IMG/VR virus record: IMGVR_UViG_3300021197_001602 | Coordinates: 1-64,000 of that record | Origin: a virus | Length of the DNA: 64,000 nt | Direction: 5' to 3' (one strand) | Program-made: the position numbers and the translations under genes | The notes under the pieces: generated by a model | What the model was told of the DNA's origin: nothing | The model's input: the letters and a program-made list of their open reading frames with translations, nothing else | Database searches by the model: none | Shown: piece by piece, positions 1-64,000 of the stretch | Position numbering within the stretch: the first letter of the stretch is position 1 | Layout of the letters: each line of letters begins with the position of its first letter

Positions 1-542
1 CGAACCTTCGTCAGGGTGTTCTTGACAATGGTCTTACCCTGGGGGCATCAGCGCAGGGTGCAATTCTTGCTCATAATGGGTCGGCATGGGGTCACACCAT
101 TCCTACGCAAATGGTTGAGTTCCAAGTTTCGTATTCTTCCGCAGGCGACGCTTCGATTCCTGGTGTAGGTGAGGGCTCCATTGTCAATGGTGCTTACGCA
201 TCAGCCACAGATTACACCAAGCCAGGTTGGGTTTCCAAGGAAGCTTCGGGTGACTACGCAGGTATGTTCAAGGTTGACCTTGCTGATATCTTCGGCAACG
301 GAACCAACCTTTTCGGTCCACCAAACTTCATGGCTCAGGTCTTTGTCGTCAGCGACAACGGTCAGGTTCAAGAACTTGCTGGCACGAACATGGTAGTTGA
401 TGGCGAATCGCCAAGCGCTACTGGCACTTATAGTGCTGGTCCGTGTGAAGCTTACTTTGACCTTGACGGTGCGGCAGCAACCGACATCAAAAAGATTAGG
501 ATTGCCTTTAATCAAATCGGTGCTCCATTGATGAGCAGCTAA
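1..542 (+). CDS. Virion-associated protein, C-terminal part (5' truncated by window)
   Basis: An open frame runs in from the left edge (first full codon at base 3) and stops at 542, giving at least 179 residues; the first in-window ATG at 111 is internal and not the start. The visible part is Gly/Ala/Asn-rich and beta-like, with no motif I recognise, and ends in IRIAFNQIGAPLMSS. It sits directly before the scaffold gene and is followed by a strong terminator, so it closes an upstream transcription unit. A structural (decoration, fibre or head accessory) role is only suggested by location. Confidence 0.6.
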   Translation, partial: NLRQGVLDNGLTLGASAQGAILAHNGSAWGHTIPTQMVEFQVSYSSAGDASIPGVGEGSIVNGAYASATDYTKPGWVSKEASGDYAGMFKVDLADIFGNGTNLFGPPNFMAQVFVVSDNGQVQELAGTNMVVDGESPSATGTYSAGPCEAYFDLDGAAATDIKKIRIAFNQIGAPLMSS

Positions 543-595
543 TAGCTGAGGCTAATAAAATAAAATAGAAATCTTATCTTAGGATAAACATTTCG

Positions 596-630
596 GCGGC
601 AGGCTCTTCGGGGTCTGCCGCTTTCTTTTT
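596..630 (+). terminator. Rho-independent terminator
   Basis: An 11-bp stem (GCGGCAG plus GCTC, with G-U pairs) closed by a TTCG tetraloop spans 596-621 and is followed by CTTTCTTTTT. It ends the transcript of the left-edge gene and separates it from the scaffold-capsid unit. Confidence 0.9.
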
Positions 631-660
631 ATTCAAAATTGGGTTTTTAATCTTTGTGAC

Positions 661-678
661 ACTATTTATTAGAGAAAT
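661..678 (+). promoter_or_regulatory. Putative late promoter element (ACTATTTA), scaffold gene
   Basis: ACTATTTATTAGAGAAAT occurs here, 78 bases before the scaffold ATG. The identical 18-mer lies exactly 78 bases before the sheath ATG at 6631. No TTGACA-like -35 is present. It is one of nine ACTATTTA copies, all upstream of + strand genes. Confidence 0.55.
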
Positions 679-738
679 TGGACCTTCAATTGTGTTCAAT
701 ATATAAATATTTATAGATACACACAAGGAGAATCTTCA

Positions 739-1752
739 ATGTCTAGTATGCTAGAACAAGCTATCGTCGATGCGAAAGCACTCAAGGAAGCTGCCATTAA
801 AAGCGCAGAAACGGAATTACTCCAAAAATACTCAGAAGAAATGAAAGAAGCTGTCACTTCCCTATTGGAAGTTGAGGCTGATTTATCAATGGGCGCTGAT
901 GCAGCAATGCCATCAGAAGCACCTCCCTCATTTGCTGGTGGCGAGAACCTTTGTCCTTGCCCTGAAGATGAGGAAGAGTTCGTCGTTGACTTTTCACAAC
1001 TAAGAACACAAGCTGAAGAAGCCGAAGACGAAGGAGAGTCAATTGGCTCAGGTCTTGGCGGAGAAGAAGAATTCTCACTTGGCGATGAAGAAGGTCTTGG
1101 CGGAGAAGAAGACCTTGGACTAGGTGGAGAGGAAGAGGACGAAGAAGAACTCACTCTCGAAGAAAAAGCAATTCTCTCAGACATCTTTAATGAAGATGTT
1201 GTTCTCGATGTCATGAAAGACATGGTGAACGAAGAAGAAGATGAAGATAGTGATGAGGAAGAAGTAGAAGAAGAAGCTGGCGTAGATGTCGATGCTCTTG
1301 AGTCTGGCTTCCAGAAGAAGGAAGAACACCTTCAGAACACTATCGCTGAATTAGCAGAAAGATTAAAAGCTCAAATGAGCAAAACAAAAGAATACAAATC
1401 AGTCGTAGAAAAAATGACTGGTAGACTGGCTGAGGTCAATTTGTCCAACGCCAAGTTACTATATACGAATCGGGTTCTTAACAATACCTCCCTGAATGAG
1501 CGACAAAAGAATAAAATTGTCGAATCTATTGAAAGTGCCGTATCCGTGGTTGAGGCAAAGACTATCTTTGAAACACTTCAAAATGCTGTGAGCGTCGGCT
1601 CTGTTGCAAAAAGCAGAACTGCAAACTCACTTAGCGAAGCCGTTAGAAGAAATTCTTCACCTTACGCAATCCGTGGCAACGAAAGTGAGCCACAAAAGTT
1701 AAACGATGCATTCTCAGATAGAATGCGGAGATTAGCAGGCATCAATAAATAA
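739..1752 (+). CDS. Prohead core scaffold protein (gp22-like)
   Basis: This 337-residue, extremely acidic protein is helical at both ends: an N-terminal helix rich in Lys/Glu, a Glu/Asp/Gly low-complexity centre (residues 60-190), and a C-terminal coiled-coil half. Placement immediately before the gp23-like capsid gene, acidity and coiled-coil content match T4 gp22, the major core scaffold that is degraded by the prohead protease during maturation. The C-terminus carries RMRRLAGIN, and a related RMxxLAG string starts the acidic protein at 42336. The start ATG follows AAGGAG at about 726. The scaffold call rests on synteny and composition, not on a recognisable catalytic motif. Confidence 0.8.
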   Translation: MSSMLEQAIVDAKALKEAAIKSAETELLQKYSEEMKEAVTSLLEVEADLSMGADAAMPSEAPPSFAGGENLCPCPEDEEEFVVDFSQLRTQAEEAEDEGESIGSGLGGEEEFSLGDEEGLGGEEDLGLGGEEEDEEELTLEEKAILSDIFNEDVVLDVMKDMVNEEEDEDSDEEEVEEEAGVDVDALESGFQKKEEHLQNTIAELAERLKAQMSKTKEYKSVVEKMTGRLAEVNLSNAKLLYTNRVLNNTSLNERQKNKIVESIESAVSVVEAKTIFETLQNAVSVGSVAKSRTANSLSEAVRRNSSPYAIRGNESEPQKLNDAFSDRMRRLAGINK

Positions 1753-1778
1753 AACATTCTAGGAGGAATATAAAAAAA

Positions 1779-3746
1779 ATGTCTATTCTTAACAAACTAA
1801 CAGAAGGTATCGTCAATCGTGACCTTTCTCGTGATGGCGATGCTCTCCTCAATAAGTGGGAGAAAACAGGTCTTCTTGAGGGTCTTGACGATTACTCAAG
1901 AAACACAATGTCGGTTCTTTTAGAGAACCAAGCAAAGGAACTCCTTCGTGAGTCCAACACAATGCAGGGTGGCGATGTCGAAGGCTTCGCAGCAGTTGCA
2001 TTCCCAATCGTTCGTCGTGTATTCGGTGGTCTTTTGGCACAGAAGCTTGTATCGGTTCAGCCAATGAGCCTTCCAAGTGGTCTTATCTTCTTCATGGACT
2101 TCGTGAAGCAAGGACCAAACGCAGCCACAACAGGCTCAGACTACAATGGTGCTCCAAATAACCAGCAGCGTGGTGAGATGAATGTGCAAAACGACACTGC
2201 CACAGCTTCAGAGCCTTCGGTTTACGGTGGTCAGGTTAAAGGTCGTGGGATTCTCACCTCTGGTGCAGAGCTTGACCCTGAAGCCCGTGGTGCTGTAGGT
2301 GCAGGCAACCAAGCCCCAACACCTCAGTTTCAAGACTTGATTCAAGGTTTCTCAACCGCTCGTGCTCAAGGCGCTCCAACTGCTGGCGAGTGTGTCCTTG
2401 CCCGTGATGAAATCGTTCTTGACGGTTCATTGTCAGACGAAGAAGCTCAGGCTGTTCAGTTCGACCCAGACTTAATGGCTCGTTCTGGCAGCGAGCGTGT
2501 TCGTATTGTTCGTATTACAAGAACAAACTTCAACGCCATGCCCGCAGGAACTGGCGGAACTGGTCAGGCAACTTGCGGTGCAAGAATGTCAGGTCCAGAT
2601 ATTCGTCACTTGGCGGTTCAGGCTGCTGACGGCTCAACCCTTCGTGGCGTTTCCGATGTTGCTGCTGCTGCTGGAGACAATGTTGCACAGGTTCGTCGCT
2701 TGACTCGCCTTGTGACTGGTGATGGTTCAACCCGAGTTTACTCACACATGAACGACGCTGGTGTAGAATATGTTGAGTTCGTGATTGTTGGTATCGCCGA
2801 CGCAGACGGCTCAGCCTTCTCGACGGTTACTGCTTGTAATCAGGGTAACGAAGCAATGGACGGTCTCGGACTTGAGTTCGCTCTTGCCGACAACATTGCT
2901 GAAGCAACTGGTGCAACCTCTCCAAACCCAGACACTCTCGGTGCCCTTGTTGGTCAGACTGCATGGGAAATGGAAGGTTCAGTAGACCTGCCAGAAATCT
3001 CAATCAAGGTTGATTCAGTTGCAGTGACTTCGGTCACCCGTAAGCTGAAGGCTTCATGGTCACCTGAGCTTGCTCAAGACTTGAACGCTTATCATAACCT
3101 TGACGCAGAGGTCGAGTTGACTGGTATTCTTTCGGAGCAGATTGCTCTTGAAATTGACCAAGAAATTCTTGCTGACCTTATTGCTGGTGCAAAGGCTTCA
3201 AGCCTTTACTGGTCACGCCGTCCAGGTCTCTTCGTCAACCGTAAGACGGGTGCCGATGCGACTTCATTGGCTGCTCCACCTGATTTCACAGGTTCAGTAA
3301 GCGAATGGTACGAGACTCTCGTTGAAACTATCAACGATGTTTCGGCTGACATTCACCGCAAGACTCTTCGTGGTGGCGCTAACTTCTTGGTCTGTGGACC
3401 AGAGGTTGCAAACATCCTTGAGTTCACCAGTGGCTTCCGAGCTTCTGTAACTCATGATGACGACAGCGGTTCAGTTGGTGCTCAGCAAGTTGGTTCCATT
3501 TCTAAGAAGTGGGACTTGTATGTTGACCCATACTTCCCTCGTAACATCGTCCTTGTCGGGCGTAAGGGTAGCTCATTCCTCGAAAGTGGATATGTCTACG
3601 CTCCTTATGTACCTCTCCAGACGACACCAACCATCTTCCACGCAGATGACTTCACTCCCCGCAAGGCAGTGATGACTCGCTACGGCAAGAAGCTGGTCCG
3701 TCCTGACATGTACGGTCTTGTTGTTGTTCGTGACCTCGAAGGGTAA
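1779..3746 (+). CDS. Major capsid protein (gp23-like)
   Basis: A 655-residue HK97-fold capsid protein, longer than T4 gp23 (521). Residues 91-99 carry VQPMSLPSG, matching the QPM-x-x-P-x-G block of gp23, followed by FFMDF. The C-terminal part (YAPYVPLQTTPTIF, then MTRYGKKLVRPDMYG) is typical of gp23. An N-terminal delta-like region ends with LLRE at 55-58, fitting the (L/I)-x-E cleavage rule of T4 gp21, so mature protein probably begins near Ser59. Within that region, residues 23-35 read LLNKWEKTGLLEG, which resembles the N-terminal tag on the 54-63 kb proteins. Start ATG follows AGGAGG. Central insertions (about residues 190-380) could be an added surface domain. Confidence 0.95.
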   Translation: MSILNKLTEGIVNRDLSRDGDALLNKWEKTGLLEGLDDYSRNTMSVLLENQAKELLRESNTMQGGDVEGFAAVAFPIVRRVFGGLLAQKLVSVQPMSLPSGLIFFMDFVKQGPNAATTGSDYNGAPNNQQRGEMNVQNDTATASEPSVYGGQVKGRGILTSGAELDPEARGAVGAGNQAPTPQFQDLIQGFSTARAQGAPTAGECVLARDEIVLDGSLSDEEAQAVQFDPDLMARSGSERVRIVRITRTNFNAMPAGTGGTGQATCGARMSGPDIRHLAVQAADGSTLRGVSDVAAAAGDNVAQVRRLTRLVTGDGSTRVYSHMNDAGVEYVEFVIVGIADADGSAFSTVTACNQGNEAMDGLGLEFALADNIAEATGATSPNPDTLGALVGQTAWEMEGSVDLPEISIKVDSVAVTSVTRKLKASWSPELAQDLNAYHNLDAEVELTGILSEQIALEIDQEILADLIAGAKASSLYWSRRPGLFVNRKTGADATSLAAPPDFTGSVSEWYETLVETINDVSADIHRKTLRGGANFLVCGPEVANILEFTSGFRASVTHDDDSGSVGAQQVGSISKKWDLYVDPYFPRNIVLVGRKGSSFLESGYVYAPYVPLQTTPTIFHADDFTPRKAVMTRYGKKLVRPDMYGLVVVRDLEG

Positions 3747-3777
3747 TCGATAAACAACATAGCGTAAGCTAAACATG

Positions 3778-3818
3778 CCCCACCTTGACTTCGGTTAGGG
3801 TGGGGTTTTGTTTTTTTT
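3778..3818 (+). terminator. Rho-independent terminator after capsid gene
   Basis: A 12-bp stem (CCCCACC paired with GGGTGGGG, two G-U pairs) with a TTCG loop spans 3778-3805 and is followed by TTTTG and eight T. It lets capsid message end separately from the neck genes. Confidence 0.93.
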
Positions 3819-3861
3819 GAAACTAGTTAGTACGAGAGAGAGATTCTCGGGAGGATTAAAC

Positions 3862-5202
3862 ATGTCATTACCCACACTGACCCCAGCGCAAACGCAATCT
3901 ACGGTGGTTTTGCCTAAAAGCTATACTGTGCCTGCCTCTGGCTCTGCGGACCATGACACACTTGTCGCCTCTTTTCCTTTTGGAACTTATGCTAATGAAA
4001 ATTACTGGTTTGATAATCAAGCGACGCCTGCAACAGAATATGCGCAGGTCCGCCCATTCTTGCTTGGCGCAGCAGACCAAGTAGCTTTTACTTATAGGAA
4101 GCTCGGCGGAGATGTCCTTGATATTGAACTAACAAAAGAACAAGTCTTCTCAGCATATGAAGAAGCTTGTTTAGAGTATTCATATCTTATAAACATTCAC
4201 CAATCAAAGAATGTTTTGTCAAATGTTCTTGGTGGAACCACTGGTTCGTTTAATGAAGATGGCATGATTACAGATGCGTTTGGTGCCGACAAGACTATTG
4301 ATAAAACAAGACACCTTTCACTTAAATATCCACGCTTCGACTTTGCTTATGCTCGAAGAGTTACTGACGGTATTTCAGAAGAGGCAAATGTTGGAGGCTC
4401 ATCAAGAATTTATTCAGCGTCCTTCAGCATCGTATCAGACCAACAAGATTATGACTTGCAAGCTATTGTTGCAGCCGACTCAGACTTTACAGCGATTGTC
4501 GGTACACCACAAAACAAAATATTAATTAAAAAAGTATATTACCAAACACCCAAGTCCATGTGGAATTATTATGGCTACTACGGCGGCGTTAATGTAATGG
4601 GCAACTTGTCTACTTATGGACAGTTTTCCGATGATTCAACTTACGAGTTGGTTCCAGCTTGGCAAAACAAGATGCAAGCCAAGGCGTTTGAAGAATCTCT
4701 TTATGTAAGAGCGTCCCATTCGTCTTACGAGCTTAAAAACAACAGATTAAGAATCTTCCCCACCCCAGGTGACACAACCCCAGCGAAGATGTGGATTGAG
4801 TTCCTGGTTCCTTCGGATACATGGGATGAATCCAGTGGTATCAACGATGGGATTAGTGGCGTGAACAACATGAACACAATTCCTTTGCAAAATGTTCCTT
4901 ATAAAAACATTAACTCGATTGGTAAACAGTGGATTCGAAGATTCGCTCTTGCACTTTCAAAGGAAATGCTCGGTCTTGTCCGTTCGAAGTTCTCTTCGAT
5001 ACCAATTCCAGGCAACGATATCTCAATGAATGGCGACGCTCTTATTTCATCAGGAAAAGAAGAGCAAACAGCCCTTAGAGATGAGCTTAAGGAAATTCTA
5101 GATGAATTGACCTACGGTAAGATGCTTGAGGGCGACGCAGAATCTGTCGAGAACTCAAACAAAGTTATTTCAAAGGTACCGACTTTAATTTATAGAGGGT
5201 AG
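3862..5202 (+). CDS. Neck / head-completion structural protein
   Basis: A 446-residue protein; I place the start at ATG 3862 behind GGGAGGA, not at the earlier TTG that overlaps the terminator T-run. The segment LTKEQVFSAYEEACLEYSYLI (about residues 90-110) and the conserved neighbourhood between gp23-like and gp14/gp15-like genes suggest a T4 gp13-type neck protein, which with gp14 closes the filled head and joins it to the tail. The family link is by position and general resemblance to marine T4-like phages, so the exact gp number is uncertain. Confidence 0.6.
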   Translation: MSLPTLTPAQTQSTVVLPKSYTVPASGSADHDTLVASFPFGTYANENYWFDNQATPATEYAQVRPFLLGAADQVAFTYRKLGGDVLDIELTKEQVFSAYEEACLEYSYLINIHQSKNVLSNVLGGTTGSFNEDGMITDAFGADKTIDKTRHLSLKYPRFDFAYARRVTDGISEEANVGGSSRIYSASFSIVSDQQDYDLQAIVAADSDFTAIVGTPQNKILIKKVYYQTPKSMWNYYGYYGGVNVMGNLSTYGQFSDDSTYELVPAWQNKMQAKAFEESLYVRASHSSYELKNNRLRIFPTPGDTTPAKMWIEFLVPSDTWDESSGINDGISGVNNMNTIPLQNVPYKNINSIGKQWIRRFALALSKEMLGLVRSKFSSIPIPGNDISMNGDALISSGKEEQTALRDELKEILDELTYGKMLEGDAESVENSNKVISKVPTLIYRG

Positions 5203-5213
5203 AGGAGTAGTAA

Positions 5214-5702
5214 ATGGCTGATAACAAATGGGAACAACCAGACGCTCCACCACCTCCATTATTTGCAGGCAAAAAAGAGCGTGATTTGGTCAAACAAGTC
5301 AACGATGAGCTTATCGAGCGTGTCATCGGTCAGACAGTATTATATTATCCAATCGATTTAGAGACTTCAGAGTTCCATCCGCTCTATGGAGAGGCAATTG
5401 ATAAAACTTTCTTGCCTCCAATCCGTGTTCATGCTCTTATCGAGAAAGAAGAGACTGATACGACCTATACAAACTATGGTATTGACAAGGTTAGCAACAT
5501 TACTATCTACTTTCACAAGAGAAGGTTGACGGAAGACCAAGACCTTTGGGTGAGAGAAGGAGATTTTATCCAGTATGACGGTCAGTTGTACGAGATAGCA
5601 GACTTAAGCCAACCAAGATACTTGTTTGGACAAGATAATCAACGATTCGAGATAAGAGCGTCATGTAGAAAGGCGAGAGAGGGAGTGTTCGATGGAAAAT
5701 AA
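5214..5702 (+). CDS. Neck / head-tail connector protein (gp14-like position)
   Basis: A 162-residue protein between the neck protein and the gp15-like tail terminator. It contains a conserved central sheet region (YFHKRRL then WVREGDFIQYDGQLYEIADL, residues about 100-135), a barrel-like pattern typical of connector and tail completion proteins. The start ATG follows GAGGAG. The last bases overlap the next gene (start 5692), indicating translational coupling. Role as gp14-like connector is inferred from order. Confidence 0.55.
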   Translation: MADNKWEQPDAPPPPLFAGKKERDLVKQVNDELIERVIGQTVLYYPIDLETSEFHPLYGEAIDKTFLPPIRVHALIEKEETDTTYTNYGIDKVSNITIYFHKRRLTEDQDLWVREGDFIQYDGQLYEIADLSQPRYLFGQDNQRFEIRASCRKAREGVFDGK

Positions 5703-6528
5703 AGAAGCAGGTTACGAAAAGCAGCTTGGCGACTCATCGTTAGAAGATTTTGACTATGCAGTCTTTAATTGGCTTAACGAAACGCTCGACCTTCATGCAA
5801 GAACAAATAAAGGCTGGAAAAAGGTTCCTGTTATTTGGGTTGCAGGCGAGAAAGTTCACCAAGCAAAGAAAAATCCAGACTTGCGTGACTCTTCAGGTGC
5901 CTTAATCCTTCCCTTGACGACTGTGGAGCGTACAGGCGTCGCTAAAGACCCTACTAGAAGAGGTACAGCGGCAGCCAATGTTCCAAACAATAATGATAAC
6001 AAGGGTGGAGCCCTTACAATCGCAAAAAGAATTAAACAAGACAAAACAGCGACCTTTGCCAACGCAGCAGCGGCAAAGAAACCTCCAATCAACTTTCGGA
6101 CAGCAAAGAATGACCGAGTTGTATATGAAGTAATAAATATTCCAAATCCAGTTTACATAGAGGCTACTTATGTGGTAATATTGCGTACTGAATACCAAGA
6201 ACAGATGAATAATCTAATTCAACCATTCATGACGAGAACTGGAGGACCAAATCACACAATAATCAAACATAATAAACACCGCTATGAAGCTTTCATCGGT
6301 CAGGACTTTTCATTCGAGAATACTGTATCCGATATTGGCGACGGCGAAAGGAATTACATCACAACTATCGAAATTAAAGTCCTTGGTGCCTTGATAGGCG
6401 ATGGACCAAATCAAGAGAAACCAAAGAGGGCAATTCGAGAGACAATTGTAGATGTAAAACTGATGAGAGAAAGAGTGATGATGGGCGACGAAGCTCAATT
6501 CGCCGAAGATAAAAAATATCGTGAGTAA
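5692..6528 (+). CDS. Tail terminator / sheath stabiliser (gp15-like)
   Basis: A 278-residue protein resembling T4 gp15, which caps the tail tube and sheath and binds the neck. Matching blocks are VPVIWVAGEKV, ILPLTTVERTGV, YEVINIPNPVYIEATYVVIL and an EQMNNLIQPF block, in the same order as in gp15 (binding-face strands followed by a helix). A Lys/Asn-rich stretch (residues 90-125) looks disordered and is extra relative to T4. The gene overlaps the preceding one and is the last of the connector set before the sheath unit. Confidence 0.75.
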   Translation: MENKEAGYEKQLGDSSLEDFDYAVFNWLNETLDLHARTNKGWKKVPVIWVAGEKVHQAKKNPDLRDSSGALILPLTTVERTGVAKDPTRRGTAAANVPNNNDNKGGALTIAKRIKQDKTATFANAAAAKKPPINFRTAKNDRVVYEVINIPNPVYIEATYVVILRTEYQEQMNNLIQPFMTRTGGPNHTIIKHNKHRYEAFIGQDFSFENTVSDIGDGERNYITTIEIKVLGALIGDGPNQEKPKRAIRETIVDVKLMRERVMMGDEAQFAEDKKYRE

Positions 6529-6552
6529 TTTTATCTTTTGAGGAAATCCTCT

Positions 6553-6570
6553 ACTATTTATTAGAGAAAT
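6553..6570 (+). promoter_or_regulatory. Putative late promoter element (ACTATTTA), sheath gene
   Basis: ACTATTTATTAGAGAAAT is identical over 18 bases to the copy at 661 and lies the same 78 bases before the start codon it serves. Flanking sequence differs, so this is not a simple duplicated leader. Confidence 0.55.
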
Positions 6571-6630
6571 GCCACAAGGCTTTTAGGCGTTCAAGCCGCA
6601 AATGTATATATGCTTTAAGGAGAAACAACA

Positions 6631-9600
6631 ATGTCCGTTAAGAAATTTAAGTTCGTATCACCAGGGGTTTTCGTTAATGAAATCGATAATTCCCAACTAA
6701 CAAAACAAGGTGACGATATTGGACCAGTAATTATTGGTACAGCGCTAAGAGGACCATCAATGGTTCCAACAAGAATCGAGTCATTCTCTGACTTCGTAGA
6801 AACTTTCGGTGAGCCCCTTTCGGGTAGCGAAGGTTCCGATGTCTGGAGAGAAGGGAACAAGCTAGCGCCTACCTATGCTGCATATGCTGCACAAGCTTAT
6901 TTGCGTAATGCTTCCCCTGTTACTTTCGTTCGTCTTTTGGGTGAAGCTCATCCTGACGGCAGCGACAAGGCTGGTTGGAGCATCACAGACCCATCTACTG
7001 CATTCGACGCCGCAGGCGACGGTGCTGCTGGTGCATACGGTCTATTCATCTCGAACGGTGGTTCCGCAGCCGTGGCTGCCAAGGGCTCTGTTGAGTTCAA
7101 CACTGTTGTTATTGCCAATGCAGGCTTCAATGTTACCTACGATGGCGGTTCTGCTGTCACAGAGGCAAGTGGTACACACCCAGCATTCTCAATCGATGTT
7201 TCAAGCAACAATGCTGGTAATGACACGCTAACTATGACGCACTTCGACGGTGACACAAGCTCGCTTGTTTTGGGTGACGGTGCTGGTAAGCAGGTTGTCG
7301 GTGGTGCTGCTGCTGTAGCAGACCAAAGAAACAATCTTGTCTCTTATATTAATACAACTTTCCCAGAGCTTGAAGCAATCGGTGATAGCGTTGATGTTTC
7401 AAAGCTTTATGTTCGTGAAAAGGCAAGGGTCAAGGTTGCAGGCGCAGGCTCAGTCAATGTTGCATTTATTGCAGGCGCAAACAACCTAACAGTTGTGGAA
7501 GGTTCTTCATCTGCATTTTGTAACTTCTCAGGCGGCGTCGCTGCACAGGTTTTCTCAGCAGGTGCCTATGCTGGCGTTGCGGAGACTGGAGCCAGCACGA
7601 TTTCATTAGCCAAGGCGATGGAGTCAGCAGGCATTTCACCATTCCATTCATTCACAGGGGCAGCGTCGGTTGATGCCCAGTTGGCAACTCAGTTTGCTGC
7701 CCTCGGCTCATTCGGAGCCAACACTCTTGCCGTTGACGGTACTGACACCACAAAGGTAGTAGTCACTTCTACCGCTGAAGGCACAGCAGGAAATTCAAAA
7801 GCAATTGCAGGCAGCGTCGGAACTGTTGTAGGTACAGGTACAGGCACTTCTGGCTCAGCTTCCTCTCTTACTGGTCAAACAGGTGCACTTGCAGCGATTC
7901 TTTATGCTAAGAGTGGTGCAATTTCGCTTATGGGTAGCTCGGCACTATTTGCCACGCCAACCGTATCTGGTGTTGGTGTGTGGATGCGCTCAGACGGAGC
8001 AAACAACCAATTCAAGCTTCGTGTTCAAAACACCGCTGGAAGCAAGTCGGATATCAGCAACAAAGAAGATATCTCGTTCAACTTTAACAAGAACTCAAGA
8101 CTTTATGTCCGAAATGTGCTTAACACGAACCCAACGCTTTGTGATGCGAATGTTTCGGGCACAGGAAAGCTTAAGGCATATTTCCTCGGAGAAACCTTTG
8201 ACCGCCACTTGGCAGATGTACAAGCTGGTATCTCAACGGCTAAGGGCGCACAGTACGCTTGTTTGTTACCCATCAAGGGAGCAGGTAATCATGAGTCAAA
8301 TGCGTCCCCCGCAAAGACTCCTTGGATTATTTCGCAACACAATGGTAACCCCGCAGAGCTTGATACCACCTCTTCAGCACTTCTTAATGATGGAAGTGTA
8401 GAATCCAAGGGTATTGAAAAGCTTATGAGACTTCATTCTCTTTACGCTGGACAGTGGGAAAGAAAAAATCTTAAAGTTGCGATTGAAGACATCAAGGCAC
8501 CTTCAGATAAATTTAACCCATATGGAACCTTCTCGGTTGTAGTTCGAAGAGTAGAAGACTCGGACGCTGCACCAACTATCGTAGAAAGATTCTCCTCATG
8601 TAACTTGAACCCAGCTTCAGCCGACTATGTTGGTAAGAAGATTGGTGACATGCACATGGTTTGGGACGACGATGAAAGAAGATATCAGGCTCACGGTCAG
8701 TTCGAGAACCAATCACGCTTCTTGCGTGTTGAGGTATCAAGCTCGGTTGAGTCGGGACTAGCGGATGCCAGAATGCTTCCATTCGGCTTCCTTGGACCAA
8801 AGAAAAAGAAAGATATCGTTTTCACCAACGCTGCGACCCCAACACTCGAAATCGGCGGTGTAGCCACCGACTTCCTTATGGATGCAGAAGATAGTGAGCT
8901 TAAGTTTCACAGTGCCTCGGCTTCTAGCGCTGGTAGCGCATGGGCTGCCGCTGATGAAAAGATTGTAATCGGACCAGCCACCGATGGAGCCACAACTAGG
9001 AGTACTGCGGATTTCTCGGTAACTCTTAAGTTTCCTTCAATGGCACTGAGAACAACTTCCGCTGATTCAACTCTTTCTTCACCGAGAGATGCAAACTTTG
9101 GTATTACGACTTCTGAACGAGGCAGCGATTCTATCTTTGATGAATCTTACATGGACCTTGCAGGCTACTGCGGTTTTGGTACGCCAGTTGGTGGCGACGA
9201 CGCAACCGCAGTTGGAGCTAACGATGAACATCAGTTTATCTTCACTCTTGATGATATTCGTTATCCGTATACCATCGCCGAGGGCGGAGGCAACACCGAT
9301 GCCAATGCTCCTGCTGTGACCTCGAAGCCTAAGAACTTTATTTGGGAAGCAGGCTCCAGAGCATCCGCAGGTGCCCACAGCGTTGCTTCGATTACTGGAT
9401 ACACTCCAGCTTCAGGAATCCCAGGTGGATTCGAAGCTATTCTCGACAAGGGAATTCAAAGCTTCACACTGCCTCTTCTTGGCGGTCACGACGGCATTGA
9501 TGTTTTCCAAGTTCAACCATTCAGTTATCACGCAAGCGCAAGCTCAAATACTGCTCTTGCCTCGGCTGATAGTTCTGCACTAAGCCACTATGCTCTTAAC

Positions 9601-10503
9601 TCGCTTAAGAAAGCAGTGGATACAGTTGCAGACCCTGAAGTTGTGGACATGAACCTCTTGGCAGCACCTGGAATGACCCACCCTTCAATCACGAACCATA
9701 TGGTTTCTGTTTGTGAGAGTCGTGGTGATGCCTTGGCTGTTATTGACCTTGACAACGATTACATGCCAACGGGCATGGATGTGTCAAAGTCTGAGGCTGA
9801 TAGAATGCCAAATGTGGACCAAGCAATTACCTCACTGAGAGAGCGCTCGCTCAACTCAAGTTATGGTTGTGCTTTCTTCCCATGGGTACAGATTGCAGAT
9901 ACAATGTCAGGTCGTGTTCTTTGGGCACCTCCTTCAATTGCTGCACTCGGAACAATGGCTTCCTCATCGAGAAAGTCAGAGCTTTGGTTCGCTCCAGCAG
10001 GATTCACCCGTGGTGGTCTTACTGACGGCGCAGCAGGTGTTCCAGTATCATCGGTTCGTCTCCGCCTTAACTCTAAGGAAAGAGACAAGCTCTATGAAGC
10101 AAACATTAACCCGATTGCTCAATTCCCAGCAGAAGGAATTGTTATCTTCGGACAGAAAACACTTCAAGTCACTCCATCGGCACTGGACAGAATTAATGTT
10201 CGCCGCCTGATGATTTTCTTGAAGAAGTCAATCTCTCGCATGGCAAAGACCGTTCTGTTTGACCAGAATGTCGAAAGCACTTGGTCGAGATTCACTTCAC
10301 AGGCTGACCCGTTCTTGGCTTCTGTCAAGTCACGATTTGGTCTGAGCGAGTATAGAATTATTCTCGATAAGACAACCACCACTGCCGAGCTTGTTGATAG
10401 AAATATCATGTACGCTAAGATTCTTCTTAAGCCTACAAGAGCCATCGAGTACATTGCGATTGACTTCGTGATTACTGACAGCGGAGCGTCGTTCGACGAT
10501 TAA
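6631..10503 (+). CDS. Contractile tail sheath protein (gp18-like), enlarged
   Basis: A 1290-residue sheath protein, about twice T4 gp18 (659). The N-terminus (SPGVFVNEID, then GPVIIGTALRGP) and the C-terminal quarter are the conserved sheath core: FFPWVQIAD and LWAPPS around residues 1080-1110, and RRLMIFLKKSI through LVDRNIMYAKI to the end form the polymerisation domain. Residues roughly 130-980 are Gly/Ala/Ser/Thr-rich beta-type insertions that probably project from the tail surface. The gene stands alone between a late-type promoter element and a hairpin. It forms the contractile tube around the gp19-like tail tube. Confidence 0.93.
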   Translation: MSVKKFKFVSPGVFVNEIDNSQLTKQGDDIGPVIIGTALRGPSMVPTRIESFSDFVETFGEPLSGSEGSDVWREGNKLAPTYAAYAAQAYLRNASPVTFVRLLGEAHPDGSDKAGWSITDPSTAFDAAGDGAAGAYGLFISNGGSAAVAAKGSVEFNTVVIANAGFNVTYDGGSAVTEASGTHPAFSIDVSSNNAGNDTLTMTHFDGDTSSLVLGDGAGKQVVGGAAAVADQRNNLVSYINTTFPELEAIGDSVDVSKLYVREKARVKVAGAGSVNVAFIAGANNLTVVEGSSSAFCNFSGGVAAQVFSAGAYAGVAETGASTISLAKAMESAGISPFHSFTGAASVDAQLATQFAALGSFGANTLAVDGTDTTKVVVTSTAEGTAGNSKAIAGSVGTVVGTGTGTSGSASSLTGQTGALAAILYAKSGAISLMGSSALFATPTVSGVGVWMRSDGANNQFKLRVQNTAGSKSDISNKEDISFNFNKNSRLYVRNVLNTNPTLCDANVSGTGKLKAYFLGETFDRHLADVQAGISTAKGAQYACLLPIKGAGNHESNASPAKTPWIISQHNGNPAELDTTSSALLNDGSVESKGIEKLMRLHSLYAGQWERKNLKVAIEDIKAPSDKFNPYGTFSVVVRRVEDSDAAPTIVERFSSCNLNPASADYVGKKIGDMHMVWDDDERRYQAHGQFENQSRFLRVEVSSSVESGLADARMLPFGFLGPKKKKDIVFTNAATPTLEIGGVATDFLMDAEDSELKFHSASASSAGSAWAAADEKIVIGPATDGATTRSTADFSVTLKFPSMALRTTSADSTLSSPRDANFGITTSERGSDSIFDESYMDLAGYCGFGTPVGGDDATAVGANDEHQFIFTLDDIRYPYTIAEGGGNTDANAPAVTSKPKNFIWEAGSRASAGAHSVASITGYTPASGIPGGFEAILDKGIQSFTLPLLGGHDGIDVFQVQPFSYHASASSNTALASADSSALSHYALNSLKKAVDTVADPEVVDMNLLAAPGMTHPSITNHMVSVCESRGDALAVIDLDNDYMPTGMDVSKSEADRMPNVDQAITSLRERSLNSSYGCAFFPWVQIADTMSGRVLWAPPSIAALGTMASSSRKSELWFAPAGFTRGGLTDGAAGVPVSSVRLRLNSKERDKLYEANINPIAQFPAEGIVIFGQKTLQVTPSALDRINVRRLMIFLKKSISRMAKTVLFDQNVESTWSRFTSQADPFLASVKSRFGLSEYRIILDKTTTTAELVDRNIMYAKILLKPTRAIEYIAIDFVITDSGASFDD

Positions 10504-10519
10504 TTGAAAATGGGTTGAG

Positions 10520-10538
10520 GGGGAGATTATTTCTCCCC
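10520..10538 (+). terminator. Hairpin after sheath gene (weak terminator)
   Basis: GGGGAGA and TCTCCCC form a perfect 7-bp stem with a 5-base loop, but no T-run follows. It may attenuate sheath transcripts or protect the 3' end. Confidence 0.5.
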
Positions 10539-10542
10539 TGAA

Positions 10543-10550
10543 ACTATTTA
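10543..10550 (+). promoter_or_regulatory. Putative late promoter element (ACTATTTA), tail tube gene
   Basis: ACTATTTAATAAAAGG lies directly after the sheath hairpin and 60 bases before the tube ATG. Confidence 0.5.
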
Positions 10551-10602
10551 ATAAAAGGAAAGCCTAAACACAAGGCGAACTATTTTTAAGGGAGAAAATA
10601 AA

Positions 10603-11163
10603 ATGGCATTTTGGTCAGACGCAAGAGAAGGGGTTCGAGACCCTAAGAGACAGTTCCGTTGGGTTTTACGCAACAATCATATTCCTGTCTTCACGCTAAA
10701 GAAGGTTTCAAAGCCCAGCTTTACTGTGCAGGAATCAACACATAAATATATTAATCACACTTATTACTACCCAGGTCGTGTAGAGTGGAATACCATTTCC
10801 ATGACACTTGCTGATGCAGTTGACCCTGATGGGGCAGCTACAATGGTTGACATTATTAAGCAAGGTGGTTACACTCCAGCCACGAGCGCAAACGACTTGA
10901 CAACCATGTCGAAGTCAAAGGCAACCACTGCATTGGGTCGTATTGAGATTCAGCAGCTTGACGCCGATGGCAACGCCGTAGAAACTTGGGTTCTTTGGAA
11001 CGCTTGGATTAAGGATGTTAAGTTCGGTGACCTCGATTATGATGGTGATGACTTGACTGATATTGAAATCGAGCTTCGTTATGACTGGGCTTACCTCGAA
11101 ACCGCTGAAGATTCGGCTGCTGGTGGAGGGAAGAAATTCTGGGCTCCAGGTAGCGGTTCTTAA
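10603..11163 (+). CDS. Tail tube protein (gp19-like)
   Basis: A 186-residue tail tube protein matching the T4 gp19 family: FRWVLRNNHIPVFTLKKVSKP near residue 15, HTYYYPGRVEWNTISMTLAD around 48-67, and the C-terminal DLDYDGDDLTDIEIELRYDWA block. It stacks as hexameric rings inside the sheath and conducts DNA. Length is slightly above T4 gp19 (163), with a Gly-rich tail. Start ATG follows AAGGGAG. It directly follows the sheath gene as in T4. Confidence 0.93.
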   Translation: MAFWSDAREGVRDPKRQFRWVLRNNHIPVFTLKKVSKPSFTVQESTHKYINHTYYYPGRVEWNTISMTLADAVDPDGAATMVDIIKQGGYTPATSANDLTTMSKSKATTALGRIEIQQLDADGNAVETWVLWNAWIKDVKFGDLDYDGDDLTDIEIELRYDWAYLETAEDSAAGGGKKFWAPGSGS

Positions 11164-11181
11164 TAAAAAAGTAAAAAACTC

Positions 11182-11210
11182 TTTACACTTATCATAAAAT
11201 GATGTATAGT
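11182..11210 (+). promoter_or_regulatory. Sigma70-like promoter before tail chaperone gene
   Basis: TTTACA, 17 bases, TATAGT (with an overlapping TATAAT at 11210). Start point would lie near 11217, giving a leader of about 68 bases. Confidence 0.6.
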
Positions 11211-11260
11211 ATAATCACCATGTTAGAAATAATGTGGTGATTGTATGTTTTGTTCACTAA

Positions 11261-11268
11261 ACTACTTA
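11261..11268 (+). promoter_or_regulatory. Variant of the ACTATTTA element
   Basis: ACTACTTACGAAAAG, one base off the core motif, 24 bases before the chaperone ATG and overlapping its ribosome-binding region. Confidence 0.25.
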
Positions 11269-11284
11269 CGAAAAGAGGTGAAAA

Positions 11285-12145
11285 ATGAGTAGAAATGAAG
11301 AGCGGCTTGGAGGAAGTAAAGTTAGTAATACTTCGCCAACCGCAGCAGTTGCTAGCGCATCTGCATCGTCCCCTGCCCCTTTGGAATTTGTTCGACCAAC
11401 ATCGCTAGTCTCCCTGCCATCTGGCGGACGATTCTATCCAGAAGGGCATCCACTACACGGCGTTTCCGAGGTTGAAGTTCGTCACATGACGACAGCCGAA
11501 GAAGATATTCTTACAAGCCGTGTTCTATTGCGCAAGGGTACTGCGATTGATAAGTTTCTTGAAAGACTTATCACGCTTGATGTTGACCCTAACGATTTGT
11601 TACTAGGTGACAAGTCTGCGCTTATCGTCCAGGCTCGTGTTGACGGATATGGTGCTGAGTATACCACTCAAGTACAATGTCCAGCATGTTCCGCCAGAAT
11701 CAAACATACATTTGACCTCTTTGACCATCAAATAGTCGAGGGCTTAAATGTAGATGAGATTAATGGTGTAGCTGCAACTGACCGCAATACTTTTATTATT
11801 TCAATCGATAATGGTTGGGAAGTAGAAGTAAGAGCGCTCAACGGGCATGACGAGAAGAGAATGTCAAAGGCTATTCAGCAGCGAACTAAGGCTGGTATGA
11901 GTGAGTCTAGCATTCAAGAACAGTTGCGTCAAATGATTGTATCTGTTTCTGGGCACACCGATAGGAGTACCATTAATAAGGCAATCCAGCACATGACTGG
12001 TAAGCATTCACGAATGATTCGTGATGTCTATTCAAAGGTTATTCCTAATGTTGACCTAAAGCAAGAGGTAACCTGTGTTGAGTGTCTGACGACATCTGAA
12101 ATGGAGGTGCCGCTCACAAGCGACTTTTTTTGGCCTAAGTCCTGA
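11285..12145 (+). CDS. Baseplate/tail assembly chaperone (gp26-like), zero-frame product
   Basis: A 286-residue protein with a Pro/Ser/Ala-rich N-terminal 35 residues and a zinc-ribbon-like pair of CxxC sites (QCPACS near residue 135 and TCVECL near 267), the layout of the T4 gp26 baseplate hub family. It lies upstream of the tape measure, where tail assembly chaperones normally sit. The frame ends at TGA 12143-12145, just after a run of seven T (12125-12131). The C-terminal part expected from gp26-type proteins continues in another frame (12150-12371), so a longer frameshifted product is likely. The start ATG follows AAAAGAGGTG. Confidence 0.75.
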   Translation: MSRNEERLGGSKVSNTSPTAAVASASASSPAPLEFVRPTSLVSLPSGGRFYPEGHPLHGVSEVEVRHMTTAEEDILTSRVLLRKGTAIDKFLERLITLDVDPNDLLLGDKSALIVQARVDGYGAEYTTQVQCPACSARIKHTFDLFDHQIVEGLNVDEINGVAATDRNTFIISIDNGWEVEVRALNGHDEKRMSKAIQQRTKAGMSESSIQEQLRQMIVSVSGHTDRSTINKAIQHMTGKHSRMIRDVYSKVIPNVDLKQEVTCVECLTTSEMEVPLTSDFFWPKS

Positions 12146-12371
12146 GTATATGGAGAGCGTCTATGAGGTGTTCTTCTTTTTAAAATACTACGGCGGCTGG
12201 AGTTTCTTTGAAGCTTATAATTTACCAGTCGGGTTGAGAAAATGGTTTGCAGAGCGGTTATCACAACAGCTTAAGAAAGAGTCAGACTCAATGAATGGAA
12301 AGGGTGGTTCAACACCATCTAAACCTTCCATGCCATCAAGACCTTCTATGCCTTCGATGAGAAAGCCGTAG
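12125..12371 (+). CDS. Tail assembly chaperone, frameshift extension
   Basis: The frame continuing from the T7 run encodes FGLSPEYMESVYEVFFFLKYYGGWSFFEAYNLP (in pieces), then LRKWFAERLSQQL and a Pro/Ser/Met tail. This resembles the C-terminal segment of T4 gp26. The only ATG, at 12150, has no Shine-Dalgarno sequence, and sensible homologous sequence extends upstream of it to the T-run. A +1 or -2 slip on TTTTTTT would join the two frames, as in the G/GT chaperone pairs of many tailed phages. Independent initiation at 12150 remains possible. The coordinates give the frame from the slip site. Confidence 0.65.
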
Positions 12372-12384
12372 AAGGCACTAAAAG

Positions 12385-12409
12385 CCACGGAGAAATCCGT
12401 GGTTTTTTT
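12385..12409 (+). terminator. Rho-independent terminator
   Basis: CCACGGA and TCCGTGG form a perfect 7-bp stem with a GAAA loop (12385-12402), followed by seven T. It isolates the chaperone gene from the lipoprotein gene that follows. Confidence 0.92.
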
Positions 12410-12477
12410 CTTTATTTTGACAGTAAACGAAGATTTGGCTTTATTCCTCCATAGTTAATAATAGGAGGTAGAGATGA

Positions 12478-13467
12478 ATGCAACTAAATTATATAGTTTG
12501 TGCTCTCTTTGCCGCTCTATTGGGAGGGTGTAGTCCAGATTACTCTATTATAGGTGGCGGCAAAACAGAGACAGAAACAGTTTATGTGGAAGTGGAGGTG
12601 CCAGTCTATATTGAGACAGAAGTCCCCCAAGACGCAGGTTTAATATGGGTGGACTCTTTTGTTCAACCCAAGTCAGTGGAAGGTGTGGACATATTGTGGG
12701 TTATTGATACTTCAGGTTCAATGAACTCATATGATGCAGCTTTGATGAGTGGGCTCGAAGCAATGCTTCTTGCACTGCCGCCATCAGGGTGGAGGTTGGC
12801 TATGATGGCTGCTGACCCCGACGATGCAGGGTCTGAGAGTCAATTCCCGCTTGTCCCAGGTGATGGGATAGCAGAAGCAATGGCAATGTATGCTGCAATG
12901 AGCCGAGGACACTTCGAACAAGGGTTCGATTCGGTATATGAATATATTATGAACAATCCTTATTCCGCTACATGGATGAGGTCTGATGCTGCATTGCTTG
13001 TGGTATTCGTTTCCGACGAGGAAGAACAGTCAGAAACTTATTTCCCAGTGGTGCAAGATTTTATTAATTGGTATTCTTCTTTGCGTGGAGGTTCAGTGTT
13101 TATATCCAGTATTATAAACTTTGCAGAGCCAGATTCAGTCTGTGATAGACCTCCCAGCATAATTGATGTTGGAGATAGGTATATCGAGGCTACAGACCAC
13201 TTTGCAGGCATCAAGGTCGATATCTGTGCCGAGGACTGGTCTAGCGGCGTAACGGACGCCTCAGCGCAAGTGGAGCCCTATAAATCGATAGAGCTAACTT
13301 ATCAGGCTATACCTGATTCTGTGAGAGTCTTTGTCGATGGTGAACTTTATGAAGATTGGCATTATGTGGATTTCGAAAACACAGTATACTTTGATATCAT
13401 ACCCGAGGGAGACAAGTTGGTTGAAGTTGGGTATAGATATTATGAAGAGACTGATACGGGAGCATGA
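12478..13467 (+). CDS. VWA-domain lipoprotein inserted in tail operon
   Basis: A 329-residue predicted lipoprotein: hydrophobic N-terminus and lipobox LGGC with Cys18, then a Thr/Glu/Val-rich linker (residues 25-45) and a von Willebrand factor A-like domain with the MIDAS motif DTSGSM at 77-82. It should be exported and anchored to the host envelope. It lies behind a terminator, before the tape measure gene, in an otherwise virion-only region, and looks like a moron. A TTGACA lies at 12417 but has no good -10. A second, larger VWA lipoprotein occurs at 59834. ATG 12474 is out of frame; ATG 12478 follows AGGAGG. Function unknown; adhesion or superinfection exclusion are guesses. Confidence 0.8.
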   Translation: MQLNYIVCALFAALLGGCSPDYSIIGGGKTETETVYVEVEVPVYIETEVPQDAGLIWVDSFVQPKSVEGVDILWVIDTSGSMNSYDAALMSGLEAMLLALPPSGWRLAMMAADPDDAGSESQFPLVPGDGIAEAMAMYAAMSRGHFEQGFDSVYEYIMNNPYSATWMRSDAALLVVFVSDEEEQSETYFPVVQDFINWYSSLRGGSVFISSIINFAEPDSVCDRPPSIIDVGDRYIEATDHFAGIKVDICAEDWSSGVTDASAQVEPYKSIELTYQAIPDSVRVFVDGELYEDWHYVDFENTVYFDIIPEGDKLVEVGYRYYEETDTGA

Positions 13468-13545
13468 ATATAATGTTTGTTCGTGCTAATTATTTAAATT
13501 TATCTGTCAAAGGAGACGAGAATAGTATTATGGGGGAACAAGAAG

Positions 13546-13728
13546 ATGGACCGATATGTACAGTCAAAAAGAAAACTTGTTCTCCTCAGAATGAGAATAA
13601 AGAAAGCTGAAGAGAGAAGAAGATTGGAAGAACTGGCAAGGATAGCTAGAAGAAGACTTCTTAAGAAAATATCAATTTGCTTTCTTGTAACTGCTAGCGC
13701 CCTAGTGGTTGGTTATTTATGTTATTAA
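13546..13728 (+). CDS. Small basic protein with C-terminal membrane helix
   Basis: A 60-residue product with a highly basic Arg/Lys/Glu helix (residues 1-42) and one C-terminal hydrophobic segment (ISICFLVTASALVVGYLCY), so a tail-anchored membrane protein with the charged part in the cytoplasm. Start ATG follows GGGGGA. An alternative 26-codon frame begins at ATG 13530 and overlaps it. I do not recognise a family. It travels with the VWA lipoprotein in the 12.4-14.0 kb cassette. Confidence 0.5.
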   Translation: MDRYVQSKRKLVLLRMRIKKAEERRRLEELARIARRRLLKKISICFLVTASALVVGYLCY

Positions 13729-13744
13729 CAAGGGGGGTTTATGG

Positions 13745-13957
13745 GTGATAAAATCAAAAGAAGAGCTTAAGGAATATCTTAAGAAAAAAATGAATGTTGA
13801 GGATGAAGCTGAGTTGGACCGTATTGCGGAGACTCTTATTAGTATAATGAATAATAAAAAAGCTTCCAGACCGAATACCAGCAGAATTTGGAAAAAAGAA
13901 GAACTAGAAGAGCAGGGGATTGAGGTCAAGCCAGTAAAGTGGAAGAAGTTAGATTGA
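13745..13957 (+). CDS. Small acidic/basic helical protein, unknown
   Basis: Seventy residues from GTG 13745, which stands 8 bases after AAGGGGGG; upstream in-frame codons lack a ribosome-binding site. The protein is helical (KSKEELKEYLKKKMNVEDE, then LDRIAETLISIM) with a Lys/Trp C-terminus. No family recognised; it lies between the moron-like genes and the next virion gene. Confidence 0.5.
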   Translation: MIKSKEELKEYLKKKMNVEDEAELDRIAETLISIMNNKKASRPNTSRIWKKEELEEQGIEVKPVKWKKLD

Positions 13958-13979
13958 GGTAGCTAATTTCCCTTTCCAA

Positions 13980-13987
13980 ACTATTTA
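13980..13987 (+). promoter_or_regulatory. Putative late promoter element (ACTATTTA)
   Basis: ACTATTTATAATGAAG, 44 bases before the ATG at 14024, restarting the tail transcription unit after the moron-like cassette. Confidence 0.5.
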
Positions 13988-14023
13988 TAATGAAGCTACA
14001 GCACTATAGACGGAGATTGTCTG

Positions 14024-14368
14024 ATGAATGAGAATGAAAGAGAAAACCAACGAGAAATGGTACTTGACCTTGGAGCCAGCCGAAGAGGAGAACTGAATGA
14101 GTTCGTCTTGCGGATGATGGGCGGAGCCATTAAGATGCTACTCAGAAGAATGTTTGGGGATGATACCGCCATTCCTGTCAAAGTCAAGGGCAATAAAAAA
14201 GAAATCTCTGCTTTTGCCAAGGCAATCGGCAAAGAAAAGAAATATATGAAGAGTGCTGCCAAATATGGGCTAAATAACCCAAAGACTTATAAGGATAAAT
14301 ATTCTTTAAGAAAAGCTACATCAAAATTTGAGAGAGCAACAGGCATAAAATGGCCATTCAAGGGCTGA
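14024..14368 (+). CDS. Conserved tail-region protein upstream of tape measure
   Basis: A 114-residue basic protein with a hydrophobic helix (FVLRMMGGAIKMLLRRMF, residues 26-43), a middle region (VKVKGNKKEISAFAKAIG) and a C-terminus FERATGIKWPFKG. Proteins of this general form are found before tape measure genes in marine T4-like phages. The ATG follows GGAGA. A virion or tail-assembly role is inferred from position; biochemical function unknown. Confidence 0.6.
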   Translation: MNENERENQREMVLDLGASRRGELNEFVLRMMGGAIKMLLRRMFGDDTAIPVKVKGNKKEISAFAKAIGKEKKYMKSAAKYGLNNPKTYKDKYSLRKATSKFERATGIKWPFKG

Positions 14369-14401
14369 GCCTTGCCTGTCCTGTAGGGAGACTCTAGCTA
14401 G

Positions 14402-17400
14402 ATGGCTGATAAGATAACACCAGAACAATTAGCGGCAGCAGACCAGCTAAATCAAAAGCTTCGTGACGGTGAAGTCAATGCGCAGCAGTACGCCGAAGCA
14501 TTGAAAGAAGCTGGTCTTGAACTGGCAAATCAAATTAACTTGATTGACCAGAAGATTGCAAAACTATCTCAGTTAAACGCAACTCAAGATGAGGGCACCG
14601 CCATCGGCGAGCGCCTGACAGAGCTTGAATCTCAGCGCAATGACCTTGTGGCGGGCGGCGAAGCGGGTCGCAAGCAAGCCATCAAGGACCATCTTGCACA
14701 GAAGAAAGCCCAAGAAGAACTAAATGTAGCAATAAATTCAGGCTTCACATCCATGCGCAGCTTCATCCAGTCCATTGCCGATGGCGAAGACATCATGGGT
14801 TCCTTGGCAGACAAAGCCAGTGCATTGGGCAAAGAATTGCTCGGCGATTTCATGATATCTTGGTCGGCAGCAGCCCTGAAAGGTTTTGCGAACGCAGACA
14901 AGCTGACAACAGAATTTAATAAATTAACAGGCACAACGGGTGCCATGAATGATGTCATTCTTAATGCTGCTGGCGGTATGAGTTCCGTAGGTGTCAGCAC
15001 TGAGATGGCAGCCGCTTCTGCATCAGAGCTTTATCAACAGTTTAATCAGTTCTCCAGCGCCAATGCTGAACTTCAGACAGACATGATTCAGACAACTGCG
15101 TCATTGGAAAACCTTGGTGTTGCTTCGGCAACAACCGCACAAAATATCGACTTAGCCACGAATGCATTTGGAATGGGTGTCGGAGAAGCCACGCAATTGC
15201 AAGATGAGATGGCAAAGACTGCGATGGCAATTGGTATGCCTCCTGCCCAACTCGCTCAAGAGTTTGGAAAAGCCGCACCGCAGCTTTCTGCTTATGGCAA
15301 AGAGGGTATTAAGGTATTTAAAAACATGGCAGCGGCATCAAAGGGGTTGGGCATCGAAATGGGCACCCTCCTTGGGTTGACCGAACAATTTGATACTTTC
15401 GAGGGTGCAGCATCAGCAGCAGGTAGTTTGAATGCCATACTGGGTGGTGACTTGCTCAACTCAATGGATATGCTTAACGCAACCGAGGACCAGAGAATTA
15501 GAATGATTCTTGAAGGTGTTGAGGCGTCTGGTAAATCTTGGTCTGCCATGGGTAAGTTCGAGAGAAAAGCCCTCGCCAACGCTGCTGGCATCACAGACAT
15601 GGCAGAGGCAAATAAATTATTCGGCGGAGGTCTTGGAGCCTTCGATGACGCACAATCCAAGATGGCAGAAAATGCCAAAACCGAAAAAGAGTTAGCAGCC
15701 GCAAAAGCAGCTTCAGTTTCAGTAACAGAAAAGCTAAGTTTAATGTTCGACAAGATGACGGCAGCAATGGCTCCCGTCGTTAGTGTAGCTCACGGTATGA
15801 TGAATGTCCTTCTTGCCGTGAACGACGCAACGGGCGGCTGGCTAGTTCCCACCATAGGGGCACTTGTCGCCATATTTATTGTTGGCTCAAAGGCGCTCGG
15901 AACCTACAACGCCATCATGACGGCAATGGCTATGCGCAAGGGTGTGCTGGCAGGTGCAACAGTGGGACTTGCAGCAGCGCAGGGCGGTCAGGCAGCAGCA
16001 CAGACCACAGTTGCCGCAACATCAATCCCAGCAGCAGCAGGAACGACAGCAATCGGCGGAGCATCAATGGCAGCAGCCCCAGGCGTCGCAGCATTGGCTT
16101 TGGGCTTGGGTATGTTGGCACTGGGTATCGGATTAATTGCTGGTTCGATTGCAGGAATCGTATGGGCATTCGTTACCTTAATTGGAATGTTCATGGAAGC
16201 TCCTATGGCAGCAGTTCAAGCAGCAGGTGCCTTTATAGTCATGGGCGTAGCCGTTGCAGGCTTAGCTATGATATTCGCAGCACTTCTTCCAATAGCACCG
16301 ATGGCGATGGCAGCAATGATTATGCTGGGCATTGGTATGATGTTTTTATCTGTTCCGATGCTTCTGTTAGCAGGCTCGTTTGCAATCTTCGCAATGGCTC
16401 TAAGTTTGCTTCCAGGCGGAGCAGCAGTTGCATTGGCGTCCCTTGGTTTAGCGATGATTCCGTTTGCATTCTCACTTCTTGCAGCCGCACCAGCAATGTT
16501 CTTGGCAGCGCTGCTATTTGGACCATCAGCACTTGTAATCGGCACAGCACTTATGTTCTTGGGCATAGGAGTAAGTCTTTTGTCGAAGTATTCTTCCAGC
16601 CTGCCAACAATGGGCGAGAACCTAAGAGTATTCGCAGTTGGTCTCCGTGGTGCTTCGTGGAGGATGTTCTTAGCGGCAATCTTCTTTGCACCAGCAGCAC
16701 TAATCTTGGGCGTAGCGCTAATGGCGTTGGGCACAGGTATCGGAATGATGGTGAAGCACCGAAGAAGTATGAAAACTCTAGGGAAGAACTTGCCAGAGTT
16801 CGCAGCGGGTCTCTTGCTTGCAGCCCCAGGGCTGATGGCAGCAGGTCTGATGCTTGGCGCAGCAGCCTTACCATTCCTGATGGGTGCGATTGGAATAACG
16901 CTCGGCATGATGGTGATGTCGATGATTCCAGCAGAACAGGTCTTGATAGTCAGTGAGCAATTGGCTCTGGCAATGCCGTTTTTGATGGAAATAGCATTGG
17001 GGTTGATGGCAGCCTCACCTATCTTATTTGTTGCGAGTATATGGTTCTTCTTTGCCTCAATGTTGTTGGCTATTGCAGCGCCAATGTTTTTATTCGCAGC
17101 CGTTTTTATTGCATTCGGAATGTCAATATTAAATGAGCCTCTCCGCCAATTCACGATGACGATGCTGATGATGGCACCCATTGTACCTCAGTTGTTTGCA
17201 ATTGCAGCAGCGCTTGTTGTATTAGGGTTCGCATTGCCAGTCTTTGGCTTTGGGTTGTTCCTCTTGGGACTCTTTGCTTCTCTGCCCTTTGTCGGAACTG
17301 GTCTTGATGTTATGTCATCGGCACTTTATATCTTTGCGGATGCAGTAAGTGGAATACCAACAGAGAAGGCTATCGCACTCGGTCAGATATTTGGTGGACT

Positions 17401-17842
17401 TGCAGCTATGACCGACCTTGAAGGTATCGGCGATGCACTCTATGACCTCTCCATGGGGCTCATGTGGCTATCGATAGCATTGAATAAAATGCCAGAAGAA
17501 GCCATGGTCAAAATGGGGGTTGTCTTCGAGAAGGGCATGGCACCGATGGGTGAGTTTGCTAAGAACATGACACCTGAAGTTGCAATGTCAGCAGGAAACT
17601 TGGTTGACGAAGCCGAAAGATATGTCGAGGTTCAAGCGAATATGAAATCCACCAAGGACGACGCCTTTGCTCAAATGGTCACTGCATCTGCAAAAGCTTC
17701 ACAGGCGAGAGCCGACGCAGACAAGGCTTCCGCAGAATCAGGTGGTGGTGGACAAGATGTTGTGCTCGTTCTCAATGAGAGAGAATTGGGAAGAGCAGTT
17801 GAAGCTATATTGAACAAGAGAGTAAACTTGAGCGTTAGCTAA
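14402..17842 (+). CDS. Tail tape measure protein
   Basis: An 1146-residue protein with an N-terminal helical, Gln/Glu/Lys-rich part (residues 1-150), a long Ala/Gly/Met-rich region with many membrane-like helices (about 440-1020), and a helical C-terminus ending in RELGRAVEAILNKRVNLSVS. This composition, the length and the position between chaperone and baseplate genes fit a tape measure (T4 gp29 role): it sets tail length and is ejected into the host envelope. The repeated MAAPMALxxLGIG-like hydrophobic runs suggest duplication within the middle. Start ATG 14402 follows GGGAG. Confidence 0.85.
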   Translation: MADKITPEQLAAADQLNQKLRDGEVNAQQYAEALKEAGLELANQINLIDQKIAKLSQLNATQDEGTAIGERLTELESQRNDLVAGGEAGRKQAIKDHLAQKKAQEELNVAINSGFTSMRSFIQSIADGEDIMGSLADKASALGKELLGDFMISWSAAALKGFANADKLTTEFNKLTGTTGAMNDVILNAAGGMSSVGVSTEMAAASASELYQQFNQFSSANAELQTDMIQTTASLENLGVASATTAQNIDLATNAFGMGVGEATQLQDEMAKTAMAIGMPPAQLAQEFGKAAPQLSAYGKEGIKVFKNMAAASKGLGIEMGTLLGLTEQFDTFEGAASAAGSLNAILGGDLLNSMDMLNATEDQRIRMILEGVEASGKSWSAMGKFERKALANAAGITDMAEANKLFGGGLGAFDDAQSKMAENAKTEKELAAAKAASVSVTEKLSLMFDKMTAAMAPVVSVAHGMMNVLLAVNDATGGWLVPTIGALVAIFIVGSKALGTYNAIMTAMAMRKGVLAGATVGLAAAQGGQAAAQTTVAATSIPAAAGTTAIGGASMAAAPGVAALALGLGMLALGIGLIAGSIAGIVWAFVTLIGMFMEAPMAAVQAAGAFIVMGVAVAGLAMIFAALLPIAPMAMAAMIMLGIGMMFLSVPMLLLAGSFAIFAMALSLLPGGAAVALASLGLAMIPFAFSLLAAAPAMFLAALLFGPSALVIGTALMFLGIGVSLLSKYSSSLPTMGENLRVFAVGLRGASWRMFLAAIFFAPAALILGVALMALGTGIGMMVKHRRSMKTLGKNLPEFAAGLLLAAPGLMAAGLMLGAAALPFLMGAIGITLGMMVMSMIPAEQVLIVSEQLALAMPFLMEIALGLMAASPILFVASIWFFFASMLLAIAAPMFLFAAVFIAFGMSILNEPLRQFTMTMLMMAPIVPQLFAIAAALVVLGFALPVFGFGLFLLGLFASLPFVGTGLDVMSSALYIFADAVSGIPTEKAIALGQIFGGLAAMTDLEGIGDALYDLSMGLMWLSIALNKMPEEAMVKMGVVFEKGMAPMGEFAKNMTPEVAMSAGNLVDEAERYVEVQANMKSTKDDAFAQMVTASAKASQARADADKASAESGGGGQDVVLVLNERELGRAVEAILNKRVNLSVS

Positions 17843-17868
17843 TTAGGTATATGGGAGAGAATAAATAA

Positions 17869-18603
17869 ATGGCTACATTTAAAAGCGGAATGTCAGGCGA
17901 CGCCTCGGACTTGTTGGCGAACGATAAAAGGTTGATTATTGATATTTTTCATATTCCAACAAAAACATCCGTCCAGTTCAAGGCTTTTGTGACATCTTAT
18001 CAGGATAAGTTCGAGTCCGAGTATAACTCAGAAGAAGTTTATGGTCGAATGGACCCAATCCAGACCTTTAAGGGAACAAAAAGAACAATATCTTTGGGCT
18101 GGGAGGTTATCTCAGCCTCAGAAGAGGAAGCGGTCACAAATTTGGAGCGATGCACTACTTTGTTTTCAATGTTATACCCAACATATTCTGAAACGGGAGC
18201 TTCAGTCGCAACAACCATTGCGGCAGGACCAATCTTTAGGCTAAAGTTTGCAAACTTAATTCAAGATGTAAGCTCTGGTGCCTCTGGGGCTTCTTCGGCG
18301 GAATCAAATGGTCTTGTCGGGACCATAGGTGGATTCACATACGAACCAGACTTCGATTCAGGCTTCTTTGACGCTGGCATTGGTACGCTATATCCACAGA
18401 CAATTAAATTGTCTTGTGATTATACTGTAAACCACACCCACGGCTTGGGTTGGGCAAACGGCACCAAGAGAACAAAAAACTTTCCTTATAACCAAGCAGG
18501 GGAAACAGGCACCCCAGCAGGAACAGAGACTGGTGACAAGCCAACCACCGCTGACCCCGTGGAAGCAGAAACCGCTGGCATTGAAACAACTGGGGGTGGA
18601 TGA
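17869..18603 (+). CDS. Baseplate tube-initiator-like protein
   Basis: A 244-residue protein with FKAFVTSYQDKFESEYNSEEVYGRMDPIQTFKG (in pieces, residues about 38-70) and LSCDYTVNHTHGLGW near 185-200. The beta-rich layout with VYGRMDPI resembles tube-fold baseplate proteins at the hub-tube junction (gp48/gp54 role) in marine myoviruses. It follows the tape measure directly and overlaps the LysM protein by 4 bases. The C-terminal 35 residues are Thr/Glu/Gly-rich and probably disordered. The specific gp number is uncertain. Confidence 0.55.
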   Translation: MATFKSGMSGDASDLLANDKRLIIDIFHIPTKTSVQFKAFVTSYQDKFESEYNSEEVYGRMDPIQTFKGTKRTISLGWEVISASEEEAVTNLERCTTLFSMLYPTYSETGASVATTIAAGPIFRLKFANLIQDVSSGASGASSAESNGLVGTIGGFTYEPDFDSGFFDAGIGTLYPQTIKLSCDYTVNHTHGLGWANGTKRTKNFPYNQAGETGTPAGTETGDKPTTADPVEAETAGIETTGGG

Positions 18604-18944
18604 TGAGTAAAAGATATGATAACAGCGCACCTCTGGAAAACTCTGAAGAGATTTACCAAGACGCTTTCGAGGCTCGTGGAATAAAAAAAGTCCGACAGTT
18701 TGGTACGGCAAAGCTCCGTCATCCAACCGCCCTTGAGAGAACCAATCTTGAGCGAGTCGGTCATGTTTGGAAGGTTGGAGATAGATTTTTTAAACTAGCT
18801 CACAAATATTATGGAGATTCAGCTTACTGGTGGGTCATTGCATGGTATAATAAAAAACCCACTGAGTCTCATGTTGAGCTTGGAGAAGTTATTAAAGTTC
18901 CACTTCCCTTATATAGGGTTTTGGAATATTTGAGATACGAGTAG
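18600..18944 (+). CDS. Baseplate wedge protein with LysM domain (gp53-like)
   Basis: A 114-residue protein containing a LysM-type module (VWKVGDRFFKLAHKYYGDSA then WWVIAWYN, residues about 58-86) and ending IKVPLPLYRVLEYLRYE. T4 gp53, a baseplate wedge subunit, has the same LysM-like fold and size class. It overlaps the preceding baseplate gene (ATGATG at 18600) and is followed by the hub protein, consistent with a baseplate operon. Confidence 0.75.
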   Translation: MMSKRYDNSAPLENSEEIYQDAFEARGIKKVRQFGTAKLRHPTALERTNLERVGHVWKVGDRFFKLAHKYYGDSAYWWVIAWYNKKPTESHVELGEVIKVPLPLYRVLEYLRYE

Positions 18945-18950
18945 GATGCA

Positions 18951-21362
18951 ATGGCAGAAGAACCAAACAAAGATATCATCACAGATGAGAATAAGGCTGT
19001 CCAAGCAAGGCGACTGCAAGAGCAGTGCTTTCTAGTTTATAACTTTGAAGCATTTGCAGATTCTAACATTGAAAATACATTTAGCAACTTTGTGCCTCTT
19101 CATGGAAACCCCATGCAGATTGTTCAAAAGCTTTTAGCGATTCCAGACCTTAATGCACTTATGACAATCAAGCCTTACTTGATGTCTACACTTGTGCCTC
19201 AAATCCGATTGTATAAGGTGCACTATCCTTCTAGAGACTCTCAGGGTGTTGCCATTGAAATTCCCTTTGATGATTACTTGAACCCATCTTCTATTGAAGA
19301 CATGACCAAATCTGGCTACAGCAAAGGATTGGGCGCTGGAGTTAAGTCGTTTGAGTGGGAACTGCTGGGAACAAACCCCGCAGAATCTGACAACAATATT
19401 AAAGCAAAGCTTAAATTGCACTTCAATTCTATGCAGGACATGCTTGCCCCTCGTGGTGAACATGAGGGTCAAAAGATATCTTTTCTCAACCTCGTTGAGC
19501 CTTCTGCAAAGTTTAGCAATGATAGTGGCGACGCTGGCAAGAAGAGTTCAGAGGGCTCTAGAAGTTATAATGAAAAATACTTTAGAATTCGTGTTTCCGT
19601 CGGCTACGGTGACCCGACTGGTTCACTGTGGGATGATGAGCCCAATTCCGCAGGCTTAAAAGAGGTCGTAAAGAATGCAAGACAATTCTTTAATTTAAAC
19701 ATGGTGTCCCACTCTTTGGATTTCAAGGAGCACGGTGCGGTCGACCTGGAGATAGAGTATATTGCAGACTCAGAAGGTGCTCTTAGTAGCAAATATGCAG
19801 ATGTCCTCTTGATTGGCAGAACCGAAGCCATGGATAAGGCAGAAGCTGAAAGAGCGGCAGCAAGAGAAACCTCCGCTGCTTCTGTCAGCGCAGAGAACGA
19901 TTCCAATTGCGGCAAAGATGAAGATGATAGGTCTAAAGAGGCAAAAGAGGGCGAAAAAGAACTTTTAGAAAATCAGGCTGAAGCTGAAGCTGAAGATAGA
20001 GCAGTCTTGTATAACGCTCTCCTGTCAGGTTTAGAAAATTCGGGTAAAATTTGGAAAGTCAGGGTCACCGCAGAAGACCTTGGCATGTTAGACGGTCAGC
20101 AAGCAACAGGTGACACCGCAGCAGCCCGCCGAACCGCAAAGGATAAGGCTTGGGTAACAAGCAACCGTGAGAAAGCCGAAGGCGGCTCATTATCAGATTT
20201 ACGCAATGCGACTGAGGAGGCTATTGATGACCCCAACGAAGCGGCAGGCTCTTTCAAGCAAGACGGGGACGCAACGCCAGGACCAGACGAGCTAGATATC
20301 CACTATTTCCATTATGGAGATTTGTTGAATGTGGCACTCCGCTGTTTGTATGAAACGGGAACTCCAGAGCTAGAGAGATTAAAAGTCATTGCTGGTCCGT
20401 ATGTTTATTATGACCCCCAGACGAACACACTAAAAGATAATTATAATATGGCAGATATTCCAATTTCTTTGAACCTGTTTCAAATTTGGTTTATGGATAA
20501 GGTCGTCAAGCCTCAAATTAAAAAGTATTCTTTGAAGAAGTTTATTAAAGATTCTGTAACAAGCCTTGTAGGGGCAGCCATGAACCCCGAGTGTTTTGGT
20601 AAAGAGTACGGCAAAGCACCAGCGAACTTGAGCATACAAATGTTGCAAGTACCAGCGACCGACAAAGGGCAGTGCCGAGTTAGCGGGAAAAACACTCAAG
20701 GTAAGATTGGCGGCAAGCGAGTTAAAGACCTTGAGGGAATCTTGCCCTATCCAAGCGCCGTAAAGGCAGAAAAAGCTGAGTCGTTTCCTTACCTCTTTAT
20801 TTATGTTTCATCACATGGTGCAAAAGGCTTCGGTCCACCGTCTGAAGGAGAGGGCTCAAGAGAGAAGAGGGATGCTAAACTTGGAACATACCATTTTAGA
20901 ATCGGCGCAGATGGCGGACTTGTCAAGAAGATTAATTTTAAGAAGTCTGACCAGCCCTTTGCACGAGAAGCGAGAATGGAGCTTGAGGGCGAACTCGGTG
21001 GCGGCTTCCTTAGAGAAAAATATAACGCCGATGTGGAAATGTTTGGAAACGCCATTTTCAGACCAGGAATGCATGTTTATATCGACCCCGCAACAGTCGG
21101 AGCAGGAGACCCTTCGCAGATAAAGAGCATTGCAGCAATGCTTGGGCTGGGTGGCTATTTCTTAACTACAAATGTTAAATGCGCCATCGAGTCGGGCAAG
21201 TTCCAGACAGACCTTAAGTGTATTTGGACATCAAGCGGCTCAGGAAAGGCTCCCACGGATAAGAGTAACGAGGGTAGTGACTGCGATGACGGCTCTACTG
21301 GGCAGCCAGTTGATGGATTGCCTGCTGGCACCGAGATGCCAAAAGTCGGAGATGCAACATAA
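18951..21362 (+). CDS. Large baseplate hub-like structural protein
   Basis: An 803-residue protein. N-terminal 240 residues form a structured domain (IPDLNALMTIKPYLMSTLVPQ; YPSRDSQGVAIEIPFDDYL), residues about 275-430 are charged and probably disordered, and the C-terminal region has FRPGMHVYIDP and LGLGGYFLTTNV followed by WTSSGSG, a pattern seen in hub proteins of the gp27/gpD class. Position after the LysM wedge protein supports a baseplate hub role. The tail end (about 765-803) is Ser/Gly/Asp-rich. Confidence is high for structural, moderate for hub. Confidence 0.6.
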   Translation: MAEEPNKDIITDENKAVQARRLQEQCFLVYNFEAFADSNIENTFSNFVPLHGNPMQIVQKLLAIPDLNALMTIKPYLMSTLVPQIRLYKVHYPSRDSQGVAIEIPFDDYLNPSSIEDMTKSGYSKGLGAGVKSFEWELLGTNPAESDNNIKAKLKLHFNSMQDMLAPRGEHEGQKISFLNLVEPSAKFSNDSGDAGKKSSEGSRSYNEKYFRIRVSVGYGDPTGSLWDDEPNSAGLKEVVKNARQFFNLNMVSHSLDFKEHGAVDLEIEYIADSEGALSSKYADVLLIGRTEAMDKAEAERAAARETSAASVSAENDSNCGKDEDDRSKEAKEGEKELLENQAEAEAEDRAVLYNALLSGLENSGKIWKVRVTAEDLGMLDGQQATGDTAAARRTAKDKAWVTSNREKAEGGSLSDLRNATEEAIDDPNEAAGSFKQDGDATPGPDELDIHYFHYGDLLNVALRCLYETGTPELERLKVIAGPYVYYDPQTNTLKDNYNMADIPISLNLFQIWFMDKVVKPQIKKYSLKKFIKDSVTSLVGAAMNPECFGKEYGKAPANLSIQMLQVPATDKGQCRVSGKNTQGKIGGKRVKDLEGILPYPSAVKAEKAESFPYLFIYVSSHGAKGFGPPSEGEGSREKRDAKLGTYHFRIGADGGLVKKINFKKSDQPFAREARMELEGELGGGFLREKYNADVEMFGNAIFRPGMHVYIDPATVGAGDPSQIKSIAAMLGLGGYFLTTNVKCAIESGKFQTDLKCIWTSSGSGKAPTDKSNEGSDCDDGSTGQPVDGLPAGTEMPKVGDAT

Positions 21363-22648
21363 TGAAAAGATTTCAAATTAAAAAAGATGCAGCAGTAGAC
21401 GAGAATCTAATCCCGAAAGGTGAGAACAGCTTGACATCTCTAGCTGCATTCCATCAGAGAGGGCTTTACGCTGAGACTGCATATCCAGAGCTATTGCCCG
21501 AACCTCTTGACACATACTCAGATTATAATATCTTGTATGGGAGAGTCAATGAATCGGGCTCACCAATCATTCTTGCAGAGGATAACTTAAAACAAATTCT
21601 TTCACCAAGTGGCGAAACTAAGTTTGTTCTTGATTTTGTTGCTGATGCTTGGAATGAATTAGTGGCTCATCACCAGAAGGCGATAAGGTTAAAAGCTATA
21701 AGAGTCGAGAATACAGTGTTTAAGAAGATGGAGCCAAAGCAGGCATGGGAAAGCGTCCATACGAGATACAACGAGCATATGCAGAACTTGTATGGAGTTT
21801 TCGTTGGGGACCACCTCTCCTCCCCAATGAACCAAGAGATTGTTGATTTTGACTCATTCCTCCGACATTTCATGGGCTATTGCGGTAAGGTCGCAAGGAA
21901 TATGCCAGTGACGAGAACTGCATTTATCACATCGAGATACGCATCTCCACTTTCTTCTGGTTTGATGGTCGAGCTAATCAAGGGCAAACACGATGATGAT
22001 TATGGAAAGTACATTGGCTTTATCCGTGATATTAATTTTGACTTCTTCACAACAGCTTGCAGAAAGTTTGGTTTTTTAGTTGACAAAAATGCTCCATGGC
22101 GTATAATAGCAGATGTGAATTCAAGTTACATGCGAAAGAAAATGAACGAGAGGCAAGCAGGCGTGAGCACCACCAAGGATGTATTTAATTTTTATTATCT
22201 AGACAGCATGAGTTACGAGATTGCAAACATTAAGGGCTTCCTGTTTCAAATGTACGAATTATTTATTTCTCAACAGCCTGATGTTACAAAGCTCAATACC
22301 ACCTTCAAGGGCAAGGATTCAAAAACATCAATTTGTTATACCGAGAGGCGAAGAATCACACTCGCTGAATATGAAGAAAAGTACTCCGATGCCTTCTGGA
22401 TGCGGGCAATCATATATTTAAGAGCCGTGGAAACAAAGTCGCCACAGACACAGAGGGAGTTCGAGAAGGCTGTACAACGAGCTTGCGAGCATTTGCATTG
22501 GCAAGGAGCCGCATCAGCACTGAATTATGTTAAGAGGGAATATGGTCACAACCTCGAAGAGGTTTATAAAAAAAGTTTGAACTTTCACTTGACAAACGAG
22601 AAAGTCTATGATAGATTAATACATAAGAAACCGAACTTCCAATTTTAG
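21362..22648 (+). CDS. Conserved virion/baseplate protein, unknown function
   Basis: A 428-residue protein whose ATG overlaps the stop of the hub gene (TAATG), so it is translated with the baseplate set. Aromatic-rich segments include DFDSFLRHFMGYCGKVARNMPVTRTAFI and YIGFIRDINFDFFTTACRKFGFLVD (given in pieces). No catalytic motif is visible. It resembles unannotated proteins downstream of hub genes in marine T4-like phages. It marks the end of the first structural block, since the polymerase gene follows after 7 bases. Confidence 0.55.
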   Translation: MKRFQIKKDAAVDENLIPKGENSLTSLAAFHQRGLYAETAYPELLPEPLDTYSDYNILYGRVNESGSPIILAEDNLKQILSPSGETKFVLDFVADAWNELVAHHQKAIRLKAIRVENTVFKKMEPKQAWESVHTRYNEHMQNLYGVFVGDHLSSPMNQEIVDFDSFLRHFMGYCGKVARNMPVTRTAFITSRYASPLSSGLMVELIKGKHDDDYGKYIGFIRDINFDFFTTACRKFGFLVDKNAPWRIIADVNSSYMRKKMNERQAGVSTTKDVFNFYYLDSMSYEIANIKGFLFQMYELFISQQPDVTKLNTTFKGKDSKTSICYTERRRITLAEYEEKYSDAFWMRAIIYLRAVETKSPQTQREFEKAVQRACEHLHWQGAASALNYVKREYGHNLEEVYKKSLNFHLTNEKVYDRLIHKKPNFQF

Positions 22649-22655
22649 GTGATGA

Positions 22656-23849
22656 ATGCTATTTCAAGCCCTTGACAACAAAAAAGATTGCTATGGTGTA
22701 TATTGCGATGGCGTAATCCACCTCGATGAGGCATTCCAGTCAGACCAACTAACAAAAACATGGTCGTATTCTCCTTTTTTGGCTGATTTGGACGGTGTAG
22801 AGTATGCTCAACTATACTGCTTGGGGCAATCCCTTACGCAGGTCTGCCCAGCAGAGCTTGAGGAAGAATGGTCATCGATATCATCCAGGCTCAAGGCGTT
22901 CTTGAAGTCTTTTTCTCATGCTAAAATATCTTTAGACGAACACTGCTTCTTTGACCTTGTTCCTGAGCGGTTTCTGGTTGAGTTCTGTGAAATTAAAAAT
23001 GAGATTACAGAACATGTAATAAAAACTCATAAAAAACCAGAAAATTATGAATTTATGAAGGAGGTTGTTCGTCTAACCTCGGACATCTCAAGTCAAGCGG
23101 TTAATATTGACAAGAAACCACTAAAATCTTGCCTTGGGAGCGCAAAGGGTCGCTCTTTGTGGAAGAACTTTGATGGAATCAGCAGGAGAATCGTGTATAA
23201 TCCTTATGGCACAAAGACTGGAAGATTGACAACCATCAAGACAAGCTTTCCAATCTTGACTCTTGCGAAAGAGCACCGAGCTATTCTCACGCCCAGAAAC
23301 GACTGGTTTGTCGAGTTAGACTTTAACGCAGCAGAGTTGCGCACCCTCCTTTCACTTGCAGGTGAGGACCAGCCAACGGACGATGTTCATATCTGGAATG
23401 TGGAGAATGTATATAATGGAAAATACGACAGAGCTAAGGCAAAACAAAAGATATTCGCATGGCTGTATAATCCGAAGTCGAAAGACAAGCGGGCAAGCAA
23501 AGCCTACAAGAGAGACGAGGTTTTGGAGAAGTATTGGGACGGCACTTTCATAAAGACTCCCTTTGGCAGGACAATTGAGGCAGACCAGAAACATGCACTA
23601 AATTATATTATTCAGAGCACCACTAGTGATGTCTTTCTCGATAGAGCGATTGCCCTGCACAAGCTGCTAAGCACGAAGAAGAGCACAATTGCAATGCTCA
23701 TACACGATTCTGTTATTGTTGACCTTGCCAACGAAGACTTGGACATGGTAAAAGAAATGGTTAATATATTTTCAGATACAAAGCTTGGCTCCTACCGTGT
23801 AGGTGTTAAGGCTGGGAAAAACTTTGGTGATTTAAGGAAGCTATTATGA
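22656..23849 (+). CDS. Family A DNA polymerase, minimal (no exonuclease domain)
   Basis: A 397-residue protein carrying only the polymerase half of a PolA-type enzyme. Motif A is DFNAAELR at 222-229, the O-helix is R259-x3-K263-x3-F267-x3-Y271, and motif C is IHDSV with H350-D351. The Asn-Pro-Tyr-Gly and TGRL block (residues about 180-195) is also typical. The first 130 residues do not show DEDD exonuclease motifs. It is much shorter than T7 polymerase (704). The genome also carries a DnaE-type polymerase at 36387, so this enzyme may act in repair, gap filling or primer removal. ATG overlaps a weak AGGTGA site. Confidence 0.85.
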   Translation: MLFQALDNKKDCYGVYCDGVIHLDEAFQSDQLTKTWSYSPFLADLDGVEYAQLYCLGQSLTQVCPAELEEEWSSISSRLKAFLKSFSHAKISLDEHCFFDLVPERFLVEFCEIKNEITEHVIKTHKKPENYEFMKEVVRLTSDISSQAVNIDKKPLKSCLGSAKGRSLWKNFDGISRRIVYNPYGTKTGRLTTIKTSFPILTLAKEHRAILTPRNDWFVELDFNAAELRTLLSLAGEDQPTDDVHIWNVENVYNGKYDRAKAKQKIFAWLYNPKSKDKRASKAYKRDEVLEKYWDGTFIKTPFGRTIEADQKHALNYIIQSTTSDVFLDRAIALHKLLSTKKSTIAMLIHDSVIVDLANEDLDMVKEMVNIFSDTKLGSYRVGVKAGKNFGDLRKLL

Positions 23850-24715
23850 ATATTGTTGGATTCGGTGGGGCAGGCTGTGCTTTTGTTAGCCAGTTGGAGA
23901 AGCATAACCAATATAATATATACAAGATTGACAAGGGCTTGCCGAGGAAGGGGAACACTTACCCCATCAGCGCACAATCCTCTCACGAAGAGTACGAAAA
24001 GAACCCTCCGAAGCTAAGCCAGTTCATCTCAAGAATGGCTAAGTCTAAGAGCTTGGTATTTGTTTTCGCTGGAGGCGGCGCAACTTCAGGAGCATCTCTT
24101 CAGGTGCTTGAGCAGTTCCACAAGAAATATCCAAAAACAATAGATATTCTCTATATCAAGCCAGATGTCAGTTCGCTCTCCAAGGTTGCTAAAATGCAGG
24201 ACAAGATTTGTTATCGTGTCTTGCAGGAGTATGCAAGGTCTGGTGTGTTCCGAAGTATTATGCTGGTGAGCAACCCCCATGTCGAGACAGCTTTGGGCAA
24301 CTTGCCTGTAAAAAATTATTATGAAAATATGAACAGCTACCTTGCTTATATTTTTCACATGACAAATGTGTTTAAAAATACAGAGTCCGTAATCTCTTCA
24401 TCCACAGTTGACAAGGAACCTCACATTAGGATTTGTACACTCGGCATCGTGGACATAGAAAAAAAAGAAGAAAAGTTGCTTTTTCCTCTTGACAAACCGC
24501 AAATAAAAGACTATTATTATGGCATAACTTCGGAAAGGATTGAGAATGACAACACGCTGCTTACTTCAATCAGAGAGCACATTTCAGAAGCTTCTGGAGA
24601 AGAGGTCGCCTCCTCATACTCAGTTCATCAAACCTCTTATGAGGCTGATTTCGGATATGTCGTTGCATGGTCTTCAAATGTGCAAGCATTTCCAGACACT
24701 TACAAGTCCCTTTAA
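23846..24715 (+). CDS. Divergent tubulin/FtsZ-superfamily protein
   Basis: A 289-residue protein starting in the ATGA overlap with the polymerase gene. It begins NIVGFGGAGCAFVSQLE, like the first strand and G1 loop of FtsZ/tubulin, and has VFVFAGGGATSGAS with G76-G82, a degenerate form of the tubulin signature GGGTG(S/A/T)G. A later block SIMLVSNPHVE then MNSYLAYIFHMTNVF fits the region preceding the T7 helix. The catalytic T7 NxDxxD is not obvious. A phage cytoskeletal GTPase (PhuZ-like) that positions DNA is the likely role. It is divergent enough that structure prediction is needed. Confidence 0.55.
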   Translation: MNIVGFGGAGCAFVSQLEKHNQYNIYKIDKGLPRKGNTYPISAQSSHEEYEKNPPKLSQFISRMAKSKSLVFVFAGGGATSGASLQVLEQFHKKYPKTIDILYIKPDVSSLSKVAKMQDKICYRVLQEYARSGVFRSIMLVSNPHVETALGNLPVKNYYENMNSYLAYIFHMTNVFKNTESVISSSTVDKEPHIRICTLGIVDIEKKEEKLLFPLDKPQIKDYYYGITSERIENDNTLLTSIREHISEASGEEVASSYSVHQTSYEADFGYVVAWSSNVQAFPDTYKSL

Positions 24716-24733
24716 AAAAAGATAAAAAAGTTG

Positions 24734-24762
24734 TTGACACGACCAAAGAGTTGTGTTATATT
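24734..24762 (+). promoter_or_regulatory. Sigma70-like promoter
   Basis: TTGACA, 17 bases, TATATT, upstream of the small gene at 24790. Near-consensus. Confidence 0.85.
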
Positions 24763-24789
24763 GTATTCACAATCAGAAAAGGAGAAACA

Positions 24790-25095
24790 ATGATTGGATA
24801 TAGTGGTACCTTCGTGAAGAACAATGGTGAAGAGCGAGCGATGAAGTTCGTGAAATTGGCAGACCTGCCTCAAGGCTTCCTTGACAATAAAGTCAAGGGG
24901 GATGATGCAACTGCTCGCCAGAGGAATCTAAGCGAAGGCTTTGAGTTAGTGTGGGATGTTGATGCTGATGCATTCCGAGTCTATAATTGGAACACTGCGA
25001 TTGGTGAGACATCCACCATCTCGGGTTCATACGAGCAGGAGGGAGAAAATCATACTTTTTACTTTACAGATGATGTAAACGGTGTTAAACTATAA
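24790..25095 (+). CDS. Small acidic protein, unknown, upstream of ssb
   Basis: A 101-residue protein. I use ATG 24790, which follows AAAAGGAGAAACA and the promoter at 24734-24762; upstream in-frame codons lie before the promoter. The C-terminal half is beta-rich (FELVWDVDADAFRVYNWN, then HTFYFTDD). No family recognised. Being directly behind a strong early-type promoter and before ssb, it may serve early replication or host takeover. Confidence 0.65.
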   Translation: MIGYSGTFVKNNGEERAMKFVKLADLPQGFLDNKVKGDDATARQRNLSEGFELVWDVDADAFRVYNWNTAIGETSTISGSYEQEGENHTFYFTDDVNGVKL

Positions 25096-25108
25096 CAACA
25101 AACAATAG

Positions 25109-25151
25109 ATGTTTGGAAGATTTGCCAAACATACTAAAGGGTAATTTACCC
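25109..25151 (+). promoter_or_regulatory. Structured leader upstream of ssb
   Basis: ATGTTTGG and CCAAACAT form a perfect 8-bp stem with an 8-base loop (25109-25132), followed by the odd palindrome GGGTAATTTACCC (25139-25151). No T-run follows, so this is not an ordinary terminator. It sits 30-72 bases before the ssb start and may be a binding site for autoregulation. Confidence 0.45.
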
Positions 25152-25180
25152 GCCATTTAAACTATAAAAGGAGAATCATA

Positions 25181-25951
25181 ATGGCTATTAATCTAGATAA
25201 GATGCGAAACAAACTGACCTCGGTGCAGAGCCGAGGACAAGGACGAACTTCACAGTTCTGGCGACCAGCGGACGGCGACCAGAACATCCGTATCGTTCCG
25301 ACAGCAGACGGCGACCCCTTCAAGGAGTTCTGGTTCCATTACAATGTGGGCAAGAACGCTGGGTTCCTGTCCCCAAAGAAGAACTTTGGTGAGGATGACC
25401 CGTTGGACGCATTTGTTCGACAACTCTTCAACGAAGGCACCGAGGACAGCATTAAGATGGCAAAGAATCTTATGGCTCGTCAGCGCTTCTTCTCTCCAAT
25501 CATTGTGCGTGGAGAGGAAGAGAAGGGTGTTCGACTATGGGGCTATGGCAAGCAGGTTTACACGCAGCTTCTTGAGCTTGTGTTGAACCCTGAGTACGGC
25601 GATATCACCGACCCAGAAGCTGGGACCGACTTGGTTCTGAACTATGGCAAGCCAGCAGGGATGTCTTTCCCGCAGACAAAGATTATGCCGTCTCGACGGA
25701 CTTCAGAAATCTGCAAGGACATCACCTCAGAGGAGTGCGCAACTTTACTGGACTCAGTTCCAGATTTTACAAGCGTGTTCGACCGAAAGACTCCAGAGGA
25801 TGTCCAGCGTATGCTTGACGAATACCTCTCGGATGATGAATCTGCGGAAGAACTCTCTTCCGAGACCACCCGCTACGGCAGTGATACTACCACTACCTCC
25901 CAAACCAATGCTAGTAGCGTGGAAAGTGCCTTCCAAGACCTAATCGGGTAA
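25181..25951 (+). CDS. Single-stranded DNA-binding protein (gp32-like)
   Basis: A 256-residue protein with the gp32 layout of marine T4-like phages: a basic N-terminal helix (NLDKMRNKLTSVQSRG), an OB-type core beginning QFWRPADGDQNIRIVPT with FWFHYNVGKNAGFLSP, a helical region, and an acidic Ser/Thr/Glu tail (residues about 205-256) ending SAFQDLIG, used for protein contacts. It would coat ssDNA at forks and work with the RecA, helicase and polymerases encoded nearby. Start ATG follows AAAAGGAG. Confidence 0.85.
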   Translation: MAINLDKMRNKLTSVQSRGQGRTSQFWRPADGDQNIRIVPTADGDPFKEFWFHYNVGKNAGFLSPKKNFGEDDPLDAFVRQLFNEGTEDSIKMAKNLMARQRFFSPIIVRGEEEKGVRLWGYGKQVYTQLLELVLNPEYGDITDPEAGTDLVLNYGKPAGMSFPQTKIMPSRRTSEICKDITSEECATLLDSVPDFTSVFDRKTPEDVQRMLDEYLSDDESAEELSSETTRYGSDTTTTSQTNASSVESAFQDLIG

Positions 25952-25978
25952 TAAGCGCACTATAAAAATACCCACAGG

Positions 25979-26010
25979 GGGGCACAGGGTTATCAGGTGT
26001 CCCAATTTTT
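25979..26010 (+). terminator. Hairpin terminator after ssb (repeat copy 1)
   Basis: GGGGCAC and GTGTCCC form a 7-bp stem (one G-U) around AGGGTTATCAG, followed by AATTTTT. The same hairpin, including its upstream ACCCACAGG, recurs at 26871, and a relative lies at 26511. Confidence 0.75.
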
Positions 26011-26037
26011 ATTATACCAAAAAGGAATTGAATTATT

Positions 26038-26490
26038 ATGAGTAGTCAGGTAAAGAGTGGAAATACGGTTAGTGTGCACTATGTTGGTACATTGAACGAT
26101 GGAACTGAGTTTGATAGCTCCCGAGCACGAGGCGAAGCAATGTCCTTCACGGTGGGCTCGGGACAGTTGATTGCTGGGTTTGACCAAGCGGTCCACGGTA
26201 TGGCGATTGGCGAGACGAAGAATATTACCTTGTCTCCAGAGGAAGCGTATGGTCCGTTGCAGGAAGGGTTGACTCAGACTGTACCACAGAATGCATTCCC
26301 AGAGGGATTCAGCTTTACGGTTGGAAATCAGGTAATGGGTCAAGGCGAAGGTGGAGCACCCGTTGTTGCAACCATTAAGGAGGTTCAGGGAAATGAAATT
26401 ATTCTTGATATGAACCACCCAATGGCGGGCAAGACGCTGAACTTCGATATTGAACTTGTCAGCATCGAAGGTACTACCGAAGAGGGATAA
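26038..26490 (+). CDS. FKBP-type peptidyl-prolyl isomerase
   Basis: A 150-residue protein of the FKBP/SlyD-like group: VSVHYVGTLNDGTEFDSS at residues 10-27, FTVGSGQLIAGFDQAVHGM, and KNITLSPEEAYG, followed by an insert-in-flap segment and the C-terminal IILDMNHPMAGKTLNFDIELV that is typical of SlyD-type enzymes. It catalyses cis-trans isomerisation of Xaa-Pro bonds and can act as a folding chaperone. It is flanked by two related hairpins, giving it its own transcript unit between ssb and a lipoprotein. The phage also codes for GroEL and a GroES-like protein. Confidence 0.93.
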   Translation: MSSQVKSGNTVSVHYVGTLNDGTEFDSSRARGEAMSFTVGSGQLIAGFDQAVHGMAIGETKNITLSPEEAYGPLQEGLTQTVPQNAFPEGFSFTVGNQVMGQGEGGAPVVATIKEVQGNEIILDMNHPMAGKTLNFDIELVSIEGTTEEG

Positions 26491-26510
26491 GAAATTATCA
26501 AAACCGCAGG

Positions 26511-26542
26511 AAGGCACGGGTTTACAGGTGCCTTACTTTTAT
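26511..26542 (+). terminator. Hairpin terminator after FKBP gene (repeat copy 2)
   Basis: AAGGCAC and GTGCCTT form a perfect 7-bp stem around GGGTTTACAG, followed by ACTTTTAT. The loop is a variant of the loops at 25979 and 26871. Confidence 0.75.
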
Positions 26543-26575
26543 AGATAAATACTTTTATACGAAAAGGAGGAAAAG

Positions 26576-26851
26576 ATGAAGAACATTATGTTTATTTTGC
26601 TGTGTGGCTTTGGTGCCGTGAGTTTCATGACTGCTTGTGAAGACAAGGGGTCTGATGATACCGCCGTCGAGGTAGATGCGGAAGTATCTGATAGTGGCGA
26701 AGCAGGCGAAGCTGGTGAAGGCGGAGAGGCTGGAGACAGTGGAGACAGTGGAGAGGCTGGAGAGGCTGGAGACAGCGGAGACTCAGCAGATTCAGGCGAA
26801 GGCGGGGCATCTGACACAGGTGACGCAGACGCAGAGTCGAGCGAAGATTAG
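26576..26851 (+). CDS. Small acidic repeat lipoprotein
   Basis: A 91-residue predicted lipoprotein: N-terminal hydrophobic segment, lipobox-like MTAC with Cys21, then a low-complexity chain of Asp-Ser-Gly, Glu-Ala-Gly and Asp-Ser-Gly triplets to the end. Mature protein is almost only D/E/G/S/A and would be a flexible, highly negative surface chain. The third residue before Cys is Met, slightly off consensus. Such repeats are common in envelope lipoproteins of some Deltaproteobacteria-type hosts. Function unknown; envelope modification or exclusion of other phages is possible. Start ATG follows AAAAGGAGG. Confidence 0.75.
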   Translation: MKNIMFILLCGFGAVSFMTACEDKGSDDTAVEVDAEVSDSGEAGEAGEGGEAGDSGDSGEAGEAGDSGDSADSGEGGASDTGDADAESSED

Positions 26852-26870
26852 TATTATTACTACCCACAGG

Positions 26871-26895
26871 GGGGCACAGGGTTATCGGGTGTCCC
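26871..26895 (+). terminator. Hairpin after lipoprotein gene (repeat copy 3)
   Basis: GGGGCAC and GTGTCCC around AGGGTTATCGG, one loop base different from the copy at 25979. The following CAATCTCATT is a poor T-run, so termination may be partial and allow read-through into recA. Confidence 0.6.
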
Positions 26896-26929
26896 AATCT
26901 CATTATCGATATTTAAAACGGAGTAAGCT

Positions 26930-28054
26930 ATGGCAGCAAAGAAAGTAACAAAAGCAGGTAAGTTATCAATCGCTGATATGCGAAAGATGATTAATAAAAG
27001 GGCAGGCTCAGATGTTGCCTATGACCTAACTCAGGACAACCCAACTGAAGTCAAAGAGTGGATTCCAACGGGTGCTCGATGGCTGGATAGTATCGTTTGT
27101 CGTGGACAACTCGCAGGAATTCCAGTAGGAAAGTTTACTGAAATCGCAGGCTTGGAATCCACAGGCAAGTCTTATATGGCAGCCCAGATTGCTGCGAATG
27201 CTCAAAAGATGGGAATCGATGTGGTCTACTTTGACGCAGAGTCTGCCATTGACCCGACATTCCTTGAGAAGACTGGCTGCGACCTGGAGAGGCTGCTTTA
27301 TGTTCAGGCTGAGTCAGTGGAGTTTGTCCTAGAGACTATCGAGGATTTGCTGGCATCTTCAGAAAATAAATTATTGTTTATCTGGGACTCGCTTGCCTTA
27401 ACACCAAGCATGACAGACATTGCTGGGGACTTCAACCCTCTGTCTTCCATGGCGGTTAAGCCAAGAATCCTTTCCAAGGGAATGGCTAAGCTTGTCCAGC
27501 CGATTGCAAATGCGGGAGCTACATTGCTGGTCCTGAATCAGCTAAAGACAAACATCACCAGTAATGTGGCAGAGGCTATGACGACCCCTTACTTCACTCC
27601 AGGCGGCAAGGCTATGCACTATACCTATAGCCTGCGTGTGTGGCTGACAGGTCGAAAAGCAAAGGCTTCATTTATCATGGATGAGCACGGCTTCCGTATC
27701 GGTTCGGAAGTAAAGGTAAAGCTTGAGAAGAGTCGCTTCGGAACTCAGGGACGCCAATGTGCGTTTAAAATTCTCTGGGGAGATAATATCGGAGTGCAAG
27801 ATGAAGAAAGTTGGTTAGAGGCTGTTAAGGGCTCGGAGCACCTAACATCTGGGGGCGCATGGTATACATTAGCTTATAAAGATGGTTCTACTGAAAAGTT
27901 TCAATCTTCAAACTGGATTGATAAAATCAAGGAAGAGAAGTTTCGAGCTAGAATCTTGGAGTTAATGGACGAAGAGATTATTCTTCGTTTCGACAGTCGT
28001 GAGGGTAATGCCAGCGACTACTATGATGTCACCGACCTAGGGGGTGATAAATAA
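26930..28054 (+). CDS. RecA/UvsX recombinase
   Basis: A 374-residue RecA-fold ATPase. Walker A is GLESTGKS at 74-81 (RecA uses GPESSGKT), Walker B is LLFIWDSLA, and a QLKTNI-type L2 region and YFTPGGKAMHY follow. Size and sequence are nearer to the phage UvsX group than to bacterial RecA. It would load on ssDNA covered by the gp32-like protein and drive strand exchange for recombination-dependent replication. The gene is last in the ssb-FKBP-lipoprotein-recA string and overlaps the listed start of the deaminase frame, with a terminator-promoter element just beyond. Confidence 0.9.
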   Translation: MAAKKVTKAGKLSIADMRKMINKRAGSDVAYDLTQDNPTEVKEWIPTGARWLDSIVCRGQLAGIPVGKFTEIAGLESTGKSYMAAQIAANAQKMGIDVVYFDAESAIDPTFLEKTGCDLERLLYVQAESVEFVLETIEDLLASSENKLLFIWDSLALTPSMTDIAGDFNPLSSMAVKPRILSKGMAKLVQPIANAGATLLVLNQLKTNITSNVAEAMTTPYFTPGGKAMHYTYSLRVWLTGRKAKASFIMDEHGFRIGSEVKVKLEKSRFGTQGRQCAFKILWGDNIGVQDEESWLEAVKGSEHLTSGGAWYTLAYKDGSTEKFQSSNWIDKIKEEKFRARILELMDEEIILRFDSREGNASDYYDVTDLGGDK

Positions 28055-28076
28055 GTATGTTGAGTGCTTTTTGTCC

Positions 28077-28105
28077 TTGACACCAGCCTCCGCTTATGTT
28101 ACATT
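28077..28105 (+). promoter_or_regulatory. Sigma70-like promoter overlapping a terminator hairpin
   Basis: TTGACA, 17 bases, TACATT. The -10 lies in the loop of the hairpin at 28085-28125, so one element ends the recA message and starts the deaminase message. Confidence 0.75.
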
Positions 28106-28129
28106 GTTATCATCAAGCGGGGGCTTTTT
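28085..28129 (+). terminator. Terminator hairpin after recA
   Basis: AGCCTCCGCTT and AAGCGGGGGCT form an 11-bp stem (one T-G pair) around a 19-base loop, followed by TTTTTC. Confidence 0.8.
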
Positions 28130-28133
28130 CTTT

Positions 28134-28547
28134 ATGTGCAAAGAATATCGAAGTTTGAAGATGGCTGCAAAGGTTGCAGAACAATCAGATTATGGAAAGT
28201 ATAAACATGGTGCTGTTTTGGTAAAGGGAGGTTCAGTTATGAACTTTTCCTCAAACAGCAAGAATCACACCTCCTTCGGTCAGAGGTTTAGAACAGACCC
28301 AGGCATGGCAACGCATCATGCAGAGACATCTTGTGTCCTTGGTATGAACAGGGAAGCTACCGCTGGCTCCACGGTTTATGTGGCAAGAGTAAATAGAAAA
28401 GGTCAGTGGAGAATGAGCAAGCCCTGCTCAATGTGTCACGAAGTGATGAAATTTGTGGGCGTCAAAAGAGTAGTATACACAATCGCTCCAGGTGAATGGG
28501 GCACTTATAAAATCGAGGAAGAAGATGCAAAGACTGTTGGTTATTGA
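28134..28547 (+). CDS. Cytidine/deoxycytidylate-type deaminase
   Basis: A zinc deaminase of 137 residues when started at ATG 28134, just after the promoter start region; the frame is open further upstream to 28044 but that part overlaps the promoter and hairpin. The HAE motif (H62-A-E64) and PCSMC supply the zinc ligands and proton shuttle. It probably converts a cytosine nucleotide (dCMP or CMP level) to the uracil form for the thymidylate pathway. An alternative start is ATG 28161. Substrate cannot be told from sequence. The gene overlaps the exonuclease gene. Confidence 0.8.
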   Translation: MCKEYRSLKMAAKVAEQSDYGKYKHGAVLVKGGSVMNFSSNSKNHTSFGQRFRTDPGMATHHAETSCVLGMNREATAGSTVYVARVNRKGQWRMSKPCSMCHEVMKFVGVKRVVYTIAPGEWGTYKIEEEDAKTVGY

Positions 28548-29475
28548 TGCTCTAAACTTGTTGTTTAGGAACTATATTGTAAACCCGAGCCTGTCCACCA
28601 ATGGTCAGCCAATCGGTGGACTAAAGGGTTTCCTACAGTCGCTACAGAAGCTGTGTAGGGAAACCAAGCCAGACCAAGTGGTTATCTGCTGGGACGGCGC
28701 TGGTGGCTCAAAGCGAAGAAAGTCGGTCGTGAAGAGCTACAAGGCTGGTCGCAAGCCGCTTCGACTGAATCGTGATATTAGAAACCTTTCAGAGGCAGAG
28801 GAAGTAGAAAATAAAATTTGGCAACAACAGAGAATCATCGAGTATCTAAATGAGATGCCAATCATCCAGTTGGTGCTAGACGGCGTTGAAGCTGATGATA
28901 TTATTTCTTTTATTGTTCAGGCACCTCACTATTCTGGTTGGCAGAAAGTTATTGTCTCCAGCGACAAAGACTTCTTTCAACTTTGCGACGACGAGACAGT
29001 CCTCTACCGACCAATTCAAAAAGAGATTTTAAATAAAAAAGCAATTGCCGAGCGAGATGGCATTCACCCTGTGAATTATGCACTTGCACGGGCAATAGCT
29101 GGCGATAAGAGTGACAACCTTCCTGGCGTCGGTCGGGTTGGCTTAAAGACCGTGGCAAATCGCTTGCCTTTCTTGTCTGAAGAAAAGTCCTATACGCTTG
29201 ATTATGTTCGGGAATACTGTGAGAATGTCGAGTCTACTGTGGCAGCTTACACAAGCATTTTGGAGAACTTCGAGCTTGTAAAATTAAATTATAAAATCAT
29301 GCAACTTTATAGTCCTTCAATCCCCGCTCAGGGCAAGAGAAAGATTAACACTGCTGTTGATAATTTCGAGAACGAGTTCAATAAGACCGAGATAAGGAAG
29401 ATGATGATAACGGATGGATTCGGTCATGGGAACTGGGATGAGTTATTTCAAACAATGCAGCGTTTTTGTGCTTGA
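28525..29475 (+). CDS. 5'-3' exonuclease / RNase H (FEN family)
   Basis: A 316-residue PIN/FEN-type nuclease. I start it at ATG 28525 after GAGGAAGAAG, inside the end of the deaminase gene; a GTG at 28492 is possible but lacks a site. Metal-binding acidic motifs are visible: VIDALNLLFR at residue 6, CWDGAGGSKRR, GVEADDIISF, VSSDKDFFQL and GDKSDNLPGVGRVGLKT (H3TH). As T4 RNase H, it would remove RNA primers and process flaps behind the fork. It lies between the recombinase/deaminase and the helicase. Confidence 0.88.
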   Translation: MQRLLVIDALNLLFRNYIVNPSLSTNGQPIGGLKGFLQSLQKLCRETKPDQVVICWDGAGGSKRRKSVVKSYKAGRKPLRLNRDIRNLSEAEEVENKIWQQQRIIEYLNEMPIIQLVLDGVEADDIISFIVQAPHYSGWQKVIVSSDKDFFQLCDDETVLYRPIQKEILNKKAIAERDGIHPVNYALARAIAGDKSDNLPGVGRVGLKTVANRLPFLSEEKSYTLDYVREYCENVESTVAAYTSILENFELVKLNYKIMQLYSPSIPAQGKRKINTAVDNFENEFNKTEIRKMMITDGFGHGNWDELFQTMQRFCA

Positions 29476-29500
29476 CAAATGAATAAGATTGATATATACT
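29472..29500 (+). promoter_or_regulatory. Sigma70-like promoter for helicase
   Basis: TTGACA, 17 bases, TATACT, overlapping the stop codon of the exonuclease gene. Confidence 0.85.
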
Positions 29501-29518
29501 GTATAAAAAGGAGTAGAA

Positions 29519-30907
29519 ATGGGTGCAGCAATGGCTGAAGAAAGAAGTGACTTTTCACATTATGGTCCGAGATTCCAAGAGGGTTTGGCACAATTAATTT
29601 TAGACGACAGAGTATTTGCCGACCAGATTAGCGAAGTTTTAGACTACGAGTTTTTAGAATCGAAATATCTAAAAGAGTTTGTATCTAAGGTTTTCCAATA
29701 CAGGGATAAATACGGGAAACACCCGTCGAGAGATACGATGGCAACCATCGTGCGCTCCGAGTTCGAAACTGCCAACGAGGTTACTCGAACTCAGATAAGA
29801 GATTATTTTGCTAGAGTATATGCAAGCTCAACAGATGTTGACGGCGCAGAGCACATTAAAGAGGTGTCGCTTGACTTCTGTAGAAAGCAGAAGCTTAAGA
29901 GCGCCATGCTGAAGTGTGTTGGTCTTATTAAGAATTCGAGCTTTGATGAAATTAGCAAGACCATCAATGACGCATTGAACCTCGGGTCCGACAACGATGC
30001 TGGGTATGATTATATTATTGACTTTGAGAAGAGATTCCAGATTAAGTCGAGGAATCCTGTTAGCACAGGGTGGCAACAAGTCGACTCGATTAGTCGAGGC
30101 GGGCTAGGCTCGGGAGAGCTTGGCGTTTGCATCGCTCCAACTGGAGCAGGAAAGTCTATGGCTCTCGTCCACTTGGGTGCGCAAGCCATTCAAGAGGGAA
30201 AGACTGTCGTCCATTATACTCTGGAGTTGGCTGACACGGTTGTTGCGACCAGATATGACAGTTGCATCACTGGCATCCCTCTTACAAATACATTTGCGAA
30301 TAAAGACAAGATTTACGATGCAATTAAAGAAGTTGAGGGTCATCTTATAGTAAAAGAATATCCTACAAAGTCAGCTACGACCAAGACCATTGAAAACCAC
30401 TTGGAGAAGCTGGTTCGCCGTGGACATGATATCGGAATGGTCATTGTAGACTATGCTGACCTACTCCGACCAGTGAGCGCACAACGAGAGAAGAGAAATG
30501 AGTTGGAGTCAATCTACGAAGAACTCAGGGGCATGTCTCAAATCTATGGCTGCCCAGTCTGGACGGCATCTCAAACCAACAGGAGTGGCTTGAACGCAGA
30601 GGTCATCACAATGGAAGCAATCTCTGAGGCTTACAATAAGTGCTTTGTTGCAGACTTTATCTTCTCCCTTTCCAGAACCATTGAAGATAAGGTCGCTAAC
30701 GAGGGTCGCATCTTTATTGCAAAGAATAGAAATGGTCCAGACGGCATCGTGTATCCTATTTTTATGGATACTGCAAATGTAAAAATTAAAGTTATGGGTG
30801 GCAATGGCACGACCCCAGGTCAGTTAGCATCCCAGACAACCAAGCAGCAAGCTCAGACGCTGAAAGATAAATATAAAAACTTTAGAACGACAGGTAAAGG
30901 AAAATAA
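29519..30907 (+). CDS. DnaB-type replicative helicase (gp41-like)
   Basis: A 462-residue hexameric helicase of the DnaB/gp41 RecA-like fold. Walker A is APTGAGKS at about 206-213, preceded by the linker GWQQVDSISRGGLGSGELG. Walker B is MVIVDYADLLRP and the sensor-type QTNRSG segment follows. It unwinds the fork in the 5'-3' direction and would recruit a primase, not present in this window. Start ATG 29519 follows AAAAAGGAG and the promoter at 29472. The Gln/Thr/Lys-rich C-terminus may be flexible. Confidence 0.9.
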   Translation: MGAAMAEERSDFSHYGPRFQEGLAQLILDDRVFADQISEVLDYEFLESKYLKEFVSKVFQYRDKYGKHPSRDTMATIVRSEFETANEVTRTQIRDYFARVYASSTDVDGAEHIKEVSLDFCRKQKLKSAMLKCVGLIKNSSFDEISKTINDALNLGSDNDAGYDYIIDFEKRFQIKSRNPVSTGWQQVDSISRGGLGSGELGVCIAPTGAGKSMALVHLGAQAIQEGKTVVHYTLELADTVVATRYDSCITGIPLTNTFANKDKIYDAIKEVEGHLIVKEYPTKSATTKTIENHLEKLVRRGHDIGMVIVDYADLLRPVSAQREKRNELESIYEELRGMSQIYGCPVWTASQTNRSGLNAEVITMEAISEAYNKCFVADFIFSLSRTIEDKVANEGRIFIAKNRNGPDGIVYPIFMDTANVKIKVMGGNGTTPGQLASQTTKQQAQTLKDKYKNFRTTGKGK

Positions 30908-30910
30908 ATA

Positions 30911-33343
30911 ATGTATACAGAGGAACAGGTTCGTGAAGCGACCTTAGACTACTTCAACGGCGACGAACTCGCCACAAATGTCTTTATGACCAAATACTGC
31001 CTTAAGGATACCAAGGGGCAGTTCGTCGAGAAGACTCCACTTGATATGCATAGGCGCATGGCGAGTGAGTTTGCACGAATGGAAGCCAAGCATGGTGGTC
31101 CTCGTGCCCTTACAGAAGAAAAGATTATGAGTTATTTCGATAACTTTAAATATATTGTTCCGCAGGGCTCACCAATGATGGGGATTGGAAATGACTATGT
31201 TAATGTGTCGCTGTCCAATTGTGTCGTTGTTGAATCTCCCGCAGACAATATCTCTTCTATCGTAAATGCTGGACGAGACTTGGGGAATCTATTCAAGCGC
31301 CGATGTGGCGTCGGGCTGGACCTCTCGGAACTGCGACCAGACGGAACCCCAGTTAACAATTCGGCTGGAACAACCACTGGAGCATGGTCGTTTGCAGACT
31401 TTTATTCATATGTCTGTAGGATGATTGGGCAAAACGGTCGCCGTGGAGCCCTCATGATTACCATGGATGTTCGACACCCCGATATCGAGAGCTTCGTTAC
31501 CATGAAGCACGACCTTACGAAGGTTACAGGTGCAAATGTGTCAGTAAAAATTACTGATGATTTTATGAGAGCAGTCGAGGCTGGTGAAAAATTTAATTTA
31601 CATTTCCCCATCGGCTCCGATGCACCGAAGTATACAAAAGAGGTGGAAGCGACGACACTCTGGGCAGCAATCGTAGATTCTGCAACAAAGACTGCCGAGC
31701 CAGGATTGTTGATGTGGGACAATATTGTTAAGAATCTTCCTGCCAATGAATATGCAGAAGATGGCTTTGCTACGATTTGCACAAACCCTTGTGCTGAGAT
31801 TCCACTATCTGCATACGACTCGTGCCGCTTGATTTCAATCAATCTTAAGAACTTTGTTGAGAAGCCCTTTCAGGATGATGCAGAATTTAATTATTCTAAG
31901 TTTACCGAGGTGGTATCGTCTGCAATGAGATTGTCAGACGACTTGGTTGACCTTGAGCTTGAAAAGTTGGCAAGGATTATTGAAGCATCCGACACGGTAG
32001 ACGAAAAAGAACTGTGGTCTAAGTTGTTTGCCGCTGCCCGAGATGGTCGCAGAACTGGTCTTGGTACTCACGGCTTGGCTGATGCCTTAGCTTGCTTGGG
32101 TATTGCATACGACTCCGAGCAATCCATCGCCGCAGTATCAAGTATCTATGGTTGCTTGAGAGATGTGGCATATCGAGAGAGCATGAGCCTTGCAACAGAA
32201 AGAGGTTCGTTCCCTGTCTTCTCGTGGAATAAAGAAAAGAATAATGAATTCATCCAGCGCCTGCCCGAGTCCTTGAAGGAAGATATTGCTGCCCATGGCA
32301 GGAGAAACATTTCAATCTTGACAAATGCGCCCACGGGCTCAGTGTCGATTCTTTCTCAAACTTCATCGGGATTGGAGCCAGTCTTTCGCAACTCTTATAT
32401 TAGACGGAGAAAGCTGGGACATGACGAGTTAGATGTTCAGGCGGACTTCGTAGATGACCTAGGCGACAGGTGGAAAGAATTTGAAGTCTTCCACCACAAT
32501 GTTCAGCAATGGAGAGGTCTCCAAAAGGTTGCCAATTCTGAATTACCAGCATTCTTTGTCGAGTCTGACCAGATTGACTGGGAGCGTCGAGTTGAAATTC
32601 AGCAAGCTATTCAGGATAATATTGACCATGCCATTTCTTCGACCATTAACTTGCCCGCTGGGACCGAACCGTCCGTGGTTGGCAACTTATATCTCGAAGG
32701 CTGGCGTCGTGGCTTGAAGGGAATCACTGTTTATGTGGATGGCTCCCGTTCTGGTGTACTGGTCACTGCTGACGAGGCAAAGCAGACTGGGGAGTCTTTC
32801 CCCCAGCACAGCGCCCCTAAGCGCCCTGAGCAGCTTGAGTGCGATATTCACCACACAACCATTAAGGGTGACAAATGGGTCGTCCTTGTTGGGCTCATGG
32901 ATGGCAAGCCTTATGAGGTCTTGGCTGGAGAAGCCAGCATGATTGAGATACCCAAGCGTTATGACAAGGGTCAACTCTCGAAGCAGACATTTAAGACAAG
33001 AAATAACAGATATGACTTGACATTTGGATACAATGGTGATAGTATTACTGTGAAAGATGTGGTGAAGGCATTTGATAACCCTTCTAACGCCGCTTTCACG
33101 AGAATGATTTCGCTAAGTTTGCGTCACGGAGCAGAGCCTAAGTTTATGGTTGAGCAGTTACAAAAGGACAAAGAGAGTGACATGTTTAGTTTCTCTCGCT
33201 GCGTGTCCCGTATTCTGAAGACTTATATTTGCGATGGCGAAACTCCCAGTGACAAGTCTTGTGAGGAGTGTGGAGCAGAGGCTCTCATTTATCAAGACGG
33301 CTGCGTGACCTGCACATCCTGTGGTTATGCGAAGTGCGGATAA
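30911..33343 (+). CDS. B12-dependent (class II) ribonucleotide reductase
   Basis: An 810-residue reductase of the NrdJ type. NPCAEIPLS at residues 292-300 carries a catalytic Cys and Glu of the active site; SNCVV supplies the first redox Cys; TGSVSIL and the C-terminal zinc-ribbon-like CEECGAEALIYQDGC then CTSCGYAKCG are typical of phage and bacterial NrdJ. It reduces ribonucleotides to deoxyribonucleotides using adenosylcobalamin, with no separate radical subunit. The glutaredoxin at 51424 could supply electrons. No other RNR subunit is seen. The host must provide B12. Confidence 0.92.
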   Translation: MYTEEQVREATLDYFNGDELATNVFMTKYCLKDTKGQFVEKTPLDMHRRMASEFARMEAKHGGPRALTEEKIMSYFDNFKYIVPQGSPMMGIGNDYVNVSLSNCVVVESPADNISSIVNAGRDLGNLFKRRCGVGLDLSELRPDGTPVNNSAGTTTGAWSFADFYSYVCRMIGQNGRRGALMITMDVRHPDIESFVTMKHDLTKVTGANVSVKITDDFMRAVEAGEKFNLHFPIGSDAPKYTKEVEATTLWAAIVDSATKTAEPGLLMWDNIVKNLPANEYAEDGFATICTNPCAEIPLSAYDSCRLISINLKNFVEKPFQDDAEFNYSKFTEVVSSAMRLSDDLVDLELEKLARIIEASDTVDEKELWSKLFAAARDGRRTGLGTHGLADALACLGIAYDSEQSIAAVSSIYGCLRDVAYRESMSLATERGSFPVFSWNKEKNNEFIQRLPESLKEDIAAHGRRNISILTNAPTGSVSILSQTSSGLEPVFRNSYIRRRKLGHDELDVQADFVDDLGDRWKEFEVFHHNVQQWRGLQKVANSELPAFFVESDQIDWERRVEIQQAIQDNIDHAISSTINLPAGTEPSVVGNLYLEGWRRGLKGITVYVDGSRSGVLVTADEAKQTGESFPQHSAPKRPEQLECDIHHTTIKGDKWVVLVGLMDGKPYEVLAGEASMIEIPKRYDKGQLSKQTFKTRNNRYDLTFGYNGDSITVKDVVKAFDNPSNAAFTRMISLSLRHGAEPKFMVEQLQKDKESDMFSFSRCVSRILKTYICDGETPSDKSCEECGAEALIYQDGCVTCTSCGYAKCG

Positions 33344-33359
33344 AAAAATAAAAAAGTAC

Positions 33360-33388
33360 TTGACAAACAGTTCTAAATGAGTTATATT
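33360..33388 (+). promoter_or_regulatory. Sigma70-like promoter (33420 gene and GroES-like gene)
   Basis: TTGACA, 17 bases, TATATT, about 32 bases before the ATG at 33420. Confidence 0.88.
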
Positions 33389-33419
33389 AGTGTCACAACC
33401 AACAATGAAGGAGAAAACA

Positions 33420-33692
33420 ATGGTTGACAACAACAACGGTGCAGAAAACAATGGCGAGGACACTTTTGAAGAAAAGGTCGTCAATTATATCAAGTCGCTC
33501 GCTGCGATTGAAGAAGCCATGGAGCCCTTCAAAGAACAAAAGCGAGCACTCAAGGGCAACTATGTCGAAAACGGCTGGTTGACCAAGGAGGACATCAGCA
33601 TGGCTGTGAAGGCGTTTCGTCTTGTCAAGGACAATACGGACCCAGAACAACTGATGGACTATTACAATACTGTAAAAACTATCAAACCATAA
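33420..33692 (+). CDS. Small helical protein upstream of GroES-like gene
   Basis: Ninety residues from ATG 33420, which follows GAAGGAG. Mostly helical: VVNYIKSLAAIEEAMEPFKEQKRALKGNY (in pieces) then EDISMAVKAFRLVKD. The two-helix pattern with KRALKGNY-ENGWLTKED is loosely like GapR/DUF2312 DNA-binding helices, but I would not assert it. It shares a promoter with the GroES-like gene ten bases downstream. Confidence 0.6.
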   Translation: MVDNNNGAENNGEDTFEEKVVNYIKSLAAIEEAMEPFKEQKRALKGNYVENGWLTKEDISMAVKAFRLVKDNTDPEQLMDYYNTVKTIKP

Positions 33693-33702
33693 GAGGAGAA
33701 CC

Positions 33703-33972
33703 ATGAAGCCTTTAAACCGACATTTGAAGGTAACCGTGGCTACGGACGACACCCAGTCAGATAACGACTCGGGTGTCGTCTTGCCTAATGGTTACAAAAT
33801 TGACAATCCGTGGACAACTGCGACTGTTATTGAGGCTAGTGATGATTGTACTCACTCAGACCTGACGGGTGCAACGGTCATCTTTCAAACCAACATGCTC
33901 GTTGATGTAAACACTGAGGGCGCAACCCACAGTTTTGTTCAAGAAAACTATATTGTGTGTTATAGCAAGTAA
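33703..33972 (+). CDS. GroES-like co-chaperonin (gp31-type)
   Basis: An 89-residue protein with GroES layout: N-terminal LNRHLKVTVA strand, a mobile loop region ending SGVVLP (residues 23-28) that fits the hydrophobic GIVL tripeptide used to bind GroEL, a middle TATVIEASDDCTHSDLTGATVIF, and a C-terminal ENYIVCYSK strand. The length is right for GroES (97) and T4 gp31 (111). It is distant, so the call is supported mainly by the mobile-loop pattern and by the phage-encoded GroEL at 47268. The complex would fold the large capsid protein. Confidence 0.6.
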   Translation: MKPLNRHLKVTVATDDTQSDNDSGVVLPNGYKIDNPWTTATVIEASDDCTHSDLTGATVIFQTNMLVDVNTEGATHSFVQENYIVCYSK

Positions 33973-34001
33973 GACCAGTTGCTGCAAAGGGGAAACGAAT
34001 T

Positions 34002-34526
34002 GTGGATTTATCTAGCGTTATATGCGCCGTAATGATGGCAACAAACATGTGGAATGCCGAGACAGCTTGTAAACATATGGATACAGTGGTCGAGGCTTCA
34101 CAAGAATATAATGTTCCAGCAGAATTGATGAACGCTCTTATCTTAACTGAAAGTGCATGGTCCCCAGCAGCGGTTAGCCACGCTGGAGCCTGTGGTCTAA
34201 CTCAGGTCATGCCGAAATACACTGGTGGCGGAGCAACTGGTGGCGTGAAATACACCTGCAAACAATTGACTTCGAATCCAGAGCTTTCGATACGCCTCGG
34301 TACTAGAGTCTATCGATATTGGCTAACCAAGTATGCAAAGTGCCGAACCAAAGAGTGCAGCAAATCCCAGCATCGAATCGCACTCTGCGGGTACAATGCT
34401 GGGTATCGCTGCAAAGGGGAGAGCCCCAACAAGCATGGTATGAGTTACGCCAAGAAGGTGCTTGAAAGGGCAGCGAGGCTTTCACGGCTCATCCGTCGCC
34501 ACAAAGCCACACATAAGGTAGACTAA
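34002..34526 (+). CDS. Lytic transglycosylase (SLT-type)
   Basis: A 174-residue peptidoglycan lytic enzyme with GTG start behind AAAGGGGAAA. LILTESAWSP at 46-55 has the catalytic Glu50; AGACGLTQVMP and CGYNAGY complete the SLT signature. The N-terminal 22 residues are hydrophobic enough for a signal sequence or anchor, and many Cys (8, 23 and several in the body) suggest disulphides in the periplasm. It cleaves the glycan strand to give anhydromuramyl ends. It could be the endolysin or a virion-bound enzyme; no holin lies beside it. Confidence 0.85.
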   Translation: MDLSSVICAVMMATNMWNAETACKHMDTVVEASQEYNVPAELMNALILTESAWSPAAVSHAGACGLTQVMPKYTGGGATGGVKYTCKQLTSNPELSIRLGTRVYRYWLTKYAKCRTKECSKSQHRIALCGYNAGYRCKGESPNKHGMSYAKKVLERAARLSRLIRRHKATHKVD

Positions 34527-35290
34527 TGCAAAGGGTGGTTCTGGGGGCAGATATTAACGCACTAAGATATGCCTTCGAGCATGGCTTGCCACTGCTTTAT
34601 GTTGACCCCAAGAAGCCCCACCACCTTTCTGAAGACCTGTGCGAGTGGCACCACTTATACTGGTGCCTTTCGCTTGCGGGAAAGATTATTTTCGCCAACA
34701 TGGTCACTTCAATCACTGCCAATCCAGATTCTGGTTCATTAAAAGTTATTTATAATAATAGAACAAGAACTTTCGAGGGCATCGATAAATTTTATATTTT
34801 TGATGAGTCCAAGATTGCTGGCTTGCCCGCCTCAATAAGAATGTCCACAGGTGTCGTTGAAGTCCTTGACTGGATTAATGTAAGGAGCGGCATGAAGCAC
34901 GAGCACGATAAGATAGAGAACTCTTCCCAGTTTATGAAGACTATATTGTTTTACCCGACTCTCAGAATTGATGGAAACCACGACCTAAAAGATATTTGTG
35001 TAAAGAGTTACTTGACCGACACAGAGGTTAATCAATTTGAGCACTCTGAACTTGTTGTTAAGATAAAAACACAAGAAGCGATGAAGGCAGTCGGTATCAG
35101 GGGCGCAGGAAATGGCGTGGGAAAGTTTCTCTCCATAAAGCTTGAATCAGACAGGCGAGAAATTAATCCACTGGGACACCCAGTCTACAGCGACCTTCCA
35201 GAGAATTTAATCTTTAGACCTAGCGCACAGTCCTCGAAGTCTTCAGATGATTATTTAAATATTTTAATGCGTGAGGTTAACTTTGATTGA
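34526..35290 (+). CDS. Conserved protein, unknown (replication region)
   Basis: A 254-residue protein overlapping the transglycosylase stop by one base. It starts VVLGADINALRYAFEHGLPLLYVDP, like a Rossmann-type strand-loop-helix, with a Trp/Leu-rich helix after it. Related proteins occur beside a nucleotidyltransferase-like gene in marine T4-like phages, the same arrangement as here. No catalytic residues can be assigned. Perhaps these two work together. Confidence 0.5.
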   Translation: MQRVVLGADINALRYAFEHGLPLLYVDPKKPHHLSEDLCEWHHLYWCLSLAGKIIFANMVTSITANPDSGSLKVIYNNRTRTFEGIDKFYIFDESKIAGLPASIRMSTGVVEVLDWINVRSGMKHEHDKIENSSQFMKTILFYPTLRIDGNHDLKDICVKSYLTDTEVNQFEHSELVVKIKTQEAMKAVGIRGAGNGVGKFLSIKLESDRREINPLGHPVYSDLPENLIFRPSAQSSKSSDDYLNILMREVNFD

Positions 35291-36155
35291 ATCAGGTATT
35301 CAAAAGACTCAGGCGTTTCATCTAGCGGGAGTGGTGCCAGTCGCCTCCCAGCCGCTGGACTTTAGCTTCCCTTGGCACGACAGTTTGATGCCAATTGGTA
35401 AGAACTATCTAGCGGTGGAAAGGGCAGTCCTAGAGTGTGCCTGGGCTGGCTGTGAGACCATTTGGGTCGTATGCCACAGGGAAATGCAGCCGATAATCAA
35501 AGAACGCCTTGGCGAATGGATTCAAGACCCGAACTGGTTATTGCAAAAAGAATTGTATCCAAGCAATGTTCAGCGCCGACTCCCAATTTATTATGTACCC
35601 ATTCACCCGAAGGACAGGGACAGAAGAGACTGTCTAGGGTGGTCAGCATTGTATGGAGCACTGAGCGCTTATCATATATCTAGGAAGATTTCTAAGTGGG
35701 TCATTCCAGATAAATATTATTGTGCATTCCCCTATGGAGTTTACGACCCATCTCAGATTCGAAAGCAAAGAAAAAATATTTCCAGCAGTAGAAGTTTCTT
35801 CTTGACAAGCGAGGGGAAATCTGTTAAAAATGGAGAGTATTTGGGATTTACTTTTGATGGAGAAGATTTTAAAACTTGCAGAAGGGAGTTGCGCAAAGAA
35901 GGGACTCCAGGCTCTGATGAGAAAACGGGCAGAATGTTGCCACCAGAAAAAAGATGGTCAGCGAGGTTCTTTTCCCTTGACAAAGTTTTTAAACATGTTA
36001 TAATGAATAAAGAAAGTGGTCACGAGATAGGTGGCTACCACAAGATTGACTCTTGGGCGAACTACACAAGATTCATATCTTCAGGAGAAACTTATGAAAA
36101 GCCAGAATTTTTTAAACCAAGGAAATGGAATAGAGTGGGAGACGCAAGTGAGTAA
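35271..36155 (+). CDS. Nucleotidyltransferase-like conserved phage protein
   Basis: A 294-residue protein starting at GTG 35271 within the end of the previous gene. The beginning FHLAGVVPVASQPLDF then WHDSLMPIGKNYLAVERAVLE resembles the start of MobA/GT-A type nucleotidyltransferases, where a sugar- or base-NTP binding loop is followed by a helix; ETIWVVCHREMQPII fits the second Rossmann unit. The canonical signature loop is changed, so substrate and activity are uncertain. It is coupled to the gene at 34526. Confidence 0.5.
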   Translation: MRLTLIESGIQKTQAFHLAGVVPVASQPLDFSFPWHDSLMPIGKNYLAVERAVLECAWAGCETIWVVCHREMQPIIKERLGEWIQDPNWLLQKELYPSNVQRRLPIYYVPIHPKDRDRRDCLGWSALYGALSAYHISRKISKWVIPDKYYCAFPYGVYDPSQIRKQRKNISSSRSFFLTSEGKSVKNGEYLGFTFDGEDFKTCRRELRKEGTPGSDEKTGRMLPPEKRWSARFFSLDKVFKHVIMNKESGHEIGGYHKIDSWANYTRFISSGETYEKPEFFKPRKWNRVGDASE

Positions 36156-36384
36156 TAGACGGAGAAGCAGGTCAGTTGAGCAGATTTATGATGATATTTG
36201 TTATATCAAAAAAGAACACGCTGGCTTACCAAATAGATATTATATGTTGACATCAGAGCAGGAACTTTTTTTAGAATTATTTGCAGAATCGCTTGACAAA
36301 CCCCCCCGTGATGATGTATTATATGCTCGTGACGCTGTGGTTGAGGCATTAGAATCACTTGAAACTTTACTAAAAGAGGTATAA
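36148..36384 (+). CDS. Small acidic protein overlapping polymerase promoter
   Basis: Seventy-eight residues from GTG 36148, which follows GGGAGACG inside the end of the previous gene; the earlier in-frame ATG at 36031 has no site. Basic start (SNRRRSRSVEQIYDD), then a helical acidic part (EQELFLELFAESL, VVEALESLETLLKEV). It also hosts the promoter for the DnaE gene. No family recognised. Confidence 0.5.
   Translation: MSNRRRSRSVEQIYDDICYIKKEHAGLPNRYYMLTSEQELFLELFAESLDKPPRDDVLYARDAVVEALESLETLLKEV
36293..36322 (+). promoter_or_regulatory. Sigma70-like promoter for DnaE gene (intragenic)
   Basis: TTGACA, 18 bases, TATTAT, inside the coding sequence of the small protein at 36148. Confidence 0.65.
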
Positions 36385-36386
36385 GC

Positions 36387-39300
36387 TTGGAAAATAGAAA
36401 CTCATCATCCATCCCCTTCGTTGGTCTTCACGCCCATTCCGTTGCGGGCTCACCGTTCGATGCCCTCGGATATCCCCAAGAACATATGGAGTATGCTTAT
36501 AACAACGGCATGAGCGCACTGGCACTGACTGACCATGGGAACTGTAATGGTTTGGCTTATCAAGTGCTTCACGCAAAGAAGATGAAAGATGCGGGTCGAG
36601 ACTTCAAGCCAATCTTTGGCGTCGAAGCTTACTTTCATCCTTCCATCGACGGCTGGAAAGAAGACTACGAAGAAGCCAAGAAGGTAAAGAAGAATCGCTC
36701 CGCCCTTAAAGACGGCGGAACAGGCGGTGCTGTAGTTGAAGACGAGCAGCGAAACTTCAAGGGGCTTGTGAATCGCCGCAACCACCTTATCCTTCTAGCT
36801 CAGAATCAAACGGGTCTGAACAATATCTTTAAGATGGTCTCGGATTCATTCTCGGGCGACAACTACTATCGTTTCCCTCGTGTTGACTATGAGTTGCTTG
36901 CAAAGCATTCTGAAGGCGTTATAGCGGCTTCTGCCTGTCTCGGTGGAGTCTATGCTGGCTGTATGTGGCGAAACGCCGTCACAGACGAAGAAGGCAACCG
37001 CACAGGGTTTGACGAAGAGGCTGTGCTTGCTGACATGCGAGAGACTACTCGGGAGATGCAAAAGATTTTCGGCAACCGCTGGTATGGTGAGCTTCAGTGG
37101 AACAACATTCCAGAACAACACATCTTAAATAATTATATTATTCAGATGTCCAAAGAGTTTGACATGAAGTTAATCTCCACCGCTGACAGTCACTATCCAA
37201 ACCCAGACGCATGGAAGGACCGCATTCTTTACAAGAAGCTGGGCTGGCTAGGTCGAAAGGATGAGGTACCATCCGAGCTTCCCGCTGGACTAGACGAGGT
37301 AGGCTATGAGCTTTACCCAAAGAATGGCGAGCAGATGTGGGAAAGCTACAAGCAGTATTCTGAGGAAGCGGGAATCCAGTACGACGACGATATCGTCATG
37401 GACTCAATCACTCGCACCGCAACTATTGCATCGGAGTCCATTGAGGATTTCATGCCAGATACCAAGGTCCGCCTTCCAGACTTTGTGGTGCCAGAGGGTA
37501 TGACAGCAACCCAAGCTCTGGTTGCATTGTCGATTGAGGGGTTGAAGGCTAAAGGCTTTGGTGACAATCAAGAATATATTGCTCGCCTCAAGACTGAGCT
37601 TGAAGTTATTGACTCTCGTGGCTTTTCAAAGTATTTCCTGACTATGCGAGCCGTCGCAGATAAGGCTGTGGAGAAGCAGCTTGTAGGACCAGGAAGAGGC
37701 TCTGCCGCTGGCTCACTGGTCTCTTATGTATTGGACATTACTCAGGTCGACCCAATCAAATATGGTCTGCTGTTTAGCCGATTCATGCGCTCAGATGCTA
37801 CGGACTATCCTGATATTGACTACGATGTAGCAGAGCCGATGGAACTTAAAGAGGAGTTGGCTAAGGAGTGGGGCGAGAACACTGTTGTTCCGATTTCAAA
37901 CTGGAATACTCTTCAGCTTCGTTCCCTGATTAAGGACATTTCAAAGTTCTATCAGATTCCGTTTGTCGAGGTAAACGCCGTTACTGGCAGGATGTTGCAC
38001 GAGGCTACCCCGAAGGCAAAGCGTAAGCATGGTATTACTGCTGGCGTATACGCTCCGACCTTCGAAGAAGTAATGGAGTTCTCAGAATCCCTTCAGTCTT
38101 TCTTGCGCAAGTATCCACATGTCAAGACGCATGTAGAGGCTCTCTATGGTCAGGTCCGCTCTTGTTCACGCCACGCTGGTGGTGTCGTCATCGCTGAAGA
38201 CCTAGACAAGTATATGCCCCTCATCACCAGTGGTGGGGTCAAGCAAGCTCCGTGGTCAGAAGGGCAGAATGTTCGGCATCTTGAGCCAATGGGGTTCATC
38301 AAGTTTGATATTCTTGGTCTGGCATCACTACGGATGATGGACAATTGTATTAGGAATGTTCTTCGCCGTCACTTCGACAATGCCAAGCCATCGTTCGACG
38401 ATGTTAGAGACTTTTATAATAAAAACCTGCACCCTGATGTCGTGGACTTCGACAACCAAGATGTATACGAAAATGTTTTTCATAAGGGTCGCTGGGCTGG
38501 CATCTTTCAGTTTACTGAGGCGGGCGCTCAAAACTTCTGTGTGAACGCTAAGCCTAGAAGCATCATTGATATTTCAGCGATTACTTCTATCTTCCGCCCT
38601 GGTCCACTATCTGCCAAGGTCGACAGGAACTATGTTGAAGCCAAGGAGAACCCAGCCGCTGTTAAGTACCTGAACGATACTGCAAAGGAGTTGACAGAGG
38701 AGACTTACGGGTTCCTTATTTTCCAAGAGCAGATTGCGCTGCTTGCTCACAAGCTCGGTGACTTAACACTCGATGAGGGCAACCTCCTGAGAAAGGTCTT
38801 AACCAAGAAGGGCACAGGTAAAGGCGGCATCAAGGACCAGCTAAGAGAAAAGTTTATCACAGGGTGCTCAGAGAAAAGCATTACAGTTCGAGATGCAGAA
38901 AAGCTCTGGGACAAGTTTGAGTTCTTCTCTGGTTATGGCTTCAACAAGTCTCACGCCGTGTCCTATTCGATGCTGTCTTTTCAGTGTGCATGGTTGTTTC
39001 ACTACTATCCAGTAGAGTGGATTGCTGCATTCTTGGACAAGGAGCCTGAATCACGCAAGGAACGAGCCATCAATGCTGCTAAGAAGCTTGGGTTTGAAAT
39101 CGAAAAGATTGATATTAATCTATCGGACAGAGACTGGACTATCGATGGCAATAAGTTGATTCAGCCGTTCTCCTCAATCAAGGGTCTAGGAGATGCAGCT
39201 ATCGACCAGATTTTGAATAACAGACCGTTCAATACGATTGAGGACTTCTTATTCAACGAGAATGTTGTGTACTCAAAACTTAACAAGAAAGCTCTCGATG

Positions 39301-39824
39301 TCCTTGTTAGGTGTCAGGCACTGAATTGCTTGGTTGATGATAGGTTTGACGGTCTTAAGCACTTTTGGTCATCAACTGCTGTTGACCGACCTAAGACAAA
39401 GAAGAAGTTTCATGAGAACATTGAACTATATCGACCTGAAGGCGACTTCACGGTTGAAGAGGTGATTCAATATCAGGTCGACTTGACTGGGACATTCCCA
39501 TTCGACTTGGTTCTTGACGAGGCGGTCCTTGATAAGCTTGAGACGCATCAGATTCCACCGCTTGGTGACTTCGACCCTGACTTGGGCGTCGCTTGGTTCA
39601 TTCCGAGAGAGATTATTGAGAAGAAGACCAAGAACGGCAAGGACTATTGGATTGTAAAAGTAATTGATTCAACGAGTTCCGTTGCTTCTATCAAGTGCTG
39701 GGGAGTCAAGAAGGGTGTTGATAATCTTTTTATTAACAGACCGTACATGGCTAAGTTAGAATATAGTGAACAGTGGGGGTTCAGCACAAGAAGCCTTCGC
39801 CGTAATTTTAGAGTTTTATCATAA
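36387..39824 (+). CDS. DNA polymerase III alpha subunit (DnaE-type, PHP domain)
   Basis: An 1145-residue C-family polymerase. I take TTG 36387, which follows AGAGGT, as the start. The N-terminal PHP domain has HAHS (H15, H17), LTDHGN and GVEAY; the polymerase domain has GPGRGSAAGSLVSY and PDIDYD (about 475-480), catalytic acidic residues. The thumb, fingers (FQEQIALL, GYGFNKSHA) and C-terminal OB-type region are present. It is the likely main replicase. No clamp, clamp loader or proofreading subunit is visible in this window. The PolA-type enzyme at 22656 is a second polymerase. Confidence 0.95.
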   Translation: MENRNSSSIPFVGLHAHSVAGSPFDALGYPQEHMEYAYNNGMSALALTDHGNCNGLAYQVLHAKKMKDAGRDFKPIFGVEAYFHPSIDGWKEDYEEAKKVKKNRSALKDGGTGGAVVEDEQRNFKGLVNRRNHLILLAQNQTGLNNIFKMVSDSFSGDNYYRFPRVDYELLAKHSEGVIAASACLGGVYAGCMWRNAVTDEEGNRTGFDEEAVLADMRETTREMQKIFGNRWYGELQWNNIPEQHILNNYIIQMSKEFDMKLISTADSHYPNPDAWKDRILYKKLGWLGRKDEVPSELPAGLDEVGYELYPKNGEQMWESYKQYSEEAGIQYDDDIVMDSITRTATIASESIEDFMPDTKVRLPDFVVPEGMTATQALVALSIEGLKAKGFGDNQEYIARLKTELEVIDSRGFSKYFLTMRAVADKAVEKQLVGPGRGSAAGSLVSYVLDITQVDPIKYGLLFSRFMRSDATDYPDIDYDVAEPMELKEELAKEWGENTVVPISNWNTLQLRSLIKDISKFYQIPFVEVNAVTGRMLHEATPKAKRKHGITAGVYAPTFEEVMEFSESLQSFLRKYPHVKTHVEALYGQVRSCSRHAGGVVIAEDLDKYMPLITSGGVKQAPWSEGQNVRHLEPMGFIKFDILGLASLRMMDNCIRNVLRRHFDNAKPSFDDVRDFYNKNLHPDVVDFDNQDVYENVFHKGRWAGIFQFTEAGAQNFCVNAKPRSIIDISAITSIFRPGPLSAKVDRNYVEAKENPAAVKYLNDTAKELTEETYGFLIFQEQIALLAHKLGDLTLDEGNLLRKVLTKKGTGKGGIKDQLREKFITGCSEKSITVRDAEKLWDKFEFFSGYGFNKSHAVSYSMLSFQCAWLFHYYPVEWIAAFLDKEPESRKERAINAAKKLGFEIEKIDINLSDRDWTIDGNKLIQPFSSIKGLGDAAIDQILNNRPFNTIEDFLFNENVVYSKLNKKALDVLVRCQALNCLVDDRFDGLKHFWSSTAVDRPKTKKKFHENIELYRPEGDFTVEEVIQYQVDLTGTFPFDLVLDEAVLDKLETHQIPPLGDFDPDLGVAWFIPREIIEKKTKNGKDYWIVKVIDSTSSVASIKCWGVKKGVDNLFINRPYMAKLEYSEQWGFSTRSLRRNFRVLS

Positions 39825-39835
39825 AGGAGAGATAG

Positions 39836-40300
39836 ATGATTATTGAATTTTCAAGAGTTAGACCAGATGTGCGACCACCAGAGCGAGCAAACCCTTCGGA
39901 CGCAGGCTTGGATGTGTTCTATAACCCATCGGACCCTACAGTGACAGCGATGCGTGTTGAGCCAGGACAGTCAGTTGTTTTGCAGACTGGTTTAAAGTTT
40001 GGTGTGCCTCATGGTTATATGTTGGAGGTGAAGAACCGCTCCAGTATCGCAGCAAAGTACGGTCTTCTTGTCGGAGCATGTGTCATCGATTCGGGCTATG
40101 ACGGGGAAGTATTTATTAATTTGCACAATGTTAGTTCGGAGGTCCGCCATCTCGCAGCAAAAGATAAAATTGCTCAAGTGGTTCTGACCCCTGTGGTCCA
40201 CTTCCGACCACTTGAAACAAGCGGGGATTTATATAATTGGTATCCGATTACAATCAGCAACCGTGGAGACGGCGCACTGGGTTCGACAGATGACAGTTAG
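39836..40300 (+). CDS. dUTP diphosphatase
   Basis: A 154-residue trimeric-type dUTPase: DAGLDVFYN (motif 1), KNRSSIAAKYG (motif 2), GVIDSGYDGEV-like CVIDSGYDGEV (motif 3), KIAQVVL (motif 4) and NRGDGALGSTD (motif 5). It hydrolyses dUTP to dUMP, limiting uracil incorporation and feeding dTMP synthesis, which matches the deaminase nearby. Motif 5 has DGALGSTD in place of the usual GGFGSTG, so its lid contacts may differ. Its last bases overlap the next gene. Confidence 0.93.
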   Translation: MIIEFSRVRPDVRPPERANPSDAGLDVFYNPSDPTVTAMRVEPGQSVVLQTGLKFGVPHGYMLEVKNRSSIAAKYGLLVGACVIDSGYDGEVFINLHNVSSEVRHLAAKDKIAQVVLTPVVHFRPLETSGDLYNWYPITISNRGDGALGSTDDS

Positions 40301-40550
40301 TAAAAGGAGTGTCGCCCGACACAAAAAGAAGCAAGCGGAAAAAGAATTAAAAACAAAGATGGGTATGTTCTCTCGACTCCCAGACAACTGCGGTGCCTGC
40401 TTAAAAGATTTTGACAAGCAGGATAAAGAGATGGTTCAGTCATGGACCGTAGTGGTAAAAGAGAAAGAAAAGAAAGTTAATTTATATTGCCCCGAGTGTT
40501 GGGCTACAGCGCAATCAGCCGTTGAACAATTTTATAAGGAAAAAGAATAA
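40290..40550 (+). CDS. Small zinc-ribbon protein
   Basis: An 86-residue protein with ATG 40290 inside the end of the dUTPase gene. It starts Lys/Arg-rich (SKRSVARHKKKQAEKEL), then NCGACLKDF and LYCPECW form two CxxC zinc knuckles about 40 residues apart. Similar small proteins are widespread in cyanophages and other marine T4-like phages, without a known role. Basic helix plus zinc ribbon suggests nucleic-acid or polymerase binding. The start is supported by the overlap and not by a strong ribosome site. Confidence 0.6.
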   Translation: MTVSKRSVARHKKKQAEKELKTKMGMFSRLPDNCGACLKDFDKQDKEMVQSWTVVVKEKEKKVNLYCPECWATAQSAVEQFYKEKE

Positions 40551-41605
40551 TGCGTGACAAGAGAATTTATGAGGCACTTGCATACGATGATGTGCTCTTG
40601 GTGCCTCAGTACAGCGAAGTGGAAAGCCGTAGTCAGGTGAGCTTGACCACCGACATGGGCAATGGGCTAGTCTTAAACTTGCCAGTGATTGCCAGCCCAA
40701 TGGATACCATTTCTGGACCTGCAATGTGCAGTGTTCTAGATAGCGCTGGCGGCATCGGCATCCTTCACAGATATAATACTGTGGAAAAGCAGGTGGAGAA
40801 TGTCAGAACAGCAATCGATGAAGGTGCAAGGAATGTTGGAGTTGCAGTTGGCGTCACGGGTGATTATCTTCTTCGAGCACTGAGCGCAATGGACGCTGGC
40901 GCAAATGTGGTATGCGTCGATGTGGCTCATGGTCACCATGTGCTTGTCAAGGAAGCAATTAAAACTCTTCGTGAAGCCACGGGTCAAGACTTTCACATCA
41001 TGGCTGGCAATGTGGCAACACTGGAGGGCTTCGATGCCTTGTCTTCTTGGGGCGCAAACTCCGTCCGTTGTAATATAGGCGGCGGCTCAATCTGCACGAC
41101 TCGCATTCAAACTGGTCACGGTGTCCCTGGGCTTCATACTTTGTTCGAGTGCGCCTCAAGCGAGAACGCAGGTCGAGTAAAGATTATTGCTGACGGTGGG
41201 CTGCGCTCATCTGGGGATGTCGTCAAGGCGTATGCAGCAGGTGCAGATGTGGTCATGTTGGGCTCTATGCTTGCGGGCACCACAGAGTCTTGTGGAGAAC
41301 TAATCCATGAGTATAACCCAGTTACTGGCAAGAGGGAAAGTAAAAAGGTATATCGAGGCATGGCAAGCCCAGAAGCACAAAACGACTGGCGTGGTCGAAC
41401 CTCCAGTATCGAGGGCATCTCGGCTACTGTGCCATTTAAGGGTGAAGCCGCTCCAATCCTCTCTAAGCTCGAAGGCGGCATCCGCTCTGGGTTGTCTTAT
41501 AGCGGAGCAGTGAGCATTCCAGAGCTTCACTCAAAGGCACGGTTCATTCGTCAGACTCCCGCAGGAAGAGCAGAGTCTGGAGCCCATGTTTTAAAGGGGT
41601 ATTGA
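40550..41605 (+). CDS. IMP dehydrogenase / GMP reductase family enzyme
   Basis: A 351-residue TIM-barrel enzyme with the active-site loop NIGGGSICTTR (catalytic Cys182) and the flap YRGMASPEAQNDW then EGISATVPFKG. CBS domains are absent, giving the compact length of GMP reductases and some IMPDHs. It acts at the IMP-GMP branch of purine metabolism; the SICTTR-IQTGHGVP sequence is closer to IMPDH, but direction cannot be settled. It overlaps the preceding stop by one base. Phage-encoded members of this family are uncommon. Confidence 0.85.
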   Translation: MRDKRIYEALAYDDVLLVPQYSEVESRSQVSLTTDMGNGLVLNLPVIASPMDTISGPAMCSVLDSAGGIGILHRYNTVEKQVENVRTAIDEGARNVGVAVGVTGDYLLRALSAMDAGANVVCVDVAHGHHVLVKEAIKTLREATGQDFHIMAGNVATLEGFDALSSWGANSVRCNIGGGSICTTRIQTGHGVPGLHTLFECASSENAGRVKIIADGGLRSSGDVVKAYAAGADVVMLGSMLAGTTESCGELIHEYNPVTGKRESKKVYRGMASPEAQNDWRGRTSSIEGISATVPFKGEAAPILSKLEGGIRSGLSYSGAVSIPELHSKARFIRQTPAGRAESGAHVLKGY

Positions 41606-41931
41606 CAGTGCCATATGGAGAGAACAAAAAGAAAATAGTTTTCTATGATACAGACGCCCGTCATGCGGACCTGAAGATAAGACTTCAATATCATGGAATG
41701 ACTCAATCATCTTTTTTCAGGGCAGTCATCACCGCTATGGTAGACGAGGATGAGTTGTTTAGGGACTTCTTGACAAGTTATAAAGAGAGCAAGAGTATAC
41801 AAAAGAAGACCCACTTGAAGAAGATAAAAGAAGAGCAGCAATTAGCTGATGAAAATAAAAAGAACTTTCTCCAAAAAGACGAGATAAGTGATATTTTTGA
41901 TTTAATAGAAATGGAGCACCCTGACTTATGA
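41602..41931 (+). CDS. Ribbon-helix-helix-like small protein
   Basis: A 109-residue protein beginning at TTG 41602 or GTG 41608, overlapping the previous stop. VFYDTDARHADLKIRLQYHGMTQSSFFRAVITAMVDED (in pieces) has a strand followed by two helices, similar to ribbon-helix-helix proteins; the rest is a Lys-rich coil. A regulatory DNA-binding role is likely but unproven. It overlaps the sigma-like gene by 4 bases, so the two may act together. Confidence 0.5.
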   Translation: MTVPYGENKKKIVFYDTDARHADLKIRLQYHGMTQSSFFRAVITAMVDEDELFRDFLTSYKESKSIQKKTHLKKIKEEQQLADENKKNFLQKDEISDIFDLIEMEHPDL

Positions 41932-42212
41932 GTGATATGCAAAAACCAAATGTTGAAGATTTACGAGCCTGTAGCCAAATGTGCCTTAAGCTTAATGTTT
42001 CCTGTCCGAAAGAAAATTCAGACTGTCGATATTGGATTGACCACGAGGGTGATTCAAATTGCACCTTTGTGGCAATCCACAACAACAACGGAAACCCGAT
42101 GAGCTTGAGAGAGGTATCAGAAAGACTTGGGGTGAGCCATGTCTGGGTATCACAGATAGAAAAGAATATGGTCAACAAATTGAAGAAACAATTTAAGGAC
42201 TATGCCCTGTAA
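41928..42212 (+). CDS. Sigma region 4-like HTH protein (candidate late transcription factor)
   Basis: A 94-residue protein. The C-terminal SLREVSERLGVSHVWVSQIEKN (in pieces, residues 59-80) is a close fit to the sigma70 region 4 helix-turn-helix. The N-terminal half has Cys15, 19, 26, 33 and 45, a possible zinc site, and DCRYWIDHEGDSNC. Regions 1-3 of sigma are absent, so it would need the host sigma or another phage protein to open promoters. Comparable mini-sigma proteins occur in marine phages. It is a candidate for reading the ACTATTTA element. Confidence 0.65.
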   Translation: MSDMQKPNVEDLRACSQMCLKLNVSCPKENSDCRYWIDHEGDSNCTFVAIHNNNGNPMSLREVSERLGVSHVWVSQIEKNMVNKLKKQFKDYAL

Positions 42213-42247
42213 TAACAATTTATAGAGGTGCCTTTTGCGTTCTACGC

Positions 42248-42255
42248 ACTATTTA
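42248..42255 (+). promoter_or_regulatory. Putative late promoter element (ACTATTTA), acidic core-like gene
   Basis: ACTATTTATAAAGTG, 88 bases before the ATG at 42336. Confidence 0.5.
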
Positions 42256-42335
42256 TAAAGTGTGACACAGCGCAGCCCTCTTCAATCGTTGGCTGACAGC
42301 GAAATAAAGAATTTTTTTAAGGAGAAATAAAAAAA

Positions 42336-42932
42336 ATGAGCAAGAAGAAAATGCTTGAAGAAGCGCAAGTTAGAAGAATGTTCGAATTGGCTGGTATGCC
42401 TGCCATTGGTGACGGGTTTATTGGTGGAAAGTACGCCAAGCTCGCAGAAGAGGAGACCGAAGAAGAGGAGAAAGACCTCGAAGAGAAGGTTCATTCCGAA
42501 GAGGAAGAAGAAATCGAAGAGGGTGGCATGAAGTACTCTCGTGAAGAGGAGGGTGAAGAAGCCATGGCTGATGAAGCCCCTGCTGAAGCCCCTGCTGAAG
42601 AGCCTGAAATGGAAATGGGTGCGGAAGAAGCTCCTGCCATGGACGCTGCTCCATCGTCAGACATCCCACAAGAAAAAATCGAAGCTATCGTTGACGCAGT
42701 GCTTGCTGGTATTGAGCAAGAAACTGGCGTCCCACTGGAGAGAGTCCCTGAAGAAGGCGCTGAAGCTCCTGCCGAAGAGATTCCCGCTGAGGAAGCTCCC
42801 GCCGAAGAAGGTCCAGAGATGGCAATGGGCGGCGAAGAAGAAGAGGAAGATATTTCTCTTGAGAATAGAATTGTACAAGAAGTCTCCCGTCGAGTTGCGA
42901 GAAGACTTATCCAAATCACAAAGAAAAAGTAA
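42336..42932 (+). CDS. Acidic core-like/internal head protein
   Basis: A 198-residue, Glu/Ala/Pro-rich protein (repeats of APAEE, EEAPA) with a structured start EEAQVRRMFELAGMPAIGDGFI and a helical, basic end ENRIVQEVSRRVARRLIQITKKK. The N-terminal RMFELAGM resembles RMRRLAGI at the C-terminus of the scaffold protein. The low-complexity acidic centre resembles phage scaffold/core proteins. A late-type promoter element and a good terminator bracket it. Likely a prohead core or internal head protein, but that is inference. Confidence 0.55.
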   Translation: MSKKKMLEEAQVRRMFELAGMPAIGDGFIGGKYAKLAEEETEEEEKDLEEKVHSEEEEEIEEGGMKYSREEEGEEAMADEAPAEAPAEEPEMEMGAEEAPAMDAAPSSDIPQEKIEAIVDAVLAGIEQETGVPLERVPEEGAEAPAEEIPAEEAPAEEGPEMAMGGEEEEEDISLENRIVQEVSRRVARRLIQITKKK

Positions 42933-42981
42933 GTCTAAACTACCTCCCAAGTAATGCAACTTAAAAACTTTTGTGGCTGAA

Positions 42982-43011
42982 GAAAGCAGGCTAACCCCCT
43001 GCTTTCTTTTT
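42982..43011 (+). terminator. Rho-independent terminator
   Basis: GAAAGCAGG and CCTGCTTTC form a perfect 9-bp stem with a 7-base loop, followed by TTTTT. Confidence 0.92.
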
Positions 43012-43027
43012 ATCTAAAAGGAGATTG

Positions 43028-43420
43028 ATGGTGGAATATGGATATGTTGTGGGTCTTTCCCTGCTTGTGGGCACACTTATAGGTTGGAACCTCCGAGGGT
43101 TCTGGAATAGGTTGATGCTCTCTGTCGCTTTAATTAATATGGCAAGGACAGCGGAGAGAAGTTGTTTGATTATGCTTTCTCGTGCGAGCGAACACTATCA
43201 TCATTCGCTTACGATGTTAAAGATAGCGGGCGAAAAGACCGACAAGAAGAACGAAATCATCTCTACAATCAACAGTTTGGAATTTACGCATACCGAGTGG
43301 AAAAAGACAGCAGCCCAGACTATTTATAACATACATCCGTTCAAGTCCACTGTGCAGTGGTATGATTGGCGAACTGCCATGCAGAGTGTCACGGAAGAAA
43401 ATCTTTCTAGGAGAAAATAA
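43028..43420 (+). CDS. Membrane-anchored protein, unknown
   Basis: A 130-residue protein from ATG 43028 after AAAAGGAG. One N-terminal membrane helix (VVGLSLLVGTLIGWNL), then a helical cytoplasmic or periplasmic body rich in His and Trp (SEHYHHSLTM, FTHTEWKKTA). No family recognised. Its coding sequence contains the ACTATTTA copy at 43319 that precedes the P-loop kinase gene. Confidence 0.55.
   Translation: MVEYGYVVGLSLLVGTLIGWNLRGFWNRLMLSVALINMARTAERSCLIMLSRASEHYHHSLTMLKIAGEKTDKKNEIISTINSLEFTHTEWKKTAAQTIYNIHPFKSTVQWYDWRTAMQSVTEENLSRRK
43319..43326 (+). promoter_or_regulatory. ACTATTTA element within 43028 gene
   Basis: ACTATTTATAAC, 103 bases upstream of the kinase ATG. It is intragenic, so chance is possible. 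Confidence 0.35.
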
Positions 43421-43421
43421 A

Positions 43422-44603
43422 ATGGAACTAAAGATTGACCGCCTCAAGCAGCTTATTAAAGAAGAGCTTAATATTAATAACACGACTCTTATCGAGGAAC
43501 CAGAGCCCTTGGAAGAGAAGAGTATTATGAAAAATAAATATCCTTTCAAGGCTATTTTTATCTTCGGTCCCGCTGGTGCAGGTAAATCATTCCTCTCAAA
43601 GCAGATTGGGATTCCAAAAGACTTTGTTGTTTCAAATCCTGATGAAAGAATCGAATCCGTATTCCCCGCATTTGGCTTGAGCATGGACTTTAGCCAGGGA
43701 ACATTCGAAAAAGGTTCAGAAAAAGAATCTAGCCCAATTGCTAAGGCACAGCAGACCGCAAGAGAGGTACTTCAAAACGCAGAGCAGGGTCACACAGCAA
43801 ACATGCTTGCGATTGCAAACCCTATTGTCTTTGATACAACGGGAGAGAATGTCAAGAAGATGACTCAAAGAATCCAGTCTTTAATGAAGGTTGGGTACGA
43901 TGTGGCGGTCTTCATGGTTAATGTCCCAACTGATGTTTCTGTTGACAGAGACCAGAAGAGGAAGAGGACCGTCGGCGAGCCCACAAAATCCATCTCATCA
44001 CAATACCAGCGAGAAGTCGTTAAGGAAAGAAAGTATTTTGAATTACTTTCGGGACTTGAGTTCGCAGACATTCTAGGTGGGGATATTTATGCAAACCTCT
44101 TCGACCTGAGAACGGGAGAAAAGCTTAGTGGCATCACTGATGAGCATGTGGCGGCAATGAAGACAAAAGATGGAAAGCCGTTTACCGCAGAATACGCACA
44201 ATCTCTGCTCGACCAAGCCCGCTCAGATTTGAGCGCTTGGATGACTGCCGAGCCCAAGAACCCCACTGGCAAGACAATCTTGACGGGCATGAGGGCTTTA
44301 GTAAAGGATTCGGGCGGTAAGCTGGGGCAAAACATGTTGCAGATTGGACCAGCAGTTCAAGCTGGCGTAACTACAAACTCGGCTGTCATCGCCGCCGCAA
44401 AGAAGCTTGCAGACCTTGGCGGTGCATCAGGCGCACTTGCCTCAACACAGCGAGGCAAGAAAAACGCAGGCGAAAAGTTTGGCGTAAAAGACCCGAGCAT
44501 TCGAAACATGTCATCTAAGTTGGGCACATCTGACGAGAAAAATCTTGAAGAGGTTATCGCAAAGAAGATTGAAGCCCTTCTCAGAAATAAAATGAAAAAA
44601 TGA
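43422..44603 (+). CDS. P-loop kinase/zeta-toxin-like protein with N-terminal tag
   Basis: A 393-residue protein from ATG 43422 (after AGGAGAAAA). It begins ELKIDRLKQLIKEEL, a short amphipathic peptide with I12-K-E14, like a capsid-targeting tag with a prohead-protease site. Walker A is GPAGAGKS at 49-56. VFDTTGENVKKMTQRI and a RDQKRKRTVGEP lid-type region follow, similar to polynucleotide kinase/zeta-toxin folds that phosphorylate small substrates. The C-terminal 130 residues are Ala/Gly/Lys-rich. If packaged and injected it could act on the host at once. Kinase substrate is unknown. Confidence 0.65.
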   Translation: MELKIDRLKQLIKEELNINNTTLIEEPEPLEEKSIMKNKYPFKAIFIFGPAGAGKSFLSKQIGIPKDFVVSNPDERIESVFPAFGLSMDFSQGTFEKGSEKESSPIAKAQQTAREVLQNAEQGHTANMLAIANPIVFDTTGENVKKMTQRIQSLMKVGYDVAVFMVNVPTDVSVDRDQKRKRTVGEPTKSISSQYQREVVKERKYFELLSGLEFADILGGDIYANLFDLRTGEKLSGITDEHVAAMKTKDGKPFTAEYAQSLLDQARSDLSAWMTAEPKNPTGKTILTGMRALVKDSGGKLGQNMLQIGPAVQAGVTTNSAVIAAAKKLADLGGASGALASTQRGKKNAGEKFGVKDPSIRNMSSKLGTSDEKNLEEVIAKKIEALLRNKMKK

Positions 44604-44604
44604 G

Positions 44605-44880
44605 ATGTCGGATTATCGGTTAACAGCCATAACGGAGTTTCTTAAGACGCTTTTGGGCGACCCACGCTGCATTAATATTGCAGATAATGTCGTCCATTGT
44701 GATAAGCTGTTTATGGTTAACGGAATAATGAAGTGGTTATACAATAAATTATCATCAGAAGAGATTGATATTGACTCAATGAGGGAATACCTTCTACTTA
44801 TTAATGAGTACCTGGACGACAATGTAGAGTTGTCTTGGGAACATGGCGAATTATCTTATACTAAAAAGGAGACTTACTAA
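44605..44880 (+). CDS. Small acidic helical protein, unknown
   Basis: A 91-residue product starting one base after the kinase stop, so likely translated with it. Helical (AITEFLKTLLGD; MKWLYNKLSSEEIDIDSMREYLLLINEYL in pieces), acidic. No family recognised. It could be an accessory or inhibitor of the kinase, but nothing in sequence proves that. Confidence 0.5.
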   Translation: MSDYRLTAITEFLKTLLGDPRCINIADNVVHCDKLFMVNGIMKWLYNKLSSEEIDIDSMREYLLLINEYLDDNVELSWEHGELSYTKKETY

Positions 44881-44881
44881 A

Positions 44882-45610
44882 ATGCCTAGGAAGAAGAAAG
44901 CAGACGAAGAAAAAGCAGTCGAAGAAGTAGCAACTTCTCAGGACGACAGCGTTGAAGAAGAAGTTGAAGAGAGAGAGGACAATCAAAAGTCCATCATCAT
45001 GCTGCCACCTCTTATGGACTTGCTCGGCGGCGGCTCGGGCAGGGACAAGAAGATTCGCACAATCGGGTTGATTGGGGATGTAACAGAAGAGAAGGCTAGC
45101 GATGTCATCTATGGTCTGTTGACCTTGCGTGAAACTGGTGTACGACAAGAGTTGGAAGACCCAACTGACCCTAACTCAGAAATCGTTGAGACATGCGAGC
45201 CAATGGAAATGATTATTTCCACTTACGGCGGCTCAGCAATGGACATGTTTGGCATTCATGACATGATGCGAAATGTGCGTGAAGAGTGTGAGATTCACAC
45301 CGTAGGCATAGGCAAGGTAATGTCCGCAGGCGTACTCATTCTTGCTTCGGGAACGAAGGGCAAGAGAAGAATCGGTAAGAACTGCCGTGTAATGATTCAC
45401 TCGGTCGTGGGCGGCACACATGGTGCGATGCACAACCTTGAAAACGAGATGGATGAAATTCGCTGGATACAAGAGAGGTATATTGAAACTCTTGTTCGTG
45501 AGTCAGACATGACAAAGGCTATGGTTCGCAAGATGCTTAATAGAAAAGTTAATATTTATCTCACTGCTGAACAAGCGGTAGAGTACGGAATTGCAGACGA
45601 GGTATTTTAA
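44882..45610 (+). CDS. ClpP-like serine protease (S14)
   Basis: A 242-residue protein starting at ATG 44882 with a charged N-terminal extension (residues 1-35) not found in host ClpP. KVMSAGVLI supplies the nucleophile Ser148 and RVMIHSVVGG the His173, 25 residues apart as in ClpP. The position of the catalytic Asp (in RDRFLSAPEAVEYG of ClpP) reads VNIYLTAEQAVEYG, with Asn in place of Asp. IISTYGGSAMDMF is the oxyanion region. It may be the prohead maturation protease, which would fit an (L/I)xE-type tag, or a general protease; no gp21 homologue is in the window. Confidence 0.8.
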   Translation: MPRKKKADEEKAVEEVATSQDDSVEEEVEEREDNQKSIIMLPPLMDLLGGGSGRDKKIRTIGLIGDVTEEKASDVIYGLLTLRETGVRQELEDPTDPNSEIVETCEPMEMIISTYGGSAMDMFGIHDMMRNVREECEIHTVGIGKVMSAGVLILASGTKGKRRIGKNCRVMIHSVVGGTHGAMHNLENEMDEIRWIQERYIETLVRESDMTKAMVRKMLNRKVNIYLTAEQAVEYGIADEVF

Positions 45611-45613
45611 ACA

Positions 45614-47203
45614 ATGGCTAACTGGAACTTGTTGGTTGAGAATTATTTTTCCAAGAAAGATATTCTAACCTTGGATAAGATTGATGACTTGGTGCTTGAG
45701 GTCTTGAAGGAGTCTACGACTCTTTATGAGGCTTCGAAGCGTGGCGTCGCCCATGATGATAAAATGGGCAAGGAAATTGTGAATCAAAAGGGTGACAAGC
45801 TTGTCCTTTCCGACTTTGCATTCATCCAAATTGGTCAAGACGGGGTTGAAGACGCAGAGGCGCTGGGTAGAAAGGTTGAAGATATTATCTCTTCAGCAGG
45901 AATGGAAGTTCTCTACCAGCACCCAGAGGTGCCAACCCGTTCTCACAAGGCTGCAATCTTAGTCTCCGCCGCCGATGATAGTGATAAGAAGTTCGCTTTT
46001 GTAAAATATACTTCTAGCAGTTCTTTGTGGAGGGAGGTCGACTTTGAAAAGGCGACGGGCTTTTCTATGAAGGGCACTCAATCTTCAAAGGAGATTCTAG
46101 CACTAGGTCCACAGACTCTGATAGGGACTGATGCTGAAATTACCATCACTAATCTGCCTACGGTCGTTGCAAAGAATGCCTCTGCATCCTCTGCAATTCC
46201 AGCCCCGTTTACCGAATCTTTAGGTGTGTTCTTTGATAATGTTTATTCAAAATCGGGGGATGCAGTCCTTGCATTTGAGTCGTCAGAGCAAAGAGACAAC
46301 AGTCTGTCTTCTGTAAATAAGTATTTTGGAGAGATTATGGCACCAGCGCTCTTGGGGATAAATTATAAACTCCAGCCCGATGCCGTCATCTTGGATGCCC
46401 AAAAGAATCTTCTTGAGCCATTTGGTTTGACTTGGGCAGATTCTACTGCGGTCAGCTACCCACAAGCTCCCCAGAACCCACTGGTGGACAGCTATCTCCA
46501 CCTTGGCGACAGGAAGATAGGAGTAAGCTCGAAGAGTGGTAAGGGTGCGAACCCAAGTGTCAAGAATTTATACTCAATGATATTTGATGAAGCCAGCGAG
46601 GAGCAGCGACAGCAATTGCGTGAAGCAGGTTACGGAGATTATGTTGACCTAGTGAAGCTGCTCACAGAAAGCTCATCAAAGCTTGGACCAATAAGGGCAG
46701 CCGTTAAGTTGGGAATTTTGACAGAAGCAGCCGCACAAGAAGCCGTTGATGTAATCAAAAACAAGATTGGTGTACAGGAAGTGAATGTCTCGGATGAGTT
46801 GGAAAAAATAAGCTCTTTCCATACTCCCCTTCGACGCATGAAGCTTGGAGTTAATCAGGTTAAATCTTTAGACTCAGATGCTCAGAGCAAAATTGTTAAG
46901 ACTTATAGCCCAGCCAATCATTTGGTGGCTGGTATTGCTAAAGCCGTAGCGGCTCAGATTAACGCAGAAGAATCAGCACAAGGCGGCGGCAAGAAGTTCA
47001 CAGCCTTTGGAAAAGCAGTGTTTAACTTTTCCACGATGGTTCAGATTTATGGGAAGTTCAGCAAAGCTGGAGAGGCAGCTACCGTCATGAATGATTTCAG
47101 GATTATCTATCCTCCTAATTTTGATGGAGAGATGCTTCTGGACGCAGGCAAGGGTTATACCTCCAGTGGGCAGAACGATAAACTTACAGTTAAATTAAAA
47201 TAA
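45614..47203 (+). CDS. Large conserved protein, unknown (nuclease-like fold possible)
   Basis: A 529-residue protein starting 3 bases after ClpP. Notable segments are YLHLGDRKIGVSSKSGKGANPS (in pieces, about residues 295-317), which has D-x2-K then SSKSGKG, and C-terminal FRIIYPPNFDGEMLL. A restriction-nuclease-like active site (D, then x-S-K) is a thought only. The middle is ordinary globular sequence. It sits between ClpP and GroEL, suggesting head assembly or takeover. Confidence 0.5.
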   Translation: MANWNLLVENYFSKKDILTLDKIDDLVLEVLKESTTLYEASKRGVAHDDKMGKEIVNQKGDKLVLSDFAFIQIGQDGVEDAEALGRKVEDIISSAGMEVLYQHPEVPTRSHKAAILVSAADDSDKKFAFVKYTSSSSLWREVDFEKATGFSMKGTQSSKEILALGPQTLIGTDAEITITNLPTVVAKNASASSAIPAPFTESLGVFFDNVYSKSGDAVLAFESSEQRDNSLSSVNKYFGEIMAPALLGINYKLQPDAVILDAQKNLLEPFGLTWADSTAVSYPQAPQNPLVDSYLHLGDRKIGVSSKSGKGANPSVKNLYSMIFDEASEEQRQQLREAGYGDYVDLVKLLTESSSKLGPIRAAVKLGILTEAAAQEAVDVIKNKIGVQEVNVSDELEKISSFHTPLRRMKLGVNQVKSLDSDAQSKIVKTYSPANHLVAGIAKAVAAQINAEESAQGGGKKFTAFGKAVFNFSTMVQIYGKFSKAGEAATVMNDFRIIYPPNFDGEMLLDAGKGYTSSGQNDKLTVKLK

Positions 47204-47206
47204 TTC

Positions 47207-47235
47207 TTTACAAGCGCCCCAGCTTGTGTTATATT
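47207..47235 (+). promoter_or_regulatory. Sigma70-like promoter for groEL
   Basis: TTTACA, 17 bases, TATATT, about 30 bases before the groEL ATG. Confidence 0.82.
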
Positions 47236-47267
47236 GTACATACTTAAAATATCTTACTGGAGGATAA

Positions 47268-48848
47268 ATGAGCAAGGTATATGATTCTAACCTATCGTTA
47301 ATTAAAAAAATCGCTACAGGTGTCAACAGTTTGGCTGACAATGTAGGCGCAACACTTGGACCAAAAGGTCGCAATGTTATTTTACAAAAGGCTGGAGAAA
47401 GACCAGTCATTACAAAGGATGGCGTAACTGTTGCGTCTTTTGTTTCCTTTGAAGACCCCTTTGAGAACCTTGGTGCTCAGGTCGTCAAGCAAGCCTCACA
47501 GGTTACTGCTGACGAAGCTGGCGACGGCACAACGACATCTACGATGGTTGCTAGAGGCATCGTCGAGGGTGCCACAAGGCACTTGATTGCTGGAGTCTCC
47601 CCTATAGAAATTAAGAGAGGCATTGACAAGACTACAGAATCTCTTCTGGAGCACCTCTCTGATGAGGCAACGCCTCTTAAGTCTTTTGAGCAAGTTAATC
47701 ATGTTGCAGTTGTTTCTGCCAATGGCGACCAGAAGCTCGGTGGCTTAATCGCTCAAGCGGTCGACCAAGTTGGGAAACACGGTGCGATTACAATCGAGCC
47801 AGCAAACTCTCACGAGACAACGCTTGAGCTTATCGAAGGGTTCCAGTTCGATGCTGGATATTTATCAAATACTTTCGTCACTGATAGGCGGCGGTGGACG
47901 ATGCGACAAGAGAATGCATTGGTCTTGGTTTACGATGGAACCATATCAGCAGTGGAAGAGATTTTCCCAGTTCTTCAGATTGTAGCGAGGGAAGGTCGAG
48001 CGCTGACCGTGGTTGCAGAGGATGTAAAAGACCAGGCTCTTGCAGCTTTGATTGCCAATGTTTCTCGTGGCTCAATGAAGGTCGCAGCGATTAAAGCCCC
48101 AGGATACGGAGAGGAGCGCCGAGCCTGTCTATCAGACTTGGCTCTATCGACTGGAGCGACCTTCGTTGGTCCAGCCAACGGAGTTACACTGACAAATACT
48201 AAGTTAAGTGACTTGGGAACTTGCGCCACAATTGAGGCAAAGAAGAATTGGTCAACCTTCGTCGGCGGCAAAGGCGACGGCGATGCAATTGAGCAAAGAA
48301 TTGAAGAGTTAAAAGAAGAAATCAAACAAACTCCTTCAATGAAAGAATGTGAAGCGATTCAGAGACGAATTAATCGACTCGCCAGCGGGATTGGAATCAT
48401 CAAGGTTGGTGGCACAACTGAGGTCGAAATGATGGAAGCTCTGCACAGGGCTGACGATGCCCTTAAGGCGGTTAAGTCTGCTCAAGAGCAGGGTGTTACC
48501 CTTGGTGGCGGCATGGCTCTTCTAAGGGCTGCTGTGACTGTTGAGGCGAACCCTACGACAGCACTCACCCAAGCTGAGCTTGTTGGGCGTCAGATTGTCA
48601 TTGATGCCTGTAAAGAACCAATCCGCCAGATGTGTGCCAATGCAGGTACTTCCGCCGATGTCATGATTAAAACCTTGACAGAGGTCGAGGACGGCTATGG
48701 ATACGACTTTGCAACTGGTGCTGTAGTTAATATGCTGGAGTCTGGAATTATTGACCCAGTAAAAGTAACAAAAACTGCCCTTACGAATGCTGTGTCCGCA
48801 GCGGGCATACTTATTACAACTTCTCACGGGATTGTTGAGACAAATTGA
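47268..48848 (+). CDS. groEL: Chaperonin GroEL
   Basis: A 526-residue type I chaperonin. TLGPKGRNVIL and DEAGDGTTTSTMVARG (ATP site), an apical domain with FDAGYLSNTFVT, and KVGGTTEVEMME then GVTLGGGMALLRA are characteristic. The C-terminus lacks the GGM repeat tail of bacterial GroEL. It assembles heptameric rings and, with the GroES-like protein at 33703, would fold the phage capsid protein. The start follows GGAGGATAA. Full phage GroEL genes are rare, mostly in large phages. Confidence 0.96.
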   Translation: MSKVYDSNLSLIKKIATGVNSLADNVGATLGPKGRNVILQKAGERPVITKDGVTVASFVSFEDPFENLGAQVVKQASQVTADEAGDGTTTSTMVARGIVEGATRHLIAGVSPIEIKRGIDKTTESLLEHLSDEATPLKSFEQVNHVAVVSANGDQKLGGLIAQAVDQVGKHGAITIEPANSHETTLELIEGFQFDAGYLSNTFVTDRRRWTMRQENALVLVYDGTISAVEEIFPVLQIVAREGRALTVVAEDVKDQALAALIANVSRGSMKVAAIKAPGYGEERRACLSDLALSTGATFVGPANGVTLTNTKLSDLGTCATIEAKKNWSTFVGGKGDGDAIEQRIEELKEEIKQTPSMKECEAIQRRINRLASGIGIIKVGGTTEVEMMEALHRADDALKAVKSAQEQGVTLGGGMALLRAAVTVEANPTTALTQAELVGRQIVIDACKEPIRQMCANAGTSADVMIKTLTEVEDGYGYDFATGAVVNMLESGIIDPVKVTKTALTNAVSAAGILITTSHGIVETN

Positions 48849-48858
48849 TGACCTTGTA

Positions 48859-48866
48859 ACTATTTA
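48859..48866 (+). promoter_or_regulatory. Putative late promoter element (ACTATTTA)
   Basis: ACTATTTACTCAGG, 53 bases before the ATG at 48912; it lies inside a small GTAAC-GTTAC inverted pair. Confidence 0.45.
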
Positions 48867-48911
48867 CTCAGGAATGAGGGTTACTAATCATTCGTTTGGG
48901 GGGTAGTAAAT

Positions 48912-49361
48912 ATGAAGGATAATATGAACGAGGAGAGTCACATCTCTCAGCAATTATCAGAAGTGTTGCGCCAACTTGGTAACATGCGTGAGGAAGTCGG
49001 AGATGTGCGTGAGCAGGTCGACGCTACCAAGAGTCATCCTTCTCAAAATGGTGGCTGGGATGGGCTCATGGAGCTTGTCAAGAAGACCCACGACCACCTT
49101 GAGAAGATTGACCGACGCTTAGATGTGATGGAGCACACCTTGAACAATCCCCAGGAAGGGGCGATTGCACAGGTAAAAGAACTGAGAGAGTGGAGAGAGC
49201 GAGCTAACGCAACTCTCGATGGAAACCGAATGCAGGATGAGCGACTCCTTCGCTTGGAATTGCAACTACAAATCTATAACAAGGTCACTTGGGCAATCGG
49301 TCTTGGTGTATTGGGCTTGCTTGTCAAGGCTTTTATGTCACTTATCGTACCAGGAGCTTGA
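48912..49361 (+). CDS. Tail-anchored coiled-coil protein (holin-accessory-like)
   Basis: A 149-residue protein with a long charged coiled-coil (residues 12-115: LSEVLRQLGNMREEV; HDHLEKIDRRLDVME) and one C-terminal membrane helix (TWAIGLGVLGLLVKAFMSLIV). The layout resembles XhlA-type proteins found in phage lysis modules. It has a late-type promoter element. It could help lysis with the transglycosylase. Alternative: membrane anchor for a virion assembly site. Confidence 0.45.
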   Translation: MKDNMNEESHISQQLSEVLRQLGNMREEVGDVREQVDATKSHPSQNGGWDGLMELVKKTHDHLEKIDRRLDVMEHTLNNPQEGAIAQVKELREWRERANATLDGNRMQDERLLRLELQLQIYNKVTWAIGLGVLGLLVKAFMSLIVPGA

Positions 49362-49389
49362 AATATTAAATAAAAAGCTAACTTTTCTC

Positions 49390-49418
49390 TTGACAAGTAC
49401 TGCCGATAATGGTATATT
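49390..49418 (+). promoter_or_regulatory. Sigma70-like promoter without clear gene
   Basis: TTGACA, 17 bases, TATATT. The transcript would start near 49425 and contains the tRNA-like segment at 49432-49455 before the next promoter. Confidence 0.8.
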
Positions 49419-49424
49419 ATGTAT

Positions 49425-49496
49425 GTTGGATGGGAGAGTTGTCTAAGCGGTGAATGAACAAGTCGATATTAGCGGCAAAAAAAGTTCAAATAAAGC
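49425..49496 (+). other. Short leader with tRNA-5'-half-like sequence
   Basis: GGGAGAGTTGTCTAAGCGG resembles the 5' part of a Ser/Leu-type tRNA (acceptor strand, U8, D loop with GG), and AGTTCAAAT is T-loop-like, but no CTCTCCC pairs with the acceptor strand and no anticodon stem forms. It also holds a 7-codon and a 16-codon frame. It may be a small RNA or a tRNA remnant. Confidence 0.3.
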
Positions 49497-49525
49497 TTGA
49501 CAAACAAGGTCATTTAGGCTATATT
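49497..49525 (+). promoter_or_regulatory. Sigma70-like promoter for 49551 gene
   Basis: TTGACA, 17 bases, TATATT, about 26 bases before the ATG. Confidence 0.87.
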
Positions 49526-49550
49526 TAGTATGTGAGATGGAGGTTTTACC

Positions 49551-50330
49551 ATGAGTACACTTCGTAAAAGACTTGAAGCGCTGGTTGCCAACCCTAGGCT
49601 TAAGGCTAGCGGTCGTGATTTGCAGTTTGCAGAGTCGCTTCTGGCATATTATGAGCGAACTGGTCGCTTGACTAGTGGTCGCCGAAGCTGGATTGATAAG
49701 TTGGAAACTAAATATGCTGCTGATGCACCTGACATGAGCGACCAAACGCTCGGCTCCCGCATCGATGCGGTCTTGCCGAAAACCGACCCAAGGTCATGGG
49801 ACCGTGGCTTCCTTGAGAGTCTGCAAGAGCAAAACCGAACTCGTGGCTCACTCAGCGCCCGCCAGATTCAGATTCTAGAGAAGATTGAAGACAATCATTC
49901 AGAAGAAGTCATCGCTCGCCGAGCTACTTGGGCGGATGATTATGATGCCGCCCATGCTGAGCGTATGAAGGTCGCTGCTGCATATTATGCCGCCAACCCT
50001 CCGTACTTTGGTGACCTTGCTCACAGTGTCCTCAATGTTGAGGGGTTCGTCCCGACCGAAAAGCAGTACCGCTCGCTGACTGAGAACAAGTATGCAGCTA
50101 AAGTGATTGCGTCGCACTTCGCCGAGCCATCGTTTCCAGTTGGCTCCAAGGTTGAGTGGCGCTCCTCTGCGGGCGCTCGGTACCGTGGCATGAAGGGCTT
50201 TGTGATGAAGGTCGATGCCAAGCCAGTCACTAATGCGGCTCGTGGCACCAAGGTATACATGGTCTTGCCCGTTGGTGCGGCAGTTCCCGTCTTCGCTGAA
50301 GAGCGACACCTCAAGCGAGGTCGATTCTAA
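49551..50330 (+). CDS. Helical-repeat protein with C-terminal SH3/KOW-like part
   Basis: A 259-residue protein. Two related helical units are visible: FAESLLAYYERTGRLTSGR then WIDKLE (residues 24-50), and FLESLQEQNRTRGSLSARQ then ILEKIE (residues 84-112). The C-terminal half reads FPVGSKVEWRSS, GMKGFVMKVDA and YMVLPVG, a small barrel of SH3/KOW type. The units FA-SL-x-Q-x-G-x-LS are common in phage proteins of unknown role. It has its own strong early-type promoter. Nucleic-acid or polymerase binding is possible. Confidence 0.6.
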   Translation: MSTLRKRLEALVANPRLKASGRDLQFAESLLAYYERTGRLTSGRRSWIDKLETKYAADAPDMSDQTLGSRIDAVLPKTDPRSWDRGFLESLQEQNRTRGSLSARQIQILEKIEDNHSEEVIARRATWADDYDAAHAERMKVAAAYYAANPPYFGDLAHSVLNVEGFVPTEKQYRSLTENKYAAKVIASHFAEPSFPVGSKVEWRSSAGARYRGMKGFVMKVDAKPVTNAARGTKVYMVLPVGAAVPVFAEERHLKRGRF

Positions 50331-50343
50331 ATAAAATTATTGA

Positions 50344-50372
50344 TTAACAGTGTGCACCATAGGGTGTATACT
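50344..50372 (+). promoter_or_regulatory. Sigma70-like promoter for 50411 operon
   Basis: TTAACA, 17 bases, TATACT, followed at 50377-50390 by two overlapping TATAAATA strings. It serves the small-gene operon 50411-53523. Confidence 0.7.
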
Positions 50373-50410
50373 TGTATATAAATATAAATATAGTTTTGGA
50401 GTAAAACCAA

Positions 50411-50857
50411 ATGCGAGTAAACATACAATACACGGTAGAGGTGGAACAGATTCCCGAAGAGATGAAAAGGCTCTTGGAATATTCAGTTGTCCGCCAGCTT
50501 AGAGAAGCAGCAGATAGGGTTCATCGTATGGACACCACAGCGGCTTACCAGTCGCTACTATCTGAGATAGAGTCGATAAGGGGGCTCTTGTTACAGTCCG
50601 ATGAACGACTTTCAGATATTGAAGGCATCATGAGGGGCTATCATGCCCAGCAAACATCTCAGGTTTATCCTGAAGCAGAGCCAGTGACTGCCCCTACGGG
50701 CGTCGACCCACCAACGCAGCTACCAGTTGACGAGTCCTCAATGGGAGTGATTCAAGCTCGCTTGGCGGAACATAAGATGGAGACTGATGCGCTCAAGAGA
50801 ACATTCCAAAACTGGGGTGTGGGTGACGACTCTACCGATGAAGAGGGGGGCAAATGA
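50411..50857 (+). CDS. Conserved small phage protein, unknown
   Basis: A 148-residue protein. The start VNIQYTVEVEQIPEEMKRLLE is a strand followed by a helix, then a coiled coil (TAAYQSLLSEIESIRGLLLQSDERLSDIE in pieces) and a Pro/Thr/Gln-rich linker with acidic end. Similar short proteins occur in many marine T4-like phages. It is the first gene of an overlapping operon. Confidence 0.55.
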   Translation: MRVNIQYTVEVEQIPEEMKRLLEYSVVRQLREAADRVHRMDTTAAYQSLLSEIESIRGLLLQSDERLSDIEGIMRGYHAQQTSQVYPEAEPVTAPTGVDPPTQLPVDESSMGVIQARLAEHKMETDALKRTFQNWGVGDDSTDEEGGK

Positions 50858-51123
50858 TTACCCCTGATTATGTAGAGAAAGGTCGACTAGTTTATATTCC
50901 ATCGGGCTCAACACTGATAGTTCGTGATGATGATGCAACGGGTTTTTATATAGAACGCTATGTAAAAATAGAAAAGCCAGCAAATTGCATAATCATGTCG
51001 AGCGAGGTAAAGAACAACTTGTGTGAGATTTTATATTGTGGAAAATTGTGGCATGTTAAAGTTTCTGAAGCATACGCAGTGTATGGTGAAGACTATAAAA
51101 TAAAAGGAGAAAGCGCATGTTAG
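50854..51123 (+). CDS. Small beta-rich protein, unknown
   Basis: An 89-residue protein with ATGA overlap with the gene before it. Alternating hydrophobic strands (RLVYIPSGSTLIVRDDD; CEILYCGKLWHVKVSEAYAVY) suggest a small barrel. No family recognised. Its last bases overlap the next start. Confidence 0.5.
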   Translation: MITPDYVEKGRLVYIPSGSTLIVRDDDATGFYIERYVKIEKPANCIIMSSEVKNNLCEILYCGKLWHVKVSEAYAVYGEDYKIKGESAC

Positions 51124-51431
51124 TAACTCTTGTAGAAGTTGTAGAACAAAGGCAACAATACACAAACTCCGCCGAGAGGCTAAAGGCTTACAACCTCAGA
51201 GAGGTCACAGTTAATCCTGACCATGTTGTATGCTTGCGAGAAGACCACCAGATGTTAAAGATGCTTAGTGAAGGGTATCTTCCAGAAGACATCGATGGTC
51301 GCCAACAGTTCACGAGGCTGTACCTCGATAGAGGTCAATCTGGCATTGACATTACGGTTGTTGGCAGTGTCCAGACCGTAAAAGCCAGCCTCGGGGTGAA
51401 TGCAGGCAATCGTGAGGTGCTCAATGGGTGA
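51117..51431 (+). CDS. Small FlbD-like protein
   Basis: A 104-residue protein: LVTLVEVVEQRQQ, then LREVTVNPDHVVCLRED and ITVVGSVQTVKASLG. The pair of strand blocks with NPDHVV and a later VVGS resembles the small FlbD-type fold known from flagellar and phage proteins. Role unknown. Overlaps both neighbours, so translationally coupled. Confidence 0.5.
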   Translation: MLVTLVEVVEQRQQYTNSAERLKAYNLREVTVNPDHVVCLREDHQMLKMLSEGYLPEDIDGRQQFTRLYLDRGQSGIDITVVGSVQTVKASLGVNAGNREVLNG

Positions 51432-51708
51432 TGCAAGGTTTGAAATAGTTGCCTGGGATGGTTGCCCTTGGTGTGCGAAAGCATATGACCTGTTGAAGAC
51501 TGAGGGATATGCGGTATCGATGGTCCTGCTAGAGCGTGATAGCCAGCAACTTAATGAGGCAAAGGCTTCACGACAGTGGCAGACGGTTCCGATGGTTACT
51601 CAATATGTTGCTTCCGACGAAGGCTCCGAGGAGGAGTTGTTCATAGGGGGTTACACAGACTTGTGCTCTCATTTGATGAGAGTAAAGGGGGAAAAGGAAG
51701 TTGGCTAA
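51424..51708 (+). CDS. Glutaredoxin-like protein
   Basis: A 94-residue thioredoxin-fold protein from ATG 51424 behind GAGGTG; ATG 51400 is an alternative. The active site is CPWC (C14, C17), and TVPMV provides the cis-Pro. It lacks a typical GSH-binding GGxxD spacing but has GGYTDL near the end, which fits. It probably reduces the class II ribonucleotide reductase at 30911 or other phage enzymes. Confidence 0.8.
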   Translation: MGDARFEIVAWDGCPWCAKAYDLLKTEGYAVSMVLLERDSQQLNEAKASRQWQTVPMVTQYVASDEGSEEELFIGGYTDLCSHLMRVKGEKEVG

Positions 51709-52207
51709 GGCAGCGAAGAAGGAGAAGTTTCACTTTGATGTTTCAGGTTTGACACCACTTGAGTGTACCTTGCTTAAGCAGACGGAGTTCTTAGGCTATC
51801 ATAATCGAGATGAAGAGGTTGAATATAGAGAAGGAAAATATCACGGGTCTATGTTTTGGGAGGTTGATGAATTCGGCTCAAAAAAGTGGGTTGTCTGCGT
51901 TCGAATCGCAGTTGATTGGGAAAAGCACTTTGCCGATGGAGCCACCAAACAGGAGCTTTTCGGCAGATGTATTGCTCATCTGAATCTTCCGCCAAAGCGA
52001 AAGAAGTTTCAACGACGCCAAACAAAACCGAGATATGGAAAGCTGTCCCCAGTGTCTCATTGGATTTATCCAAAAGAAGAGGACGGTGTAAAATATTTGT
52101 CTGCCCTCGTGATTACCGACAAGAAGCGATGCCGTTACTTCTTCGGACAAGGACCAGCAAACCTAACCATGAAGTCTGTCAGAAGAATGCGACAGAAGAG
52201 GGATTAA
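51701..52207 (+). CDS. Basic conserved protein, unknown
   Basis: A 168-residue protein starting at TTG 51701 after GGAAAAGGAAG. Aromatic and basic residues are frequent (HGSMFWEVDEFGSKKW; KRKKFQRRQTKPRYGK), with a C-terminal KSVRRMRQKRD tail, consistent with nucleic-acid binding. No motif recognised. Confidence 0.5.
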   Translation: MAKAAKKEKFHFDVSGLTPLECTLLKQTEFLGYHNRDEEVEYREGKYHGSMFWEVDEFGSKKWVVCVRIAVDWEKHFADGATKQELFGRCIAHLNLPPKRKKFQRRQTKPRYGKLSPVSHWIYPKEEDGVKYLSALVITDKKRCRYFFGQGPANLTMKSVRRMRQKRD

Positions 52208-52216
52208 AATTAAAAG

Positions 52217-52594
52217 ATGTCAGATGAAAAGCTATATGTTATACCAGCAGGCTCGCTTGAAAAGATAAGAGAAGAGTTGCTGGAGTTAAAGACCACCTCA
52301 AGCTGTCTTTTAAAATACTATGCTGAACTCAGAGAGGTTGATGCATGGGATAATTCCCCAATCATTCACTTGTGCGAGCTTTATTGTGGAAGCTCCTCAA
52401 TGGACGGACTGCTTACGACCCTCAGCGAAGACCCTGGTGTGGAAGTACCACAGCAATACTTGGATATGATTGCAGACGGAGATGTTGTTATTAGCAATGC
52501 TGATTATGTTGCCATACTGACGCTCTTGGAGTCTTTGAGGAATCTCAAGTCGAGCACTGCAACCAACTATGGCATTTCTTTTGAGGTGCACTGA
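52217..52594 (+). CDS. Small protein, unknown
   Basis: A 125-residue protein, 9 bases after the gene before it. Helical N-terminus (SLEKIREELLELKTTSSCLL), mixed C-terminus. Its stop overlaps the next ATG (TGATG). No family recognised. Confidence 0.5.
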   Translation: MSDEKLYVIPAGSLEKIREELLELKTTSSCLLKYYAELREVDAWDNSPIIHLCELYCGSSSMDGLLTTLSEDPGVEVPQQYLDMIADGDVVISNADYVAILTLLESLRNLKSSTATNYGISFEVH

Positions 52595-53523
52595 TGAACG
52601 CCCACGAGAGGTTCAAGGAGTACGCTGGTGATAAGTGCTGGCAAGCTCACATTTCTGATGTTAACAGAGAAACTGATTTGGAACTGGCAGGCTTAACTGC
52701 GCAAAAAACTTCTCAGCTAAAAGTCTCAGATTTTGAATTTGAATATGTTCCCAAAGAGGACAAGCTTGTTTGCTCTGAGATTAGGCGGTTCATCGAACGA
52801 CACGAGTGGCTGGGCAAGATGCCAATTTGGTCCACTCACAGGTTCACTGCTCGACTTAAGGGTTGCGGCACTTTGGCTGGTACCATTGTTATGGCGACCC
52901 CATATACTTTCTCAAACCTCCTAGGCAGGGAAAACCGAGGCAAAGAGAAGCTAATTGCAAGGGGTGCGTGTATTTCCTGGTCACCTAAAAACCTTGGCTC
53001 ATGGTTGATAATGCAGTCTGTGCGTTGGATGGTACAACACACTGAGTTTAGATTCTTTACAGCCTATAGCGACCCTGAAGCGAAAGAGCTTGGCACACTC
53101 TATCAGGCTTGTAACTTCCATTACCTTGGGCAGAAGTTTGGCACGGGTAATCAATACTTAGACCCAGCCAATCCAGACCGTGGGTGGTTTGGTGCTTCGG
53201 GCTTCAGCGATAGAAGTCAAATTGTGCGATATGCAAAGCAATTGGGCATGACATGGCAGCCCGAGTGGTACAAGTATGTGGGCTCGAAAAAGAATTATCG
53301 CAAGGTAGACTGGAAGGCTATTCCCGAGAAGGAAGCCGCCATGCTGAAGCAGGCAAGAAAAGACCATCGTGCCCGCTGTCAGCAACGACCATCACCTTCG
53401 AAACATAAGTATGTTTATATTCTCGGTACCAGCAAGCGAGAAACTAAAGTATTGTTGAAGAAGTTTGAAGAAAACAACCCAAAGAAGATTGATTTAGAAT
53501 ATCCAAGAGCACGAGGAGTTTGA
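52594..53523 (+). CDS. Mom-like acyltransferase (DNA modification candidate)
   Basis: A 309-residue protein whose middle (residues about 80-185) resembles the GNAT-type fold of phage Mu Mom, which adds a carbamoylmethyl group to adenine: FTARLKGCGTLAGTIVMATP, then RGACISWSPKNLGSWLIMQSV with the N-x-G-S turn, YSDPEAKELGTLYQACNFHYLG. The last 90 residues are basic and Lys-rich. It could shield phage DNA from host restriction. Homology is distant. It is the last gene of the operon, followed by a weak hairpin. Confidence 0.6.
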   Translation: MNAHERFKEYAGDKCWQAHISDVNRETDLELAGLTAQKTSQLKVSDFEFEYVPKEDKLVCSEIRRFIERHEWLGKMPIWSTHRFTARLKGCGTLAGTIVMATPYTFSNLLGRENRGKEKLIARGACISWSPKNLGSWLIMQSVRWMVQHTEFRFFTAYSDPEAKELGTLYQACNFHYLGQKFGTGNQYLDPANPDRGWFGASGFSDRSQIVRYAKQLGMTWQPEWYKYVGSKKNYRKVDWKAIPEKEAAMLKQARKDHRARCQQRPSPSKHKYVYILGTSKRETKVLLKKFEENNPKKIDLEYPRARGV

Positions 53524-53540
53524 ACTCATGCTCCTTCTTA
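53507..53540 (+). terminator. Weak hairpin after Mom-like gene
   Basis: GAGCA and TGCTC plus GAG-CTC can pair with one mismatch, followed by CTTCTTAATTATT. Plausible but imperfect terminator. Confidence 0.4.
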
Positions 53541-53623
53541 ATTATTGTGGACATTTACATAAAATCCAAAAAAGTTGAAAAAAAATAGCATTTATCGACA
53601 AACACCTTTTTGTGCGAGACAGA

Positions 53624-53631
53624 ACTATTTA
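53624..53631 (+). promoter_or_regulatory. Putative late promoter element (ACTATTTA), tagged-protein operon
   Basis: ACTATTTATTGAGTG, 53 bases before the ATG at 53677. It would drive the coupled operon 53677-59170. Confidence 0.5.
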
Positions 53632-53676
53632 TTGAGTGAATTAATAACAGATTCCCCGTGAGAGGAGACTTACAAT

Positions 53677-54072
53677 ATGAGTGAAGATAATGACGAAAAG
53701 TCTTTACAAGCAGAAGAACAAGAGAAAGAGAAGGCAGCGCAAGACGAATTGCTCCCTTCCGCACCACCCAAGCTGGCAGCCCGAGGTATTCGAACATTCA
53801 CTGTTGCAAGGCGATTCGATGAGTCTGGCGTGTCGGGCACTGGTGTTGTCATCGAAGGCGTTGTATTGGCAACTGGTCAGTGTATTGTCCACTGGCTCTA
53901 CCCGCCGCCCCGTGGTGGCATCGCAATCTTTGATTCAATGAACGACTTTATCAAGGTCCACATCGGTCCACACCCAGCAAACAAAACAATCATCACTTAC
54001 CAAGACGGTGAACAGCAAACATTTGGGAATGATGATGAAGCCACACCTGAAACTCAAAACGAGGTAGAATAA
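53677..54072 (+). CDS. Conserved protein, first gene of tagged operon
   Basis: A 131-residue protein with an acidic start, a central sheet region (FTVARRFDESGVSGTGVVIEGVVLATGQCIVHWLY in pieces, residues 40-75) and IHGP-like VHIGPHPANKTIIT. The DESGVSGTG and GVVLATG blocks are common in bacterial and phage hypothetical proteins. Function unknown. It opens the operon that carries the capsid-tag genes. Confidence 0.5.
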   Translation: MSEDNDEKSLQAEEQEKEKAAQDELLPSAPPKLAARGIRTFTVARRFDESGVSGTGVVIEGVVLATGQCIVHWLYPPPRGGIAIFDSMNDFIKVHIGPHPANKTIITYQDGEQQTFGNDDEATPETQNEVE

Positions 54073-54474
54073 ATGCAGAGTCTTATAAAAAACCTACGCC
54101 CGATTTATATCGAGGAATCTAAATTTCCAGTCTGGCTGAGCAAGCTGGTCCCTATCGAGGTGAACGCCGTGAGTATCGGACCCTTTGTATGGTGCCGAGG
54201 TATATTATCTACCACTACAAAGCGCCACGAGTGTATTCATTTTCACCAGCAGCTAGAATTATTGTTTGTAGGTCAGTGGATTTTGTACGGTTTGAGCTAT
54301 TTATATAATAGGATTATAAAGAGGATGGATGGTCCTACAGCCTATCGATTTAATGTGTTCGAAGTAGAAGCATATACTCATGAATCGACAGTACATTACT
54401 TAAGAGACAGAAAGACCTTTGCTTGGGTCAAATATATAAAGGGAAATAAAGAAGATGAAGCTCAAAGATTTTAA
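54073..54474 (+). CDS. Putative zinc metallopeptidase-like protein
   Basis: A 133-residue protein beginning directly after the previous stop. HECIH at 52-56 is an HExxH zinc motif in a helix, followed by a hydrophobic segment (LLFVGQWILYGLSYLY) and EVEAYTHE, a possible third ligand (Glu). A conserved cyanophage relative has the same arrangement. Membrane-associated protease is likely; target unknown. The end overlaps the next ATG by 20 bases. Confidence 0.55.
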   Translation: MQSLIKNLRPIYIEESKFPVWLSKLVPIEVNAVSIGPFVWCRGILSTTTKRHECIHFHQQLELLFVGQWILYGLSYLYNRIIKRMDGPTAYRFNVFEVEAYTHESTVHYLRDRKTFAWVKYIKGNKEDEAQRF

Positions 54475-55837
54475 AAAGCTAAATGAGAACTGGAGCCAGT
54501 GGGCTTCACAAGGTTACCCGTCTGGTCCGAGGGCAGACCTATACGATGCTATTCGTGACCACTCCTTGGAGAAGACGGGAAGCAGGGAGACTTATGGCAA
54601 CTTTGACAAGCTCGACGCCATGAACGACGAAGAGCTAGAAAACTATGCCACAGAGCTAATGCCTCAGTTGCCTGGTGATGAAGGTCCATATGACGCAGAG
54701 GCTGAAGCCTCAGCTATGAGAGAGTCCGCAGGTGGAAAGCTTCAGTATTCTGTATCCAACACTGGCTATGGGGATGTGTATGAATTCTTCGATGAGAATG
54801 GCGAAGAGACAGAGCAGACTCTAGGAATGATGGTTCTCGACTTGGCTGATGCTGGAGTCGGAGGCTGGGCACCCGAAGAACAAATTGATAGAATGATGGC
54901 TGTCAACGCAGACCCAAGCAAAAATCAAGGTGGGATGCAGAAGTGGGACAGCAGCGTCTTTGAAGATTACTATGGCGCAGACAACCAAAAGATTCTCCAA
55001 GCTTGGGCTAAGATGAGCGGCATGGAGCTTGAGCAAATGCCTGAAGCCGAAGATGAGTATGAAGACGACGGCACCAATGACTTTGAAGAATACTATAGCG
55101 AAAGCAAGAAGCGTAATAAAATTCACGAAGGGCGATATCATTTCGCAAACGCCTTCGACCAACTTGACATTGGAGAAGACCCGAGAGCACAAGCGCTCGA
55201 ACAGTGCATAAAGATTCTTAATGAATTAACCTATGACTCTTTAGAAGGTGATGTCGCATCCTACGCAGATGATGCTGCTCGCCTGTTGTGGAAAGCAGCA
55301 GAAGAACTAGATTATAAAAGAAATCAAGTGGGCAATGTTGAAGAATCAGTGGTCGGAGACATGAAGAGTAAGTTTCAAGATATGCTTACCCTCGGCGGCA
55401 AGAAAGGCAAGAGTAAGGGCGCTGGAAAGGGAAAGAAGATGGTAACGCCCGAACAAATTAAGAAGTGGTGGGGAAGCCTGCCAGCATCGGAGAAGCTGAA
55501 GATTTCTTCAAAGATGAAGCTTCCACGCAAAATAAAAGATTGGGGCGACCAAGAGTGGACTAACGCAGCAAGCTATTTGCTGGACAACCCTGTTGAAGAG
55601 GCACTCAGCCCAGAAGACGAAAGAGCCAGCGAGCAGGCTTATGCGATGGCTTTCGAGAAAGGTAGAAAGGGTATGGCAGTTGTTGATGTATGTAACGGCT
55701 TGACTGGTATCGGACACAAGGCTTGCTTGGCAGGACATCAAGACGGCGCTAACGAGTTCAGGCAGTCGCTTGCAGAGCGTGTGCGTCAGACTGTGGTGCG
55801 AAAACTTACAGAAGCCAAAGGAGTCGAAAAGAAATGA
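54455..55837 (+). CDS. Large acidic protein, candidate packaged protein
   Basis: A 460-residue acidic protein starting inside the metallopeptidase gene. The N-terminus MKLKDFKKLNENWSQW is loosely like the tag on the following genes but lacks the (L/I)xE site at position 14. Repeated acidic segments (EDEYEDDGTNDFEEYY), a basic linker with KKGKSKGAGKGKK (about residues 305-320), and the KKWWGSLPASEKLKI segment. The C-terminus GFGHKACLAGHQDGANEF-like region contains GIGHKACLAGHQDG. No enzyme motif seen. It precedes the tagged proteins by an ATGA overlap. Confidence 0.5.
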   Translation: MKLKDFKKLNENWSQWASQGYPSGPRADLYDAIRDHSLEKTGSRETYGNFDKLDAMNDEELENYATELMPQLPGDEGPYDAEAEASAMRESAGGKLQYSVSNTGYGDVYEFFDENGEETEQTLGMMVLDLADAGVGGWAPEEQIDRMMAVNADPSKNQGGMQKWDSSVFEDYYGADNQKILQAWAKMSGMELEQMPEAEDEYEDDGTNDFEEYYSESKKRNKIHEGRYHFANAFDQLDIGEDPRAQALEQCIKILNELTYDSLEGDVASYADDAARLLWKAAEELDYKRNQVGNVEESVVGDMKSKFQDMLTLGGKKGKSKGAGKGKKMVTPEQIKKWWGSLPASEKLKISSKMKLPRKIKDWGDQEWTNAASYLLDNPVEEALSPEDERASEQAYAMAFEKGRKGMAVVDVCNGLTGIGHKACLAGHQDGANEFRQSLAERVRQTVVRKLTEAKGVEKK

Positions 55838-57276
55838 AAAACCTACTAACAGAGTGGCGGAAATATTTGAAAGAAGGGGAGGAGTCGGACTTTAAAGTAC
55901 ACACGATGTACAACCCTGAAACGGGAGAGTCCGATGAGGCTCAGTCGGAAGACGAGCACAACTCTCTTGCAGAGAAGGGATATGTCCATGTAGACCCTGA
56001 AGCTATCAGGCAGACTCTTAAAGCCGAAGGCGGGGCAGCAGGACTCGAAGCTATAATGGGCGCTGTTGATGCAGAAGAAGAAGAGTTGCAAAAAGCTATG
56101 ATGGCTATGCCAGATGTGGCACAGCATGAGAATGGTGATTATGTCATGTCTGATGAAGCCGAGGTGGAGGTCAAGAAGGAAGCTGCCGAGGTTAAAGATA
56201 AATACGACGATGAGGTTGAGCGCCGAAGCAAGAAGACAATGAAGCAGGGCTTGGCTTTTATGAAGAGCGAAGAAAGGCTGCAAAGTTTTGTATCTTCGAT
56301 TATTGACGAGGTAATGTCAGAGGGTGATGAGTGGTATAGCGATGAACACGAGACGCTGGCTGACAAGAAGTTTGCAGACTCTCAGGCTTCAGCGCAAGAA
56401 GGGCAAGGCTTCCAAGTAGGTGAGTTCGTTAATGTTGTTGATGGCTCGCTTAAGGGTGCTACTGGCAAGGTTATTGAAATTACCACCACTACAACTGGCG
56501 AAGAAGGTTATGTTATTGAACTTTACTCCGATGCCAAGATGAAAGTCTTCGGGCAAAGAGGTGACGAAGTTATTGCTGTTGCGGGAGACTTAGAGTCAGG
56601 CGGCACAACCGACGGCATGGAACTCTACGACATTGACGAAGCCAAGAACGAAGACGGCAAGGAACAGGGCGTTGATGGCAAGGCTTGCTGGAAAGGCAAG
56701 AAGTATGCTGGTTCTGAAGATACAGACGGCGACGGAAAGGCAGACAAAGACAAGTGCGTTCCAATGGAAGAAGCTGAGTTGGCTGAGCGAGGCTCGCCAC
56801 TTGAGAGTGGTCTCCAAACCGCAGTCCAAGATTTTATTATAGAGCAGATGCAAAAAATGGGCTTGAATGCTGGCGACCCAACAGACCGAGATAGAATTAA
56901 AAATCAAGTCATGTCAATTGTCAGCACCGCTATTTCAGCCATTGGCTTGGACGAATCAAAGAAGGTGGACGACAACCTCCAAGAGAATGTTGCAACTTTC
57001 ATCGATGACTTCTTTATTAAAGAGGAGACTGACAAGGAGCGCATGAAGTGCAACAGCCCTCGTTACATTAAGAAGGGCGAGCCTGGATACGGCAAGAAGC
57101 AAAAGGTTGTTAAGGCTTGCAAGGACGGCAAAGAAAAGATTATCCGCTTTGGTGATGCTAATATGGAAAATAAGAGCGACAGCAAGGATAACAAGTCAAA
57201 CTTTAGAAGTAGGCACAATTGCGATGAGAAGACGGATAAGTTCTCAGCAGGATACTGGTCTTGTAAAGATTGGTAG
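55834..57276 (+). CDS. Tagged acidic KOW/Ca-type protein
   Basis: A 480-residue protein starting MKNLLTEWRKYLKEG, the shared tag with L12-K-E14|G. A KOW-like segment (FQVGEFVNVVDGSLKGATGK, about 193-212), a thrombospondin-type Ca site (DTDGDGKADKDKC, about 298-310) and a C-terminal conserved phage domain (KCNSPRYIKKGEPGYGKK; FRSRHNCDEKTDK then YWSCKDW) follow. That last domain occurs in structural proteins of other marine phages. The acidic content suits a head-internal protein. The ATGA overlap couples it to the gene before. Confidence 0.7.
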   Translation: MKNLLTEWRKYLKEGEESDFKVHTMYNPETGESDEAQSEDEHNSLAEKGYVHVDPEAIRQTLKAEGGAAGLEAIMGAVDAEEEELQKAMMAMPDVAQHENGDYVMSDEAEVEVKKEAAEVKDKYDDEVERRSKKTMKQGLAFMKSEERLQSFVSSIIDEVMSEGDEWYSDEHETLADKKFADSQASAQEGQGFQVGEFVNVVDGSLKGATGKVIEITTTTTGEEGYVIELYSDAKMKVFGQRGDEVIAVAGDLESGGTTDGMELYDIDEAKNEDGKEQGVDGKACWKGKKYAGSEDTDGDGKADKDKCVPMEEAELAERGSPLESGLQTAVQDFIIEQMQKMGLNAGDPTDRDRIKNQVMSIVSTAISAIGLDESKKVDDNLQENVATFIDDFFIKEETDKERMKCNSPRYIKKGEPGYGKKQKVVKACKDGKEKIIRFGDANMENKSDSKDNKSNFRSRHNCDEKTDKFSAGYWSCKDW

Positions 57277-57286
57277 GGGGTAGTTG

Positions 57287-57514
57287 ATGTTTCTTATAAA
57301 GCACTTGAGAGAAAATAACGAAACCTATTTTAGCCACTTGAAGTTCGCAGGAAGGGTGGGACTTTATCTTTCCTTGGCTTCAATTTGTTATTCGGTTCAT
57401 GCAATCTTGCCGTTCATCCCAATCCCAGCCCGTTTTAGTTTTGAGACTGTGGTTAACAAGTGCATTGCTTGGCACAATTATACTGTATTAAGAATGGACA
57501 CAGACGAACAATGA
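57287..57514 (+). CDS. DUF6356-type membrane protein
   Basis: A 75-residue protein from ATG 57287 after GGGGGTAG. HLRENNETYFSHLKFAGRVGLYL then VHAILPFIPIPA matches the DUF6356 pattern (short N-terminal helix and two membrane segments) known from proteobacteria and marine phages. Unknown role. Its stop overlaps the ATG of the GNAT-like gene. Confidence 0.6.
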   Translation: MFLIKHLRENNETYFSHLKFAGRVGLYLSLASICYSVHAILPFIPIPARFSFETVVNKCIAWHNYTVLRMDTDEQ

Positions 57515-58179
57515 AAAAACTACTAACAGAATGGCGGAAGTTCTTAGCCGAGGGCACCGACCCACGAATCCAGAAACAAATTAACATGCTGCTTGCTCTT
57601 CCAAAGGGTATCGGCATCGTTGGTGATTCTGAAGATTCCTTTGGCATGTCATTTAAGTATGCTGAGTTTCACGAGAATGGTTACGATACTCTTGGCGATG
57701 ATGGCAATGACGAAGGCATCCCCCATGGCTCTGTGGACATCATGGAGACGGAATCAGATGCAGAAGGTCCATGCTTCGGCGGCTTTACGGTCATCGGAAG
57801 CAGCGCAGCCAAGGGTTGGGGTCCACTTCTTTATGAGGTTGCAATTGAATGGGCTTCGCAAGAAGGCGGCGGACTGACAGCAGATAGATTCTCAGTGTCG
57901 GACAACGCTCAGGCTGTTTGGGATAAATATGGAAAGAGAGGGGATGTAAAGGGCAATCAAATGGATGTGAGCCACAACCCCGAAGGGGCTGGAGCAAGGT
58001 TGAACAAAACAGTTCCCCAGCTTACACCAGATGACGAGTCTGACGACTGTGACCAAGCCCGAGCTATATCAAAGCATGGACCCGACTGGCATAAAGACCC
58101 GACAACAAGAATGTATAAGAAAGATAACGCAGAGGTGATGCAAGCCCTCAAGGCAGCAGGGAGGCTGTTCATAGCATGA
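57511..58179 (+). CDS. Tagged GNAT-like acetyltransferase candidate
   Basis: A 222-residue protein starting MKKLLTEWRKFLAEG (L12-A-E14|G). The body (residues about 70-150) has FGGFTVIGSSAAKGWGPLLYEVAIEWAS with an acetyl-CoA-type G-x-G-P-L-L turn and a SVSDNAQAVWDKYGKRGDVK helix, a layout seen in phage GNAT-type proteins. I use ATG 57511; upstream in-frame codons overlap the preceding gene. If packaged it could modify a host protein or tRNA just after injection. Confidence 0.65.
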   Translation: MKKLLTEWRKFLAEGTDPRIQKQINMLLALPKGIGIVGDSEDSFGMSFKYAEFHENGYDTLGDDGNDEGIPHGSVDIMETESDAEGPCFGGFTVIGSSAAKGWGPLLYEVAIEWASQEGGGLTADRFSVSDNAQAVWDKYGKRGDVKGNQMDVSHNPEGAGARLNKTVPQLTPDDESDDCDQARAISKHGPDWHKDPTTRMYKKDNAEVMQALKAAGRLFIA

Positions 58180-58805
58180 AATACTTAATGGAAAATTGGA
58201 GAAGATATTTGAAAGAGGGCGACACAATTGCCCTTGGTAAGTGCTATCCGTTTGCCAATAGAATGGCAATGAAGTGGTCAGATGACAATATTGACAAAAC
58301 AAAGCCTCCTGGTAAGGGCGTCCACCCAGATATTGATAATAAAGATAAGTTTAAGGTTGTGCACGGTCGCATAACCGACAAGTTCAGTGGAGAAAGCGTA
58401 GACCATGCTTGGGTCGAGATGGGCGATTTGGTTTTCGACGACCAAACACAACACACAAAGCCAGATGGAATCCCGAAAGCCACCTATTACGATTTGTATC
58501 AGCCAGAAGTACAGGCAGAGTACACAGCCGAAGAGTCTATGATTAATTGCGTGAAGTCTGGGCACGAAGGTCCGTGGAATGAAGACCTTCAGTTGCAAGA
58601 AGCAATCACTCTTGACATTGAAGTTGGAGATATTGTTCTCGGTGGTAAATATAAAAATAAAAGAATTGAAGTAAAAGAGATTGGCACCGATGAGATTGGT
58701 CAGCCGACCATCAACGGCAAGTCTCTTTTAAAGTTTAGAATTGAAAAGCATCTTCCCGATGAAAAGAAGTCGAAGAAGACGCTTGATGCAGAAAAAGATA
58801 AATAA
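58176..58805 (+). CDS. Tagged Cys-His-Asp fold protein (transglutaminase/papain-like)
   Basis: A 209-residue protein starting MKYLMENWRRYLKEG (L12-K-E14|G). GKCYPFANRM offers a nucleophile Cys near 23, VVHGRITD and VDHAWVEMGDLVFDDQT supply His and Asp, the order of a papain/transglutaminase-like triad. A C-terminal barrel (VGDIVLGGKYKNKRIEVKEI, then INGKSLLKFRIEK) resembles a domain in other phage proteins. Peptidase, deamidase or transglutaminase activity is possible; the residues are visible but not proven. Coupled to the gene before it by ATGA. Confidence 0.6.
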   Translation: MKYLMENWRRYLKEGDTIALGKCYPFANRMAMKWSDDNIDKTKPPGKGVHPDIDNKDKFKVVHGRITDKFSGESVDHAWVEMGDLVFDDQTQHTKPDGIPKATYYDLYQPEVQAEYTAEESMINCVKSGHEGPWNEDLQLQEAITLDIEVGDIVLGGKYKNKRIEVKEIGTDEIGQPTINGKSLLKFRIEKHLPDEKKSKKTLDAEKDK

Positions 58806-58819
58806 GGGAGGATTTTATC

Positions 58820-58915
58820 ATGAAAAAGTTTTTACACAAGCTCGCTACACTGTTTGATACCAAACACTGTTGTTGTTGCTGTGGCTGCTGTTCTTGCGAA
58901 TCAGGCTGCTGCTAA
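58820..58915 (+). CDS. Cys-rich 31-residue peptide
   Basis: A short gene with a strong site (GGGAGGA). The product is MKKFLHKLATLFDTKH followed by CCCCCGCCSCESGCC: 10 Cys in 15 residues behind an amphipathic helix. It lies between two tagged genes and ends one base before the next ATG. Cys spacing would suit metal binding (metallothionein- or zinc-like) or membrane attachment. No homologue recognised. Too short for many gene finders. Confidence 0.6.
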   Translation: MKKFLHKLATLFDTKHCCCCCGCCSCESGCC

Positions 58916-59170
58916 ATGAAATTGATAATGGAAAAGTGGAGACGGTACACCACCCAAGATGGTGACCGTACTCTCACTCATTTGGTTGTTGAAGATGACG
59001 ACACTGAAGAGGATGTTGAGGAGGGTCGTGATTTTCAAAAAGATTCTTCTTACATCAAAGACCATGAGGGCAACAAAGAAGAATTAATTGGTGATGGGGG
59101 GCAGGACAATACTGAACCTTATGACAAGGAACCAATTAAAAAACGCAGTAAGAGTGCTCCACCCGCCTAG
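58916..59170 (+). CDS. Tag-related acidic small protein
   Basis: An 84-residue acidic protein starting MKLIMEKWRRYTTQDG. The W8-R-R-Y11 core of the tag is kept, but the (L/I)xE site at 12-14 is changed to TTQ, so it might bind the core without being cut. The rest is charged and probably disordered. No enzyme motif. It begins right after the Cys-rich peptide. Confidence 0.55.
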   Translation: MKLIMEKWRRYTTQDGDRTLTHLVVEDDDTEEDVEEGRDFQKDSSYIKDHEGNKEELIGDGGQDNTEPYDKEPIKKRSKSAPPA

Positions 59171-59177
59171 TTAATAC

Positions 59178-59363
59178 ATGGAGTCAGAAAGAAAGCAGAA
59201 GCCTTATCCATATAAGGCTGTCGAGTTTACGACAGAAGAGCTTGAGAAGATGAAAAGTATGGCGTCTTTGCGTGAGTACAATGTCTTTCATGATTGCAAT
59301 CATATAATCTATTCTCTGACTGTCCAGTTGATTAAAGAAAGGGCGGCAAATGAAAAACCTTAG
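59178..59363 (+). CDS. Small helical protein, unknown
   Basis: A 61-residue protein with ATG 59178. FTTEELEKMKSMASLREYN then IIYSLTVQLIKE gives two helices, similar in outline to small DNA-binding or toxin-antitoxin proteins. Its end overlaps the next start. No family recognised. Confidence 0.45.
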   Translation: MESERKQKPYPYKAVEFTTEELEKMKSMASLREYNVFHDCNHIIYSLTVQLIKERAANEKP

Positions 59364-59532
59364 AAAGACATTGAAGATGGTGTTGCTCATGGCAACTGGC
59401 GTGAATCTTGCACTGTTCTCGTTTGGGCTTTCTCTTGGTTCTTCAGACATGTACTTGTTGGCTATTGCCTCGGCTGTGTTTTGCTTCACTGGGTATGTGA
59501 GTCTCTCTCTTGACGAAAGCGACGAAAGGTAA
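59350..59532 (+). CDS. Small two-helix membrane protein
   Basis: A 60-residue protein starting in the end of the gene before it. Two hydrophobic segments (VLLMATGVNLALFSFGLSLG; YLLAIASAVFCFTGYVSLSL) with a short polar turn: holin-like in size and topology, but no other support. Could be a holin for the transglycosylase at 34002, or a membrane partner of the next gene. Confidence 0.45.
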   Translation: MKNLRKTLKMVLLMATGVNLALFSFGLSLGSSDMYLLAIASAVFCFTGYVSLSLDESDER

Positions 59533-59540
59533 CAAATCTC

Positions 59541-59783
59541 ATGGCGTGGGATATTCTATTGACATTCACCTTGGCATGTGTTATTTATATTCAATATGTT
59601 ACAATAAAAAGCCACAAAAGAAACATCTTCATTCTTGCTAAAAAGATTAGAGAAAACTCTGCAACCCCGCAACAGGACATTAAAAATTGGCAACCGAAGA
59701 TTATTGAAGGTGAGCTTGATATGTTCCACAATGGGAAACGAGCCTCTATCAAAGCAGTCTTTTATCCAAAAAAAGTAATTTAA
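59541..59783 (+). CDS. Small membrane-anchored protein
   Basis: An 80-residue protein with one N-terminal membrane helix (ILLTFTLACVIYIQYVTI) and a basic soluble tail (KSHKRNIFILAKKIREN). Could be an inner-membrane spanin partner or unrelated. No family recognised. Confidence 0.45.
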   Translation: MAWDILLTFTLACVIYIQYVTIKSHKRNIFILAKKIRENSATPQQDIKNWQPKIIEGELDMFHNGKRASIKAVFYPKKVI

Positions 59784-59833
59784 ACCTAATAAATCACGAT
59801 TTTGACCACTACCTATTAATGGAGGTGGGAAAT

Positions 59834-62176
59834 GTGATAAAATCTTTGTTTTTGCCGTTGATGCTCTTATTGGCTTCCTGTAGTTGCGGCGAAGACTTCC
59901 GCCTAATTAAATCCTGTTCTTGGAAAACCGATAAAAACATTGGCTGCGTTGGCAACGACACATCCTACGATGAGGTCGTTGGCGAGGCTCGCCTTGATGC
60001 GAATCTTGGCTCTTGTGAGGCTGGTACTCTTTCATGCAGAAGAAACTCCGAGACAATGGAGAGCTTCTGTGAGAGGAATCGTTACGAAGAAGAAGAGCAG
60101 TGCTACAATGAGTGGACGAACCGCTCGCAGTACGACACCGTTTGTGTTGGCTATGTCGGACCCAGCACTGAGTCGTGTCATGATGACATCGACAACGACT
60201 GCGATGGCGCAGTGAACGAAGGGTTTGATGCTGACTTCGACGGCTTCATGAGTGCCCACATGACCTCACCGCTCAACGGAGAACTCAAAGCATGTGGTGC
60301 AGACTGTGATGACAGCGACCAAAGTATAAATCCCGCAGCAGCAGAGGTCTGCGACGGCATAGATAATAATTGCAATACCTCTGTGGACGAAGGGTTAGAT
60401 ACGCCTCACGGTTCTTGCGAGCCAGACTTCCCAGACAATATTAACCCAGCGCTTCTCCACTATGGCGCACCTTCACAGTGCCGCTATGAGCCAGGGACTA
60501 TAGTATGTTCTGGTGGCGGACTTGTCTGCCAAGGAGCAGTATTCGTGGGACCAACCCCAGAGATGTGCAATGGGCTCGACGATGACTGCGATGGCGAGGT
60601 AGACTATACGCTTGGTATGGATGACGGTATAGAAAACGAAGGGTCGAACTGTGGTACAAATGTTGGGATATGCGAGTACGGCACGACCAGTTGTATGTCT
60701 CAGGATATGCAATGCATCGGTGGTGTAAATCCAATTACTGTGATGCCAGATTCTTGTGATGGATTAGATACAGACTGTGATGGGCAGACAGATGAAGACG
60801 CAGAGCCCAGAGTTTGCTCAAACGGTTGCCCGTCCGCTGGTGTGCAATATTGCGATAGCGGAGACTGGACTGTTTGTGATGCCCCTTCTCCAGGCGATGA
60901 GGCAACAGACCCGTGCAATGATATCGATGATGACTGTGATGGGGCAGTTGATGAGGGGCAAGAGTGTCAGTGCGACCCATCGGAAGTTGGACCAAACGCA
61001 CCTGATTGCAGCGCTGGTGAAATGGCTGAATCGGGTTTGAGTTGCGGCACAGCCAAAAAAAATTGCATCTGTGAAAACGGAGATTGTCAATATGGACCTT
61101 GCTACCTTACTTGCGACCCGTGGGTAAACGGTGCACCTGTTGATGTTTTGTGGGGAGCTTGTCCAGCCGAACAGTGCGATGGGTGGGACTGGAACTGTTA
61201 CGGAGACAACAGGGATGGAATGGTGGATGTTCCTTGCGAGTGCAGCTTAAACTCCCCAGTAGACCAGATTCGTGCAGCAGCCGCTCAGGGTAACGGAGAT
61301 TGCGAAATAGGTCAGTGCACAGCGGGCTCTCAGTCATGCGAGTTTGATAATATAACGCAGACTTGGAACATGTCCCCGCTGGATTGCGGTGCCGTCGGAC
61401 CCTCAGAAGAAGTTTGTGACGAGATAGACAACGACTGTGATACGGAAGTGGATGAGAACTTGCAAAGCTTCGAGCGTGTTGATATGGTATTTATAATTGA
61501 TATTACAGGGTCCATGGGTCAGGAAATAGAAAACATACGAAACGCTATCAGTGCCTACGCAGCCGACTTCGCACAGACGGAACACAGGTTTTCGCTGGTG
61601 GTCTTCCCAGCCCCATATGATGGTGACCCAAACACTTGGCAGAGTCTGGGCAGCCCAGCAACTCAGTGTGGTGCAGGGAACATAGGAAACCCAATCAATC
61701 CGCCCTATTTACCGTCAGCAATGCCCTATTGGAAGATGACACCCTTGGTCGAAGTGGGTCAGTTCTTGCAGGCTCTTGACGATGTTCTTAATATAGGTGG
61801 CTTGGTCTGCTCAGAGGAGCCCTCCTACGATGTTATTGATGATGTCTCCTCGCCATCTGATATAGCAAACATAGGCTGGAGAGAAGATGCTTACCCTTAT
61901 ATATTCTTTATCGGAGACGAAGACGCTCAAACCTGGAGGGGGCTTACTGAGAATGCTCTCGGGCAAAGAACGCAGACTTGTGATGGCATCGGTATGTGCC
62001 CTTGCGGACCACCCGACTGCGACCCAGGATACAATCTGCTGGAGTTGCATTGCTTTGTCGGCAATGTAGACGCTCACGATTACGACGGCGTTTGTATGTC
62101 AACGAACAATATAAATAATATCAGTGCCCCACTTCTTCGAAATATATTTGCGGATGTCTGCCTGCCCACAGATTAA
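59834..62176 (+). CDS. MopE-type repeat lipoprotein with VWA domain
   Basis: A 780-residue predicted lipoprotein. I start at GTG 59834, behind GGAGGTGGG, instead of ATG 59819 which would place the ribosome site inside the gene. Lipobox LASC has Cys16. Six D-x-D-N-D-C-D-G-like units (DDIDNDCDGAVNEG, DGIDNNCNTSVDEG, NGLDDDCDGEVDY, DGLDTDCDGQTDE, NDIDDDCDGAVDEG, DEIDNDCDTEVDE), the metal/Ca-binding repeat of MopE-like proteins, lead to a VWA domain with DITGSMG (MIDAS, D556). About 50 Cys suggest many disulphides. Envelope exposed; role unknown. It is the largest accessory gene in the window. Confidence 0.85.
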   Translation: MIKSLFLPLMLLLASCSCGEDFRLIKSCSWKTDKNIGCVGNDTSYDEVVGEARLDANLGSCEAGTLSCRRNSETMESFCERNRYEEEEQCYNEWTNRSQYDTVCVGYVGPSTESCHDDIDNDCDGAVNEGFDADFDGFMSAHMTSPLNGELKACGADCDDSDQSINPAAAEVCDGIDNNCNTSVDEGLDTPHGSCEPDFPDNINPALLHYGAPSQCRYEPGTIVCSGGGLVCQGAVFVGPTPEMCNGLDDDCDGEVDYTLGMDDGIENEGSNCGTNVGICEYGTTSCMSQDMQCIGGVNPITVMPDSCDGLDTDCDGQTDEDAEPRVCSNGCPSAGVQYCDSGDWTVCDAPSPGDEATDPCNDIDDDCDGAVDEGQECQCDPSEVGPNAPDCSAGEMAESGLSCGTAKKNCICENGDCQYGPCYLTCDPWVNGAPVDVLWGACPAEQCDGWDWNCYGDNRDGMVDVPCECSLNSPVDQIRAAAAQGNGDCEIGQCTAGSQSCEFDNITQTWNMSPLDCGAVGPSEEVCDEIDNDCDTEVDENLQSFERVDMVFIIDITGSMGQEIENIRNAISAYAADFAQTEHRFSLVVFPAPYDGDPNTWQSLGSPATQCGAGNIGNPINPPYLPSAMPYWKMTPLVEVGQFLQALDDVLNIGGLVCSEEPSYDVIDDVSSPSDIANIGWREDAYPYIFFIGDEDAQTWRGLTENALGQRTQTCDGIGMCPCGPPDCDPGYNLLELHCFVGNVDAHDYDGVCMSTNNINNISAPLLRNIFADVCLPTD

Positions 62177-62189
62177 TTAAGTTAACAAA

Positions 62190-62197
62190 ACTACTTA
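62190..62197 (+). promoter_or_regulatory. Variant ACTATTTA element
   Basis: ACTACTTACAGTATG, 131 bases before the ATG at 62321; one base off the core. Confidence 0.25.
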
Positions 62198-62261
62198 CAG
62201 TATGATAAGATGTTCTAGTTATGTTATTGACAACTGGAACTTCTCGTTGTCTTAATAAAAT

Positions 62262-62280
62262 CGGTAGCTTGAGACTACCG
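62262..62280 (+). other. Small hairpin
   Basis: CGGTAG and CTACCG pair around a 7-base loop in the leader of the 62321 gene. No T-run. It follows a TTGACA at 62227 without a good -10. Confidence 0.4.
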
Positions 62281-62320
62281 TGGAGACTTTAGACGAACAT
62301 TAGGTGCTTGGAGTTTAGAT

Positions 62321-62518
62321 ATGTGTATCATATGTGTAGAGCTTGAAAAGAACAGGCTTACTTTATTAGAAGCAAGAAGAAACTATGGGGAGATGGTCGA
62401 CTCTATCGACGAAAGCCATCGAGAAGAATTAGAGAAAAAGTTATACCCAGATACTATTTATGATGAAGAGTATTATGAATACTTTAATTTTATCAAAGGA
62501 ACGAGCGGGTCAGATTGA
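62321..62518 (+). CDS. Small conserved acidic protein with CxxC
   Basis: A 65-residue protein beginning MCIICVELEKNRLTLLEARRNYGEMVDSID (in pieces). The MCIICVE start and LEARR-x-GEM block occur in a family of small marine-phage proteins. A zinc or redox role for Cys2-Cys5 is possible. Carries the ACTATTTA copy at 62453 in its coding region. Confidence 0.55.
   Translation: MCIICVELEKNRLTLLEARRNYGEMVDSIDESHREELEKKLYPDTIYDEEYYEYFNFIKGTSGSD
62453..62460 (+). promoter_or_regulatory. ACTATTTA element within 62321 gene
   Basis: ACTATTTATGATG, 68 bases before the ATG of the tagged ART-like gene. Intragenic, so weaker than the intergenic copies. Confidence 0.35.
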
Positions 62519-62520
62519 TT

Positions 62521-63087
62521 ATGAAAAAACTATTAACAGAATGGCGTAAGTATTTAAAAGAAGAGGGAGAGGCTCCAGCAGAACAAGCTACAGCTTATTT
62601 TGATGGTGGCATCTATCATGGAGTTTCCCAAGCAAACTTGGATGGTCTTCGTGACCAGGGCATCGGCAACATGCCGAGCGAAATGGATATCGAGGAAGAG
62701 AAGGCAGGTGTGCCTTGTTCGCTCAAACCTCAAGAAGCCCGCAAGCATGGAGATGTAGTTCTTGAGCTTGACATGGAATCGATAGAGGGCTCTGGGCAAT
62801 ATATGATTTCCCCAGACAAAGAGAACGACCACGGAACCCGAATTACGATGGTGGACTCAGCCTACGATTCAGGTCACGGTGTTCACGATATGGTAGATAG
62901 CTTGGGCACGAATATTCCGTTCAGCTTTGTCAAGCGAGTTATATTCCCCCAAGGTTCAATTCCAGATGTTCAAGGCATGAGAGAGGGCGGCTTCAGTGGT
63001 GTAGAGATTGCAAGCTTTGCGGAGGACGAATCACAGGGTCTTGTCCGTCATTGGACCCCAGGAGATGAGTTGGGCGAAAGCCGCTAA
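62521..63087 (+). CDS. Tagged ADP-ribosyltransferase-like protein (Alt-like candidate)
   Basis: A 188-residue protein starting MKKLLTEWRKYLKEEG (L12-K-E14). After the tag, YHGVSQANLDGLRDQGIG (residues 32-49) is the opening strand and helix of an ADP-ribosyltransferase/Tpt1-type fold, in which the H-G-x-S motif binds NAD. The middle (VVLELDMESIEG; YMISPDKEN) and VKRVIFPQG suit the rest of such a fold. T4 Alt is a packaged ADP-ribosyltransferase of the host polymerase, so the combination of tag and fold is suggestive. The ATG starts two bases after the previous stop. Confidence 0.6.
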   Translation: MKKLLTEWRKYLKEEGEAPAEQATAYFDGGIYHGVSQANLDGLRDQGIGNMPSEMDIEEEKAGVPCSLKPQEARKHGDVVLELDMESIEGSGQYMISPDKENDHGTRITMVDSAYDSGHGVHDMVDSLGTNIPFSFVKRVIFPQGSIPDVQGMREGGFSGVEIASFAEDESQGLVRHWTPGDELGESR

Positions 63088-63104
63088 ATCACGGGAGCGG
63101 AAAG

Positions 63105-63449
63105 GTGTTAATAACTCGCCACGAAAACGATATCGCTATTGGCGACCTAGTGAAGCTCAAGGATGATGAAGATACCGCAGTGGGTTTTGGAATCGTCCTT
63201 GATGTGAGGACCGACACTTATGATATGGCGGTAGCACTGATACAGAATTTTAATGACTATATGTCTGCCGTCGATGAGGGCTTCGAACCAGAGGAAATAA
63301 CGGATGCAGAGAGAGAACTGCTTCAAACACCAGTATATCTCATCCTTTGGCACTCCACGGATGGGCACACATTTAGTTCACGACCGATATGGATGTACCA
63401 CTCAGAAATAACAGTTATTAGCAAGGCAATAAGAAAACTCACTGACTAA
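63105..63449 (+). CDS. Small barrel protein, unknown
   Basis: A 114-residue protein from GTG 63105 behind GGGAGCGG. IAIGDLVKLKDDED, GFGIVLDVR and VYLILWHSTDGHTF then PIWMYHSEITVIS form a strand-rich KOW-like pattern known from small marine-phage proteins. Role unknown. Confidence 0.5.
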   Translation: MLITRHENDIAIGDLVKLKDDEDTAVGFGIVLDVRTDTYDMAVALIQNFNDYMSAVDEGFEPEEITDAERELLQTPVYLILWHSTDGHTFSSRPIWMYHSEITVISKAIRKLTD

Positions 63450-63484
63450 GTATTGTATAAAATGACCAAGGAGTCACACAAAAA

Positions 63485-63733
63485 ATGAATAAATTAAATA
63501 TCCTCCTCGCAGCGCTTCTGATGGCACCTGCCGTTGCTTCCGCAGATGATGAGACGCAGAAGCCAGAGATTACAATCAAGTTCCCAATTGTTGAGAAGCA
63601 ATTCCCCGACCTTCAGAGAACCGTCAAGACGCCCACTGTCGTTTGGGCTCCAAGGCAAGAAGATGGAGAGCGAAAAACACATATCATCTCGCCCCTCTTC
63701 TATTACCAAGAAAATAAAGAAAAAACTAAATAA
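63485..63733 (+). CDS. Secreted small protein (Sec signal)
   Basis: An 82-residue product with a classic signal peptide: KLNILLAALLMAPAVASADDE, cleavage expected after ASA (about 20). The mature part is short, beta-prone and charged (PEITIKFPIVEKQFPDL; HIISPLFYYQENKE). It should reach the periplasm. No homologue recognised. Start ATG follows CAAGGAG. Confidence 0.6.
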   Translation: MNKLNILLAALLMAPAVASADDETQKPEITIKFPIVEKQFPDLQRTVKTPTVVWAPRQEDGERKTHIISPLFYYQENKEKTK

Positions 63734-63737
63734 ACAC

Positions 63738-63766
63738 TTGACATGACCCACCCTATATGTTATAAA
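63738..63766 (+). promoter_or_regulatory. Sigma70-like promoter
   Basis: TTGACA, 17 bases, TATAAA, upstream of the gene at 63804. Confidence 0.82.
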
Positions 63767-63803
63767 TTACATGTAGCATTGGTTGTCAACAAGGAGTTTA
63801 TTG

Positions 63804-63998
63804 ATGAGAGACGCACTAATCGAAAAGATGTACGGTTTCCGACCTTCTGAGTATATTCAGAAAGGCTTATGCGTACCTGCGCCCACAGGCTGTGGTCAGC
63901 CAGCCTCGCCTTTTGTCCAGCAGTCAGATGAGGTGGAGTATAAAATATCGGGGCTGTGCTCCGAGTGTCAAAAGAAATATTTTAAAGAAACTTCATAA
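63804..63998 (+). CDS. Small zinc-finger-like protein
   Basis: A 64-residue protein from ATG 63804 after CAAGGAG; the earlier TTG at 63783 is not needed. CVPAPTGCGQ and GLCSECQKK give two pairs of Cys (CxxxxxxC and CxxC), a possible zinc ribbon. No family recognised. It is driven by the promoter at 63738; the stop codon ends at 63998, two bases before the window edge. Confidence 0.6.
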   Translation: MRDALIEKMYGFRPSEYIQKGLCVPAPTGCGQPASPFVQQSDEVEYKISGLCSECQKKYFKETS

Positions 63999-64000
63999 AA

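What the first reader, a model, noticed from the sequence alone, without database searches (positions are those of the whole stretch)
55834..62565. Shared N-terminal peptide on several unrelated proteins: candidate capsid-targeting tag
Genes at 55834, 57511, 58176 and 62521 begin MK(K/N/Y)L(L/M)(T/E)(E/N)WR(K/R)(Y/F)L(K/A)E, and the kinase at 43422 has a related start with IKE. In each, (L/I)-x-E ends exactly at residue 14, the cleavage pattern of the T4 prohead protease gp21. The downstream bodies are different folds: ART-like, GNAT-like, Cys-His-Asp, KOW/acidic, P-loop kinase. T4 tags its internal head proteins (IPI-III, Alt) with a short N-terminal capsid-targeting sequence cut after Glu. 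This looks like a modular, tag-based loading system for injected enzymes. The match in length and register across five genes is seen directly; packaging is inferred.
Basis: partly seen in the sequence, partly recalled or inferred. Interest (0 to 1): 0.9.

Follow-up and report, generated by a model that had tools for sequence, protein, structure and literature searches.

The report
Standard N-terminal capsid-loading tag on phage proteins
Several unrelated proteins of this uncultured T4-type phage start with the same 14-residue peptide, which recurs across viral metagenomes in front of well over a hundred different protein families and carries, in register, the residues that in phage T4 address a protein to the forming head and are then cut off; so it most likely marks proteins that are packed into the virus and injected into the host.

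Summary
Four genes (55834, 57511, 58176, 62521) start MKxL(L/M)x(E/N)WRx(Y/F)LxE and then diverge; shuffled windows never match. 342 distinct tagged ORFs carry bodies in 138 sequence clusters (kinases, ADP-ribosyltransferase-like, C39/papain-like, HAD, GNAT, P-loop). DNA similarity between unrelated tagged neighbours covers codons 1-14 only. When residues 12-19 are left free, (L/I/V/M)-x-E ends at 14-19 in 89 of 93, against 5-13 of 93 in downstream control stretches. Aligned on the Glu, T4's capsid-targeting sequence MKTYQEFIAE puts its experimentally known targeting (Y4, F7) and cleavage (I8, E10) residues exactly on W8, Y/F11, L12 and E14. Twelve of 12 tag-bearing records over 130 kb have the gp21-type protease and gp23. 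The head gene next to gp21 has the same W-x-x-(Y/F)-L-x-E core in six of the loci read. One untagged homologue starts exactly where the tag ends. The kinase at 43422 has a second tag class (IIKEEL). Virion packaging and cleavage are inferred, not shown. The principle is T4's; the standardisation and breadth appear undescribed.

The parts
55834..55875 (+). class A tag MKNLLTEWRKYLKE (gene 55834-57276, 480 aa, acidic; weak KOW match; C-terminal phrog_7595)
57511..57552 (+). class A tag MKKLLTEWRKFLAE (gene 57511-58179, 222 aa, GNAT-like only weakly; ten tagged homologues found, some with the L-x-E at 15)
58176..58217 (+). class A tag MKYLMENWRRYLKE (gene 58176-58805: Cys-His-Asp domain, L-x-E at the domain junction, then a small domain that occurs alone behind the tag in L024, L040 and L100)
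62521..62562 (+). class A tag MKKLLTEWRKYLKE (gene 62521-63087, 188 aa, ADP-ribosyltransferase-superfamily body)
58916..58957 (+). degenerate class A element MKLIMEKWRRYTTQ without L-x-E at 14-19 (gene 58916-59170, 84 aa)
43422..43463 (+). class B tag MELKIDRLKQLIKE(EL) (gene 43422-44603, P-loop kinase/zeta-toxin-like)
54455..54487 (+). candidate T4-like start MKLKDFKKLNE (gene 54455-55837, 460 aa), directly upstream of the first tagged gene; not tested further
   Evidence: sequence only
1779..3746 (+). gp23-type major capsid protein; propeptide with conserved LTE9, LLE34, LRE58 in 81 sequences (E58 codon at 1950-1952)
739..1752 (+). probable prohead core scaffold (gp22 position, upstream of gp23); no significant family match
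   Evidence: by position only

Best explanation
The 14-residue start is a capsid-targeting sequence of the T4 kind. The phage makes the cargo as precursors. The N-terminal amphipathic peptide, with aromatic residues at Glu-6 and Glu-3, binds the prohead core, so the cargo is enclosed when gp23 assembles round it. The gp21-type prohead protease then cuts after (L/I/V)-x-E, normally residue 14, and releases the mature enzyme inside the head, from where it enters the host with the DNA. The peptide is a standard prefix put in front of very different enzymes, and a second prefix (L-x-x-I-I-K-E-E-L) probably does the same for another set. Shown here: tag, register, breadth, block boundary, co-occurrence with gp21 and gp23, and the tag core on a head-module gene. 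Inferred: core binding, cleavage, packaging, injection.
For: (1) T4 IPII and IPIII start MKTYQEFIAE|A. Mutations place T4 targeting mainly at residues 4 and 7 and processing at 8 and 10 (PMC9026906). Aligned at Glu these are W8, Y/F11, L12 and E14 of the tag. Tagged genes with other leaders come closer still, e.g. MNFNN-WREFLAE|A against MKT-YQEFIAE|A. (2) With residues 12 onward free, E14 is present in 75/93, and (LIVM)-x-E ends at 14-19 in 89/93 against 5-13/93 in six downstream control stretches of the same width. Exceptions mostly shift by 1 or 4-5 residues and keep L-x-E, as in T4 IPI, whose ITE ends at residue 19. (3) Reversed pattern: 0 hits in IMG/VR against at least 120. One hit in 84,980 prokaryote genomes, on a phage-like contig. 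(4) S77 protease and gp23 in 12/12 tag-bearing records over 130 kb. (5) 339 bodies in 138 clusters with many Pfam folds. (6) DNA identity between tagged neighbours with unrelated bodies is near background before +1, 0.57-0.97 over +1 to +42, then 0.33 and background after. (7) Untagged MGGNVFSSTAPIKKEHIK of immuto aligns with residue 15 onward of MKLLLENWRKFLNE-GGNVFVGQTASIPKEFIE. (8) The gene after gp21 starts ...AWRxYLxE or ...LKxIIKEEL; L-x-E is conserved in gp21 and MCP propeptides. (9) Predicted structures: tag low-confidence, outside the body fold.
Against: No virion proteome or cleavage data were found for this clade. The window record is a fragment and no gp21 was found in it. Tagged bodies are mostly acidic (median pI 4.9), whereas T4 IPs are neutral to basic, though Alt is near 6. 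T4-type late promoters are not enriched upstream. Seven of 138 cluster representatives lack (LIVM)-x-E at 14-19, and 58916 is degenerate. The T4 targeting residues are Tyr and Phe; Trp at the first position is untested.
Confidence: 0.84

Rival explanations
1. The peptide docks proteins onto the prohead core or another virion structure, but the Glu is part of the binding helix and is not cut.
For: W8 and R9 are as conserved as E14, and the element is helical in the models.
Against: L-x-E moves by 1 or 4-5 residues while W stays, and position 13 between L and E is free, as expected of a short protease motif. The same L-x-E is conserved in the propeptides of gp23 and gp21.
Confidence: 0.06
2. It is an amphipathic localisation helix for another place in the infected cell (membrane, replication site or a host complex), unrelated to the head.
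For: Helical amphipathic pattern; the enzymes could act late in infection on the host (inference only).
Against: Four-residue register match with the T4 CTS; the tag core on the head-module gene beside gp21; 12/12 co-occurrence with gp21 and gp23.
Confidence: 0.06
3. The shared start is a translation-initiation or regulatory element acting at nucleotide level.
For: Codons in the tag are more alike than amino-acid identity requires (67% against 38% in bodies).
Against: Similarity starts at the ATG with almost none upstream; amino acids rather than bases are conserved across phages; L-x-E shifts register.
Confidence: 0.02
4. Ordinary paralogy: the proteins are one gene family that kept its N-terminus.
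For: Some bodies do recur in several phages.
Against: 138 clusters, many different Pfam folds; similarity ends sharply at codon 14; an untagged homologue starts at residue 15.
Confidence: 0.02

Closest known systems
T4 capsid-targeting sequence (IPI, IPII, IPIII; also Alt), Mullaney and Black 1996
   Same: Short N-terminal peptide starting MK, on several unrelated proteins, aromatic at Glu-6 and Glu-3, aliphatic at Glu-2, Glu as last residue; in phages with gp21-type protease and gp23.
   Different: Trp instead of Tyr, usually four residues longer (14 against 10), much more uniform, and in front of well over a hundred protein families rather than a handful in T4; bodies mostly acidic.
phiKZ / SPN3US head-protein propeptides (S/A-x-E)
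   Same: N-terminal propeptides on inner head proteins removed after Glu by a distant gp21 homologue (PMC5694885).
   Different: Those are mostly long (up to more than 100 residues) and the cleavage motif has Ser/Ala at P3; here it is 14 residues with Leu/Ile/Val.
Encapsulin cargo-loading peptides (own knowledge)
   Same: Short generic peptide that directs unrelated enzymes into an HK97-fold shell.
   Different: Those are mostly C-terminal, bind the shell itself and are not cut off; no sequence relation tested.
T4-superfamily Flavobacterium phage immuto (NC_055915)
   Same: Among the nearest isolates by capsid protein; has gp20/21/23 and repeated N-terminal elements ending L/I-x-E, including class B.
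   Different: No class A EWR/ENWR tag found.

Membership tests
T4 capsid-targeting sequence (CTS) | Short N-terminal element shared by proteins with unrelated bodies | tested here: met
   342 unique tags, 138 body clusters, block boundary at codon 14
T4 capsid-targeting sequence (CTS) | Ends in L/I-x-E, the gp21 cleavage motif | tested here: met
   (LIVM)-x-E ending at 14-19 in 89/93 unbiased tags (81/93 with L/I only) against 5-13/93 in control stretches
T4 capsid-targeting sequence (CTS) | Targeting and processing residues at T4 positions 4, 7, 8, 10 | tested here: met
   W8, Y/F11, L12, E14 in register with Y4, F7, I8, E10; conservative substitution at the first (Tyr to Trp)
T4 capsid-targeting sequence (CTS) | Phage encodes gp21-type protease and gp23 | tested here: met
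   12/12 tag-bearing records over 130 kb; the window record has gp23 but, as a fragment, no gp21 found
T4 capsid-targeting sequence (CTS) | Tagged protein is found in the head | not testable with these tools
   needs virion mass spectrometry
T4 capsid-targeting sequence (CTS) | Tag is removed by the prohead protease | not testable with these tools
   needs N-terminal sequencing or in vitro cleavage
T4 capsid-targeting sequence (CTS) | Tag alone suffices to package a foreign protein | not testable with these tools
   needs a reporter fusion
T4 internal proteins (IPI-III) as protein family | Mature part resembles the IPs: small, neutral to basic | tested here: not met
   bodies diverse and mostly acidic, median pI 4.9 against 7.9-9.7; homology to IPs by sequence was not searched separately
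phiKZ-type propeptide | S/A-x-E at the cut site | tested here: not met
   P3 is mostly L, I, V or M

The most novel reading that the evidence does not exclude
Uncultured T4-type phages run a standard plug-in cargo system: one near-constant 14-codon cassette is copied or recombined onto newly acquired enzyme genes, so a virion carries a changeable set of perhaps ten to twenty injected effectors, and two tag classes (EWR and IIKEEL) act as separate addresses in the prohead core.
Probability: 0.35. Interest if true: 0.9.

Novelty: new variant of a known kind. Interest (0 to 1): 0.77.

Why it matters
If right, the injected protein cargo of a large group of uncultured, largely marine phages can be read from sequence alone: any gene that starts with the tag is a predicted virion passenger. 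That turns hundreds of unknown proteins into candidate first-minutes effectors (kinases, ADP-ribosyltransferase-like, proteases, nucleotidases) and gives a testable generalisation of the T4 targeting rule: aromatic-x-x-aromatic-aliphatic-x-Glu. It also offers alternative loading tags for protein delivery by phage heads.

Tried and rejected
T4-type late promoter TATAAATA upstream of tagged genes: not enriched. DNA-level search for the tag in isolated phages gave only chance-level hits, and six T4-superfamily isolates have no class A tag even with one mismatch. No paper containing the peptide or describing such a tag was found, within an open-access library only. The Flavobacterium phage paper read shows no virion proteome and does not name immuto. 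A resemblance of the tag's LLxxW to the conserved ALLxKW of the MCP propeptide was noted as a possible shared core-binding element but not tested; treated as a lead only. GNAT fold of 57511 could not be confirmed. gp21 could not be sought next to the window's own gp22, because the contig starts there; in the closest MCP relatives L123-L124 the stretch upstream of gp22 holds other genes.
Full report
What was checked. The window is the first 64,000 bases of a 79,635-base IMG/VR record. It is a T4-type phage: the protein at 1779-3746 is a Gp23 capsid protein (Pfam E 1e-71), and its nearest relatives among isolates are in T4-superfamily phages such as Flavobacterium phage immuto, Microcystis phage Mel-JY01 and Rhodothermus phage RM378. 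A degenerate pattern for them matches only those four places even with three mismatches and never in 100 shuffles.

How widespread it is. The reversed pattern, with the same information content, gave no match at all. In one genome for each of 84,980 prokaryote species there was one match, on a MAG contig that carries several tagged genes and class B starts and looks like phage DNA. From the fetched stretches 342 distinct tagged open reading frames were collected with a relaxed definition.

Is the Glu special? To avoid a circular answer a second scan fixed only residues 1-11. In the part of that set free of the first scan's bias (93 tags) Glu stands at 14 in 75 cases. (L/I/V/M)-x-E ends somewhere at 14-19 in 89; six stretches of the same width further down gave 5 to 13. 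In the whole set that fits the second pattern, information content is 3.1 bits at 14, about 1.0 at 15 and 0.2-0.5 from 16 on, and residue 13 is much freer (1.4 bits). Where Glu is not at 14 the L-x-E has usually moved by one (WRKYLLTE) or four to five residues (WRxYQxxVLxE). T4's own IPI does the same: its ITE ends at residue 19, where IPII and IPIII have IAE at 10.

Is it a module? The bodies behind the tag form 138 sequence clusters, 86 of them singletons. Pfam recognises protein kinases, ART-PolyVal, GNAT, C39 and papain-like peptidases, zeta-toxin and other P-loop kinases, an exonuclease, an acyl-transferase-type hydrolase, DUF192, a HAD domain and others. For 317 pairs of tagged genes in the same stretch with unrelated bodies, DNA identity is 0.26-0.33 upstream of the ATG, 0.57-0.97 from +1 to +42, 0.33 over the next six bases and background after that; codons are more alike in the tag (67%) than in bodies (38%) when the amino acid is the same. 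One body shows the joint directly: MKLLLENWRKFLNE-GGNVFVGQTASIPKEFIE in L003 against untagged MGGNVFSSTAPIKKEHIK in immuto. Other homologous bodies carry different starts, e.g. MNAFDLKKYLAEGKL in one member of the CPPATQDLELNT family. The nucleotidase body IYCDMDGVLVDF carries the ENWR tag in IMG/VR contigs but other starts in HTVC008M, Melnitz and immuto. In predicted structures of 62521 and 57511 the tag is a low-confidence helix outside the body. The body of 62521 matches tRNA 2'-phosphotransferase, a member of the ADP-ribosyltransferase superfamily (own knowledge).

Link to head assembly. T4 IPII and IPIII begin MKTYQEFIAE|A. Published suppressor mutants place T4 targeting mainly at residues 4 and 7 and processing at 8 and 10 (PMC9026906). 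Aligned on the Glu these four positions fall on W8, Y/F11, L12 and E14. In one large relative (G004) further genes have other leaders before the same core, for instance MNFNNWREFLAE|A, which is very close to the T4 sequence; the core was absent from 688 internal control windows. All 12 tag-bearing records above 130 kb contain an S77 (gp21-type) protease and gp23. No baseline for untagged contigs of that size was measured, so this shows consistency rather than enrichment. In this clade L-x-E is conserved at three places in the MCP propeptide (LTE9, LLE34, LRE58) and in the N-terminus of gp21 (CQDLLTE or close). The gene directly after gp21 begins ...AWRxYLxE or close (the class A core) in six loci and with class B (LKxIIKEEL or close) in several others. 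Tagged genes lie just upstream of gp21 in L255 and L261.

Second tag class. The kinase at 43422 belongs to a separate recurrent start, MKKSELKQIIKEEIxKVLNE (118 distinct examples), found in records of which 11 of 13 have the S77 protease. One relative, G008, has 9 class A and 8 class B starts among about 206 open frames.

Reading. The best explanation is a capsid-targeting sequence of the T4 kind, cut after (L/I/V)-x-E by the prohead protease, used as a standard prefix for many injected proteins. The sequence facts are shown; core binding, cleavage, packaging and injection are inferred. By membership, the CTS features that sequence can test are met; the three experimental ones (in the head, cut, sufficient) are open. 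It is therefore called a new variant of a known kind. The review of T4 head assembly (PMC9026906) already suggests that the CTS may be how T4-like phages bring various proteins into their capsids, so the principle is not new; the uniformity, the breadth and the read-out from sequence are. No paper on this peptide was found, with the caveat that only open-access papers were searched.

Points against. Tagged bodies are mostly acidic, unlike T4's neutral-to-basic IPs. No late promoter signal was found. No gp21 was found in the window's record, a fragment. A few tags lack the motif, one of them in the window (58916).

Noticed in passing
58176-58805, about residues 133-142: The Cys-His-Asp domain is joined to its C-terminal domain by ...LQLQE|AIT...; in relative L242, where similarity to the window protein also ends, the junction reads ELPE|Y. 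A second L-x-E at the domain joint suggests the protease may also separate the two domains.
   Followed up: partly
1779-3746, MCP residues 22-36: The gp23 propeptide has an almost invariant ALLxKWxxTGLLEG; T4 gp23 has AELLNKWKPLLEGEG. Its LLxxW resembles the cargo tag and may be the shared core-binding element.
   Followed up: no
42336-42932; 739-1752 C-terminus: Recurrent motif like RR(M/W)xxLAG(I/M): at the N-terminus of the 42336 protein, at the C-terminus of the gp22-position protein and in the gene next to gp21 (L261). Possibly another core-binding element.
   Followed up: no
L271 (Flavobacterium phage immuto), 13806, 27631, 28632: Third recurrent start MxNFDLKKFLVENKLTxNSxLL; one member of the CPPATQDLELNT family in L294 starts MNAFDLKKYLAEGKL. 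A likely third tag class.
   Followed up: partly
63105-63449 and record positions 66193 to 78502: Many small proteins starting M(K)xGDLVxx... (KOW-like look, about 60-120 aa) scattered in the last 16 kb of the record; function unknown.
   Followed up: no
59819-62176: 785-aa predicted lipoprotein with many DxDxDGxxDE repeats and a von Willebrand-like segment, lying between the tagged genes.
   Followed up: no
40550-41605, 44843-45610, 47268-48848: Frames that by their sequence look like IMP dehydrogenase/GMP reductase, a ClpP-like protease and a GroEL-type chaperonin; unusual housekeeping genes in a phage fragment. Read by eye only.
   Followed up: no

What the first reader, a model, noticed from the sequence alone, without database searches (positions are those of the whole stretch)
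62521..63087. Tagged ADP-ribosyltransferase-like protein may be an Alt analogue
The tag is followed by YHGVSQANLDGLRDQGIG, the usual opening of NAD-binding ADP-ribosyltransferase/Tpt1 folds. In T4, Alt is packaged in the head and modifies host RNA polymerase on entry. The same logic is present here at about one quarter of the length of Alt.
Basis: partly seen in the sequence, partly recalled or inferred. Interest (0 to 1): 0.75.

Follow-up and report, generated by a model that had tools for sequence, protein, structure and literature searches.

The report
Capsid-tagged Tpt1-like ADP-ribosyltransferase of phage
This gene of an uncultivated T4-like phage joins a short address label, of the kind that loads proteins into the phage head and is then cut off, to a small NAD-using enzyme fold; the same label sits on more than a hundred unrelated protein families in related phages, so it may be a readable list of proteins these phages inject into their hosts.

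Summary
The ORF is real (62521-63087, 188 aa) and under purifying selection. Its first 14 residues (MKKLLTEWRKYLKE) recur on four other window genes and, in all, on 275 ORFs (126 otherwise unrelated clusters) in related viral contigs. Identity between tagged proteins drops abruptly after Glu14, and the tag ends in L-x-E, the cleavage motif of the T4 prohead protease gp21. A gp21-type (S77) protease is in 10 of 17 tagged records, and the virus has a T4 gp23-type capsid protein with its own conserved LxE site. The tag is best read as a T4-type capsid-targeting propeptide. The rest is ART-like: models of this protein and of a homologue match the NAD lobe of Tpt1/KptA (then DarT, PARPs), and a KptA profile ranks this family first among 126 tagged clusters (HHalign 95%). 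It is not of the Alt (R-S-E) type and lacks Tpt1's RNA lobe and tetrad. His33 is Tyr in two homologues, which instead keep the Thr of the HGT motif. 'Head-packaged ART' is well supported by inference and 'Alt-like delivery' is reasonable; 'Alt family' or 'modifies RNA polymerase' is not supported. Two other tagged proteins pass the Pfam ART-PolyVal cut-off. No experiment exists.

The parts
62521..63087 (+). Tagged ART-like (Tpt1 NAD-lobe-like) protein, 188 aa
   Evidence: ORF; fold; profile
62521..62562 (+). Capsid-targeting-type tag MKKLLTEWRKYLKE with predicted gp21-type cleavage after Glu14 (Leu12-Lys13-Glu14)
   Evidence: Conservation ends at LxE; L/I-x-E specificity of gp21 from PMC9026906
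62614..62667 (+). Motif 1, YHGVSQANLDGLRDQGIG: first strand and helix; His33 corresponds to the His of Tpt1 HGT
   Evidence: hhalign; DSSP; alignment
62710..62772 (+). Motif 2, VPCSLKPQEARKHGDVVLELD (residues 64-84): corresponds to KptA VHLS...RHG..V; Lys75-His76 at KptA Arg-His
   Evidence: hhalign; alignments
62905..62946 (+). GTNIPF (invariant) plus strand VKRVIF (residues 129-142), resembling KptA VPxxYI
   Evidence: Alignments; correspondence by eye, not covered by the hhalign block
55834..57276 (+). Sibling tagged ORF (MKNLLTEWRKYLKE), 480 aa
57511..58179 (+). Sibling tagged ORF (MKKLLTEWRKFLAE), 222 aa, GNAT-like by eye
58176..58805 (+). Sibling tagged ORF (MKYLMENWRRYLKE), 209 aa
58916..59170 (+). 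Sibling tagged ORF (MKLIMEKWRRYTTQ), 84 aa; divergent tag end without LxE
1779..3746 (+). T4 gp23-type major capsid protein
   Evidence: Pfam Gp23 E 1e-71; PHROG
1944..1952 (+). Predicted capsid-protein maturation site Leu-Arg-Glu58
   Evidence: LxE at 58/59 conserved in 6 relatives
739..1752 (+). Acidic, LxE-rich protein just upstream of the capsid protein; possible scaffold (gp22 position)
   Evidence: Sequence and position; no PHROG match
62321..62518 (+). Small upstream gene conserved in the homologous loci; function unknown
   Evidence: Synteny in L068 and L069
63105..63449 (+). Downstream conserved small protein (weak HAS-barrel/PUA match)

Best explanation
The gene encodes an internal head protein of an uncultivated T4-type myovirus. 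Residues 1-14 are a capsid-targeting propeptide. It brings the protein into the prohead core and is then cut after Leu-x-Glu14 by a gp21-type (S77) protease, leaving a mature protein of about 174 residues inside the head that enters the host with the DNA. The mature part is a single ART-superfamily domain of the Tpt1/KptA-DarT-like (H-type) branch that most likely binds NAD and ADP-ribosylates a host molecule early in infection. Shown by computation: the ORF, the shared tag and its boundary at LxE, the S77 protease in tagged relatives, the T4-type capsid protein with its own LxE site, and the fold. Inferred: packaging, cleavage, injection, NAD use, catalysis and target.
For: Tag: 126 otherwise unrelated clusters share it. 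Glu at W+6 (103 of 126) was not part of the selecting pattern; conservation falls from 2.46 to 0.62 to 0.2 bits after it, and identity of tagged proteins in one locus falls from 0.72 to 0.12 to about 0.05 after residue 14. MKLIMENWR has 37 distinct codings, so selection is on the protein. S77 protease in 10 of 17 tagged records and 0 of 14 control genomes. Capsid-protein LxE at 58/59 in 6 relatives and the window. gp21 cuts L/I-x-E, and the first 10 residues of IPIII suffice for targeting (PMC9026906). Fold: Foldseek PDB rank 1 is yeast Tpt1 (prob 1.00, E 4e-3); for homologue L068, ranks 1-16 are all Tpt1/KptA (prob 1.00), followed by DarT and PARPs. KptA profile against 126 tagged clusters: this family first (95%, E 4e-8), next an ART-PolyVal protein (75%), the rest 15% or less. 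Other tagged proteins above the ART-PolyVal cut-off: L004:6001 and L042:2849.
Against: No proteomics or enzymology. The window's own record (79.6-kb fragment) has no S77 match. His33 is Tyr in L068 and L069, so catalysis may be lost in part of the family. The models have modest confidence (pLDDT 70 and 74) from only 4 sequences, and TM-scores are 0.4-0.6. No Pfam or PHROG family matches the protein directly. No T4-late-promoter enrichment upstream of tagged genes.
Confidence: 0.72

Rival explanations
1. A packaged, ART-fold protein without catalysis: it binds NAD, ADP-ribose or nucleic acid, for example blocking a host NAD-dependent defence, rather than transferring ADP-ribose.
For: His33 to Tyr in L068/L069, loss of the KptA Arg-His pair there (SFG/PYG), Thr of HGT lost in window/L067. 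From memory, a His-to-Tyr change of this kind is found in the inactive PARP13.
Against: Window and L067 keep His plus Lys/Arg-His; L068/L069 keep the Thr, and in Tpt1 the His and Thr of HGT are suspected to be redundant contacts (PMC6333775), so each homologue keeps one of the two. Other tagged cargo includes regular ART-PolyVal domains.
Confidence: 0.22
2. The tag is not a packaging signal but another targeting or docking element (for example to the replication compartment or the membrane) shared by many phage proteins.
For: Direct packaging evidence is lacking; tagged cargo includes enzymes that could also act inside the infected cell (NUDIX, HD, kinases).
Against: Boundary at L-x-E, co-occurrence with an S77 protease, same length class as T4 propeptides (10-20 residues, PMC5694885), resemblance to T4 IPII/IPIII MKTYQEFIAE and Alt MELITELFDE.
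Confidence: 0.12
3. An active RNA 2'-phosphotransferase (true Tpt1/KptA) carried in the head for RNA repair.
For: Best structural and profile match is Tpt1/KptA.
Against: No N-terminal RNA lobe; three of the four tetrad residues lie in that lobe and the fourth Arg is Lys or Ser (tetrad from PMC6333775).
Confidence: 0.03
4. A homologue of T4 Alt that modifies host RNA polymerase.
For: Same delivery logic as T4 Alt (PMC9026906; PMC9503650).
Against: The Alt clade uses Arg-Ser-Glu (PMC5512222); this family has no such layout and no Alt-type match in any search.
Confidence: 0.03

Closest known systems
T4 internal head proteins and Alt (capsid targeting sequence, processed by gp21)
   Same: Short N-terminal propeptide ending in a hydrophobic residue-x-Glu, highly variable cargo behind it, T4-type capsid protein and S77 protease, ART among the cargo
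   Different: Tag is 14 residues with an EWRK/ENWR core not found in T4; it is spread over 126 clusters instead of a few proteins; the ART is of a different class; no experimental proof
Tpt1/KptA RNA 2'-phosphotransferase (NAD lobe)
   Same: Fold, order of motifs (YHGx, S...[KR]HG, IPxxxV), profile match
   Different: No RNA lobe, no Arg-His-Arg-Arg tetrad, extra C-terminal region with conserved E-I-x-[ST]-F, head tag in front
DarT DNA ADP-ribosyltransferases
   Same: ART fold; second-best structural family
   Different: Weaker match; catalytic residues not mapped; no DarG-like partner noticed beside it (not searched for specifically)
ART-PolyVal (PF18760) and polyvalent phage proteins
   Same: ARTs predicted to be packaged and injected; two other tagged cargo proteins pass this family's cut-off
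   Different: The window protein does not match PF18760; here small single-domain cargos share a tag instead of being fused into one long protein

Membership tests
ADP-ribosyltransferase superfamily | ART core fold | tested here: met
   Two AlphaFold models of moderate confidence; Foldseek PDB hits headed by Tpt1, then DarT and PARPs
ADP-ribosyltransferase superfamily | Conserved NAD-contacting residue in motif 1 (His of HGT, or Arg) | tested here: inconclusive
   His33 in window and L067; Tyr in L068/L069, which keep the Thr instead
ADP-ribosyltransferase superfamily | NAD-dependent activity | not testable with these tools
   Needs biochemistry
T4 Alt family (R-S-E ART) | Arg-Ser-Glu active site | tested here: not met
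   Motif 1 carries His or Tyr; no STS or ExE motif in the alignment; class defined in PMC5512222
T4 Alt family (R-S-E ART) | Head-packaged and injected | not testable with these tools
   Inferred only, from the tag
Tpt1/KptA | N-terminal RNA lobe with the Arg-His and Arg of the tetrad | tested here: not met
   Only 17 residues between tag and motif 1; KptA alignment
Tpt1/KptA | NAD-lobe fold and motif order | tested here: met
   hhalign 81% pairwise, 95% in the scan with the KptA profile; Foldseek
T4-type capsid-targeted internal proteins | N-terminal propeptide of about 10-20 residues shared by unrelated cargos | tested here: met
   length range from PMC5694885
T4-type capsid-targeted internal proteins | L/I-x-E cleavage motif at its end | tested here: met
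   [LIVM]xE in place in 101 of 126 clusters, and LKE in this protein
T4-type capsid-targeted internal proteins | gp21-type (S77) prohead protease in the same virus | tested here: inconclusive
   Present in 10 of 17 tagged records, all at least 139 kb; not in the window's 79.6-kb fragment
T4-type capsid-targeted internal proteins | Presence in the virion, processed | not testable with these tools
   Needs proteomics

The most novel reading that the evidence does not exclude
A clade of uncultivated T4-like phages uses one standard 14-residue capsid-targeting tag as a socket for a large, exchangeable set of mostly small proteins (more than 100 families: ARTs of several classes, acetyltransferases, kinases, NUDIX, DNA methylases, peptidases), loaded into the head and delivered at entry; the window protein is a new Tpt1-related ART family within it.
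Probability: 0.6. Interest if true: 0.78.

Novelty: new variant of a known kind. Interest (0 to 1): 0.64.

Why it matters
T4 carries only a handful of capsid-targeted proteins, and head-packaged ARTs elsewhere have been predicted mainly from fusion partners and gene neighbourhood (PMC9503650). Here the sequence itself carries a short, recognisable label. If it is a packaging signal, injected proteins can be listed straight from metagenomic phage genomes, including families with no known domain, and each becomes a candidate for host take-over or counter-defence. The window protein would add a small Tpt1-type ART without an RNA lobe to the injected enzymes.

Tried and rejected
Direct family matches: none in Pfam or PHROGs. 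PDB sequence search with the family profile: no meaningful hit. Relatives of the cargo domain in INPHARED phages or GTDB genomes: none; in IMG/VR only four related contigs. Tag in cultured phages: no tblastn match with 20-aa queries, a weak test without a positive control; the DNA pattern is absent from four records with near capsid proteins (three isolates and one uncultured record), although all four have an S77 match. T4-type late promoters: TATAAATA is over-represented in the window (12 against 1.4 expected), but tagged genes are not preferentially preceded by it (13 against 26 on the control strand), so that link is dropped. The ClpP-like protein at 44843 was considered as the tag-cutting protease; the S77 enzyme of relatives fits better. 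An R-S-E-looking tagged protein (L051:1380-1886) would be a closer Alt analogue, but it has no Pfam match, no phage relative and no homologue beyond its own contig except through the tag, so it stays a reading by eye. RNA families and tRNAs in the window: none.

Full report
What is there. The ORF at 62521-63087 is present as described and codes for 188 residues. The window is part of a 79,635-bp linear IMG/VR record. It carries a T4 gp23-type capsid protein (Pfam Gp23, E 1e-71), a contractile tail sheath and DnaB helicase, and DNA polymerase, ribonucleotide reductase and GroEL. The best capsid-protein matches in INPHARED are from an uncultured 484-kb phage, Flavobacterium phage immuto, Microcystis phage Mel-JY01 and Rhodothermus phage RM378, all under 60% identity. 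The window is thus from a T4-type myovirus without a close cultured relative.

The tag. The first 14 residues recur on four more ORFs in the window, at 55834, 57511, 58176 and 58916. The window and related contigs gave 275 tagged ORFs in 126 clusters after the tag was removed. The selecting pattern did not include the Glu at W+6, yet it is there in 103 of 126 clusters, with [LIVM]-x-E in exact register in 101 (the first of these positions was partly selected). Conservation is 2.46 bits at that Glu, then 0.62 and 0.2. For 294 pairs of unrelated tagged proteins lying in the same locus, identity is 0.72 at residue 14, 0.12 at 15 and about 0.05 from 16 on. The same nine residues are coded in up to 37 ways, so selection acts on the protein and not the DNA. 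All 25 records examined have the tag in its DNA form, and none has the reversed control pattern.

Why a capsid-targeting propeptide. In T4, internal proteins and Alt carry short propeptides. Ten residues of IPIII suffice for packaging, and gp21 cuts C-terminal to L/I-x-E (PMC9026906). T4 propeptides of this kind are 10-20 residues long (PMC5694885). The T4 record itself gives MKTYQEFIAE for IPII and IPIII and MELITELFDE for Alt. The tag ends like the IPs, with aromatic-[LI]-x-E. A gp21-type protease (Peptidase_S77) is over the cut-off in 10 of 17 tagged records and in none of 14 control genomes. The seven without it, including the window's record, range from 75 to 147 kb and may be fragments. 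In six relatives the capsid protein lies a few kb from the protease and keeps LxE at residues 9, 34, 49/50 and 58/59; the window's own capsid protein has the same sites. This is consistent with LxE maturation in the same viruses. Packaging and cleavage of tagged proteins remain inferred.

The cargo domain. No Pfam or PHROG family matches. Homologues were found in IMG/VR only: L067 (and L186, with identical scores), L068 and L069, at 41-59% identity. The three examined are tagged, and share flanking genes with the window. AlphaFold on the four sequences gave pLDDT 70 for the window protein and 74 for L068. Foldseek against the PDB put yeast Tpt1 first for the window protein (prob 1.00, E 4e-3). 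For L068 it put Tpt1/KptA structures at ranks 1-16 with probability 1.00, followed by DarT and PARPs. A KptA profile (ten sequences from E. coli, plasmids and phages) scanned against all 126 de-tagged clusters ranked this family first (95%, E 4e-8), an ART-PolyVal protein second (75%) and everything else at 15% or less. That evidence is independent of the models.

Active site. [quoted passage not shown] The window and L067 proteins read YHGV and YHAV, with Lys-His and Arg-His at the KptA Arg-His position. L068 and L069 read YYGT, with Ser-Phe and Pro-Tyr there. Each homologue thus keeps one of the two HGT contacts, but the second group has lost more. The RNA lobe is missing altogether. I therefore think an NAD-using ART is most likely for the window protein, not an RNA 2'-phosphotransferase, and do not exclude a binding-only protein.

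Alt analogue? The delivery logic is the same. The enzyme class is not: Alt is R-S-E (PMC5512222). The target is unknown. Among other tagged cargos, L004:6001-6573 and L042:2849-3379 pass the ART-PolyVal cut-off. An ART-like first motif occurs soon after the tag in 12 of 126 clusters, of which I read about nine as ART-like by eye; the same pattern hits 4 of 93 in a control stretch further in. Packaged ARTs thus seem a recurrent theme, in line with the prediction that head-packaged ARTs are widespread (PMC9503650) and with the suggestion that the CTS lets T4-like phages incorporate various proteins (PMC9026906). No relevant paper in the library mentions the tag sequence.

Scope of the claim. The window protein is a new family on a known plan; the number of cargos behind one tag is the surprising part.

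Noticed in passing
L003-L186 (126 tagged clusters): Tagged cargo includes GNAT acetyltransferases, NUDIX, Zeta-toxin/AAA kinases, C39 and M23 peptidases, HD, C5 DNA methylase, ParB-like and nucleotidase domains.
   Followed up: partly
L051:1380-1886: Tagged 169-aa protein with YRGM...SWTT...ESEV, which looks like an R-S-E ART (Alt class); no relative found.
   Followed up: partly
L067:3684-4355: Tagged 224-aa protein that looks like an HD/RelA-SpoT-type hydrolase.
   Followed up: no
window:58176-58805: C-terminal ~60 residues (LDIEVGDIVLGGKYKNKR...) recur as a stand-alone tagged ORF in L027, L042 and L050: a mobile cargo module.
   Followed up: no
window:59819-62176: 785-aa Cys-rich protein with repeated CDGxDNDCDGxxDE motifs, upstream of the finding; similar proteins sit at the same place in L068 and L069. 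From memory such repeats recall MopE-like proteins of Myxococcota.
   Followed up: no
window:1-64000: TATAAATA (T4 late promoter) is over-represented, 12 against 1.4 expected, but 8 of 12 are on the minus strand where few genes lie; the one at 702 precedes the putative scaffold gene.
   Followed up: partly
window:43362-44603: Zeta-toxin/AAA_33-type kinase domain without a tag.
   Followed up: no
window:52594-53523: Mom-like DNA modification protein (Pfam Mom E 1e-11).
   Followed up: no
window:44843-47203: ClpP-type protease with a charged N-terminal extension, next to a 529-aa protein with several N-terminal LxE sites.
   Followed up: no
L002:12433-16078: Array of short paralogous ORFs starting M(K/Q)(V/I)GDLV (KOW/SH3-like by eye) in tandem near the record end.
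   Followed up: no
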